Below, in pieces: positions 1 to 64,000 of a stretch of 64,000 nucleotides of DNA; position 1 is the stretch's first letter; each line of letters opens with the position of its first letter. The stretch comes from Branchiostoma floridae (Eukaryota > Chordata > Leptocardii > Amphioxiformes > Branchiostomatidae): NCBI RefSeq assembly GCF_000003815.2, contig NC_049979.1, positions 16,801,933-16,865,932 on the forward strand. Reading direction: 5' to 3'. The position numbers were made by a program, and so were the translations under genes. The notes beneath the pieces are model-generated. The model searched no databases, was not told where the DNA came from, and saw nothing but the letters and a program-made list of their open reading frames with translations.

Positions 1-1474
1 TGTAACATGTATATCTTGTTTTGTTGTGTGCCATATACTAAATTATAAACTTGCAAATGCAGAAAACGTTTCACAACATGAGAACTTACAACAGGCCCAT
101 AGATTAAGATATGTTTCAGAGTTTTTGATTTGTAATTTACATGCCACAGTTTGCTAGCCCATTCCTTAGGCATATTTTGAACATAAAGATACGGGTTGTT
201 AAACTTACTAGCTTGCTGTAATTTTTGCTTGAAAAGCCATCAGCGTTGTGTTATTATTTAAAGCTTTAACACATATCTATTTTTGTAGTTTTCAACCAAC
301 CTATGGAACTTGCAGTTATGTAAGCAATACAGTAGCTAACTTTTGGTTTACTTTTACAAATAGATGTACATGTAGATTGCCATGCTTGGGTTTTATGGTT
401 TACATTTTGATTAGCACTTCTACATTGTACTTCTGTACTTCATTAGTCAAGTTTAGCTACATACATGTACCTGAAACTTCATGCACAGGAATAAAATGTT
501 TGGAATAAAGTCTACTCGGTTTGTTCATGGTAATATGGGTCAATTAACTCAATTTAGAATAAGTTAGCAAAGATGTTGGAATCACATTTTGACATTGTTT
601 GCCCCAAGCTAATTTCATATTGATACGGTCACTTTCACCCGCTGCAGCGATCTTTAAAGCTGACTACCAGACGTGCTGTATTTACATCAATGGTTTCAAA
701 TAATGTACACATGATCTCTAACAGTGAGGAAATGCAAAGGAAATGCATAGTTATCATCATTTGTTATGAGATATTCTTGGTACTATTCATCATTTCGAAT
801 GTTCTTATGAAAACAAAGTGAAAGACGCCATAGAAAGTCAAACACCTATTCAAACCTTATCTCATTTCCTCATTAAAAATTTAGCAATATACATTGCAGA
901 TTTGCCACTTGCATTGGGTATCATCATCATGCCATTGTTGACAGCTGGCGGAAAATGACATTGCGAAAAATTACATTGCAGTATAGCAGCAGCAGTGTTG
1001 TAGTACTGCAATAGATCAATAGAGGGCGCTTTTAATACATGGCAAGAACACAGCCACTGTTGATTCGGATTGCAGGCAATCAACCTTTTCTAGTAATACT
1101 GTAGCATTTGGAATTTTAGATATTATAATAGTGATGAAGCTAAGAGAGGAAAGGGGACTTACAGCATTAAATGGCAGTGACATCAATAACTTAACCTGTC
1201 ATGTAAAATAGCTTGAGTCACTCCCAGGATACGATAACTGAAACCAATTGTCAATTGGCAGAAAAATCAAAAGTATGATGCCAGATGATGAGATGTCAGA
1301 GAAATCAAATATCCCTCTCCCTACAGGGGTATGAAATATAAACATACAAATCATACAAGCCTTTTCACTTTTACTTGTATATTTTTATTTACTCTTTAAT
1401 CCAGGTTTAGTTATGTATGGCAAAGTAATTAGTTATATTGTATGATATCTCTCTTTGTACAACTCTAGTTTCAA
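1..1474. other. AT-rich non-coding; possible plus-strand 3' UTR end
   Basis: Two AATAAA hexamers on the plus strand at 490-495 and 504-509 could mark the 3' end of a gene lying to the left of the window. No coding frame is supported here. Confidence 0.3.
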
Positions 1475-1660
1475 TCAAATACATCATCTTTGAGAATTCT
1501 TCCGATATGACAGACACCAATGTTTACACATCTCATTTTCATATTCAACAGATCATTAAGACAGCTAGCCGCTGTATCTAGAGCAGTTAAGAGCTGTTCC
1601 ATTTCTAAAAGGGTCCAGTAGAAGTTAGTCTTTCTGGTCATGTTGACTTTTGGGAGATTA
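1475..1660 (-). CDS. Possible terminal exon of an unidentified gene
   Basis: A minus-strand frame is open from about 1670 to a TGA at 1475-1477. From an internal Met it encodes 56 residues beginning MTRKTNFYWTLLEMEQLL and continuing with a Leu-rich helical stretch (LNDLLNMKMRC) before a short Cys/Ile-rich tail. The composition looks more protein-like than neighbouring frames, and an AG acceptor is available near 1660. No upstream exon was found and I do not recognise the family, so it may be chance. Confidence 0.28.
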
Positions 1661-1669
1661 ATGCTGTTA

Positions 1670-3314
1670 GTTTGAGATTACCCATCACGTGAAAGAAAAA
1701 TTAACAGCAAAATTGTGAGCAACCATCATAAATACCACCATAAAAACTGACACATCAAATTTATACCATAAAAGCTAGCAGAAACAGAAACAACACTGAT
1801 TACAATACAGTATTAGTAGATACAAGGTTACAGAATTCTAATCTATGACATAAGCCTGGAAAAATTACACAAAATTCTTTTACAGCACAGGTTCAAATTG
1901 CCTGAAGACATCCAGCAAAACTGACATGTAGCTATAGTTAGGAAACATGGCAAATGCCATACTGGATTGAAAGAATCATTTTTCTGACAATTTTTATACG
2001 ATAACGATTGAGTGTACAGTATGTCAGCACTAGAAGTCTTGTGTGGTAAAAACCTACACTTACAATGCCATGTACTGTGAGCCAACATCACAGATTGCAC
2101 TGGAACAATGTAGTAACACAGTATTCCAGACACATACATGTATGCACAGTATTAACCCTATCAGTCTACAAGCACATGACTCTGATACTTCACCAAATGA
2201 AACAAGTGCATACCCTAAAGAATTACACAGCCAACAAATCTGGAAAGGGTTCTCACTTAGTGCAGCGAGCAAACAAGACAAAAAACATGTCCTTTAAAAT
2301 ACATGTACCATGTATTAGCTTCATAACATAAGTGTCTTCTATGGTATGCTACACTTGTGAAATGTTTGTTATAATTATTACACACGGTGAGTGTGATAAG
2401 ATAAAATTTTGAATAAATAAAACATAAATCATACAAAAAAGTGGCTTCACAAACTAGACAGGAACAACCTTTTAAAAACATGATGGAAAAATGATCATGT
2501 TACATTTGTTCTGACCTTGTTAAGTCACTCTACAGTATTGCTGGTATGCAATACACTTCATGTGGCTTTCACAGCAGAGTGATTCTTAAATGCCTTAGAA
2601 TTACATGTAATGTGTAAAGAGCACCTTTCAAATGTGCAAAAAATACAGAACATTTCAGGCCACACTGACTATATTTTATGGATGACATCCTCTGGAGATT
2701 CTAAATCTAATGCATGAGGCCATTTTGGGGTGACTTGTGGCCCCAATGTCTTTAGAACTGTCGAAAATCAATGCGCACAGATGTCATCCATAAAATTTAG
2801 TCAGTAAAGCCTAATGTACATATTATGATGACAAGGTATGAGTCATCATACTCAGATGTACAAAATTTTGCTAAAATTTGCCAAGTTGTTTCAATGTAGC
2901 AAACTTTTAAATGCCATTATTAGTAGATGACATGTAAGATCCATTGGGTTTTGACCTAACAGATACATGACCTGAAAGATACACTTGGTTCCAATACTTG
3001 CTTATGTTATAGTATTTAGAAAATGAAAAAAAAAAAAAAGAACAGTAGATTTTTTGAATACTTAGAACAGCTTTTAAAATAGATAGCAGTGCGTCTCCTT
3101 TGCCTGTCTGGTAGAAGCATATTTCTATATAAATTTTAACGAAAAGTCACATGCCACTCAGGTTCAACACAACCATACTTTCAATAGCAGGGAGCATTTA
3201 CTATGTTTAAGAGTCCCATGAATGTAATACACCATTTCGAAAAGGCCCTTTCAAACCCATGTAAAATAAATAAATGAATGGATGGATGCATGGTTGTACA
3301 GAATTTGCAGACAG
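1670..3314. other. Non-coding, AT-rich
   Basis: No convincing exon on either strand. Holds one small foldback element (2664-2805) and an A-tract near 3026-3039. The overlapping short ORFs at 2043-2481 in several frames have no conserved features. Confidence 0.4.
2664..2805. mobile_element. 142-bp foldback MITE
   Basis: Terminal inverted repeats of about 26 bp start ACTGACTATATTTTATGGAT and end with the complementary ATAAAATTTAGTCAGT, with one or two mismatches. No ORF and no clear target duplication. Superfamily unknown. Confidence 0.6.
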
Positions 3315-4034
3315 AAACGAATGCCACAATCTTTATTATACATTTAATATTGGACTACCTTAAGAAGCATCAGATTGGTTGTGTAAAACCAGAAGTCCAT
3401 CGCAGAGCCCTTTATACATCTGCCTCCAAACTTCAGCACAAAGAATGCTCCCTGTTATTGACTGTCTTCCTGGTCTACCACCACGAACACACTCCCTGGC
3501 TACCCACCAGGGATCTGACCATTTCCCTATCGAGAGACGACAACCCACAGTTCCACTTGTCAAAGGTGACAAGCAGTACAAGCAGCATCTGCCTGCAGAT
3601 CTACCGACTTGCATCAACGTTTCAGAAAAATCTCTTTGCACCGGGCCACCTTTCAAAAACACTCAAGTCAGAGCCATACATCTCAATTTTCATTGATTCA
3701 ACGCCACTAGTTTCAAAAGCATTATCATTAGTGATATTTTTTTCTCCATTGCTTTAAAATTCAAAAGTTACATGCAAAAGTTTACCAGTACCTCTTTCCC
3801 TGCCATCGGTCCAACTGTCCCTACTATACATGTGTATCTTGAACTACTTCCCAATATCATCTCATCTTATTTTAGAAAATCTGGAAATTCATTATTGGCA
3901 AAGTTCAGTAAGCCTTGTTGAACAGTACATTTGATTTGCCCTGTTTTTATGTTCTTCTCAGTAATGATTTCTCGTGCAAGCAGCGCCACCTAACATATGT
4001 CTATTGAATTGCACCACAATTTACTCTTAGTAGG
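3315..4034 (-). other. Probable AMPD 3' UTR
   Basis: Begins at the AMPD stop codon. The first canonical minus-strand AATAAA downstream is at 3332-3337, so cleavage near 3315 is plausible. The end point is inferred; open frames here in other phases look like chance. Confidence 0.4.
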
Positions 4035-4229
4035 CTATTGTGCATCCCCTGAGCCTGAGCTGGAGCCGTCCTGCTGGTACTCCCAGGCTGCCGTACAGAT
4101 CATCTTCAGCTCCTCCACCAGAGTCTCGTAGCGGTAGGCCAGCCGGATGGACGGCACATTGGTACACCTGATGTCGTTCCCAGCAGGACCCTCCTGTCTG
4201 TAGTTATCTCCTAACCAATGCTGCTTTGC
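4035..4229 (-). CDS. AMPD: AMPD exon 17 (C-terminus and stop)
   Basis: Encodes [38 protein letters not shown] and a short Ser/Gly-rich tail, ending with TAG at 4035-4037. Confidence 0.96.
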
Positions 4230-7200
4230 CTGGAATCATGACATTACACCTTCATCTCACAAGACTCAAAAATCCACTTTGGAAAAATCAAGTAAATGGT
4301 CAGATTTCCATATCATTTTTACTGATTACTGATCTCATCTACAAGAACAAATGTGTAAGACAACACATGTGTAACACAAGAATAGACAGCATGGTACATG
4401 TAGATTGTCTTCTCACACGTCATGGTAAGGGACTAGAGAAACAGTAGCAGATTGAACAGAAACGTTCTGAAGTGGTCCATGTCTTTGTAAAATAATCATC
4501 AATTTTAGGTGTCCACATTTTTAAAATCATACTTAATGATATGCAAGCCTCATCCAGGAAACTAAACATGTGACCAAATTTCTCCATCTTCCTCAATCAA
4601 CCTAACTACCAGTAGTTTGGGCTGGAACTTCATCTAACTACTACAGCTACTAGGCTGTTGAGACCTCTGCTTTGTTTTTTACAACTGAAGGTGGGTGGGG
4701 GTAAGGTTGGGGATAGGGGCATCATTTCTGATTCTTCTCTCACCGAAATCTGCTGACTTTCTCCCGTGGCACTCCTTTTTTGATACTGTCCCATCACGGA
4801 CAAAGGTGAGCAGTTTGGAGAAGAGACAACCCAGAGTTAGAGGCAAAAGAAAGACACAGGAAAGTGCAGAGAAGAATTTGACAAAGTGAGGCGAGCGGTT
4901 CTTACCTTGTGGTCGAAGCCGCTCATCAGGACAGAGGACCTGGCCAGCTCACACATGTCACAGGTGCTGAACTTCCACACCTGCGCAGCAATGCTGTACT
5001 CCTCCATTAGGGCTTCCTGTGGCCAGGCAAGTCAACTCTGTCATTACAGATGTAGTCAAAAATTGGTAGAAAATTCATCTCTATACAATGACTCTTTACG
5101 GATTATATTATTACGTATTTTTAAGTCATTTCTTTGGTACCAACTTAATAAAATTTCATGCTATCAACTCCCCTTCTACCCAAATTTCATTCAAATGCAT
5201 AAATATTACCACCCCAGGGCTGTCTCTATTTTTAAATTCTTTTTCCGCCCCACTCACTGTTTGGGAGCTCATGTTGTGGATTTCCATTGTTAAATCTGTC
5301 ATTTCAACCTTGTAAGCAAAATTTTCATCATGTCATGTCATGAAGTTCAAATATTTTGGACGGACAAATTTTCCCCCTCAATACGAGCAAATTTCCGTCC
5401 CTGAATGGAGGGAGGGGTCTTGGAGACAGCCTATATCATACCCCATCAATCCCCCACCCTCAGCTTTGGTCCACTTTTGCTACAAATGAAAAATCACTAA
5501 GTGTCCCTCCTACCTTTGTGAAGTGGAACTGCAGGGGGTCATCAGTAGACAGGGAGATGACCAGGCCCCTGGCGTGATAGTCCGGCAGTGGGTTGCGGTG
5601 ATAGTCCAGGAACAGGTGGTTGTTACTGAGTGGTGACATGGCAATGCCAATCTGTGCCAGGTAGTACAGGTACTGTAGCACTGGGACCTGCAAGCACACA
5701 AGGTTGTGGTGTAAGAACATGGCAATATGAAACAATGAGTTTTCCATAGTCTGTTCATGTCTGCCAGAAATGTTTCAAAAGACTGACAGCCAAACTTGAT
5801 ACTTCTTCCTGTCAGCATTCCTTTAAAATGTGTTCTGCCAATGACTATCCCCCATACAAGTGCATGAGACAATCTGAACTCCTGTCATGACTGTAACCTG
5901 ATGCCATACCTTTCTGAGTAGCAGGCCATGTGAGATGTTTTCTGCCACCATGAAGGATGACACAAGATGATGCACAGGCCCGGCCTCACCGCAATGTGGC
6001 CGCAGCACAAAGATGTTCATACCACGCTCCCTAAACACAACACAGAAGGAACAAATTCTCAATACTACTTCTAGGTACTGAATCTTCAGATTTTTCTTTT
6101 CTTCCAACTCGTATAGTATTTACTTCACAAATGCAAAGGGAAATAAACTTCACACAAACAATAACTCACACAAGAGAAAATACAGCAATTATGGTACCTT
6201 CGTAGATGGTTGAGGATGACCATGTTGGCGTACATGTAGTAGAGGTAGTAAGCATACGGTGGGTTCTCCTCGTCTGTCCACTCTGCAGGCAGGGGACTGT
6301 CCATGGTGAACATGTGTCTCTCTGGCTTGGACTCATCATCTACACTGTCAAACCCTGTCACCTGAAATACAACAGTATTTAGAATCACATGACACTTTCT
6401 ATGATTCAGCACCACATAGTATTAGCAAATTTCAATACCTTAGAGCTAGCACGTCAGTACAGTTGTAACATATGAAGAGGAACACATGCTTATGAACTTC
6501 CAGATTGTACACACGTCGTTGAGAAAGAAATAAGAATTGCCACTTACATATTTCAGGAATGCGTGTAGTTCAGGGTGGCTCGGTGGGTCGACAGTGGCTT
6601 CAATCAGTGGCATGTAGATGTTCTGTAGTACCTCCTGGAAGTTACTGAGGGTGCCCTTACTTCTGTACACATCACTGAGAACAGACATATAAAACACAGT
6701 TAAAAATTTATGGAGAATAAAGCGATAGAAAATGCAAACATAATAATGTAAGACAGCCATCAACACAAAAACCTTAAATCCATGACTTGCATGTAATGGA
6801 CTCTCCAACATGCCCTCCACAAAACAGTAACATCACCAAATACATCTGTAAGCAATAAGTATAAGGTTATAAAACTCACATGAAAGGTAAATCTCAAACA
6901 CATATGTGACCATGGGAAGGACACTAGCTACACAGTATAACAACAACACTGACTTTGCTCTTTGCCATGGTGGATTGTTGGAAGCAAAAGGGAATCTTTT
7001 AAAGATTGTTAAGAAAGGTAATGACTAAATCATCTACATTTCATCTGTTAGGCTTTATCCCTGTTCCTGTGTAATATCAAATGATGCGAGCGACAGCTAT
7101 GATGTTTTTAAGTATTCTGCACCAGGGAAAAGCCATGTCTCCCATGTCCCTGCACTTACTAGAGCCTGGGGACCTGGATGAGCCAGCGAACGTTGTCAGA

Positions 7201-10200
7201 GTAGACGTTGTGCTTGACCGCCCATTTTGCCAGCTTGTCCCACTCGTCACGGGACCTGCCGTAGATGGAGAGACGCAGCTCAGCAAACTGGTACTTACTC
7301 TCCTCCAGGTCCTCCATCACTTCCTGGTGGGAATAATCAAAACTTTATCCATCTTTTATGGTTCAAAAGATTGGGAAGTGAAAAACTGCATCCTTGTTAG
7401 GTCAGGTCTAGGTCAGGCTAGGTCAAACCATCTTACTTCTCCAACCTTCTAACAGCAGACCGGTTATGCTATCATCATTATGGTGATAAAGGAACCTCAA
7501 GCCTCTTTGAACATATCCATTAACACAAATGATTTTTTGACTGTGCATTTTCTTAGTCTATCAGATAAGTTGTTCTTTTTTCACTCTATAGTACAAATGT
7601 AGCATCAACAAAAAAACAGTACCTTCATCAGCTCAGCGAAGTACTTTCCCTGTAAGTAGTTGTCAGTTTTGAGGAAGATCTCCCTCAGCATACTCTGCCC
7701 CATGGGGTTGTACTTGTGGTTGAACTTGTCAAACCGGTGGAATGTGTTACGGTCCTGTCAGGGGTCAATGTGGACAGACATTACCATTTGCTAGAACATC
7801 AATTATGTTGTGTTTCTTTAGTAGTTTAGTCAATGTATCTTAATAAACAGGCACAAAATTCTGATCTCAAAGAGATGATAACATAACAGGTACATTTTGT
7901 AATTCATCTCTCTGTATCTGTAACAATTATTTTCACCTACATGAATCAACTGTTAAACAGCTTTCATGAAACACCTGAGTCAAGGTGATGGAGAAATGAG
8001 CTCCTACTTACAGCATGGACATCCAGTGAGTCCACATTCAGCTCATAGGCTGTCAGGTTCAGGTCCTCGAACACCTGTAACAAAAGATGGGAATAAGGCC
8101 ATGCTGTAGTTGAACACATATTCAACAGTACAACATCCATCTCTTGTAAACTAGGATGGTACCTTTTTTGTTATGCATAAAAATTTCTTAAAGAAGTATG
8201 GTTAGGATAAAAGTAATTGTAAAACAGTTAAAATAGCTCCATAGCCTCTTTGAGGCCATATAGGGGCAGTGGTTGGTATCCACTGTGTCTCGGGCATAGT
8301 ATAGCAAAGTGAAGCCCACCCCTCTCCTTCCACTGCCTTTTACCTTTTAACCGAAGTCTATCCATTATTACACCTGGGTGGAGTGAGGATAGTCAGGTTT
8401 GGTGTCTTTCCCAAAGACATAATGTCTCGTCAAGAAAGCCAGAAATTAAACCTTTGGCCTCTGGATCTTATGTCTTCTAGTGTGGTCACCTGCATGATTA
8501 CATATACAAATTAATGGGATTACCTTAAGCTAGGGGCACAACCTGCCGTACATGCTTTTTGTCCGTACGTTTTTTTGGAGGTCATGTCCGCCACGTTTTT
8601 CCGAAAACGTGGGGAAGGACTGGCAAGAGCAGGGAGGGAGTACGTCTCAACGCACGTCTCTCGCACTGTTGCGCAAGCTAAGTTGTAAGTACGTGGTCTG
8701 CACGCCACGCAACTGGTTGTGAGCCGGTTACGTGCATCGTTCGCTGCGCAAGTGGTGAGTTGTACATGCTTATAACGTACAATCTCTGTGCGATTGCCCA
8801 TGTTTTGGAACGTAGACACTACGCAGTTGCAAGTACGGCGGGTTGTGCCTTTAGCTTTACATACATGTATAGGTACACTCTCACTGGACTTGGGGCACGC
8901 TTGTGGCATTGCCGGGTTTGAAAGATACTCAACGAATTTCAGAGATGAACAAATTCTTTTACTTTTCGTGTATTTTATCGTATTCTAAATTATAAAAAAA
9001 AAAAAATGACAAACAGTGACGCAGTGAACGAACCCCGCAATGCCGCAAGCGTGCCCCAAGTCCGGTGAGAGTGCACCTTAAGGTCTACAGAACAGTGCAA
9101 ACACAAAACCATCCCCACCTCCTTCAGGGTCTGTTCCTTGCCTCCATTCTTGATGACTACCTCGTCAGCATGCTTCCTGAGCTTGCTCTTGATGAAACGC
9201 AGCAGGTGTTTCTGGTTCATGCTGGAAGCTGCATGGATGTGAGTATCCACCTGGGGAACAGTCAGGTAACAATGCCGTTAGACATCAGAAAGTGAACGCG
9301 ATCTCAAATCAGTTTAGCTCAATGAAAGCAGTAGAGCTACTCTTTCGATTATCATGACAGAGAAGGCAGATTCCACAATAGTATCAAGTTTATACAGGTT
9401 CCTTGCACCAGGGAAATTCCCCTAGCTCTTTGCATCCTGTACAATGAACAGCAGACCAGCATACAAATGGGGTAAATAATAACAGGCAGGATTCAAACTC
9501 ACATATTGGTCCAGCAGCAGGGTCACCAACCAATGGGCTACACACACTACTACATACTATTTACCCATCTTTAACACTACATTGTATATGCTTGATTTTT
9601 GTATGAAAGGCTACAAGGATCCATGTATGTGTATGTCAGACAGAAATGGGTCCCTTCTCCTAAACATGTGCTACTTTCATTCCCCTTGTTGTCAAACATA
9701 ATCTTCTCCATCAACATGAACACTTTCCCAGTGTTCAGACCCTAGCCTGACCTTCCTGATGTTGTAGAAGTCCCTGTGTGGCACCTCCTTCTGGGCCACC
9801 AGCTCATTCATCTCATTTAGCAGCACGTGCAGCTGGAACTTGGACGACAGGTAACTCAGCCGACGGTAACAGAACGACTTTCTGGAAAGGAATGTCAGGT
9901 ATGATCGGTAAATGTTACCTACATGCATTAGTACTATAAGGTTTACTTCCAGCTAATGGTAGCAAGTGAAATGAGTGTGTATTATTGGAAGTAGATAAAC
10001 TATCGAATATTTAAAAGACATACATGTACAATGTAGTTTCAAACCCACAGAACAACTTACATGGGCCCGTCAGCTATCAGGGCATACAGCATGTTCATAT
10101 CAGCAATGAAGGAAGCCAGGTCAGGATAGGGCAGCTCAATGGGCTCGTCAGCTCTCATGGCATCAGGGCTATCGTACACATGGACCACACCGTCTACCAT

Positions 10201-13200
10201 CTTTACATGATAACCCAGGGACTCAGGCAGGGTGGGGTTGGCCCAAGGGTCCTGTCTACACACTGGTGAACTGGCCTCCAAAGTATCCTCTCGCTCTGTA
10301 CGTAAAAACAGAACATTGTAAGGTCATCAGCTACACATGGTAATGGTTATTTAGAAGCAGGTCAATGTGATTTTCTGAAATAAAGACAAATCTTTTACAC
10401 AGTGGTGACGTGTGCTGCCTTGAAGACTGTTTTTGTAACGCTGTTTAATTCCAATATGAAGAGAGATGCACCTGTGTCCTGTTCAGGCTTGCACCCTCCT
10501 TCCATAACCGGTGTCTCCCCAGTTTCCGACATGCGGAGGTAGCGCTCCGTGGTGAAGGGGAAGGACTGCATGCCCGCGTCCATGTACTTCTTACGGATGT
10601 ACAGGGCAGCGGTCAGGGACGTGGCAGCCTGCTGGACATCACTCAGGGGAACCTACAAAATTAACAGTACAAATTATGATGAACACATTTAATTCAAAGT
10701 AAATGTCCAATCTTAAAGGTTTTGTCTCAGACAAAATCCACATTTGAACATGATGCCCCTTCTAAAACCTAAAATTTCAAACTCCTAATACCCTTGTCAC
10801 ATTATCCATGATCTTAATGGGCGTAACGATGGTAGATAGGCCATATGTAAGACCGACAGAGGGTTGCGCATATTTTTCACCTGAAAACCGGCCCTGTCAC
10901 ATATAAGCCATACTTTGTACCTTGTACAATTGTTGTGCAATAAAGTTATTATTATAAGCGAGGCTCGGGCGATTGCCGCAGAATCGTCGTCTGATCGATT
11001 TTTACCAAATGTGACGGGTATTAGAGAACCATTGAGTAGACTTGCCCCAGTGGTTTCATCCCCAGTGATGGACACTCTCTGGAACTGTCCCAACACTTCC
11101 TCTTCTTCCTTCGTGAACTCTGCGGGTGTCAAGGTGGCCCCAAAGAACGTCGGCGATTTCAGATTCTGCTGGTGCCTGGTGGGAGTAACAGTAATACAAA
11201 TAAGAAAGATACAAATTCACCCTACACTCTATATACAAGAACACACTATTCATGCATAGAGAGTCAAAACGATAGGTGTGCCTATTTGCTTTAATTACTA
11301 CCTGATAATGTACAATGTATACTGTACATCCAGACCTAATGTCAATCTACCTGAATAACAGAGCATCCTCATGTACAACCTGATCTGATTGAAGTGCAAA
11401 ATTTGACATAGTACATTTAGATTCCCAAATACATTTCATAATTTACAACATTTTCCAGTTCCCTATATACACCATTACTGAATGCACTGGATGGGATGGA
11501 AAAGAACTTTGTGTTTCAAAATGAAAGAATTACTGCCAGGGCCATTTGTACTAATGCACACAGATAATACTGGGAGAAAATGGGGTATCAATGATTTCTG
11601 AGCACAGCTGATTTTCACACTGATCAGAGTCACCGAGTAATCCATTGGTTACAGTTAAGTGTTCCAGGGGCTTACCTGGTCACTGTTGAAACCCAGGTAT
11701 AGCTCGTAAAGTGCTCAACTAACGCCACATGCCCTTTGAGTGAAGGCCACAAAGGGCACTTATTTATGTGCATTTTTGATAATGTACAAACTGTATGTGT
11801 TAGCAGATTTTTGCATGCACGTTTGCATGTGGTTATGAACACTGAGCTAGCAAATAGACACCAGCCTGGTAGGAGATACCTGGCCTTCAATGATCTGTCT
11901 CTACAACAGGTGTCAGAACCGATATCTCACATTTGGCTAAATCAAATAGAAATCTATGAAACTCTGTTACCATGTATAATACCCATGTGTTTTCATGTAG
12001 GGACTGGTTGTTAATATATGACACAGATTACAATGCAAAATGTAATTTGAAAATTTCAAAACTTAAAAATTTAACAATTTAATGACTAATGTTTGAAAAG
12101 TTTCTGCCAAAAAAAAGATTTTTAAGATGTCAATTAACTACATTTGTAACTACACTGCCAGCAATTTCTGAAATACCAGACCAGATGGTACTGTTCCTAA
12201 GACAGGCGAGCAGATACAGCCTTTCCCACAAGTACTGTGCTTCCTTTTGCTCCATATCAAACACCATGGAAACAGGACGTGCAATTACAGGAAATTGGCC
12301 CTGTCATGCAGGACATGCCTGTACTTTGGAATAATTTCTTCAGATTATAAGCTGTGCACATGAGTGCATTTGGAATAACGAAGACTTAATCCTTGTTACT
12401 GTTGGTTAGGATGGTCTGGATGTCAGTATTTGGTGCGTAGTTATTTTGATGGAAAAATTAAGATGCACCTTAGGCTAGATACTACACATCACATTATCAC
12501 GCTGATTACATTATCTGAAATTTGACAAATAGGTAAAGTTTTTTGAGGTTATCTTCAAAATAGTGACAAGATTGAAGAGGGAGGCTTTGATGTGATTATC
12601 ACTTATATGAGATTATATCTAAAAATTCAGATAGAAAACAAAACATTCTTCCTAGAAATCTAGACAGGCCCCTAATCCTTTCATTACCATTTGTGTATTC
12701 ATGCAGTATCAACTTTGTATGGGACTGTTAGTAAGACCTGGACAAGTGTCTACTGTAACATATCATTAAGCTCCTAGCAATGGATATGTACTATGTACAT
12801 CTGCAACCTTTATATTACATGTAGAAGTGTACATGTGGGGCTGAAAATCAAAGTGTATTTACTTACAACTGAAAAAAACAACTGTCAGCTGCATTAGAAA
12901 GAAATCATCTGTATCTAATCCATATATAATTCTATAATTACCTGTAAAGTATTCTAATTATCTGTCCTCTATGATAAGAAACCTGACACTCACTCTTGCA
13001 TATCTTTGAGTTTCAGTTTGCGGGTAGTTCTAGCTTCCCTGTCATTATTGTCGTACCTTGAGATGTTGAGGAGGGGAGTGAAAGGAGGAGGAAAACACAC
13101 CGCAAAGTTAGTGCGAACAACTACAGAAACAAGCACCACGTCAAACCAGTCTTCACTGTCACCTGGCTTCATGTATGAGCATGCCATCCGATGTTGACCT

Positions 13201-16200
13201 GATGCTTCAAAACTGCTATAATGCAATAATGGCCATGCTATGAAAGATGTGTTACGATTCATAACATGATGGTTATCATGTGAATTGTTATGATGATGAT
13301 GACAATTTCTTAATTCATGGCAAATGTAAGTTGTTATATAACTTCTGTAAATTTCAAAGCTTGACATTTCATCAATTCCAACTTCATTCCTTTGAGATAC
13401 ATCAAGGACGTTATATAAGACTTGGGTACATGTTCACATACTTTGTATGCTGTATATTAAGAGTTTACATCAAGTTGTATGGTGTAAACATGCACATCTT
13501 TCACCAGCATGACCCACTCATTTCTATAAGGATTGCTCTACATCAATACAGAGAAAGACTTTAGTACAGTGGAAATTTAGGTTAGCATGCAGTGTTGTAT
13601 GGTCATATGCTAGACTGGAATGCAGAGTAGTAGAATTAGAAATGTTGGTGCTTGCAATGGTTCTTGTTAAACCTGAGTCTACAGCTACACAGTAATTTCC
13701 CCAGACGTATGATTACACAACTGGGGGTATATATGTTCAACCTGTCTGCAAGCACCAAGAAAATAAGGCTACAAAACAGTACTAATGCATATGTATCTTG
13801 CATATATCTTCATATTTCATTTGATTGTACAATTTCAATCTGCTCACAACCTCAACCTTTAGCTTTCCAGAAATGTATGCCAACCCATGCACGGGTTGTT
13901 ACATGCATGCATGTATATGTCCGACAAAAACAGGTTACACACCGGTCACAAAATGCCAGACACGAACACGTGGAATAGCCATCGCATCTGGTTAGTCCAG
14001 TTTTTATATATTCATCCAAACATCTCATAGTGACTTCTTGCATTGTTGGACGTGTTGCCAAAATAAATGAAACCAAGACTATAGGCAAAAGTACTGTAAT
14101 GTGAACCTATGACTGGTTAGGACATGCCAATATCTGCCTGTCTGTTACTTACCTTCCATCCAACCCACTGTACAGCACACAGCAAATCATGGCATGCAAG
14201 TAGTGGCAGGGGAAACAACATGGAAAATTTCAGTCACCGAAAGATTTTTACATGTTGTTGTGTAGGAGATTTATGACAATCCTCTCTAGCTAATAAGACT
14301 AACATTTACGATATAGTACATGTACAATCTGCAATGCATTATTTACATCTCATACAAAAATGTATGTTAACAATCCTATTTCAATACGTCAGTACATTTT
14401 TTCCTGATCTAAGGTACTACCTCAATATCATGCAATTTAAAAAGGGGATACCAAAATGAGTTTTTCAAACCTAGCAACTTAATGTTAATTTCTTTTGATA
14501 TTCTGAGAGGGCTCAAATGGGATAATTCAAGAAGAAAATGAAAATTTGGTTTTCCCTTGATTACAAGGACTTTGATATACCCAATCAAAATGTTGACAAA
14601 TGTACATGTACTAAATTTGTACCATCTTAAATTTTGAGTATGGCTCCTGATGGCTCTAGGTTTTATAACTAACCCTTCCTGTGAGGGATGACAAGTCAAG
14701 TAGCTGAGAAGATAAAGTGAGAAGGATGAGAACACATCAAACCAAGGTTAGTGTTAAAGCAGCACTGCACACAGGTTATAATAGGCAGGTCACAATGCCC
14801 AGGGTTGTCAGGCTGAGCAAGACTGGAACACTCATCACGTTTACTCACAGCTAGTCGATCATATTTGTTTTTCACGGGAATGTAGGCTTGGCCCAAGGGC
14901 TCGCTGTCATATGTATGCCCTGGAAAATTTGGAACAAAATGTTATTTTGGAGTAAATATCAAGATCAATTCATTTTGATCTAATGTAACGTTACATACAT
15001 GGTTTTCTAATGATGTATTATTCCTTCTTTACATGTTACAAACCAATTCCTCATTTTGCTTATTCAAGAAAAGCTATTCAATTGATTTCCATAATAATTA
15101 TGAGGAAGGGGTGTTAATTTCTTCCAAACAATGGTTAGCTAATTTTGGCACAGTGGTAAGGTACAACTAGTTTTTCCATTACCATCGTTTTCCTGTGGTA
15201 GCACCCCATGCCAGGTTATCTACCACCATATGCCTGGACTTGAATTACTTGCACTTGTATTGTAGAAAATGTATTTTGTGTCATGTGTTGGTTCAAAATA
15301 CTCCAGTTTGAATGTTCCAATTTTTCTCTGAAGTATGAGTGATCCAGTTTGCTACGGCCTGAAACTCCCGGGAAAGGCACTGCCACTCACTTAAACTTAA
15401 TCTTAACATCGTGACACTGGCTCATCTGTCGCTCCAAACGCTTCTTCTTCTCATCCTCCGACTCCAGAGGACACTGGTCGGGGTACTCGTACGGCGCGGT
15501 GAGATCCGGGTGGAAGGACTCCGACTCGTGGCGACTTCGCTTGAATAGGTCGTTGGCGATCTCCTTGAACTTGTCGTCCATGACTGAATGAACATGCTTC
15601 GGGAAGGACGAGCGGGTGGGAGACAGCACGTTGTTCCGTGGGGGGGACAGGGACCCTGCCAGGTCAGTCTCAGTTTCTGGGTAAGGAGGAAAGTAGTCAT
15701 TTTCAAATATAGCTTTTTTGCTGTGGATCAGCAGCTGAGCAAAGAAACATTAAATAATCACTAAAGAATAGAGCTCATTGCAATGTTGAACCTCAGAGCT
15801 AATCTTTCAGATACAGGCAGCTCATGAGTATTGGTTACCCTTGCTTATACTCAATCCAGATCAAAACACAAGTACCCGAGAATTTCAAAGAGTACAACAA
15901 GGTGGTCAAACTCTCTAGTGATACCAAAAATTACCAATTTGCATTTTGCTTATCAGGGCAGTCTATATCTATCCAGACATCTATCACATATCTATAAGCC
16001 AATGGAGGACCCCCCCCACCCCCCAGCCCACAAACACCCACCACACAGACCTACATGTACAGTACAAGAAATTTGACAACCCTAAATGGAGCATGGAAAT
16101 AATGCTACAAGTTGCATAATAAAAACTATCAAAATACTAGTATTACATTAGAGATAATTAGCACAAGTTATAGCAAACTGCACGGATAGATTGTTTATGA

Positions 16201-19200
16201 TAGCATGAATAATGTCAGGTAAAAAAAAGACTTAATTAGAATCATCGATCAGAAGTAATTAAATTCTGGTCAATCAACACAAAATTGCAATATGCACAAA
16301 TGCAATGACTTATCAATTTAAAAGAGAGCCATTAATGATGAACAAAATTGTCACGTCATGCACATCAATATTTTTCCCCAACTGCTGCTGATCAAGCTAC
16401 ATTGCACCAACATGAATCAAGACTTCTAGATTTTCTGATACACGAGAGGCTGATATGTACAGATAATGCACAGAATGGACCATATATTAGTTACCAACAA
16501 ACGACAGCTTTCCCTTTACCTAACAGGCCATTTTGTGTCACAGCTCATCCCGCTGCCACTTGCCGGTGAAATCATAAATGGCGGAATGGACGCTATCTAT
16601 TACCTGCGCTGGCTTTAACTGGGTATGGGAATGAATATGAATGAAGAAGAGGGAGTGGTGGTACCACAGGTCATGACATCTAAAACGTTATCAGGGTTGA
16701 CAGGGGCATCTGATGGCAACTAACTGATCACCATAGGTCTGCATTATCTCTAATACAAAACAGTAGAGATGCCTGTCATCAGATTAATCAACAGTTGTCC
16801 AATATGTAACAAACACACTGAATCATTGACAGATCATTTCTGACTGAAGCAAACACAATTTTTTCAGCAGGTTTGACTGTGCTGTTCATTTTATACTGTA
16901 CACAGGGCACTTACAAATTCTTACACCAACTATTGATCTACTGACCCAGTCATGGCAAAATAAAAAACACAAATAAATACAACTTCCATACATAATACAT
17001 GTATAGCTACTTCACAGCAGCAGTGAAATATCGTTACAGCTCAATGCACACATGAAAGAACATCTGAGTAGCTTTCCTTTCATGGTACAAAAGACAACCT
17101 TGCTGTGAGTGGTGGTCTGACTGGGTCTGACCTTTGGAAGGCTCTAACCACTGACTATACTGATCCATGACTCCTCCTGGCATCAAACCTTGTACTTTCC
17201 ATCTCAAAAGAAATACATGTAAAACCTATCAATACCTTGATTCAGGGGCACTGCATGGTGACCTTAAAGCAGAATAGACAGTTCACAAGGCCAGGTATGC
17301 TTAGCTTTTAAGTCTCCCTGGTAAGAATTCACAATAGCAGCCAGAAAACACAGGCCAGCTGGTCCCCTTCTGGCTGTCTCTTACAAAACAGCTGATTTAC
17401 AAAATTTGAATGGAACATTCCATTTACTGGGCAAGGGGCAGTCCATGGGGCAGATGGAATTGGGGAGTGTTTTTCCCAGGAACAGTACTGATTCTGAATT
17501 TCAACCACACAGGGTCCCTTTTTATCTGCAGAAAAGACATATCATTGCAGCCTACGCAGAGGTATGTTCTTCTACATTTTATACTGCAACATAAAAACAC
17601 TTACACACAAGTTACAGCAAGAAAAACTGCCCTGTTTCTTTTTTTTTTTAATTCTAGTCTTCAGACCACTCATGGTAGAATAATGGCATGAACATAGATA
17701 TTCAATTCAGCAGATGTGATGGGGATTTCCAATATTTTGTAAATCTAAGTGTACTAGTAAGGGGATCAATACTTTGCATACATGTAAAAGCTCATTTTAA
17801 CAAATAATTCAATGAATCAAGAGTTCCATATAGAATCAAGAGTCAATACTGAAAATGACTCTCAATCAATATCCCACCTGTAACCCTCACCTATTTCAAT
17901 TAATTCAGACAGAAAAATAAGATGTTATTTTGATATTGGAAGATATATGTATTTTGATAGAGGGTCTATTGGAAGATATGTATTCTGATATTGGGAGATA
18001 TTTTAATCCATGTGTGGGAAAATTAGTGTCTTTTTTGCCTAAGGCCAAATCATCTAAGATACTAATATGCCTCAAAACCTCTTTCCAAATGTTTTTCATC
18101 TACTAAAAAAATACTTTTGCACCCTCCCACTAATATTGCATCCTCATTGGGTAAGGTCTTGCTTATGTCGTGTGGTTGCACAATATGGGCATAGGATTGT
18201 GCAATATAACAAGGGTCTACGTGTTGGTAAGAGTTCAAGGGTCAACAGAGGGAATGTTTTAAACCTTTGCCAACATGTTTTAAATCTTTGCCTTCTTTGT
18301 GCACCCTAGTGTTATGTCTTATGACTATGAGGAACATGTTGTGACTTCCCGGATGAGTAGCCAATAGGGCAATTGCCATGGCAAGTAATACACCAGACAT
18401 TTTATAAGACTTTCAACATTAAAGGCATTCTTTTTTTTATTTTAATTGATGGAGACTTCTAAATGATGTTTTTATGGGACATATTAAGAATAGAAAAGAA
18501 AATAGATAATCGTATTCACCACCATTCCTTCCTTGCGAGTGGGAAAGACTGACAGAGAAAAATTAGAAAATGCAAGAAACAAGGAAAAGAAAAATACTAG
18601 TTCTGGTACAACTTGGTAAATGATATCAGTTTATAACTGATATAAATGTAATTGTCACCACTGTTGAAACCCTGCCCCAATGATAAATGTCAGATAACCT
18701 ATGTCGCCATAAGTCAGCCCTGGATAACAGCCAAAGTCCAACCAATCTGAGCTGCAATAACAAATCTCCAATGGCAGTTTTCAGTAAACATGTTTGTCAG
18801 ACATTCCATCCTGACTCCCATGATCATGACGTGACCAAATGGTGTAGGACAAATCATTAGATCTGAATAGTCGTCATTCTCATGTTAGACTTCTTGCATT
18901 TTCTGAAATCTCATCTAATGACTTAATGATTGACAAATCTCTACCATACTACAGACTCAGTGTAACATTAATAACCTTTCATATTTGATATGTCAGCCAC
19001 TTAACCTGACAAATCTGGTTGCCTTCAGAGCAGACAGGTCCATCATGGAAACAATATATTTTACTACATGTAAGTCCACAAGAACAGTTACTTGAAAACA
19101 AAGGTCAATATTATATCATTTTGATGGCAAATTGACAGTGTCATACATACATTCCCCTTCATACCAAAAAGGAAAAGCCAGCAATAATCTTCGGAATAAA

Positions 19201-22200
19201 AATATTTTGTAGTAAAGATTCACATAAAAGAGGTGATATTTACCAAATGTTGGCATCGTACTATCTTTCTGCTTGTTTTCTCACTGAATCTGACTCTTTG
19301 TTTTTAGCTGTCTTCCTTTGCTGTGTCGTTGACTGTGTGATTCGTATGTTGCAATCTTTTGGCTTTTATATGCGAGATGACACCATCCTATCAGGAAACT
19401 TCCAGTTCATGGACTGGTATGCAGTGGATGGCATAAGTCATGAGTCTAAACATAGGATGCCCAAAAGAAGAGCAAACTTGTTCATACTGAATGGGACTTG
19501 ATTTCAGTATCTCGTCTTCCTTTATGATTTATCATTTTATGTAGGTTCATAGCAGAACTGAACCTTCTCCCTGCTAACATATAGTCTTTTGGCAGCAGAT
19601 GTGTATCGGTTATGGGGTAAGCCAGCAAGGAAGGTTAGACAAGTGCAACTTGTGGCAACAATTGTAGTAATTTACATGTATTAAATTTAACAACATATCA
19701 TTGGTAAATTACAACAGGTTGTAGCCAAGGCAAAGAAATTCAAATGTTTGAAACTTTTCCATGAATTGATCATTGATGGATGGTTCCAGAATCCTCCTAC
19801 AATTTTCCCAAATTTTCCTACACAACAAAAACTGATTGGCTTGACCTACTATTAGCTAGCTCACGCACTCCACATGCCTGAGTGGTAAGAAAGTCAACAT
19901 ATCTGCATTACAACAAGATGACATCCTTATTGACTTTACCTCAATCTTTTGACACGACTTGGCAACTCTTACAAGTCACCACTGCCAACGATGACATTTA
20001 TGTAGCCTTTTGCAACATTCATCTTTTTCAGATCAGCACTACCTTGTGCTAGATAAGTCCATGATTGGTTGGATAAGTAATGGAATTAATCCACACCTGC
20101 ACTCACAAGGTGGATACAACAAAAACAAACCTTTTATCGCTGACATAAAAAGTAACTGATTGGTAAGGGTTATCCCTTTGGGTCACCTGGTCGATATATA
20201 GGTTACACATTATGTTACGCACATAGTTTAAGGCTAGCAGCTTGTTTCACGACTCAAAATTGCCAGGATTTAAAATTACTGTTCAGACTAAAAGTATACC
20301 TCACTCTCCATTGAATGTTCTTGAAATAAAAATATGCCCTTATTCATGTCTTCAAACAAATGTTAAAATGTTCTAACATTGACCTTTGCATTTGAATAGC
20401 CTGAAAGATCTGGAAAATCAAAGGCCAACAAATTGCCACCAATACTCAGAGTGTTCTGCTCATTTGTCACAAAAGGACAACACAAGGTTTTATCTCCATA
20501 CATCAGATAAAAATATATGTACAAACAGATAATACTTCATACATCAGATTAAAATACATGTACAAACAGATGGTGCTTCATACATCAGATAATACTTCAG
20601 AGTCATATATCCCTAACGTTATGGGCATAGTCATAGATAGTGGTGCGTACCGAAGCTCACATTCCAGTTCAGGTCCAGACTCGAGTCCAAAGATTCCGGT
20701 TCAGGTCCGGACTTATAAGTCCGGTTTCCCAATTTGTTGTTGCGATTAATAAAGTTACATAGCCATCTAGTGTTGTTTTAGATGATACTAGTATACAACA
20801 AGAAAGAGATTTCCGGTTTTCCAGAAAACCGGTTTTCGACGTTCCGGTTTTAACCGGACTTGAACCGAAAGTTATACTTATAGCAAGTCCAATTCTGGTT
20901 CGGCGAACCGGTACGCACCACTAGTCATAGATATGGTGGTAATGTAAGATATGTTGTACCAATAAGACATGTTGGGTGGGCGGGTAACATTGTTGGATGT
21001 GTTTACCAGCCCACCCAGTTATATGAATAGCCAACTTTATTTTTGAGAGGGAAGGGTTCGTCCTTGGAGTACTAGTAATACCTTTAGATAATGTACATAC
21101 ATAATGTGGGTATGTACTCTCATTCTTTTTTATTTCAATTGGTTTACAACATATATTGGTCATTGGCATGAAGGAAAGATCTATCATCAATGCATTGTCA
21201 ATGGAGGGACAGGCCAGTGCTGTAAAAGTACATCTCCAACATATGACATGTAGTCAACATTGTAGCCCTGAAGAATTTGTTGCCACATTATGAATTAGGT
21301 GACAAATACTGACTAGGGTAGGATATCCTTTGTAGCATGATTCCAAGAGCTTTCCTCCATAAGCCGATGTCAAGAAAACAATAGTTTGAAAGGAATTTAA
21401 GCAAAACAAGAACAATACTGTACAATGTAGTGTAAAAAAGGAAGTATTAAGTATTAAATTGATTTATGATGCGTAAGGGCCATGTGATATAACTGCTAAT
21501 CTAGTCAGTAGCTAGATTATCTCTGAGTCTGACTCCCTGGTAAATAAAGAAGTGAACAGTATAATAATAAGTAAAACTAGAAAGGCCGACATTTGCTTGG
21601 GTGCAAATACAGCATATTTCAGCCATACCCATTCCCACGCACNNNNNNNNNNNNNNNNNNNNNNNNNNNNNNNNNNNNNNNNNNNNNNNNNNNNNNNNNN
21701 NNNNNNNNNNNNNNNNNNNNNNNNNNNNNNNNNNNNNNNNNNNNNNNNNNNNNNNNNNNNNNNNNNNNNNNNNNNNNNNNNNNNNNNNNNNNNNNNNNNN
21801 NNNNNNNNNNNNNNNNNNNNNNNNNNNNNNNNNNNNNNNNNNNNNNNNNNNNNNNNNNNNNNNNNNNNNNNNNNNNNNNNNNNNNNNNNNNNNNNNNNNN
21901 NNNNNNNNNNNNNNNNNNNNNNNNNNNNNNNNNNNNNNNNNNNNNNNNNNNNNNNNNNNNNNNNNNNNNNNNNNNNNNNNNNNNNNNNNNNNNNNNNNNN
22001 NNNNNNNNNNNNNNNNNNNNNNNNNNNNNNNNNNNNNNNNNNNNNNNNNNNNNNNNNNNNNNNNNNNNNNNNNNNNNNNNNNNNNNNNNNNNNNNNNNNN
22101 NNNNNNNNNNNNNNNNNNNNNNNNNNNNNNNNNNNNNNNNNNNNNNNNNNNNNNNNNNNNNNNNNNNNNNNNNNNNNNNNNNNNNNNNNNNNNNNNNNNN

Positions 22201-24962
22201 NNNNNNNNNNNNNNNNNNNNNNNNNNNNNNNNNNNNNNNNNNNNNNNNNNNNNNNNNNNNNNNNNACAGGAGCCCCTATGCATAACTAATTGTTTTTTTA
22301 GAATCGCGGCAGCTCCTATTTTTCCGAAAGTAAAAAAAAAAAAAAACACAGCATCTTCCATTCAGAAGATTTTCATCATGAAATTACATGAAGCCATTCA
22401 ACAATTTCCAGTACGATAACTGGGTCCAAGTACCGTTATCAGCTCCTAGTGATGTGGATACATTTATCATTGCAGTGAACTTTTCTTTTATTCAAGTATG
22501 GCATGCGCTTTAATAATTATCATGCAGGTGCAGGTACTGTGTACTCTCCAAGCTGAGGTTAGGCTCCGGCTGTTTTTTAACGTTTTTTTAGTCTTTTCAT
22601 CGGGCTTTCTATTTTCTTTTATATCTTACTGTGTCAAAACCTACTGGCTGGCGTACTTCAAGAAAAATGACAAAATAGAAAGCCCGATAAAAACGACTAA
22701 AAAAACGTTTTAAAAAACAGCCAGAGCCTAACCTCTGCTTGGAGAGTAGGTACTGTATTTCTTTTCTGAAAAATTCCAGGACCAACAACTTAACTTGATG
22801 TGGCTTTATCTATATATTTCATTTCCTTCTTTGTTAAGTATATCCTCCTGCATACCTTTACTTTGTATGCAACAGCCAACGGGCGTAATCTTGTTGTGTT
22901 AGTGTTATAATTTCCTGCTTGTAGCGTGCGAGACCCGGAGGATAGGAGTTTCTACCTTGTTCGAGGGTTTCTTTTCGGGGGTCAGTGGTGATACACTGGT
23001 ACTGGGAGTGTTTTATTGGGCTAAAACTCTGGCAGTTTAAAGTTACTTACAATTTGAATGTACAAAGTTTACGTAATGAAAAAAGCACTAGAAGTACCTA
23101 CATTTGCTCGGGAAAAAATACATCACTTTTCTTTCCAGTACAGTGAGAGAAATGTTGCCACTATAGACATATGGCCACTATAGAAAAAATGCTGATCTAT
23201 TGACAAAGAGCAATAAGTTACACATAATTTTAGTACCCATTGATCTTTATTCATACAAAAATTGCACATGTAAGCCAATTGTTTAGATTTACAGTTCAAA
23301 TAATTATTACGAGAAATATTGATGAGAAAATAATCAATTTCGCCACTGTCAAACCTACGTATCAAAACTAAACGCAAACTGGCCATTTTTCCCGCGTTTT
23401 CCGCCAAGTAACATTTTCTCAAATGTCTCAACTAACCCTACCAAAGTTAACTCTGCCGAAAATGATTGATATCGCCATGCGGAATGTTGATTAATTCAAC
23501 GACAAAGACTTGTATTCTAACGTTCAATGCATGCGTACCGTCCGCTACCTCTCAAATGACCCTGTCTGAACTCTAAATCCTCGCAAACTACAATTCTAAA
23601 CCGGGCAAAGGGTGACACACACATGTATGGCCACTGTAAGGCTGTAATATGCATGTGTTTCTGTCTGTATATACGGCATTGGAAGCCAGCTTATGGATAT
23701 TAATTAGCATTCGTCTTCCTTGGCGCTGATTGGCTGGCTCTTTAAATTCAATTAACTCTTGTTTAAGCCCAGACTGCGCAGGTGTGAGGGGTCACTGGAG
23801 TTCACGGCAGGAGGCCGACAAGAAAACCAATTTCTCCTCAGAAAAGTGCTGAAATTAAGCATTTTAAAGTAGTTTATGCCAAACATTTTACTTGGATCAT
23901 TTTACCAACTATCTAATGCCTATCTACGCCAAATTTCAGGTCATTCCATTGTAATACCAGGTACAGTGGGCCAAAATATACCGTTTTGGTCAGAAGATAA
24001 CCTTTAAACATCAATAAAATCATTTTAGAGGCAGATATGAAAAAAATGCAAACTGGCAAATTTTTCCGTGTTTTCCGCCAAGTAACATTTACTCGATTGT
24101 CTTAACACACCCTACCAAAGTCAACTATGCCGAAAATGATTGATATTACCATGCGGAATGTTGGTTAATTCAACGACAAAGACTTGTATTCTAACGTTCA
24201 ATGCATGCGTACCGTCCGCTACCTCTCAAATGACCCTGTCTGAACTCCAAATCCTCGCAAACTACAATTTTAAACCGGGCAAAGGGTGACACACACATGT
24301 ATGGCCACTGTAAGGCTGTAATATGCATGTGTTTCTGTCTGTATATACGGCATTGGAAGCCAGCTTATGGATATTAATTAGCATTCGTTTTCCTCGGCGC
24401 TGATTGGCTGGCTCTTTAAATTCAATTAGCTATCGCGAAAGCCCAGGCTGCGCAGGTGTGTGGGGTCACTGCAGTTCACGGCAGGAGGCCGAAAGAAAAC
24501 CAATTTCCCTTCAGAAAAGTGCTGAAATTAAGCATTTTAAAGTGTTTAATGCCAAAAATTTTACTTGGATCATTTTACCAACTATCTAATGCCTATCTAC
24601 ACCAAATTTTAGGCCATTCCATTGTAAGACCAGGGTACAGTGGGGCAAAATACACCGTTTTGGTCAAAACATGACATTTTAACCTCAATAAAATCATTTT
24701 AAAGGCAGATATGAAAAAAATGAGAAAAACACCTAAGGGTATTGACCCACTCTACCCTTGTGCCAAATTTCAGATCATTCGGTCCAGGAACGGCGGAGAT
24801 GAATCACTTTAAAGATTTGACAGGAGAAAGAAAGAAAGAAAGAAACATTACGAATATAATATATTTCACCATACTATGTATGGCTGAAATATAACAATAG
24901 AGTGTAAAGCAGAGAGTTGTATTGTCCAGCTTTGACTCACCTGGTGACAGGTGTTCCTCCAT
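4035..24962 (-). CDS. AMPD: AMP deaminase (AMPD2/3-like), complete gene, 17 coding exons
   Basis: Adenosine-monophosphate deaminase converts AMP to IMP and ammonia in the cytosolic purine nucleotide cycle, normally as a zinc-dependent tetramer. Joining exons at 24941-24962, 15391-15676, 12994-13056, 11046-11175, 10472-10652, 10061-10295, 9752-9881, 9119-9250, 8012-8074, 7623-7754, 7160-7323, 6548-6674, 6198-6361, 5910-6030, 5514-5687, 4906-5016 and 4035-4229 gives 2430 nt, 809 aa plus stop, with every phase compatible. Visible hallmarks are the zinc-binding HIH (residues 353-355) in [14 protein letters not shown] (620-627) and the family signature SLSTDDP (695-701). The length fits vertebrate AMPDs. 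The N-terminal KEIA..LF and PYE.P motifs resemble AMPD2. One intron is GC-AG. Start choice: a short first exon with a good Kozak context (GACATGG) whose phase fits exon 2. The catalytic exons are near certain; exon 1 and the exon 2 acceptor are inference. Confidence 0.93.
4906..5016 (-). CDS. AMPD: AMPD exon 16
   Basis: Encodes [35 protein letters not shown], conserved C-terminal AMPD sequence. Phase 0 at both ends. Confidence 0.96.
5514..5687 (-). CDS. AMPD: AMPD exon 15 (SLSTDDP signature)
   Basis: Encodes [19 protein letters not shown] and the adenosine/AMP deaminase signature SLSTDDP (residues 695-701), which carries the metal-binding aspartate, then LQFHFTK. Phase 0 at both ends. Confidence 0.97.
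5910..6030 (-). CDS. AMPD: AMPD exon 14 (HCGEAG catalytic segment)
   Basis: Contains [20 protein letters not shown]; His622 and Glu625 lie in the family's active-site HxGE-type motif. Also [12 protein letters not shown]. Confidence 0.97.
6198..6361 (-). CDS. AMPD: AMPD exon 13
   Basis: Encodes [18 protein letters not shown], then [15 protein letters not shown] and LNHLRR, hallmark AMPD blocks. Ends in phase 2. Confidence 0.96.
6548..6674 (-). CDS. AMPD: AMPD exon 12
   Basis: Encodes [20 protein letters not shown] and the following [17 protein letters not shown], typical AMPD core. GT-AG flanks. Confidence 0.94.
7160..7323 (-). CDS. AMPD: AMPD exon 11
   Basis: Encodes [20 protein letters not shown] and [11 protein letters not shown], near-identical to vertebrate AMPD. 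It ends in phase 2 at a GTAAGT donor and the split codon (Tyr) is completed by exon 12. Confidence 0.96.
7399..7425 (+). promoter_or_regulatory. Triple AGGTCA nuclear-receptor half-site cluster (DR5 + DR4)
   Basis: Three perfect AGGTCA half-sites lie at 7399-7404, 7410-7415 and 7420-7425 in the same orientation, spaced by 5 then 4 bases. DR5 is the classical retinoic-acid-receptor/RXR spacing and DR4 the thyroid-hormone/LXR-RXR spacing. It lies in the AMPD intron between exons 10 and 11. Function is inference. Confidence 0.5.
7623..7754 (-). CDS. AMPD: AMPD exon 10
   Basis: Encodes [19 protein letters not shown] followed by [11 protein letters not shown], conserved AMPD core sequence. Phase 0 at both ends. 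Confidence 0.95.
8012..8074 (-). CDS. AMPD: AMPD exon 9
   Basis: 63-nt exon encoding [20 protein letters not shown] plus Ala, a conserved AMPD segment. Phase 0 at both ends with standard GT-AG flanks. Confidence 0.93.
8250..8510. repeat. Possible diverged SINE-like repeat
   Basis: Contains TTTCCCAAAGACATAATGTC followed by a stretch resembling the conserved tail of tRNA-derived SINEs common in marine invertebrates. Diverged; recognised from pattern only. Confidence 0.3.
8527..8857. mobile_element. 331-bp MITE
   Basis: Inverted termini AAGCTAGGGGCACAACCTGC (8527) and the complement of GCGGGTTGTGCCTTTAGCTT (ending 8857) match over about 25 bp. The interior is rich in CGTAC words. Located in the AMPD intron between exons 8 and 9. 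Confidence 0.7.
8873..9078. repeat. 206-bp inverted repeat adjoining the MITE
   Basis: Arms at 8873-8920 and 9031-9078 are complementary over about 48 bp with few mismatches (core GGACTTGGGGCACGCTTG), separated by an AT-rich loop with a long A-tract. An 8-base word ACCTTAAG occurs at 8522-8529 and 9075-9082, so the two foldbacks together may be one nested insertion. Confidence 0.6.
9119..9250 (-). CDS. AMPD: AMPD exon 8 (zinc-binding HxH)
   Basis: Starts [19 protein letters not shown]. The HIH pair (predicted residues 353 and 355) is the metal-ligand motif of the adenosine/AMP deaminase family. Phase 0 at both ends. Confidence 0.96.
9400..9545 (-). mobile_element. tRNA-derived SINE
   Basis: On the minus strand an A-box-like TAGCCCATTGGTTGG (9525-9540) is followed by a B-box-like GAGTTTGAATCC (9489-9500), the order and spacing of a pol III promoter. 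The body then runs to about 9400. Same strand as AMPD, in its intron. Confidence 0.5.
9752..9881 (-). CDS. AMPD: AMPD exon 7
   Basis: Encodes [25 protein letters not shown] and [10 protein letters not shown], a highly conserved AMPD block that leads directly into the zinc-site exon. Confidence 0.95.
10061..10295 (-). CDS. AMPD: AMPD exon 6
   Basis: Contains [24 protein letters not shown] and the end of LIADGPI, all recognisable AMPD segments just before the catalytic barrel. Phase joins exons 5 and 7 exactly. Confidence 0.92.
10472..10652 (-). CDS. AMPD: AMPD exon 5
   Basis: Begins [13 protein letters not shown] and includes ALYIRKKYM, as in vertebrate AMPDs, then a variable acidic linker. 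Donor GTGCAT, phase 1. Confidence 0.9.
10786..11023. mobile_element. 238-bp MITE next to the GC donor of AMPD intron 4
   Basis: Termini TAATACCCTTGTCACATT (10786) and AAATGTGACGGGTATTA (ending 11023) are inverted copies with small differences. Its right end lies about 21 bp from the non-canonical donor of exon 4. Confidence 0.65.
10905..10957 (+). repeat. Retroelement-tail-like motif
   Basis: TACCTTGTACAATTGTTGTG then CAATAAAGTTATTATTAT resembles the 3' ends of CR1/L2-type LINEs in marine invertebrates. It sits inside the 10786-11023 foldback, so it may instead be MITE interior. Confidence 0.25.
11046..11175 (-). CDS. AMPD: AMPD exon 4, ends at a GC donor
   Basis: Encodes 43 residues ending [13 protein letters not shown], the start of the conserved AMPD core. 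Continuity with the next exon (VPLSDVQ) requires the donor GGG|GCAAGT, i.e. GC instead of GT; the nearest GT would leave the wrong phase. The acceptor region has tandem AGs at 11176 and 11169. Confidence 0.88.
11176..12993. other. AMPD intron 3, nothing recognised
   Basis: Non-coding interval between exons 3 and 4. I see no further repeat or exon that I can support. Confidence 0.5.
12994..13056 (-). CDS. AMPD: AMPD exon 3, symmetric 63-nt exon
   Basis: Encodes a basic, charged 21-residue stretch ([20 protein letters not shown] plus a split codon). The acceptor follows a pyrimidine-rich run and the donor is GTGAGT. Both ends are phase 2, so the exon can be included or skipped without changing frame. 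It lies in the variable linker before the catalytic core. Confidence 0.6.
13057..15390. other. AMPD intron 2
   Basis: Holds the possible alternative exon at 14849-14919. The remainder shows no supported coding frame; TGTACATG-rich AT sequence. Confidence 0.45.
14849..14919 (-). other. Possible alternative AMPD exon (71 nt)
   Basis: Bounded by a good acceptor (TTTTCCAG) and a GTGAGT donor. It starts needing one base, exactly what exon 1 supplies, and then encodes [20 protein letters not shown] with no stop, ending in phase 0. It cannot follow exon 2 (stop after three codons). It could join exon 4 in frame if the inner acceptor ending at 11168 is used. This is inference from phase; I do not recognise the peptide. 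Confidence 0.3.
15391..15676 (-). CDS. AMPD: AMPD exon 2 (N-terminal regulatory region)
   Basis: Encodes the N-terminal region with [19 protein letters not shown] and [11 protein letters not shown], which aligns by eye with the N-terminus of vertebrate AMPD2. The donor is GTGAGT, phase 2. A second acceptor at 15734 keeps the same reading frame open but needs an upstream exon ending in phase 0. Confidence 0.82.
20499..20600. repeat. 41-bp tandem repeat, about 2.5 copies
   Basis: Units starting TACATCAGAT at 20499, 20540 and 20581 repeat with a period of 41 bases. Each has a TACAAACAGAT core; the last unit is truncated. Confidence 0.75.
20638..20923. mobile_element. hAT-type MITE with intact 8-bp target duplication
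   Basis: 286-bp element with inverted termini TAGTGGTGCGTACCG and CGGTACGCACCACTA, flanked by identical 8-bp copies GTCATAGA at 20630-20637 and 20924-20931. An 8-bp duplication plus termini of this form is diagnostic of the hAT superfamily. The interior is built of GGTTCAGGTCCGG-like words in both orientations; no transposase. Confidence 0.85.
21643..22265. other. Assembly gap (623 N)
   Basis: Run of N. ORFs reported through it are artefacts. It lies within a repeat element, the usual reason for such gaps. Confidence 0.99.
22541..22748. mobile_element. Hairpin element with 8-bp flanking duplication
   Basis: Long near-perfect inverted repeat: left arm from TACTCTCCAAGC, right arm ending GCTTGGAGAGTA, arms about 80 bp, loop about 50 bp. 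Flanked by GGTACTGT at 22533-22540 and 22749-22756. Shares the TCTCCAAGC..AGA terminal word with elements at 50241 and 63451. Confidence 0.75.
23368..24715. repeat. 674-bp tandem duplication
   Basis: Two adjacent copies, about 23368-24041 and 24042-24715, with a period of 674 bases (CGTTCAATGC recurs at 23521 and 24195). The copies are highly similar with scattered substitutions. Each carries a CCAAT-type GATTGGCTGG and the CAATAAAATCATTTTA tail. Confidence 0.85.
24828..24846 (+). repeat. (GAAA)n microsatellite in element copy A
   Basis: Short GAAA tract at the same place as in the element copy ending at 58489. Confidence 0.8.
24941..24962 (-). CDS. AMPD: AMPD exon 1 (start codon exon)
   Basis: Encodes MEEHLSP plus one base of the next codon. 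The ATG is at 24960-24962 (minus) in a GACATGG context, and the exon ends at a strong GTGAGT donor (first intron base 24940). The 5' UTR runs upstream towards about 25.2 kb. The phase-1 end fits the acceptor at 15676 (strong pyrimidine tract) but not the alternative acceptor at 15734. No transcript evidence, so this exon is the least certain of the gene. Confidence 0.55.
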
Positions 24963-27900
24963 GTCCTGTCCTACAGGTGCAGCAGGTGTGCAGAAGGAAG
25001 GTGGAGAGGAAAGTTACAACAAGGAGGTTCTTGGAGATAATAAGTCACCTAGCTAAGTCACAGCGACAGCAGTTGGGAAGGAAAACCATAGAGAGACCGT
25101 GTGAACTGTTGTGCGGTAAAGAAATACTAGGCTTTCTTTGTTCCTTCCTCCTTGAACGATCCTGCAAACCCGCAGGCAAGGCCAAACAGCAGCTCCTTTA
25201 GCTGCGAGCTCAGACGACTGCTATAAACAAGGTCTCCTACGTAACCACGTATGGTGAACTGCACTTACAGATTAGGTACTCCAAACTTTAGACTAAATAC
25301 AAATATGGGGAGGTTAAAGATTAATCATGGCAAAAATGGGAGGGGTGAACTGTGGCATAGATGCCGTTTGTCAACAACTGAGTTCAGCTCTCACCTGTAC
25401 CAGTAGTTTGTGTCTCTTGTTCCCTGCTCGCCATCCGAATGAGCTTTGGTCTGGATTTATTGAACTCCATCTTTGTCTCCGTATGTCAGACGTATCTAAA
25501 GACGGTTAACTGGTTAAATTAGGTCAATAAATAAAGTTGGAATGTTGTTGTTTTGGAAGGTGGCGACGTTCAGGAAGTTCCCCTGGCCGCCATTTTATTG
25601 TTTTCGAAAGATCGGTAAATCCAAACGAAACATAGACTAATGACACGTCTACAATCATTTGTGATGACTGTTTGTGCATATCAATCATACAATAAATATG
25701 TTTGTTTATTTCGTATGGAATTTATTGTGAATATATGAAATATATACGGTACTTATGACATTAAATATATTATGACCACTGTTTGACGTTTTGATGCGCT
25801 CAATCATGGCGGGAGATTTTGAAGTCAGGTGCGCGATTCATTCGCGGCAAATACACAGCACCATATTCATACTAGTAGATTAAAGGATATCGAGTCGAAA
25901 AGACAAAGAATAACTGCCAGGGAAACATTCTGCTTGAACTGTATTGGTGAGTATGAATACCCGTTTCGGGATGTGTGGGGCATCAACATGGAGGAGACAG
26001 AGAGACGATACCGTATTCAAAGATCTCGCAGTTATGTTTTCTCGTCATCTTGGCAGTTGTGATTTATTTTGTTCGCTATAAACTCTGTAGCTTAGGTTTC
26101 CAATAAATTTCAAAAAATCTAAATCAGAGCAAATAGTATATCAAATCAATGTTAATTGCTGACTTGGTAGATGATTTTACGATACATTTCTTACGCTCAG
26201 GATAAAGTTCGTAAAAACGTCATGAGTAGAAGCGCCATCTCACAACCTTGACTAGCAGTACAGGATAGAGCACGAACACGAGCTACTCTCCGATCATCTG
26301 AGAAGCACAGAAAAAATGGCAGCCTTCTCATTGTTCCATCTTGTAAAGGAGAAAGGCAAATAATGCAAGGGTGTTATATAACAGCATATCCCAATACATG
26401 CAACAAATAACGCTACTTTCACCACAAACAAACCGCCGTGAATTGACGAAACAACACACAGTAACGTTACCTGTCACAATCACTCATTTCAACATTCATT
26501 GACTTAGATTATCAACTTATGCATATCAATTTTACTCTTCTTACATTTAAAGATGTACACGTATGTGTTGAGATTTACAACACTTGACAAATTCTCCAAG
26601 AAAAAAATGTGTAACGATGTAACACTTGGATAACGGTTGGACAGAAGTGAAATACGTAAAATCATAAACAATATCACGTTACATATCAAATAAGCATGCA
26701 TAATACATTGTACACTCACTTGCTTGCTTATATAAAAAAATCTATATATCTGCCTATATCCTGCTTGCTTATGTCTTTTTCTTTCCTTGGTCATGGTTTT
26801 CAGAAATGAGAGTTGCTCAATGATTGACAAGAACCTACTGATAGATGCATACTGAGTTAGGCCCAATGTAACGTTCTTTAATGTTTCATATCCAATCAGT
26901 GTGACCCACTTGTATACCTTTTCATACTTTTGCATTCATTGTTTTTTTTTTAAATCATTAGAATGCCTGAATGGCATTGGAATCATTACGTACATTCTCA
27001 TGTGCAGAAGTGCCTTTTTGTCTGTCTAGTATCTATTGACGTTTCTATGGAGATAATGACGTCATCATAATAAAGTGGCTTGCCACCTGCGAGGCAACGT
27101 GACTCTCGGTGTTAATTACTAGTAATAGGTAGTGCTGTCACGCTGTCTCTGAAGAGAGGTTCTCCTTCAGTCTGTTCTACAGGAGGATGATTCGGGTAGT
27201 GTGTGAAATAATAAGATACAGCAAGTAAATTTTATGTATCTACTTGCTGTAAATATATTTATATATTTCTTTGCTGTCACACCGAGCAAAACTTATAAAT
27301 ACTATTGTCTACATTATGGCTGAGCCGTTTTTATAACTGAAATATAGACAGTTTCAATCCATGGAATTCGTGTCAATTTTGAAATATGAGTAGTGATCGT
27401 GACAGGTAAATTTAAGCATCTGTTGAGACCGGTACCACTTGTTTTCTTCTGTAAGAACAAATCTATAGAGACAGGTTGGTTGATCGTCTAACAAGTGCTG
27501 ATCATTACTTTGTAAGAAATGACTCCCCGTCTCATTTATTTCTTCATCCTTCAGCACACTCATTCTAATTCACCAAAACACCATCTATACTTTCATCCAC
27601 ACTTTCAATATTTCATCCATTCATGGTTTCCACTCCTCACGCACAAACAAACACCTGCAAATACCCAACGCACTGACTCATACCATTGTGGACTAGATAG
27701 GAAGGTGGTCTATTGTACAAAGGATGGAACGCTCGGTTAATCTCCTTTCTCTGTCAACATTTGGAGAAACTTGATACATAATTGTCTTCCTTCTGTCCCC
27801 GGAAATTCGGCACAGGAATGTGACTCAATCACCAAAGTTCCCCCTTACAAAGAAAGTCGTATTTGTGAGGATACTACGTAACTTGTCCTTGACTGGCCTT

Positions 27901-28773
27901 GAGTACCTAAAACATACTTCCCACTTGTCGACTCTTGCCATTTGATGTGGGTTTCAACTACGCGTTGTAGACTAGCTTCGACTCAAGTAGACCTGATTGT
28001 GGTCTTGCAAGCCTTGAATGTATTGTTATTGACAACGTTTCACTTGGCAAAATTCACATGGACAACTATTATCTATCAAGAATAGCGATGGGGTGGTAAC
28101 GAAAATAGCGGTGGGGCGGTTCGATTGTTCAAGTTGGTCCGATTGGAATATAACTACGTCTATTTGGCGTGAATGTTCATTTTGAGGTTATTAAAAAAAA
28201 CACTGGCCATGCCGAAAGAGAAAAAAAAAAGTGAAGTGTAATAGAATACGTTTTGTTGCATCTCCGTTTTCTTTCTGCACAATAGTTGCTTGCATATTGA
28301 ACATTGCTATGTCCTTTCAGTCTACAATTTGAACATGATTTCTTGTATTTGAAGAGACCTAGTACCTGTCCTCGTGTCTCGTTCATCAAAAGATGATAAA
28401 GTACTACTGTATTGCTATAATCAGGTCCGGACATGGACCTGATCGTCTGGACCTGAACGTATTTGTGAGCCTCTAGCGCACTCTCTCTTGACAGGATCAC
28501 ATTTACTAGCACTCATCAAACTAAAAAGACAAATGTCTTCTCATGAAACTAAAACAAACAAACAAACAGAATTGTTATTAAAGCCTACCGCCTTTCATAT
28601 TTCGGAAGTTTTGATGACAAGAGAAAGTGGAAATCATAGGATTTAGTTGGATGGGGGAAGGGGAGTGCTCACATGTTCCATGGCCATTGTCTAAGCCAGT
28701 GCATCGTGTACTTCCTTGTTCCACCGTTTCGTCCTTTGTCAGACTTTGTGTTAATTTCCACTGCAGTTAAGTT

Positions 28774-29106
28774 TTGACACAGGTTTCCTGTGAAGATAAG
28801 ACTCCAGTGATGCACATCCTGATACACGTACGTCATGACGTCACTGGGGAAACTCTCCTGTCCCTAATCACTCCAACAGACACAGCTGACCCAAGTTCAT
28901 CGACAATGTTCGCGCAGATTTTCTATTCGTTCTATCACGTTGTTGACGACCTCTCTGAGTCTGATACGTTTAATTCTGAGGTTATCCCTTCCCTTCAACC
29001 ACCACTTGAATGGCTTAATGATGATACCAGCTTGAGGGAAAAGTACCGTTGTCTTCGCACCTGTTGTTTAGAATTACCTCTGACGTCACAGGGAGTTCCG
29101 TGGTAG
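28774..29106 (+). CDS. Hypothetical ORF, 110 aa
   Basis: Uninterrupted frame from ATG with a composition more protein-like than nearby frames: segments such as THILIH-like MHILIHVRHDVTGETLLSL, FYHVVDDLSESD and PPLEWLNDDTSLREKY. No signal peptide or domain recognised. It could be a single-exon gene, an exon with an acceptor just upstream (GACACAG), or chance. Confidence 0.27.
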   Translation: MTQVSCEDKTPVMHILIHVRHDVTGETLLSLITPTDTADPSSSTMFAQIFYSFYHVVDDLSESDTFNSEVIPSLQPPLEWLNDDTSLREKYRCLRTCCLELPLTSQGVPW

Positions 29107-29750
29107 GTCCCCATGTCAGAGTAACCTCATCCATCTGTCTGCAGGTCTGAGATCAGGGGATAAGAACGATAAGAACCAGGCCTGGTGATGATTAACAGGT
29201 GCCCGGGTCGTCACCACTGACGTGTGGTCGTCCTGGGGTCGTGCTTGGGAAAGGGGGCTCCTTCAGTCTCTACCACTCCCGCCTGGCCGACCGATAGTAG
29301 AATTAAATAACTTTGGCCAAGTTAGGAATAAAAGCCTAGTAGGAGTTGATTGGCCTAGGAGTGCTGGCCCACCGGCCTGGCTTCGGTCGCAAACTGTCCT
29401 CCTCTGGTGTGATTTCTGTATTATTTGACCAGCTTTTATTTTTTTCCCAGTGACCTGTAAAGCCTGGTAGAGGCTCACTAAAAAGTGCGACTGCAAAGGA
29501 GGTTTTTACCTTGCTCGGGCCCAACGTAACTATAACCTACATAAGAACGCCCATCCTCGCTCTGTCAGCGTTGTACTGATGCGGTTTTCTGCAGGCCTTC
29601 CTATGGGGTTGCGGGGATCGTAGAATTCGGCAAAAAAAATCGGGAAATTGGCCAGGGGAGCCAGTCCATGCCAAGGTAGAGAGTCTAAATGTTTCCCCGA
29701 CCGACCAACTCCTCTGGTAGCAAAACTCCATTGGCAAATCATTCTTCGTA

Positions 29751-30689
29751 CGAGGGTGCTTCAAAAAGTAATGTCACTAGTTTTGTAACAGGCTCATTTT
29801 TTCCTCGAATGAGATGAAATTTGGCACAAATGTAAAGGCATATATTCTCTTGAGATTAAAATATCTCAATTTGTTTTTTGTTCACATTTTTATGAGCAAC
29901 TGAGTTGATTTCAAGATAAGGCATACCCCTGGAAGTTTGTCAGAAGATCTGTTCCTCTAGATCTGACCCTCTTATAACTACTGTAGGAAGCCAAAATTTC
30001 ACCTGTATAATAAATAAGGTCTCTGTAAGTTACATGCTTATTTTCATATCTGAACTCCCAATGGTTCATCTTTTACTGCTGCTGGAAAGGAGCGAGTTAC
30101 TATATTACAGGCAGTTTGATTAATAGCCAAATACGTGGTTCGTTTATCAAAGGTTTTATAGACTAATTTTCCATCAACCAAAAGATACGAAACTTGGCAC
30201 AGTTATCGGTTGTTTCAAGACCAAGAAGTGTGCAAAGTTTGATTTCTTTCTGTCTATTGAAAAGTCCACTACAGAAACTTTAATCAGCCCACCCCTGATT
30301 AACGGCACTGATGACTGGGGTCATACCTCACTTCACCCAAGGAACGAAAAAAGAAAACATGATTGGATTTCAAAGGTGAACATGTGCATGTGCCTTATGA
30401 AGAAATAGAACTTGATACATGTGCAATTTCAGCGTCATACAATAGCTACAAGTGAGTTAAGGACATTATCAATTGCACATAAATTGAACCTCTAATTTCT
30501 TTCGACGGGATAACAAGGGTGTGGTCAGCTAGAACTCAAGTCAGTCACTCATAAAAATGTGAACAACAAAGTGAGCTATATCAATCTCAAAAGGAGATAT
30601 GGCTTTACCTTTGTGTCAAATTTCAACTCATTCGAGGAAAAAATGAGCCTGTTATGAAACTAGTGACATTACTTTTTGAAGCAGCCTCG
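29751..30689. mobile_element. Mariner/Tc1-like non-autonomous element
   Basis: 939 bp with inverted ends CGAGGGTGCTTCAAAAAGTA and its counterpart ACTTTTTGAAGCAGCCTCG, flanked by TA dinucleotides (29749-29750, 30690-30691), the duplication typical of Tc1/mariner. Long arms of about 150 bp remain complementary. The interior has no transposase frame. Confidence 0.8.
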
Positions 30690-31694
30690 TATTATAGCCA
30701 GCGCAGTCAGTCTGGTAGAGACTACGATTTCCCGGTCCATTGACACGCGTGCTCGAATGAAATAAGACTGCTTGATATCGTCAATGTAGTTCATGTTTTC
30801 CTTGGTGACTTTTCTTGCAACACAACTGTGCCATCATATGCGTTTCTAACTGCCAATTTTATAGATGTCACGAATTATGTCACGAAAGAACTGATTTATA
30901 AGAACTCACAAAGTAAGAACGAGACCCATGAGAAACATTGAAGGCTCTTCACGTTTCACCGACCATGGGAACTTCTCGGGGACATTACAACAGTAGTGAC
31001 AAATTGAAACTCTGAATGAAAGTTAGTTCATTTCTCGAGATTTGAGAATCCTATCAACCACTTCTTCGTAGATTTAGTAATCATTATCCTCTGCATGTCA
31101 TGAGCCATCCCTAATTCCTAATTTATGAGTTTTAAAGGACAAACGTCCCGGAAATTGACTACCGTATACGTCAGATTAGACAAATCAAGACCTTCTGTCT
31201 GACACGCCTGGGGAAACACCACCAAGTTCCTCCAAGTGTGGGCTGACAGTGTAACACGGAAGAGTATAGAGGAACAGAGGTTGAGGTTGTGCCGGTTCAG
31301 GCGCGCTCCAGGAGTCAGACAACCTGTGAGTCTAACCACGTCACTGTGACACCACAGCTGCGGGGTTCGGCCCAGCCTGCTCTACTTCTCTACCCACGTA
31401 TATTTACATGAGCCAACCTTGGCACATGTTGGCTTTGTACAAGCAATTTCTCGGGGTTAGGGGCAAGGCTATTCGTCAGACAGTCATGGGATTAACCATT
31501 GTATGGGTAAGACCAGACTAACAATCTGTCTTTGTCACAGATACACCGCACCGTAGATATGGTAGATGGGACTGAAAGTCTGGGTGTGGGTTGGCATTAG
31601 TCTCAGAATTCAGCCGCTGGGTTGATGTAACGCAGAGTATAGATCATAGATGCATCAGCCAAGATCTGCTAGTATGGTCTCAACTTGCCTTTAA

Positions 31695-32241
31695 AGGGGT
31701 ACTCAACTCCAGAAGGGAGTGTTATTTTCCAATAGATTATGTATCAATGAATTCAAAATCAGGAACCTTAGCTTTTTGCATTACTTCACTTGTAGCGAAC
31801 TAGGTGTGTTTGTAAAACGATATGACACTGACTAAACACATCCAGGCATTTCCTATACGCAGAGACACTTCCTTCATCGTGAATATTTTCGGCATAAATG
31901 GGGGGCGATGTGAAAGAAAAGAACGCCAATTGTTTACGATTTCCAAGATATCAAGCAACACATAACAAGCTTTGTTTTTAACATCGCCCCTCAATGATTG
32001 TTTTTTTAACCGAACTTTTATCAGGCCATGTCAGACACATTGTATTCAGCAATAGGCTGAGCTTACTTAATTTGATCAAACAATGCTTGGGGAGTTTAGC
32101 AGAATGTTGAATGCTTTTTATGTACTCGAGACTTGTGGGTACTTTATTGTATAATGTGAAGTAGATCTAGCATGCATGTTTTACTTCCAAAACTTAATAT
32201 CTATCGGAAAATAACACTTTTTTATGGAATTTAGGACTCCT
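31695..32241. mobile_element. TTAA-flanked MITE, 547 bp
   Basis: Ends AGGGGTACTCAACTCC and the inverted TTTAGGACTCCT, followed inwards by the shared GTGTTATTTTCC. Flanked by TTAA at 31691-31694 and 32242-32245, the duplication used by piggyBac and Kolobok superfamilies. No transposase. Confidence 0.72.
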
Positions 32242-34350
32242 TTAATCTGCTAGATGTGACACAAGTCACCCAAACCCCACTTAGTTTGAGCCGTGTGCCT
32301 TTCCACAGTCCGTATTTGACTGCCCCTGTCTGTATATGTATATGCATACGTTCTTTATGTGTGTCTGTCCACAGTCACGATTTCATAGCTCGATCGACTT
32401 TGGAGTGTTTGAGATTGATTAAGGTATGTGACGAAGAGATATTGGGAGAGGAATTTTAAAAGGTCCGCCCACACGTATTGATATTTTGACCAACTTGTCT
32501 GAAGCGTGCGTGTCGGTATCTAAAGCCCTGCTCCGTGCCTTGATGGTGATTGTGATAAAACCTTGTTTACTAACTGCTGTAGCGGCAGAGGAAAGCAGGG
32601 TAATGTGTGGTGGTCCCGATAAAGAGAACATCTGATCACGCCGTGCTCAACAACAACACAAGTGGCGCCGTTTATGGTATCGGATGAAAACATTACACAC
32701 ATATAGATTGGCATTACATTACAAACGTTCCAGAGGAGCGAACGCTAACCTAAAGTTCGATATTTCATTTGTTTCAATCATCATGACGTCATTCTGGATC
32801 TCCCGGTCGTGACTGTGGTGTCATGGTATATTCTTACCACTCGTGAGGAGCCAATTACTGCTGTGTTGACGCATAGTACTTACGTATACGGGAAACAGGC
32901 TGACCACAAGATCGTTAACCCCTCTCTATCCCCTGGGGGTCAGCCAATCAGACCTCTAAGGGTGGATGCGGTTCTTCTTCTTTGTGTTTGATTGTTGATG
33001 TTTCTGCGTGTAGTGAACTTTTGTGGATGTGTAGTTGGGTATAAAAATGGAACTCATATCAAGAAATTAAATCAATCATCTGTGTTGTAATAGTATTATT
33101 ACTCACACAAGGACCCTTTAGGCCGTCCTGTAACTTTCAAGTTTAACTGCATGTATATGAAGTGGACCATCTACAAACCTCAACATGCCAAACGCCCCTA
33201 ATTATTTGGTATAATTGTTCAAGTGTAATGTTGACAAATCTAAAATAAACTCAGTATTTCTTTAATTCCTGCAGCTGGGCCTGTGTTACACATAATCACT
33301 GAACAGTGACAGAAGGCCATGTTCCGAGAACACAAACATGGCTACTTATTTTTTTTTATCTGTACCCTTTTGTAGTCAAACAATGCTCGTCTGTTTGTAG
33401 CGACAGCATGTCGGATCTGATCTGTGAAAAACTAAATAAATCTGTGAAAGGCCGCTTCAATGATTTGTTCATAGAGATCTGGTACTTCCAAGAAAGACCA
33501 GTGTTCTACTAAAAGCTTTCAGTTGTTTGATTGAGTGATGTCCCTGACTGACCGTTCTGTTCTAAAACTTTTGAGTTTAACCAACGACCGTGACCCCACA
33601 GTCACGATTACCTGTTGAAGACCAGTTCCACTTGATATAACATGAAAAGCACAAAGTCACTTCCAAGAAAGGACGGTGTCCTCGTTGACTCACCGTTCAT
33701 ATGCGCACGTGTCGTCTGACAATGCTCTATTACTAGTGTTAGCTGTCTTTCTTTGCTAGGTAATCAACCATTGCCACTTCTGCGGTGAAGCGAACATGTG
33801 GTGGAAGGGGATGAAGTTTTTAAAAATGTAGATAAAATGTACGTCTCAGGTGAACCCCCGCCCTCTTACTGCCGACCCCGGTGATCCTTCCTACTTTACC
33901 CTAAGGTCAGGTACGATCACTCACGAAGAGAATATAACAAACTCCACATGTTAGACTGCTGTGTAATCTGGAATAGCGAGCAGATCGTCCTGCTGCACTG
34001 GATCTTCTGCTTTTTGATGCCCTCCAAGGCTACCTATTGGTTATTGTGCTGTATTTGCTGTATTGTTTGCATCAACATAAGGACCAAAAACGCATGTTTA
34101 GCAGGCAATAAGGCCCGCGCATTCATCTATTACTAGAGCTGAATAATAACAGTTTGTAACAGGCAGCTTATAGTGTAAACGTTATAGTTTTTCTTCACAA
34201 CATCTGCTTGGATTTTAGTTGCTTCGACTTTCTTCGACCTCTACTACTACGCGTTGATACCAGTTCTATTGTGCAAACCGCCGTGGGCCACAAATCCTTT
34301 GCTATAACAACAACGCGCAAAACTTCCATCTTGGGAATCACTTGTCAGTA

Positions 34351-34399
34351 AACATTTGAGACTGTCAGTGACAACTTTTCACTGACAGTCTCAAATGTT
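34351..34399. repeat. Perfect 21-bp hairpin
   Basis: Arm AACATTTGAGACTGTCAGTG (+A) is exactly complementary to the downstream arm, with a 7-base loop. Size resembles a short MITE tip or a small-RNA hairpin; no further support for either. Confidence 0.7.
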
Positions 34400-35014
34400 C
34401 TTTGGTTTACTTTGGTTTGTTTGATTTGATCAAATGTTTTTACCAGGTGGACGCAGATTGCCCCAGATCTGAAGCCCCGCCCATATGTACTGACGCACGT
34501 GGTTTATTGACACAACGACGAAGATAGGGCCATCGCCTGGCTTGTTCAATACAATCACCTCTTCATAAACAACTCGTTCACCTAGGTAGAACGGCGTAAC
34601 TGTCACAAGTGCGTGTTCGCCAACTTTTTACGTCATTGCACGTCACTTATCACAGCATTCCTGTAGCTTCTGTGCGTAAGAAACTAAGTTATATTTGTAC
34701 AGAGTACTTTAAAACAATTAGGGCAACAAATGTGCCCTATCCGGTATTTTCTGCACAAACTTTGTCTATTTATGAATCACACCGCCCGTGTTTATAAGTG
34801 AAAAAGTTGACACAGGACGTTCACATCGAGACCACTAGACTCTAGACTAGAATGCGTAGTCTACTAATCCGAGCAGACGCAGGTCGCCTTCAGCTCGTCT
34901 GTTTTGTACACATTGTACTGTGATCACCGAAGAAACAAGAAACGTACAGTGTTTACACTGGCAATATGAAATATCACCACAACGCGTCACATATCTGAAA
35001 TAAAGACCAACTTC

Positions 35015-36390
35015 AAACTGTTTTAGAGTCCGTGAACTTAGCTGAACTGAACAGTTTCAGCACTGTTGGTAGATCACTGGATAGGACGGTTCTACTCACA
35101 ACCAAGTTTCTACACAAAACCAAGTGTCTTATTCAAGACTACATATTGTCACTTGTCACGGTATTCTATTCTGTCATATACTGCCTGATTTACTTTGACT
35201 TCTCCTGTTCACCGACCGTCCGACCAAGCAACCAACTAAACAACATACCAACCATAATTTTACCACAGTCTTTGATACGCTTTTTGGTAAAGAGTGTAAG
35301 CAGTAACTCATCACTTAGTACTAGTCACTTTTGAGTGTCATACGGACCTGTCTGTCAAGCTGTATGAATGTGTATCGCAGTGAGGAACTTAGACACGTCT
35401 TATTCGTGGAATCAATTAATTTTGGACGCGGTCGGAACTTCTGAATACGTCCCCTTCTACGAACTGGTGACACGTTGGTCCAAAGGAGGTCAACTTCGGA
35501 AAACTGCATGTGGGCAGTCATGCATAGTATTCGTAGAAACATGCTGAACATTGTCCGATCACAGACAATGGCTGAATGTCTGCTTGATATTTGCAAACTG
35601 TTTTAGAGTCCGTGAACAGTTGGACCACTGTTGGTAAATCACTGAATAGGAAAGTTCTACACACAAACAACCAAGTGTCTTATTCAAGACACATAATGTG
35701 TGTAATATTCTGTCATATACTCATATACTGACTTCTCCTACTATTCACCGACCGTCCGACCAAGCAACCAACTAAACAACCTAACAACCACCCTCATAAT
35801 TTTACTTCAGTCTTTGATATGGCTTTGGTAAAGAGTCAGCAGTAATTCTCATCACTTAGTACTGGTCCCTTCTGAGTGCCATACGGACCTGTCTGTTGTG
35901 TGAATGTGTAACGTAGTGAGGATCAGTAGGACTAGAGACCCCACTTGATAATTTCTGACCGCTGTACAAGTCCGCTATGATCTGTGTGCCCAGCGAAACG
36001 GCGGTATGGAGTGGGGACTGGGGGGAGTGCAGCAGGTTGATGCACCTTTTCAACTTATTCGTGGAATTGATCAATATCCAATCAATTTTTGGACGGACAG
36101 AAGTTACGCCCCTTCTACGAATTGGTAAAACAATGGATGAAAAGGAGGTCAACTTCGGAGAACAATGTGGGCAGTCATGCATGATATTCGCAGAAATATA
36201 CTGTTGTCAAAATACAGACAATGCGTGAAAGTTACGCCCCCTTCTACGAATTGGTAAAACGTTGGTCAAAAGGAGGTCATCTTCGAAGAACTCTATGTGG
36301 ACAGTCATGCATGATATTCGCAGAAATATGCTATAGCCTAATCAAAGACAATGGCTGAATGTCTGCTTGAAAACTTACAATGTAGAACCT
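35015..36390. repeat. 580-bp tandem duplication, two copies plus a third partial
   Basis: AAACTGTTTTAGAGTCCGTG begins copy 1 at 35015 and copy 2 at 35595. A third copy of only the last 170 bp follows from about 36231. Copy 2 carries about 110 extra bases (35921-36048) absent from copy 1. Confidence 0.82.
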
Positions 36391-38377
36391 GTCTATTGTT
36401 TAAGTCATCGATGGAAAAAAAACTTTATCCAATACTGGTCACTGAAACTCCTTGTGAAAGTGACGCCAATGCCTCTCATAAATGTCAGATTAAATTCACC
36501 CTTTTGTTTGCGTGAGTCAGTGTAGCGCCCTAAAAAGTTTTCTCGGCCTCTAGGTTCACCACATTTCTGAACGTCGAGTCTTCTTTTGTTGGCCTGACAC
36601 TTGGCAACTGCTCTCCTACGTGACTGTTTATGTTACGTGTTCAAGTGACAAGGTGTGACGTCTTGTTTTTCTGTACACGCAGTATCGGATGGATTGATAA
36701 GCAGACAGACAGACAGCGCTGAGTCAAGAGGGGTGTAGCGTTACCGCCACGTCTGCATCACTCCCGTGCAAATACCGGCGACGAAGGCAAACATGCCTTA
36801 AATTTTTGTCCTGGCAATGCAGGGTATCTGCTCTCTCACCACCCACGATTTACCCTTGTGTGCTAAGTGCATGTGATTTAAACTATTGCACTTTAATTGT
36901 GACTTTGCACAGCATTTGCATTTCGTAACAGCACTCACACGTTAGTGGTAGTCCCTACCAATTTCAGAGGCTTTCGGTGGCGCATAGAAAAGAGATATCA
37001 ATACCGGACGTTCTGCTACAGTACCAAAGAAAGCCACTAGGGGGTTGGGTGCTCTTATCATTCAACATACTATGTTAGATACATACATGCAAACATACCT
37101 AACTTTATATACAAACCTAATTCCCTTTTTTTTTCTAGCAACAGATGGAGTCAGTGATAGAGACAAGATATAAGGCAAAGGAGCGGACTAGTATCAGGTT
37201 GTTCCAATCCAATCTAGCCTTACCATGACCTTGCCATCAATAGACTGCGAGTTGCGAATAACCTGCGTCATGGACCGTCTGTTCTATGTATTTCTTACTA
37301 TTAATATTATGTGACATCACGAATCCAACCCACGTCTTGCCAGTCTAGTCATGATTACATACAACACATCTTACGTTCACAGACACTCTCCTACAAAAAA
37401 TGTTCTGATGACGTCTTACGACTCTACAATCCCAACGTTGTGACATTTTCTGAATGTCGGTTGTTTATTAGATTATTTCTAATTTTTGGAGATCCTGCGT
37501 CATAGCTTGGTGATCCTTGGTGACGGTTACTTACGTAAGTGGTACACAACAGAGAAGGACATGTGCCACACGTGTGTTACGTGAGGAGTTGGAAATTGGC
37601 CTATTCGCGATCATTCGCGACTGTTCTTATCTTCCTTAGTACTTTGGAATGAAAATAAGTTTTCGGGTCTACAGTTAACTGTAAGTGTTGGTAACAGTTA
37701 GCCTGAAACAGACGATTTACGCCGAGGAACGCGACTCTCCATTATATGTTCTGGTAATCGGATCAGAGAGATTTGCAAACCCTCGGTGGAATTCGATGAT
37801 CGCTACGACGGGTACCACATGTCGATACGTGGTGAGAGCGCCCATTCAGCAGTGACTGGGTGTGTGCCATTCCTATGACATCATCAACTACCAAGAGTTC
37901 TGAGAAGTCCAAACCCTTTTCCATGCTACACATGAATATATCATGCCTATTGTGTGTTTGACTGTGAGTAATGGTCGGGTCGTGACACCCACAGCTGGCC
38001 GCACGGAGCGCCTTACTTCTGACTTATTCTCAATGGGTCTTTTACTCTACTCGTCCCACGCATTACCTAAGGCTATGTATTCATTCTTTTCACTACATCG
38101 CGTTAGTGGCCGTTACTTTACTAAGAATGTGCATTCATCAGGCATTACGGCATCACGACTGTCCTCACATTTCCCTGTCACGATTCAATAACTTGGGAAT
38201 ACATGTATAAACACCGCAAAATTAAGTCTGGCTTACACTAGGAGTATTTGGCTGTTAAAGTTTCCCCTTTCTACATTTTTTTCATTCAAATTATGGAAAG
38301 TTTATGTTTCTCCTCGAAATAATAGTAAATGCTTTAAAAATAGTACACAACAGATTCTGATTCACGATGATGTATAA

Positions 38378-38383
38378 TTTATT
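38378..38383 (-). terminator. ETS polyadenylation signal
   Basis: Minus-strand AATAAA about 1.1 kb past the ETS stop codon; cleavage expected near 38360. Inferred 3' UTR 38360-39474. Confidence 0.45.
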
Positions 38384-39474
38384 CCAACATACGTATAAAA
38401 AGTACAAAGTTCAACACTTTCACTAAGTGGCACTTGGTATACACATATATATAGATAAATTTAGAGAACGTTTTATGTATCGTACAAAAGTATACAAATA
38501 CCCTTTACTTTCAATATAAAGTCCTCAAGGACTATGATTCTTTGTCCCTTTGCGAACCACAATACTGTGAATGGTTTCCTTCTTTTCCTTAAATTCAGCC
38601 GCTTTACGGCTGACACATAGCCAGGTTTGATTTTTCTTCACGAATAGGCTTACAACAGAAACTGAACAATAACAACATATTTACATGACTCAACATCCGG
38701 ACCTGTACACTAAGTAATACGCCGTGCATTTGGCGTTAAAACATTTCTGGACGATCAACATCATTGTCCTCGCAACATGTTAAATACAGGTCCTGTAATC
38801 TAGTTCAACCCTCTGCAACAAACAAGAGCATCCAAAATACATATTGCTTTGGAGAACTAGCCTGACGCCTGCATCACTTCTTCGTTATCTTACTCTTAGG
38901 TCAATCCGATATAAAAAATATACAAAGTTTGACATCTATATTCACAAACATCGAAAACAAGACACAAGTTTTAGAGTCATTTCACTGCATGGTGGGAACA
39001 GATCTTAGCAGGAATGGATATGAGTGGCTAGCTGCTCACTCAGATTGTACACAGTTCTGTTTGGCAGTGAATAAGTGAGGTTAAATACACAATTGTCAGA
39101 CAAATGCCAACGAAGTGTTTTACATCCCTCTTGTTAGCTTGGGTGGCACCCACAATACGACTCTACTTCCCCGGGCTGGTTCGTACAAACCCTGAATATT
39201 GTTAGGTCATACTACGGGACCGGCCCGAAAGAACACTTGGTAGGTCCCAACAGTGGACCGTAAACCGCACACATGCGAATGTCGTATTGCACTTAGGCCA
39301 AGAGCATGGCCCTTAACATGTCAGTACAGAACCGACGCCAAGTGAGCCAGAGAAAGTAGCCCGCCAACACGAATGCTGGACGGACAAGAAATGTAAGACC
39401 GTGTGTCACACAGCCAGACCTGATCAAGTCAACATTGCTTTAGCCAGGATTCAAAGTTCAGTTCGACCTCTGGC

Positions 39475-39827
39475 TCACTTCTCGTCGTCCTCATCATCGC
39501 TGGGCACGGGCTTGAGGTCGACCATGGCGTGGATCTCCTCCGGTGTGTACCCCAGCAGGTTCTGCAGGTCGCACACGAACCGGTACACGTACCGCTTCCC
39601 TGACGTCTTGTGGATGATGTTCTTGTCGTAGTAGTAGCGAAGACCACGGCTCAGCTTCTCGTAGTTCATCTTGGGCTTGTTCTTACGGATGCCCCACCGG
39701 CGGGCGACCTCGTCGGGGTCGATGAGCTTGAACTCCCAGCCGTTGCCCGTCCAGGTGATGAAGTGCTGGCAGGACTTGTCTGTCAACAACTCGAGCAGGA
39801 ACTGCCATAGCTGGATGGGGCCACTGC
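39475..39827 (-). CDS. Ets1/2: ETS exon 8 (DNA-binding domain, stop)
   Basis: Encodes the whole winged helix-turn-helix: [16 protein letters not shown], the [20 protein letters not shown] recognition helix with its two DNA-contacting arginines, and the C-terminal [13 protein letters not shown] at 39475-39477. Confidence 0.98.
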
Positions 39828-42800
39828 CTGTTGAAATAAAGACAAGAAAAATTAAGTAATCTTGTTTCACACGTGTCAATTAAGTACCTATATTGACATT
39901 GAAAAGTTACAGCAGCTGACCTTAATCCAACAGAGACCTTGCCTAACACAGAAGAAATCCCTGTCTTGAGTTTTATCCTCCCACTAAGTTGATACAGACC
40001 GTGTTTTCTGTTTAAAATTAAGGTTGTAACCCCTACCCAACCTCCCCCAACTACAACATAGGAACTGTGAGGGTGTCTTTATCCCAACACTCACCAGAAT
40101 ATCCGGCCAACACGGCGGCTTGGATGACAGGGTTGCCGGGTTCAGCTGTCTGCGGTCTGGACTCCTGGGTGTTGAATGAGAAGTCGTTGAAATCTCCGTT
40201 GCCGTGGCTACTGTTGAGGGAGGAGAAGGAGGGGACCCGCTGCAGCCCGCTGCTTGTTGAAGGGTTGAAGCTGCCATAGGGAGAACTACTGTTGTTGTAC
40301 TCGCCTTGGTACGTGTTGTTTATCCCTCCGAACTTTCCTAAAAAAACACAAATTGGACAATACAATGTTAGAAGAATGTCAAGTAAAATATGTGCATAAT
40401 TTCAACAGGACCCGACAACAATTGGAACTTCAAAAGATAAATTCTTGTCAATAAAGGTATTTGATGCCTACCTCTGATTGGCCTCTCATATGCCTGTCCT
40501 CCGGACTGCATGGGCTTGGTGTTTCGCTGGAATGTGGGGTAATATTCAGGGACAATGCTGTCGTAGGATTCCTCTGTCTGGTATGATGAGCAGGGAGAGG
40601 GGGTGCTAGATGCCCAGCTGTAGTAGTCGGAGTCTTCGGTCTTGATCTTGTGCGTTGGTAGCAGGTCTTCTGCGTTGATGTCGTTCAAGGTCTGTAGAGA
40701 TTCTGAGATCTGGTAGCTGGTGCCTTCCATGAGCTGTGAATCCAACATAGGGACGCCTCCACAGTAGGCCTGCCCGGGCAACGCTCCTCTGGCCAGGAAG
40801 TCATTGAAGTCAGGCATGCAGACGGATTCGTAGAAATTGGCTGGCACACTTTCCAAAGGAATGTTTGTGGTCTTGCTGACAAACTCCTGTTGTTTGTCTT
40901 CGTCCACTTCTGTAGAAAACACATGAGGAAGAAAGGACGGCTTAGTTACGATTCAGGGTCGACCTAACTATAAAATTTAATGAACAGAAATAACTGGAAA
41001 TTTCGGGTTATTGAAATGCATGACGATTATTTACCTTTCTGTAGCATGTCCAGGTGCTCCCACAGGATGTCTCCTACAAACGGAGGGGCCAGGCTGAGGA
41101 ACCTGTCTTTGTCCATGGAGCACAACTCTCTGCCTGTCACTGTGAAGTTGGAGGGTCTGATTCCGTGCAAGGAGAACTCCCTGGATGCCCAGGAGACCCA
41201 CTGTAGGACCTGGGTGTCAGACCACTGGCGAGGATCTATGAAAATAAATATAAAAACATTGCGATGGTAAGTATCACTTCAAATTTAACGATCTGGATGT
41301 GCGTAGAGGAACAAATTACAAGTAATACGTTTTATGGTTAACAATCTATTTCTAGCAAAAACTTTAAAACGTTTTATGTTCAAGTAAATATTGATCTGTT
41401 GTTAATTTGTTCTCGGGGGAGGTATAATTACGTGAAACCCAGACCCACTTTAAAAAATAGCCGTCGCCCTGAGGCACTAATGCCCAGCCCATGGTGACGT
41501 ATGTAGCAAATTACTCCCGGTGTTTTCCCAAGAACCAACGGTGTTTCCCCAAGTCCCCTTAAAAAAATGATGTTCACCTTTGAGGATGCCAAGTTTCTGT
41601 CGCTCCTCCTTGAAGCTGCTGTAGCTCTGCTTGAGACACTCAGTCATGAGAGCGTTGGTGCCAGGCGTGACTGGTGGAATGGCTGGGTGCAAATCTGTGA
41701 AGACAAAACATAACAAGCTCGCTTTATTTCTCGCGTCATCCACAGTGAGCTGTCAGTCAACACGAAGGGCGTTCCAGTTGCGGAACATCACGAAGTACAA
41801 ACTCACACAAAGGGGACACTGGCGGCCTTCAGGCGTAAGCTAGCGCTCTTGGATAAACACGTATAGCTTTGCACGGCCTGGTGACATGCTGTCGCAATCA
41901 CTTCAAGCCTGACCTCGGCCACATAAATAGGTAACGGATGACATACAAGGCATTCGGTAACTAAATTCCAATTTGATTACTTAAACAACAAATAACTAGT
42001 GTTTAAAATACGAGCAAAGAACTACATAATGGAAACATCTAACACAAGAAAACAGTTAAAAAGAAAACAGTTTAAAAAGTTACAGCTATTTTTGAATAGG
42101 GCAACGACCGAACACATGCACTATGAGTATGAGTGAAGAGTGATTCACATAAAGACCATGTAGCGTTAGCAGCGGAAGGTAACCTAATACACAAAGCATA
42201 CAAGAAAAAAAAAGAACGGTATAAGAAATGTCGCCAGCAAATTCCGGCGAAAAAAAAAATACCTGAAGACATGGAAAAACCAGAGCCGAAGTAAATAAAA
42301 TACTTCAAAAAGTGGCGGACGGCCAGTAGAAATGGGAGAGGAGGCGAATCGTGCTGCCGTCCCAAGCGAAAACAGAAGCCAGAATGATCAAGTCAGCACA
42401 GGCGCACAGGTTTAGTAATGAGTGGCCTAAGAAATTTGGGAAGTGTGCGTACCCCTGATAAGAACCATCCTTCCCGAACCGCGGTGTACTCAAATGTTAC
42501 GGTCGTCTGGCACGATCACCAGTTTTATGAATGAAGGCTGGCGCGGGTGACATCATACATAAGCATTGTTTGAGCGCTACCATATTTGGTCACGTCTAGT
42601 GAGAGACGGACGCCCACGCGTGACGTCACAAATCCCGCCTCCTAGAGGGCCCCGAGCCAGACCAGATGATGCCTGATTTGAATGAGAAAAGCTTTCTTGG
42701 GGAGTATCGAATTCGGCTTATTGAATGAACACATGTGGGATTCAACGCTAATGTCGTATTCTCAGTTTGAGTCGATGTTGTAGGAAGCAAACGGAATCAA

Positions 42801-45280
42801 TCATAGAAATTCTGGGCCCGTTTCTCCATTCACTTTACTGATATTGTTAGGCACCGACTTGCCGAAAGGTTACCCATAATCCCTGTAAATAGGAAACACC
42901 TTTACTAAGTGAAAAACAGAGAGGCACACTGATACCGTGCCTGTATCCAGGCGATAGTGGGGCTCAGGTTTCTAATTTTACCTTGTCAGCGACTCAAGAA
43001 GACTATTTTGGGGGCTGGTATTTGATTGGGTGTTTAGATGACCTTCTGTGCAATTGTGAGGAGACGGGTTTTGATCTGTCCTTCGCGCGCTCTCGTATCT
43101 CATTACTGCCAGGCAAGGCTAGCTTATCTCTTGGCAAAGCTGCAAGGTCAGCCATGCTCAGTGAGTCAGCTTGTTTGGATTACACAGAAATGAGATGTCT
43201 TGTTTTTCAGAAGCCCATGGGAGTCCCACCCACCACTGCCCCGGGCCTTCTGAGGGCGCGTATATTCTACACAAACGACGGGTACCACAAACCACAAGAT
43301 GGCCAAACTGGAACCGTTCCAGTGGACAATTTGGATCAGGTGTGTTTTGGATTAAAGATCGCGTTTATAATCATTTTGCCAATCCGACGTAATCTGAAAC
43401 GTTTCATGCATAATTCATCCATGACCAGGAATGCGACTGATTACATACGCGGATTTGTTGACAGAACTAATTAAAAATTGCAAAGATAAGTTAGCAAAAG
43501 ACAAACAACGCGAGAAACGTGAGAGCAAAGAAGAAACAAATTAGTAAAAGAAAAATAATTTGTGAAAAGCTCTGGAGATTTAAAAGAAAACCCTGTTCAC
43601 CAAAAAGCTTTGTTAGTAATAAATATCAAGTGAAAAGATGTCTGGACTCACCGATAGAAATGTCTTGGTCGTCTTGTAAGTACTCTGCGCCAGTTGGCAC
43701 CACACAGTCCAGGTCTGACGTGGGGGACGGCAGTGTGAAGGTCAGAGTCTTCCTCACTTTTGTGTCCACTTCAACCAGCTGAGGAGAAAACAAAAAACAT
43801 AACATTAAATCTACAGTGCAGACGGCGTAAATTTGAAAATTAAGCGTGCTTTAGATTAGAGTCTGCCAAACCAACACAACCTGATCATACGTACATTCCT
43901 GTTGTAAATGGTAACATTGGGACACTTCACAAACGCTTCCGCACCCGACATACTTAAACAATGGGAAAATATTACGATCGGAACTCTGGGAACAACAAGT
44001 TGACTGTCAACATGTGATGATGAAATAACGGACAGGGGACCCCCAGACTGTGTTTATAGTGTGTGCCTGTTGGATTATGTTAGTCACCTGTCTGATAACC
44101 GTGCCCACACACCGCACCTTGTCTGTAGTAAACAATACCGGGACGTGACACGAGATGAACATTTTCCGGACCCAAACCACAACGTCAGGTGAATGACCCC
44201 CGGACAGGTATGACCAGGTAAAGGCCCGGAAACGACAGACAATTGCCCCATGTGACTAATGTTTACACAAGTGGTTCATTTTGCCAGAGATGTGTGGGAG
44301 TGCATTGTTGTGATGAATAAACAAACATCCTCGGTGTAGACAGAAAACATGCCATGTCCAAAAATATTGACTTTTTTCGGTGATCCCTACAATTCAGCAT
44401 CGTTAATTACGTAAGTCTTGTGATGTTGACATAAGTGCTAACAAGAGTAAGGTGATTAGCGATTGCAAAAATGGGGCGGATTTGAAATAACAAGTCTAGA
44501 GTACTGTAATTTTGGACGGGTAAAATCAACAAAATTCAACCTTGTTTAGACGTGTAAGCGGCTAGCTAGCGAGTATGATCCGTGGATGGGGGTTTATGGG
44601 CTGGATAACTGGTGTGTTTGCCACAGTGCAACGTGAGTTGGCCGCTTGCCAGATCGGTTGGCAGTACACAAGCTAATCAAGTATGTGTGAGGTCAGGACC
44701 CCTGTGACGCAGCGCGCTGGAGCGGGCTCATGTTCGCTGTTACGTGTGTGGAATCTCGGCTATCATCCCCGAGAGACCATTCACATGTTGTAGCCACATT
44801 TTTTCAACGTTTTTTTTTAGGAAGTTCTTACTCCAATCAATGAGATTTGTACACATGGGTTATAGTCACAGTATATATTTTCTTACATATCGGGAAATTT
44901 CCGAAAATATTGCGGATAATTTGTACGGTGTATTTTTTCTTCTTCTACAGTTTGACTTCTGTAGGAGGTCCAACTGAAGTCATTTATTGAAAAATAGTCT
45001 AATAGGCAGTAACGCTTGTGTAACAGTACCTGGCTTCTTTATCAGATTTTTTTCAGTGCGTTTGTGCAAGGTGGGGCAAAAGCAAACATGGTTGTTTGCA
45101 AGGCGCGAGAGCGCCAAACGTGTCGCGTTGTGCTGGCTGGCACCTAAGGGGGAACCCCTGATCGAGATAGCAGGAAAGATCTAGAAACGTGATTTTATCA
45201 TGATGTAGGTTTGTTCTTACCTTAGTAGATTTCAGGCCAGGAGCCATGGGATCGACGAGGCATGTTGGTACCTTCATCAT
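39475..45280 (-). CDS. Ets1/2: ETS1/2-type transcription factor, complete
   Basis: Sequence-specific nuclear activator binding GGA(A/T) sites, downstream of Ras/MAP kinase in this family. Coding exons 45221-45280, 43652-43778, 41578-41694, 41035-41235, 40472-40909, 40095-40337 and 39475-39827 total 1539 nt, 512 aa plus stop, all phases joining. Residues 102-168 form a Pointed/SAM domain ([24 protein letters not shown]). A MAP-kinase-type site PPVTP (Thr72) lies just before it. The Ser/Pro/Tyr-rich middle is followed by the inhibitory-helix motif [16 protein letters not shown] and the ETS domain (about 400-485) with [17 protein letters not shown] and [17 protein letters not shown]. The C-terminal [11 protein letters not shown] matches ETS1/2. 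The start is the first ATG of the second exon, MMKVP; the upstream exon frame is open but has no ATG. Confidence 0.95.
40095..40337 (-). CDS. Ets1/2: ETS exon 7 (linker and inhibitory region)
   Basis: Ser/Asn-rich linker with [10 protein letters not shown], as in the ETS1 serine-rich region, ending [14 protein letters not shown], the counterpart of the autoinhibitory helix before the ETS domain. Phase 1 at both ends. Confidence 0.93.
40472..40909 (-). CDS. Ets1/2: ETS exon 6 (transactivation region)
   Basis: 146 codons, acidic and Tyr/Ser/Pro-rich, with a [12 protein letters not shown] sumoylation-like IKTE motif. Phases fit both neighbours. Poorly conserved region, so support is from open frame and splice sites. 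Confidence 0.9.
41035..41235 (-). CDS. Ets1/2: ETS exon 5 (Pointed domain)
   Basis: Encodes [20 protein letters not shown] and [19 protein letters not shown], the SAM/Pointed domain used for ERK docking in ETS1/2. Confidence 0.97.
41578..41694 (-). CDS. Ets1/2: ETS exon 4 (MAP-kinase site)
   Basis: Encodes [20 protein letters not shown], then [12 protein letters not shown]. The PVTP threonine is the counterpart of the phosphorylated Thr38 of ETS1 and Thr72 of ETS2. Accepts splicing from exon 3 or, by phase, from the alternative first exon. Confidence 0.94.
42263..42495 (-). other. Alternative ETS first exon (short isoform)
   Basis: Contains ATGTCTTCAG followed by a GTATTT donor; the ATG is at 42270-42272. 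Its phase-1 end joins exon 4 exactly, giving [15 protein letters not shown] and a 453-aa protein that keeps the MAP-kinase site, Pointed and ETS domains but loses the first 62 residues of the long form. Inferred from phase and promoter context. Confidence 0.45.
42523..42628 (-). promoter_or_regulatory. Internal ETS promoter: TATA-like, CArG and full CRE
   Basis: Minus-strand ATAAAA at 42523-42528, CArG box CCATATTTGG at 42580-42589 and palindromic CRE TGACGTCA at 42621-42628, in a GC-rich block. These are SRF and CREB-type sites. They lie just upstream of the alternative first exon. Confidence 0.45.
43652..43778 (-). CDS. Ets1/2: ETS exon 3
   Basis: N-terminal exon encoding [20 protein letters not shown] and an acidic tail. 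Clear GTGAGT donor and pyrimidine-rich acceptor. Divergent region, supported by phase. Confidence 0.85.
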
Positions 45281-45288
45281 GGATGTTT
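45221..45288 (-). CDS. Ets1/2: ETS exon 2 (start codon)
   Basis: After an oligo-T acceptor the exon has 8 untranslated bases, then [23 protein letters not shown] at 45278-45280. Donor GTAAGA. Confidence 0.82.
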
Positions 45289-45835
45289 CTGAAAAAAAAA
45301 CATCAGCACTGCATAAATATTTTTGTACACCAATCAAACCTTGCCTTGTCACGTTTGAATATTCATCCCGTACACTCTAGTTGTAAACATTCCCAGATAT
45401 TAGTCTGCAAATCTACCAACCATTTTTTTTACAAATAGTAATACAATTGACTAGTGCCGAAGTGGTGCGAAAATTTTTTTGACGGCGTTGAAAACATGTG
45501 AACTGCATGTGCATTTTCCAATACACACCCAGTCACCTAAATTTCACAAGAATTGAAGATACTCTTTCTGAAACATGTGCCATAATCCCATCTTTATAAA
45601 TCTGTCTGCACATGTAAGTAAACGTGGCTAGGTCTTGAGTTTGTGAGGCGACTGTAATCACTGAACGGTGGGCGGCCGGTAACGTTACATGGCACGCCAT
45701 GTTGAATGAAAAAAAATCGCCGCGCGCCCGACTAATTCATTCGAGCCATAGTCAGATCGTAGTCTCTCAGTCAAAATGTTGTACAAAATCAGATACGGTG
45801 GGAAATTAACCAAAATGTGGAAAATCAGATCTCAC

Positions 45836-46087
45836 CTTGTGTAAGATGATTCAGAAATCCTGGTTGCGCAGTCAGTCCCGCGTCTTGTCGCTTGCCGAGA
45901 GGTGAGAAACGTGGGCGATCGCGGTGGTAAGAAATTTTACTGCGGTCAAAATAAATATTGTTGACTAACGATACTGTTGGTCGAGCGGGGGCGTATCTAA
46001 AATATCCTCAAAGTTGAACTATCCTCCACGATATTCAGTCACCCTTTCCTAGCGTATCGAGTATTCCTCAGGATGTGAACGTTTCAG
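45836..46087 (-). other. ETS exon 1 (5' UTR)
   Basis: Ends in ACAAG|GTGAG donor at 45836. Its frame is open for about 80 codons into exon 2 without an ATG. The 5' limit is set about 30 bp from the TATA box at 46116 and is inferred. Confidence 0.55.
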
Positions 46088-46115
46088 ACTGCCCACCTAC
46101 GCCGCTGAATAGGCA

Positions 46116-46173
46116 TTTATACCAGAGGACCCCGACGTTGCAAAACAAGGTGGCATGTTCGGCGTCTGATTGG
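46116..46173 (-). promoter_or_regulatory. ETS main promoter (TATA + CCAAT)
   Basis: Minus-strand TATAAA at 46116-46121 and CCAAT at 46169-46173, the latter next to a TGACG half-CRE. Further upstream lie TGACG-type sites (46214-46236, 46350) and a CArG box CCATATAAGG at 46385-46394. Spacing to exon 1 is right for a TATA promoter. Confidence 0.6.
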
Positions 46174-46399
46174 CCAACGTCACGAGGGGTTGGGTATGTG
46201 GTGTAAACACCTTCTTATGACGTAGCTGTACGTCACGGAAAATCGATAGGAGTTGACAGCCCTGCTATTGTTCAGGCGGTAATCCGACACGCCATTTTGT
46301 GTACGTTCTCTGACCCATGCTGACCCAGCCAATAGCAAGCGAGCAACGCTGTGACGTGTACCAAATTAAAAACAAATGTCACTTCCATATAAGGTAACA

Positions 46400-49300
46400 T
46401 TTTGGGCTACCCCGACTTACGCCGAAGGCAACCCAAAACGATCTATTCTTAGAAAGGAGATCCCAAGTAGGTTTATACTGGGCCAGAAAAGGGCCACGAC
46501 GCGGCTGTAAACATGACTTCTGTGGTTTTTACATCACAACAGCGAATGGATATCCTATGTGACGAAGGACATATGATGTAACCTGCTTCTAGTTTGCTAA
46601 GATACACACGAGTATTTAATGATGTTGTAAAGTTTTGTTTGCGTATTTCACTGTTTGTACATGGCTGTTTGCACGCAACCAGCTTTATCAACCGATCGTA
46701 ACTCAACATGTAGGTATTTGTCGGGTGAGAAACGTCACTGGCCACATTATTCTTTGTTCTGCCGACTTGTTATGATCTGACGTTTATATCGATACAGGTC
46801 TTGACAGACTTATCATATCTTGTCGCTCCAGGTAAGTGTTCATTGGCCAACAGGGGTTGGTTGGTTGATTGGGCCTTCAGATTACATTAAAGATGTTCAT
46901 CTGACAACATAGTCTAATTCAAACACATTGCCTTCTACCAATGGGATTATATACATATATTCCCAATCCAGATAAATGAGGAGAGGATGACATGTATGTA
47001 GTAAGCCCGCTTTATAATGTCCCGTAAACTTACCAGGTGCCTCAGCTCAGTTTATCAATCAACACAAGCGACAACAACAGGCACCGTGCTGACGTGGTGT
47101 GTTGTTGATTTTCACCTGAGCACGACGCGCTCTTTTTTTTATTTTTATGAAGACATATTGGTGTCATTGTCCCCACTTACGTGCACCGTCACCACGACTC
47201 GGCACCTGTTTGTTCTGGCGTCGGGCCAGGGCCTTGCAGCTTGGCAAGGACAAACAGCCCCAAAGGTTTAGGTTCTTAGAAGGAGGTTTAAAAGGTGTCA
47301 TGACCGCTACATACATATGCATAACAAAAGTCAGCAATACCCTTTTCTCGGTAATTTTGCAATATGAAGTTAGCCTTCTTCAGAGCACTCGTGCATGTTG
47401 TATAGCTCCGGTTTGTTCTACTTATAGCAAGACGAACCGACAAAATGAAACACGTATACGTAAGAACAAGTCAATGGTAGGATTAGGGTGATAATTTCTG
47501 ATATGAAGGATCAGAATAAGGTGTGTAAAAAAACTGTTAAAACATCAGAAGCCAAATTTACAACTCTGCTTGCATATTGTACTACGGAAACTCACCATCA
47601 AGAGAAATCGTCATCACACAAAAAAGTAGCTCACGAATTGAAAACTTTGTGCCCTACAATAACCTGGCTTCAAATGGCAGCATCTGTGCTGAACCGAAGT
47701 AACCCAGTAATTGCCCACAGGGTCACCTTGATGTTTTCCCCGTGTGTTTGAATGGAACAAGAGGCAGGTAATCCCATGCGAGCTGTCTCTGATTACGAAA
47801 CGATCAGGCACAATCACGTTAATGACGTTAATGATGGTGAATACACAGGGGTCGATGGCCTTAAGAAGTGATGCCGGAGAAATCATGTACGTGCAGCATA
47901 TGAAAGGGAAAAGCCTCTCAAACATTACCAAGACTATAAAAGCTAGTCTTGGATCGTGCGGGGGTGTTACCAGTGGCAGATCACTGTTGACTTGGCATAT
48001 TGGGTGTCGAATCCCTTCAGCAAACATAGTAAAGGCAGGGACAGGACAAGTTTCATGTCAAACTACATTCTAACTTGACTTGATCCAGGTCAAGGTTAAC
48101 TGGGTATCCCCCAGCTACAACCTATAGATTCTCAGTTCTCCAATGTCCACGCTTATTAAAGTGTTTTCTGAACTTTTGAAATCCGTTGCCAAAAACTTTC
48201 CTTCGATAGTAATGGATATTGTTTAATACATGTAAATATAAAACGTACGGGATGTGTACTCTCCTTCCGACATCACAAAATCCACACATTTTAGAAACGG
48301 TTGGATTTCTCGTCTCCGACAAAGAAGTCGATTCCAATAATTTGGAGTAAGTTTTTAGACTAGAGTAGAGACATGCTACATTAAAATTGTTATACACTGT
48401 TTGTCTGTACCTTTCATCAAATGTGTGTTATTGCAATTAGCCTACGGGTAAGAGTTTGGCAATAAAGTAAACTTTCATTATTGTTATCGTAATAAAATTT
48501 AAAAAAAAACGCTGCTATTTAGAAACGAAAACTGATTGACTTCCTTTCCAATCTCCAAAAGGCAAAAGAATGGCAGGCTGTAATCATTGGGTACGCAGCC
48601 TGCGATGGAGTTTAGAACCTTACCAGCACCGCCGTGTCATCATCGTATACCTTACAGCGGTCTGAGACAGGGTCAACTCAACGATGTGCTTGCATTCTTG
48701 GAAGGTGCCACATGTACATGGGAGGGTTTTGATCCCCAAAACAAACTTATTCTGCGATTTGATCTGTCATAAGCTGATATGCCCCAGCTGTGTTTATCTA
48801 TCGGGTTACCAGCGGTCACTCCCCGACCTGAGGTGACCTGTCAACATCAAGGGTGACGGCTTACATAACAATTTCATTTCTCGGAAGTCGTGCACTGGGG
48901 CACTCGCCCACAACGAATGTGACATAGCCCTAGACGAATGTTAGGCGACAGTTAGTTGAAGTAGGCTGAAATATCTGAAAATGTATTTCGAGTCCGGGCA
49001 AAGTCTTTCAAAGTCAAAGAGCAAGAAACAAACTTACTGTTTCCTTGGTATATTATGTTCTGTGTGTTCGGTCATTCCCGATCAAGCCAACTCTTTTTGG
49101 CACTCTCGCACCAGCCTTTCTGGGTGCCCAGAAAATATCATCAATACAATCTATTAGTATGGCCCTAGCATCATGTAGAATATGAAGAAGCCGGAAAGCA
49201 ACTTATTGTTTTGTATTCTTAGGTTAACTTCCTAAACATAAAACTAATGGTCATCGAATGAACGTCCCTTAGGACTAAAGTTCATTGGGGCACTTGGAAA

Positions 49301-49634
49301 GAGAAAGTAGGTTAAGATCTAACGTGGGCATGCCAAATGAATGTTCAAGGAAATAAACTCGTTCAAGGAAGTATCTAAGTCCTGCTTGTCATGCTGAATA
49401 TGTGAAATTCACAGGCGGTTTCAATTTCAGGCCATGTTCCAAGAATAGTAACTGACACAAGGAAATACGCTGACTTTGTCACTTCAGGTCAATTATCAGA
49501 CGGTCTGGAAAACAGATTGGCAAATGTTTAAACAATTTGATAAAAATGTGAACTCATCATCATTTTCATTTCAAACAACTTGGAAATGCCATTACTTAGT
49601 GTTGGATTCAAGTGCTAATCTCTTACAACGTCTC
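46400..49634. other. Upstream intergenic DNA of the ETS gene
   Basis: No supported exon or repeat family. Long frames on both strands around 47488-48027 overlap each other and lack recognisable domains. Confidence 0.4.
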
Positions 49635-49639
49635 TTACT

Positions 49640-50905
49640 CACCCCGACCAATCGAATGGGGATATCCCTCGCGAATGTGCACACTCCTCTAGAAAAGAGG
49701 ACACTCCTCGACGTTCAAGGGGACGTTCCTCTTGGAAAGGGGATATGCCTCCCTTTATTAGGGGACGCTCCTCCGGAAATGGTATGGTTATCGGGCATAG
49801 GGGACGTCCCTCCAACACCCACGCCGGCCCGTGGAATCGGCCGAAAACCCGACAAATCCCTTTCTAGTTCATCTAAATCACAACATCCAAAACTTTAACC
49901 CCGTCAGTGCTCTCGACAAAAGTCACACCTCGCAAGGTAGGGATAGCTTTTTATTTAAAATTGAGGCATGTTGGAAATAAAGCTGTCCGCGCGGCAGAAC
50001 ATCACTTCTCTTCAGTGTTTTAATGGCGGCGTATCGCACGCCCGGCAAGCACAACATCGACTCTTAGCCTAAATATCCGCGTGCTTGTCGAGTTTTAAGG
50101 CCTCCCTCCCTGACACACGTACATGGGAGAAGTTTCTAACACGATGTTAGTCGCCGTTATCTGTTATGGCCTGTAAAAAGGTCGCGGTGTACTGGAAACG
50201 CTCGATAACTACGGCTAACCGTGACAGAGACCCGGCGCCCTAATCTCCAAGCAGATCCTACGGTAGCATAAGATAGTATCTAAAGCTGGCAGAGGAGTGA
50301 AGCTGGCTTAGGAGTGTGTTTTGCTCGACAAGCACACGGATACGGCATCGGGCCATGTAGCCGCGTTGTACAAAAAAATCCCGAATAACTACGTCTTACA
50401 TCGTGTTAGAAACTTCTCCCACGTGCGTGTGTTAGGGAGGGAGGCCCTAAAACCCGACAAGCACGCGGATATTTAGGCTAAAACTCGATGTTGTGCTTGC
50501 CGGGCGTGTGATACGCCGCCATTAAAACACTGAAGGGAAGTGATGTTCTGCCGCGCGGACAGCTTTATTTCCAACATGCCTCAATTTTAAATCAAAAACT
50601 ATCCGTACCTTGCGAGGTGTGACTTTTGTCGAGAGCACTGGCGGGGTTAAAGTTTTGGATGTTGTGATTTAGGTGAACTAGAAAGGGATTTGTCGGGTTT
50701 TCGGCCGATTCCACGGGCCGGCGTGGGTGTTGGAGGGACGTCCCCTATGCCCGATAACCATACCATTTCCGGAGGAGCGTCCCCTAATAAAGGGAGGCAC
50801 ATCCCCTTTCCAAGAGGAACGTCCCCTTGAACGTCGAGGAGTGTCCTCTTTTCTAGAGGAGTGTGCACATTCGCGAGGGATGTCCCCATTCGATTGGTCG
50901 GGGTG
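49640..50905. mobile_element. Giant foldback transposon with 5-bp target duplication
   Basis: 1266 bp: arms of about 510 bp (49640-50149 and 50397-50905) are near-perfect inverted copies, ends CACCCCGACCAATCG / CGATTGGTCGGGGTG, flanked by TTACT at 49635-49639 and 50906-50910. Each arm carries the same open frame reading inward (LANVHTPLEKRTLLDVQGDV). The central 247 bp hold part of another repeat. No transposase. CAC ends and 5-bp duplications recall Transib/RAG-type elements. Confidence 0.88.
50241..50310 (+). repeat. Half of a hairpin element nested in the foldback loop
   Basis: TAATCTCCAAGCAGATCCTA and GCTGGCAGAGGAGT match one arm of the hairpin element at 63451-63631. Confidence 0.65.
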
Positions 50906-51079
50906 TTACTGTATGTCACATGCAAGCCTCATCAAGATGCGTAACGACGGAATCAGACAACTAGAGAAGAGTGGTAGTATACACATGTTTTAAGAAAAGG
51001 GAAGAGGTATGTAAACGTTAGATATAGTGATAGCATAGCTGCAGATCATGTAATACTACATGTAATAGTACTTAGTATC

Positions 51080-51140
51080 CCATCATGGGATTTGCTGCAT
51101 TTAGCCCGCATGGGCAGGAACATGCAAATAAAGATCATCA
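51080..51140 (+). repeat. Retroelement-tail-like sequence
   Basis: Ends GCAAATAAAGATCATCATCA, similar to LINE 3' tails. Recognised from pattern only. Confidence 0.25.
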
Positions 51141-51182
51141 TCATTAATTATGCAAATGACGGCTCATTTGCATAATTAATGA
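51141..51182. repeat. Perfect palindrome with two octamer (POU) motifs
   Basis: 19-bp arms TCATTAATTATGCAAATGA, exactly complementary, with a CGGC loop. Each arm contains ATGCAAAT (octamer) and a TAAT homeodomain core. Confidence 0.8.
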
Positions 51183-54100
51183 GAAAAAAGTATTTTAGTC
51201 ACCTTGTTAGTCCTATTGTATTATTCTGTTTAGCAAAATTGTATCACTCTGTCCGTCAAGCCCATTTGTGCATGTACATGTACTAGCATCTGTTTTTTTT
51301 AATCTAAAAAGTTTCTATGTGAAATCAGATCCTCCTTCAGATGTATTTTGCAGTTCAAAGATGTGTACAGATAAATATAGCCTGGTCTCAGCAGCCTGGT
51401 GTTGTCCTATTCAAAGTCAAATTTGCGTTGCTAGCCGCACTCCCACCGAAGGATCATCCATATCAAACAGTTTTCCCTTCTATGTGCACGCAACAAGCCG
51501 ATGCGTGTTCAGATGTTGCTTCTAATGACCCACAGTTACCAGGGATGACAGTAACCAGAAACTGAAGAGAGGCATAGATTGGAACCTGACGTTACTACCT
51601 GCGCAAGAAGAACTCTAGTCTACTCTAGTACTCTACTCTACATTTGTTGGTCTGGGTTGTCTTTAGATCGACACACCCAGATCTTACGCCGCAGGTTCAT
51701 AATCCTCTCTATTGTTCCCCACAACAAGGTATAATGTGTTTCCATGGATCAAGGGAGTTAAACCTTTTTTTCAACCTCCTTGCATGGATGAAACACACCT
51801 GTTGATTCTGTGTTCAGACATGTCTGTGTTTTGTTCACGGGTATGTTTAAAAGACTGTTGTTAGTTGAATGTCTTGTTTTTAACAGGTCGGTCTCCCGTA
51901 TGTCAGGAGTGCCTGAGGTGTGCAGTACTATATAAAGTAACCAGAAGAGCGTTGATGATGTAGTCGCCTGTGGGCAGGAGATAATTGTACCTCTTCACCA
52001 GCTGATCCCATCCTTATTAGCGCCGATGACGCGGCTAATTTGCCGCACCCTCACTCATTGATTGTTGGTTTTCCCTTCGAATTCCGCGAAATCAATAGAA
52101 TGACGAGCTTAGACAAAGGCACCCTGTAGTTAATTGTGATTAAAAGAAGTAGTCTGTCCGTAGATGAGAAAAGGTAAAAACTTACCTAGGACTGTGGTGT
52201 TAATTTGGACGCAAAAACATGTAAGCACCGTGACTAATACACGTACATGTGTGCTGTGTCGTGCCAGAGGCAGCCATTTGTGACTTATTGTGCACTCAGT
52301 AGTTATTAGTGTAAATCAGGGTGTAGAAAACGTGTTTGTCTGAAATCGATCTCCAGGCTTAGTTAGTGATGGACCATAATAGCCCCTGGATTGTAGCCCT
52401 CAAACAAGTACTGTGCCGTGTCTCTTTGTGTTTTGCCATTTGCTAAAAGATCATCCCATGATTTATGCGAATATGAAAACACCATAGTGTTGCATGTACT
52501 AGTATATTGTTTAGCAGAGCGAAAATACAAACTGGGTGATGACCTTCGCAAACATGTTGTTCTCCACTGGGGTTAGTCTCAAACATCAGCCTGTATATAT
52601 GTACCGCATTCTGAGCCATAAAACGTTAACATGAATATGTCAGTATCTATTCTGCACGGATGGGACTGATAACCAAACTCCATTCGCGGCCTGCATGTTG
52701 GGTAAAGTTAACATTAGGCTATATTGATTTGATTATATGATGACATCATCTTGAAAGCGCAAAACTGATGCAAGCGTGATAATGAAAAAAGACCCCCCCC
52801 CCTACAAATGCCTGCAGTATGAAAGCCATGTGGCCACAAAGGTTGATAATAGAGTATATTCCAAGACTCAGCAACAATGATTTTAAAATCTTACAAATAT
52901 CGTTGGCAAACCCGCATGGTGTCTTGGAATGGCCTCTAGAATCTGAACTTCTGTTCTTTCACATCTACAACAAATATTTCCTCCATTTGCAGCTGCTTTC
53001 TGCGATGTACAGTATGGTTGAAAACTTCTTTCTTTCTTTTTAGAAACGGCCGGAAATTGATGCGCGCTTGGATGCCATCCATCAAATCAGCATGGTCCTA
53101 GTACTAAAAGAATAGACGACTGGCCTAAATCATATTTTTCTAGAATTATACAACTTCAGGCACAGGGCCCAAAGTTCATGTACTTACATTTATTAAACTC
53201 AGTAGTTGGTCTGGCTAAAACATGTACTCTTCACCATGCAAAAAAAAAAGAGATAAGGCACAAGTTTTCTTTACAAAAAGTTACATGTCGGCTTTGTGCG
53301 AAAAATGCTTCAGATGGAAGCTATTTTTCAGGATCCCAATGCCAGACATGTCCTATAGGCTATTGTAGAAAAAAGTGAACATGAATAAATGGCACAGTCC
53401 TATGCAACCACCCTATCATTGACGTCCATTACCGAATATCCTAATCGATAAAGACCTCCCACCCCCTTAACTTAAGACTTAAGACTGTAATATATCTCAC
53501 TCCTACAACACAGCCTTACGTGGGAGGCCAGTTTTGTAGGTGGATGCCGTAGCCCGCTACGTGCTCCGTAAGCTCCGCAGAAAATCGATAAGCTCCCGCC
53601 ACGGAGACGTAATCTCCTCCCTTCACCTTGAACCTTTTCTTTCCTTGCGAGCATGCCTTTCTGCGCTCAGCGCGGCTGCGCGGTGCATCTGCCGCGCGGC
53701 GTACCCCACATTTTGTACTGTAGTAATGCACCTAGGCTTACAAGGCGCCAGCTATTTTTAACTCCCTGCCCAACGGCACCACTTTACTTGGCGAAATAGA
53801 TATCTATAGTAACCCGAAATGCACTCAGTGCGGGAGGGTACTCTGTTATTGCAGACTCGAGCAGATACGACTAGAATGCGCAAGTGGTCGTACGTGTCAG
53901 GTTGTTATGAATGCGGACGAGTTTGTAGAGAGCTGCGCGCGTGCTTGTTGGGAAGATGACGACAGTGCGCCAAGATGTGGCACCAAGTATAACTTTACAA
54001 GTTTTACTGCAAAAAGAACATTATCTAACACTGAGGATTGGTGATAGTCATAACGCGACCAGATAAATGTCTAATGGTTTCCAAAGTCATGAACCATACG

Positions 54101-56816
54101 TATACCCTCAAGAATATTTCATACTATAGATCACTTTACAAAGTAGAGAAATCTAAAATGAGAAACATGGAACTTGATAGGTCTATAAACATGATATTTT
54201 ATTACGGGTCCATTAATGTGAGTCAGTGGGAGATTGAACAAACGAAGCATTGATACTAATCACGAGCCACAATCACACTAATAGTCTCACTCTGTGCTGA
54301 TCAAAAGCTTTGTCAATACTTTCCTGTCAATATGTCAATATTTTTGTGGTCAAATATTGTTTGTCGGTCTTTGCTGATTGGTTCGAGTAGACTTTGCAGC
54401 GGAAGGGGCGGAACGGTGTTCAAATGTCCAGTTACATGTTCTAATCAATCCTTGTCATTTTCGTGGCGCATAGCTCTTCGGGCCATATTTGAAGTGCCAA
54501 ACACGGTGTTGTATCACCATGGCAGCCCGCCGCACGGCTTTCATGTCGTTAATATCAATCCATAACACCCACGCGCCCGGCTTTCATCTGCAGTCGGCGG
54601 GATATCGAGTTGTGAGAATACAATTTGTTACCTAGAGAGGTACATTGCACGTCCAAAAACGGCATACAGCTGATTGATCCACTTCTTACCGTTTCGTTTC
54701 AACATTTATTGTCGCCAAGACAACCATAGCTCTTATATAATGAAGTCGATTTCCAGTGCTATATGATCATATCCTGATGTAGCTCCAAAATAGCTTATTG
54801 ATGATAAAAAGTTTATCCATGGAGCTTTCATCAGTCTTTTATTCTGATTTATCTGCCCACTTTTTCCTGAATGTGCGGGTTCCTCAACAAAAATAGTAAC
54901 ACTATATTCAATAGACATCTGGTATTGACTAGCAATATAGTTACGATCATTTCCTTCTAGAGTATGAAGCTAAGAGACAGAACAGTAATCATCAGCAAAA
55001 ACTTGATCGCCCACTGAGAGAGGACAAAATTACATGCTTGTGACTGCATTATGGTCTCCATATCACCAGCTTCCTTTGTAAATTTGGTTGCTGAAATAAC
55101 TGTGAATACAGTCAATCATGCCTGTACAATTTACCACCTCTACGTAAGGACCGCTTAACTGGCCAATTGTGATGACCATTTTTCAAGGTCACGTCTTATT
55201 TTTCCCAATGATACAAATATTGTAAAACCTGTCGGCGATAGGAGCAGGTCATAGATGTAACTAGCACATGTGTAACCTTTCTGATCACCAAATTATCAAT
55301 GTTTCCCTAGCTGTTTTCTTTCTGACATATTTTTCACTAGCCACAGAGGTTTGTTGATACTATTCGACGTTCCCGGTCATTCCTTTACATTTGATATAAC
55401 CGATAGATATCGCCTGGTCTGGTTCAATGGAAAAAAGCCGTATAACCTGTTGATTGGAAGGAGGGAAGAAGACCTAGCCCCGGCCAAAACTTCTGCTAGA
55501 AAAAGAGGGATAACTTACGATGCCTGACTTGGCACTATCTTTACATGGGCTGCTCGCTGTGTCGTGCAAAGGTGAGAGAGCTATAATCTGTTAAAGATTT
55601 GTCAGTCTTAATTACAACAGGGTGGAACATTGTTGACATGATAACCAGTGAACAATGGGGCACACGAGTGAAAACAGGTAAGATAAGGGAGGTGTTAGGT
55701 CAACACCTACGTTATGTGTTTACATATGCTCAACAGCTGGACTGTAGCAAAGTATGGCAATAACATGTCAGAATTGATTCCGTGGTGTGAAAAAAACTAA
55801 GTCATGCAGGACAACCATTCGTAGATAAGAGAAACATACTCTGATCCGCACACTATATGGGCTAACATATCATAGATCTATTGCCACACCAAGATTTAAA
55901 ACGATATCCCCCCTTTCTTAGTACTCATCCTCATCTTAGTACTGAGCTTTCTAAAGTCATCCCCTCGGGCCTGTTATTACTAAGTATTCCACACCCATAT
56001 CTGTTCTTGTCTACGAGCACGTTTGTGACATGAAAGGTCATGATCTTGTCAGACGTAACCAGCGAGTGATATGCCCACAGGCACACTCAGACAAAGACAT
56101 TGTCCCGGCTCATAAAAGTACGGACTAGCTAGTCACTACACCACGCCACATAGAAGTTTAACCTACTTCGCTCTCGATCACTAACTTGAAATGAGACAAA
56201 ACTTTGTTAAAGATATCCATACACACTATGAGAACTTTTGATTGGTGTGCTTCATGTCTGTTCACCTTTCCATCCAATTACATGCATTCACACGGTTCAT
56301 TTGTCTGCATTAACTTGTCAGTTGTTCATTTATCCCGGGTTCTGAGAAGGCTTATCATATGTGTGGCCACCTGTCTGCGGTCACATCGTTGTCTCGCCAT
56401 CAGTCGTACCTTTGTGTTCTGGCATGTGTCAGACGATACTTTAGTTAAGTGGTGCTGTGAGTGTTGTTGAGTATGTTGTGTGCGTGTACGTGCTCAAGTT
56501 TAAACCCAGTCAAGGTTACCTGACTGATGGCAGCCACACACGTCATTCGCCACTTCACAAATACTTCAGAAGCTGTACAAATAACATTTCTTTGTCATGT
56601 TTGACGACATGTGATCGATTGTGTGCGTCAAATTCATTGTTAGAATTTTCGTGAAACAATATAAATGTTTATAAGTCAGGTCTTTTCTAAAAGGATGAAT
56701 TTGAGTTGACTGTTTGCCTTTTCTGTCGAAACTATTCCGATCTTTTAGCCCATGACGAAGTCATAATAGATGTTTTGAGACGTTTCTGCTTCGTTTAGCG
56801 CAAAAACATGTACCAA

Positions 56817-58489
56817 ACTAGAAAGGCCGACATTTGCTTGAGAGCAAATACAGCATATTTCAGCCATCTCCCTCCCCATGCAACAATAGGCTATTTCAAA
56901 ATCACCCATTTGAAAAATCACTTTTACTAATGACGGTTTAACCCAAAAATGAGTCTTACAAAATTCCCCCGTTCAAGAATGGACTCCAGTGCACCCTATG
57001 TGAATTTGCACAATAGACCAGTCCAGAAATACTCCCACTGGAACCTTGGCCTTTTGAATAAGAAACCAAATCCAAAATTGAATTTAGCAAAAAAGGTCCC
57101 AGTGCAAAAAAAGGTATAATAGATCAGTCTAAAAACACTTCCACTAAAATTGAATTTTGATTCATCACCCGTTCAAAACTGAATTTGAAAAATCCCCCTT
57201 CCGTGTGCAAAAAATGGACTCTTCCATGTAAAGTAGAGCAGTCCAAAAATACATCCGCTAAAATAGGACTTTGACATAATCACAGAAGTCCAAAAAATGG
57301 ATTTAAAAAAAAAGCCCCCTCTATGCAAGAATGGACTCTTCCAGAACACCCATGTAAAATTGCAAATTAGACCAGTCCAAAAATAACCCTACTGAAAGAC
57401 TTTGACAAACTAGAAGTCACCAAAGTCCAAAATATCAATTTTGAAAAATCCCCCCTCCGTGCGAGAATAGACTCTTCCAGCACACGTTCTGTAAAATTGC
57501 AAAATAGACCTGTCCAAAAATGCATCCACTGAAAGACTTCACCAGTCCAATGATGAATTTAAAAAAAAATGAACCCCTCCGTGTAAGAATGGACTCTTCC
57601 AGATAACACCGAGCTCGCTGATTGGCTGCCACCCCCCTCTTTAGGATATAGATTCAGGCTAAGTGATTGGTTACCTATCTAATTAGATTAAATAGACATA
57701 TATGCCAGTAGGTCCAATCTGCAGCTGGGGGTCAACAACCTTAAGGTCATTGACCCCTCTGGCTATTGGAAAATGACAAAAAAATCCCCAAATATATCAT
57801 TTTGACGTAGTATATGACAAAAATTATACATGTGTCATTTGAATAAATATCTAGTGCACCCTTTTACCAAAATTTAGGTCATTTGGTTTTAAAACCAGAG
57901 CACAAGAGCCAAAAGTGTACTTTTTGGTCATAAAATGGCCAAATAATCGCAAAATTGAGCATTTTATTGTACCGTATGCCTCAAGTGTTATTGAATCCAT
58001 GTGCGCATATGTCTAGGGCACTCCTATACTAAATTTCAGGTCATCCGGTTCTAAAACCAAGGTACAGGAGCCAAAAGTGTCCTTTTTTGGTAAAAAAATG
58101 ACCAAAAAATGGCAAAAATAAGTATTTCGTTATACTGTACACCAAAACTGATATTGAATCTATATGGGGGACTTATCAAGGCACATCTTTACCAAATTTC
58201 AGCTCATTCGGTTATAATACCAGGGTACAGGGGGCCCAAATATACAGTTTTGGTCTTAAGATGACCAAAAAACCTTAATAAAATCATTTAAGAGACAGAT
58301 ATGGAAAAAATGAAAAAAACGTCCGAGGGTATTGGCCCACTCTACCCTTGTGCCAAATTTCAAGTCATTCGGTTGAGGAACAAGGGAGATACCGTGTTCT
58401 GAAGATTTGACAGGAGAAAGAAAGAAAGAAAGAAAGAAACATTACGAATACAATATATTTCACCATACCTATGGTATGGCTGAAATATA
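56817..58489. mobile_element. Unclassified non-autonomous element (copy B, 1.67 kb)
   Basis: Complete copy sharing both ends with 21577-24895. First half is degenerate tandem repeats of roughly 110-135 bp built around AATGGACTCTTCCAG and AGACCAGTCCAAAAAT. Second half has four units of about 162 bp starting at 57866, 58028, 58191 and 58352 (CCAAATTTCAGGTCATTCGG-like). Ends with a GAAA tract (58417-58438). No ORF. Confidence 0.75.
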
Positions 58490-60075
58490 ACAAACTTTAC
58501 AACAATAGCTATAATTCAATTTACCCGCCATTGTTTACGTACGCATGCGCTGTATGGATCCGAAACCCCCTTCCGAGAAGCCCGGGGGAAAGGGTGGACC
58601 GCAGAGGAGTCAGCTGTTTTTGTTGGGACTCGTCATGTCAAGTTGACTCAGTCCCTAGGAGGGGCCACTTGTCAGGTTTATAGGGCAGGGGGTCATGGCA
58701 TAAAAGGAGGTGTGTTTTCTTTCTCAGTAGAGGCTGTGCTAAAGGAGGTCAATGACATACAGTAGGAGTACATATCGAAGTTCGCCCCCCTCCCACTGGC
58801 GACTACTAGTATCTCTGTAACACTAACAGTAGTGAAAACGACTCGTTTCACCAGGACAATACATCCCCGGTGCCATTCCTAGTTACATGGGCTCTCATAA
58901 TCAGTCTCCCTTCGGAATGCGGGTATTGGAGCCCTGGTATTTATATCGTGGCACCTGGACAAAGTTTGATACTGAGTTTGTACAACTGAACAAGGCGCGC
59001 CACCCTGTTCCTCAGAATGTCTCTGACCAAGGACATACAAGTTGCCCCTGATTGGTGAGGGATAATGGCGTTTTCCTCAAAATCTGTAACAGAATGTCTC
59101 GCGTCTTTTGTCAGTCAAACCTTGGTTCAAGTTCCTAATGCATGTTGCAATTCCAGAATGCTCTAAATATATTGTCAACAATAAACATTTATGGTGGCAA
59201 CTTTCTAAACATCCGAAGAAAGTGAGTCACTTAGTTTGTTGTGTAGACAAACCTATCTGCTCCTTTATCTTGGAGTTGGAATGCATGAAATGAGCCTGAT
59301 ACACAAACAGACCTTTTTTCTGTACTACTCTTTCAGAAGCTCACATAGAGAGATTTCTTCAGTGTAGGTAGGCTCGCACAAATGCACTGAGAACTCCATG
59401 AAGATGATGTACTATAGAGCTTTGAGTAAGATTCCTTGTCACGTACATGTACATGTGCATGTGGTTCTGCTGTGTGCTTTGCATACACTCTATTTTGGGC
59501 ACCTTTACGTTCGGTGCAGAACAATGAATGTACAGGGAACATTAAGTCGAACAATCATATTAGACTAGAGGGAGTTGAAAATAAATCCAACAGGTGCAGT
59601 CTTCCTTTTCTGTTCTATCCATGCACAGACACATGCATCTATCCTACCAGGCGACATATAACGCATACAAAACAAGCCATTAGCATTTTTCATCTTCACC
59701 AGTGGCAGCGACACATATTCACATATTCAGAAAACGCGAACATGTATCATACATGGCCCTGAAACAAGGGATGACTTGAGGACAAACAAGCGTATGGTGA
59801 GGGTCTTGTTTTAGAGCATTAAAGGGCTGCCAACTCCTAATACTAAACCAGCTCCCAAAGTTACCCATTCTTACCACCTGTCAACTCCAGACGTGGACTG
59901 TCTATTCTTAGAGTACCGAGAAAACGTGCCCTGTTCACAGTCATTGCTGCACAAGGCAAGCGTTTTGTAGTGAAGTGACCGTGGTCCTCGAGAGTACGCC
60001 TCAGGGCAACCACCTGTTCCAGAACTTTTGTTTTCAGTTCAACTTTTTTCTATTATATTCATGAAAATGGATGAT

Positions 60076-60310
60076 AGCGCGCGCGCGTGTGTGTGTGTGT
60101 GTTTGTGTTTCCGGATATTTGTGGTCAATATAACTTTAAAACCTCTGTATGGACTGTAATGAAATTTGGAGACTAGATAGGGACTGGGAAGAGTACGATT
60201 CTGGATCCCCTTTTATGTCATCTTGATACTGCAGCAGTTACTGCAACGTCCTTTTGACCTAGACGTGCTATGGTCCTGATATTTTGGTGACAGATAGCTT
60301 GTTGATGTTG
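60076..60310 (+). repeat. (GC)n(GT)n microsatellite and dispersed-repeat body
   Basis: GCGCGCGC followed by (GT)n at 60077-60102, then GTCAATATAACTTTAAAACC and an end CTATGGTCCTGATATTTTGG. The copy at 62551-62750 has the same order. Confidence 0.5.
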
Positions 60311-62550
60311 ACGGCCCGGATGTTAACGCACACAGTACTGTAGCAGATTCTCTTTTCTCCTCATGCTGTCTTATACAGGCTGTATGGACTATCTCTGCCA
60401 TACATAAATGCCAGAATAGGTACAGGAGGCATCACATTTCCATCCAATCACGCTTACCAGGCCTGGCGGGAGAACGTCGCTAAATGCGCCTGTCAGACGA
60501 TAGGAGATGGGTTGCCATGGCGACAGAATCTGCGGGGTTGTGAGTGAAGGTCTCCCGCTGATTGATAATCACAGAGACTCGGTAATAATGCCATAACCTG
60601 TCATTCATCTCACTACGACATGCCGGAAACACGGAGAGAAGCGTGGCTGGTTTGACATTCTGGCATTAGCGACATTGGAAATACATACGAGGCAGACTGA
60701 AAACATACACACAGCCCTGTTCTGCGTGCTGGAGTGATGGTCAGTGAAACCGTTATGGTCCATGAGTGGACTGGTGTCGTGATGTGCGTCGCGGAGTGGT
60801 CAGGACAATGTCTTCTCATAGATCCAATCAGTACAGGGAAATTGGCATCAAATTATAGGTGACGGACGGAAGTAAAACATGATTTCATGCAGGATGGATG
60901 GACTGGTACCTTCTTAGCTCAGACTTTACATATAAATAGCGACAGCATTAGCGGAATGTCAGAATGCTCTTGATTGTGGGAACATGTAACATTATATCAT
61001 TCCGCAGACAGACAGTCAGCTAATATATGTTTAATATCAATATGCCAGGCATAGAACCCACTGAATTCCATATTTGGGAAAGATTTTGTGAAGACTAGTA
61101 CTAGTAATCTCAAAGAGCCTACAGTCGCAGAGCAGTTCCAGCTTTTTCGTGGTACCCGATGAAATAATGTAAAAAGATTTAATTTATCCAATTTAGGAAA
61201 GAAATTACTAGTAGCATGTTGAAAATGACTTTCTTGTAATGTTGTATCGTCGTTTGTCATGAAGCCGTGTAAGCTCTGAGTCAATCATATCTTGAACAGC
61301 TTACATAAGGATGTGGGAGAAATTTAATAAACTAATTGATGTTATTAATGACAGGTTCCTTAAGTCACGAACAGTTGGTGTTATGAAAGATGAGGTCATT
61401 ATGCATATGGGCTGATCTAGCTGCCTTTTCAAAACGTCCGTAGAGGGTTATATGGACATGGCGTACATATTAATTCTGTCTCTTTTTTGCCATGCCATGA
61501 TTCTGCCGGAGTCATATCGGGACACGACTCCTGTTTTCTAAATCTATGAGAAAGAACAGAAATAAAGATAAAACACTTCACAGGCCTACACCTTCTGACA
61601 TGGTATCTCACGGTGCTAATCATTGGCGAATCACCGCCGGGCTGGTGCATCTCTAAACCGTAATCATTCAACCAACCGTAGGCCTGTCAGTAACACAGAA
61701 CGTTTGAAACTTCCAATTTGTTTGATGTACGCGGAGAAGGGAATGACGGCCTCCATGTGATACGCTGATATAACTGAATACGAGCCAGTGGAAGTCAGAT
61801 AAAGAGCTGGCGGCGAGGGCAGTAACAGGAAGCCTGTTTGATAGTGATGATGATAACAGAGACGAGGAAATTCTTAATTACCATTGCTGAAAATAGTCGC
61901 CCGTTTGTTTGAACAAACCAAGTGACTAAAATTAGATGCTGGCATAATGCCGAACTGACAATATGAAATGGATTCAAAGTGGAGATGATAAAAGGGTGAT
62001 CTTATTTCAGGCCATGTCGGTAGGGATTTGAACACAAGACATGAATACTCATGACAGTGATCGTTTGAAAGCTTCACTATTAGTATTATACGCCGAAAAT
62101 AATATTTCGCCTTGCAACTCAAACCTCTAAAGCCGCTGTTCATATTGATCCATATGCTATCGTTATTGTAAACAGTTGTGTTGGGTGATATCACAACACA
62201 ATTTATAATTTTAGCCCTTGGGCTGCGACTGAATTCTTAATTCTTAATAAACCCTTACTACTATATTGGTTCTCGGGGAGTTTTGTTGTGAATGTAAAAC
62301 AGCGACATGTATCAAATGAGGCGCACTAGAGGCGGACGAGGCCATCTACGGCCTGAGAGGTTTTTCTGCCACTTGTTGCCGTACGTTGCGATTCAGACTC
62401 AAGTGAGTGGCCTAGATAAACTGACGGTAAGATTACCGACACGGTTAGACTGATAAGAGAAAAGAGGGTAACATTTTATGCTCCTCATACTGAACTGATC
62501 AGTAGATTTCAATTCTACCTAGTGACACTCCATGTTATATTTTCACTAGT

Positions 62551-62750
62551 GTTTGTGTTTGTGTGTGTCTGTGACGAGATAACTCAAGAACGGCTGGATG
62601 GATTGTTTTAGTGTTGGCAGGGTGTGACAAACACGGGAAATGATTAGATTTGGGCCACCTAGCGACTTCCCTTTGTGCTGCAGTGGAACTATTTCTATAT
62701 CTTGCCTTCCAAGCAAGCTATGGTCATGTTTTCGGGGTGTTAGATAGTTC
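62551..62750 (+). repeat. Second copy of the GT-headed dispersed repeat
   Basis: GTTTGTGTTTGTGTGTGTCT, then GAGATAACTCAAGAACGGCT, ending CTATGGTCATGTTTTCGGGG. Parallel to 60076-60310 but diverged. Confidence 0.45.
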
Positions 62751-63450
62751 TTGTGCTCAAGAAAAAATGACATAAGTTTGAGCTGGAGTGGATACTTTTA
62801 GAATAGCAGGGGCATTTTGTCAAACATTTCTGAAGAGGATAATTCAAGAAAGGATATAATAACGTATTTTCATGATCGTCGAACTCTAGTTTCCAATAAA
62901 ACCATGTACATCGATCATTTAAACCTATTCACACCGGGATTTGAGCTCTGTCAGTGATCGAGACAATAGTCACGACTCGTAGTGAAAGTCATTAGGAGAA
63001 AACCGCTAATACCGGACCCACTTCCCGCAGACGGAACCACGGTAAGACAGCGGTCCTCCCGTGGTACGTACTGATATCATCAGACTTGCAACTACGGATG
63101 CATCTGGACAGAGGTCACATAGGATGGGTATGAAATGTTTACATCTGCTACTAGCTCTGATTTTTACCAGGCTTTGTGGTACAAATCCACTTACGCGGCT
63201 GGTCTCTCATGTCTATCTGCACCACAGTTCGGAATGCTCGTGATAAATTCAACACCCTTGGACAAACGCTGCTAGAATGTTTAATTCAAATAAATATCTT
63301 TTCCACATGTTGCAGTTCATTTACTTCCTGTCTAGTTCATAACAAGGATAACTTCGTCATTGTCTTTCATATTACATATAGAACAATTCGGTCTTCCTTT
63401 GTTTGTTACTCTTTTGGGCTTAAAATCCTGCAAGTTATATACTTCATTCA

Positions 63451-63631
63451 GTAATCTCCAAGCAGATTCCTCCGTGGCATAAGACAGTAACATAAGTTGG
63501 GGAAGGAGTTTAGCTGGCAGAGGAGTAAAATTGGCCACGCGTGTTGGCCAATTTTACTCCTCTGCCGGCTAAATTCCTTCCCCAGCTTTTGTTACTGTCT
63601 CATGTCACGGAGGAATCTGCTTGGAGATTAC
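63451..63631. mobile_element. 181-bp near-perfect hairpin element
   Basis: Nearly fully palindromic: starts GTAATCTCCAAGCAGATTCC and ends with its complement, the centre at TTGGCCACGCGTGTTGGCC. No clear target duplication. Related to 50241-50310 and, at its tip, 22541-22748. Confidence 0.78.
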
Positions 63632-64000
63632 TATCACTTACTTACTTCGACTCTTACGTTTAACTTATTTTTGTTAACTAATCATGACTAAGCTAGAGTT
63701 TAGCTAGGGTTAGTAATGCTTGCGTCGTACCACACAGGGAACAGGGGAATCCTGAAACTTTTACCCCCGAATGCTGCAGGCGAAGGCGAGGGTGTGACGT
63801 GCTGTGCCGAGTGGAGAGTTCGGATCGGGACGAACCTTTGTGTGACATCATGGACCGACTCAATCGTGACGACGAACCCGTTTCATGACTTCTCGATCAC
63901 ACGAGCAAAGCATCCGCCTTCCTGTTCTCTGTTCTCTTCTTGGAAAAAGACACATATCACTCAAGTAGATTGACATGTAAGTTGGTGTCATTCACCTGTT

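Follow-up and report, generated by a model that had tools for sequence, protein, structure and literature searches.

Chicken c-ets-1 is said to yield proteins with two N-termini through alternative promoter use. In the vertebrate ETS1 products p68 and p54 (p51), both N-termini are placed onto the same exon, which carries the TP (MAP-kinase-type) site, and the longer of the two contains VPTG. Drosophila pointed, presumably also an ETS1/2 orthologue with alternative promoters, offers a second parallel, its P1 form being without the whole Pointed domain. Two kinds of regulatory sequence outside the ETS family are comparable as well: promoters of the immediate-early type (FOS, EGR1), which we take to combine CRE, CArG, EGR-type and ATF/Jun-type sites, and intragenic enhancers, which reportedly act as alternative promoters. 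The present work started from a prediction that an amphioxus ETS1/2 gene has a second promoter in one of its introns. The premise of that prediction, namely that vertebrate ETS1 is a two-promoter gene, agrees with PMC9249322, according to which p68 arises from an alternative promoter.

For amphioxus, CAGE, chromatin and methylation data from B. lanceolatum have been reported in PMC6292497, and ets1 does not appear in its main text. PMC10810493, as far as its accessible portion goes, concerns isoforms of Lhx3/4 and not of ETS1/2. Among the matches listed, no title or abstract opening dealt with a second promoter of amphioxus ETS1/2.

The ETS1/2 gene is carried by the minus strand of the window, that is, the whole 64,000-nucleotide stretch of Branchiostoma floridae DNA analysed here. 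Pfam matches identify the ETS DNA-binding domain (PF00178, E 7.9e-37) in 39475-39879 and a SAM/Pointed domain (PF02198, E 2.1e-24) in 41027-41278; the latter is preceded by a TP site, as in the ETS1/2 subfamily. Among solved structures, C-ets-1 (2kmd), ETS1 (2jv3) and C-ets-2 (4mhv) come closest to the N-terminal part of the short protein that would result from a second promoter, and the TP threonine, residue 13 of this form, lines up with the TP in both ETS1 chains (2kmd and 2jv3). The exons common to the long and short forms are the following.

41578 to 41694, minus strand: exon 4, with the TP (MAP-kinase-type) site and the first part of the PNT module
41035 to 41235, minus strand: exon 5, with the SAM/Pointed domain (PF02198)
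40472 to 40909, minus strand: exon 6 of the gene model
40095 to 40337, minus strand: exon 7 of the gene model
39475 to 39827, minus strand: exon 8, with the ETS domain (PF00178) and the stop codon

All junctions among these exons are in phase 1. The acceptor of exon 4 at 41694 is strong (10.4 bits), second among the seven modelled acceptors to that of exon 2 (10.7 bits). By the same kind of scoring, the donors of exons 4 to 7 reach 7.2, 7.5, 8.8 and 11.0 bits and those of modelled exons 2 and 3 reach 10.3 and 9.2 bits, while pairing with U1 gives -6.9 and -6.8 for the donors of exons 4 and 5. After the Pointed domain, exon 6 encodes HKIKTEDSD, which includes a SUMO-type IKTE sequence; a similar IKTE presumably sits in the short-form first exon of vertebrate ETS1, and the position of this site may differ between the amphioxus and vertebrate genes.

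Several other features of the window were recorded. Three ORFs within 8990-10323 on the minus strand (three of the four ORFs tested) match PF19326, which places an AMP deaminase gene downstream of ETS1/2 and in its orientation. From 1 to 21 kb the CpG observed/expected ratio is mostly low (0.05-0.72 per kb), as expected of a methylated gene body. A direct duplication of 690 bp with 92% identity occupies 23360-24722, and part of the adjoining sequence (24595-24897) recurs with 82% identity at 58185-58493. An inverted repeat (49640-50160 and 50385-50905), with arms of 521 bp that are 96% identical, lies farther upstream than the ETS1/2 promoter in CpG-rich sequence; it is perhaps a foldback or terminal-inverted-repeat element.

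Translation of the modelled long form (45280-45221, 43778-43652 and 41694 onward) gives a protein of 512 aa with 62 residues before exon 4. Its upstream parts are as follows.

46090 to 46240, minus strand: probable main promoter, with TATAAATG (46121), the initiator GGCAGT, CCAAT and three CRE half-sites
45836 to 46090, minus strand: predicted non-coding exon 1, 255 nt, no ATG, donor AAG/GTGAGA
45221 to 45288, minus strand: modelled exon 2, with the ATG (45280) that comes first in the modelled mRNA
43652 to 43778, minus strand: modelled exon 3, with VPTG, an acceptor of 9.8 bits, a donor of 9.2 bits and a matching frame

A distance of 31 nt on the minus strand separates TATAAATG (46121) from the initiator at 46090, the predicted start, and by TATA score this pair ranks third among the 966 initiator matches on the strand. 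Upstream of the TATA lie CCAAT (46173) and the three CRE half-sites (46235, 46223 and 46182). The donor of exon 1 pairs with U1 at -9.6, only 1.35% of 2144 overlapping stretches of 263 nt from the 22 kb upstream are free of ATG, and joining exon 1 to exon 2 leaves the ATG at 45280, with T at -3, as the first of the modelled mRNA. Several marks agree in predicting that 46090 is probably the long form's own promoter, and it serves as this gene's yardstick for a core promoter.

The VPTG of exon 3 is, we assume, the EVPTG motif of ETS2 and long ETS1. When a tail of long-form ETS1 was used as the query, its best match fell exactly on exon 3, with 26 of 200 shuffled queries doing as well. An ETS2 N-terminus, compared with the minus strand of 46000-41695, recovered neither exon 2 nor exon 3; its best match was intronic and was equalled by 193 of 200 shuffles. 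Because this second query missed exon 3, the link between exon 3 and the vertebrate VPTG exon rests on motif, frame and splice sites, which are also the main support for exon 3 itself. Exon 3 also encodes a peptide that resembles a MAP-kinase docking motif in its pattern and that the short form would lose.

Intron 3 contains the following regulatory-type sites.

42621 to 42628, strand-neutral: full palindromic CRE, TGACGTCA; found 5 times in the window, where simulations average 1.7
42611 to 42619, minus strand: exact EGR-type site, GCGTGGGCG; the only exact match in the window, simulation mean 0.015
42580 to 42589, strand-neutral: CArG box of SRF type, CCAAATATGG; found 6 times in the window, where simulations average 4.2
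42548 to 42555, plus strand: TGACATCA, an ATF/Jun-type variant CRE; 6 in the window against 4.0 expected, weak alone

The CRE and the CArG box had been placed upstream of the proposed exon by the original prediction and are present there, while the exact EGR site and TGACATCA are additions to its list. Together the four sites fall within about 80 bp, clustered in the manner of immediate-early type elements. Scored with a panel of 27 motifs, this cluster is the highest of the 64-kb window, and its full score was reached by none of 200 simulations and by none of 300 under each of two nulls. When TGACATCA is left out, the score is reached by 9 and 6 of 300 simulations under the two nulls; a weak SOX-type match supplies 3 of the 34 points (of 26 without TGACATCA). 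A CRE and a CArG box within 60 bp were seen in 0 of 200 simulations, which hold fewer CREs than the window. With both the EGR motif and TGACATCA removed (25 motifs), the best cluster of the window is instead at 18677, with a score reached by 242 and 222 of 300 simulations; the CRE and CArG box without those two sites are not exceptional. The statistics in favour of the cluster are flattering, because the panel was written after the sites in the cluster were known and because the window is richer than the nulls in CREs and in EGR-like sites (8 with one mismatch, against 2.8 expected).

The CpG observed/expected ratio is about 1 over 42051-42850, which places it in the top 3-5% of 800-base windows. 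We counted this in favour of a regulatory element, but as a non-specific sign, since much of 42-51 kb is CpG-rich; as a promoter mark it was rejected, the values near 45.6-46.4, 49.6-51 and 53.5-54 kb being equal or higher. A transposon origin of intron 3 was also rejected: comparison with the rest of the window at E 0.01 gave no match, and 41700-43640 contains one short tandem repeat.

That intron 3 contains a real regulatory element of some kind, whether an enhancer or a promoter with either of the first-exon arrangements discussed below, seems to us quite probable. As to its kind, we lean tentatively, at a little under even confidence, towards 42548-42628 being a signal-responsive cis-regulatory element that would serve mainly as an intronic enhancer of the promoter at 46090. 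This reading is favoured because the cluster is the top of the window and holds its only exact EGR site, and because the core promoter sequence nearby is poor while a TATA-initiator promoter is predicted at 46090. Factors of the CREB/ATF-Jun, EGR and SRF types would bind the element, which would thereby couple transcription of ETS1/2 to growth-factor, calcium or MAP-kinase signalling. It would act on the main promoter at 46090, itself endowed with CRE half-sites; its own initiation would be weak at most, and any transcript from it is presumptive. Like the intragenic enhancers mentioned above, an intronic cluster of this kind could yield transcripts that are joined by splicing to the exons downstream. 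Matching a site does not amount to being bound, and the sequence does not directly separate an enhancer from a TATA-less promoter.

In the original prediction, the same region was a true second promoter: transcription would start near 42.5 kb, and a splice from 42263 to 41694 would give a 453-aa ETS1/2 without VPTG and with the TP site and the Pointed and ETS domains. We regard this reading as doubtful. It calls upon these further features.

42523 to 42529, minus strand: CATAAAA, a weak TATA-like box (4.7 bits, a score reached by 325 sites of the window)
42427 to 42468, minus strand: 13-codon upstream ORF of the proposed 5' UTR, its ATG in strong context with A at -3 and G at +4
42263 to 42272, minus strand: ATGTCTTCAG, the coding portion proposed for the alternative first exon, with the donor GTATTT after it

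The predicted reading frame is borne out by translation. When an exon ending at 42263 is spliced to exon 4, the frame continues into a product of 453 aa, which would retain the MAP-kinase threonine and drop the 62 N-terminal residues of the long form, adding only MSS ahead of exon 4. In favour of such an exon, it has the site cluster upstream of it and the strong acceptor of exon 4 downstream, and the 223-nt leader from 42495 contains a single ATG besides the start, which 6.9% of such stretches match or beat. Its donor is weak but usable. By matrix the donor scores 5.0 bits, a value equalled or exceeded by 291 of the 4141 GT on the strand and below all six modelled donors of exons 2 to 7 (7.2 to 11.0). 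Its U1 pairing of -7.2, however, is on a par with the donors of exons 4 and 5 and is reached by 2.5% of GT, and the T run that follows might help a weak donor. Intron 3 has one stronger donor, at 43234 (U1 -9.5), but it is situated on the upstream side of the cluster and lacks an open in-phase ATG.

The agreement of phase, in contrast, is near chance and was rejected as evidence for an exon. In the approximately 19 kb upstream, an open in-phase ATG accompanies 26 of the 84 donors with an equal or better matrix score, and an in-phase ATG together with a donor whose U1 pairing is no weaker occurred in 140 of 300 simulated introns and in 53 of 500 simulated 400-nt segments. The start codon also counts against the second promoter: the ATG at 42272 has T at both -3 and +4, and the ATG at 42468, in strong context, lies upstream of it. 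Since the long-form start at 45280 likewise has T at -3, start context alone does not separate the two. The next in-frame ATG past 42272 is in exon 4, after the TP site, so that retention of the MAP-kinase threonine depends on the start codon at 42272.

The core promoter at 42.5 kb is poor beside the good one at 46090. CATAAAA is indeed present upstream of the proposed exon, but at chance level, since an equal or better match occurs in 53% of the strand's 320-bp windows. At the right spacing, about 30 nt downstream, it has no initiator, and of the 966 initiator matches the two that fall at 42.44-42.52 kb hold ranks 790 and 856. The TATA-like box was therefore rejected as evidence for a start site, and a TATA and initiator core was not found at 42.5 kb; a TATA-less start is possible on these scores. 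In this respect the candidate differs from immediate-early promoters, which it resembles in its sites. What survives of the predicted second promoter is an unusual site cluster and a usable donor, without an initiator-defined start, with a phase match near chance and with a poor start context. The 453-aa isoform, whose support hardly exceeds what chance would give, is a minority reading.

Comparison with vertebrate ETS1 bears on the second promoter in two opposing ways. The vertebrate short and long forms presumably become identical at the residue matching the first residue of exon 4 here, and we take them to join at about the place of the amphioxus 42263/41694 junction. Judged by these protein sequences, the candidate appears to lie in the intron that matches that of the second promoter of vertebrate ETS1, and the existence of the p68 promoter favours a second promoter here. 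As in p68 and p54 (p51), two N-termini would be placed onto the same TP-site exon, the longer one with VPTG. An in-phase junction with that exon, a feature of the vertebrate kind, is found in amphioxus, but near chance. Unlike its vertebrate counterpart, the amphioxus candidate adds only MSS and has no detected relative of the vertebrate alternative exon: a search of 46000-41695 in the three minus-strand frames found no relative of the p51/p54 first exon, 95 of 200 shuffles equalling the query. The predicted conservation of the alternative first exon to a basal chordate thus found no support. The intronic place appears to correspond to that in vertebrate ETS1, but with no sign of shared exon ancestry. 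Unlike pointed P1, the proposed amphioxus short form keeps the Pointed domain.

It is unlikely, in our estimate, that the sites lie together by coincidence in a stretch of intron that is inert. Such a coincidence would fit a cluster that ceases to be the window's best once EGR and TGACATCA are removed, the chance or near-chance levels of CATAAAA and the phase match, a motif list that is partly post hoc and a window generally rich in CRE and EGR-like sites. Against it stand the full cluster, unmatched in 300 simulations under both nulls and seldom matched without TGACATCA, and the exact EGR site, expected 0.015 times per window.

Very improbable is a promoter with another first exon, ending at donor 42453 (MVLIR, then exon 4) or at donor 41914, or a non-coding exon, in which case translation would begin at methionine 20 of the short form, the in-frame ATG of exon 4, and the TP site would be lost: intron 3 does hold further in-phase pairs of ATG and donor (42468-42453, 6.2 bits, in strong start context; 41953 or 41944 to 41914, 7.4 bits; 42583, 42556 or 42553 to 42520, 5.7 bits), but their donors pair with U1 less well (-5.3, -6.0 and -5.2) than 42263, and core promoter evidence is lacking.

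A decidedly unlikely but wider proposal is that the single ETS1/2 gene that preceded vertebrate genome duplication already had an internal, signal-induced promoter in this intron, the one that houses the second promoter of vertebrate ETS1, its position being old and its first exon replaced. The short form would then keep the ERK site and both domains and drop the VPTG region, and ERK activity would both raise and activate short ETS1/2.

The intron 3 cluster, which we prefer to read as an enhancer, is a testable lead and not an established result. Should the short form be real, ETS1 would have had its two promoters since before the duplications in vertebrates, and a single-copy gene would be available in which to test what the N-terminal VPTG region does. 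An element of SRF/CREB/EGR type that acts as an enhancer inside an ETS gene responsive to ERK would itself point to a feed-forward loop.
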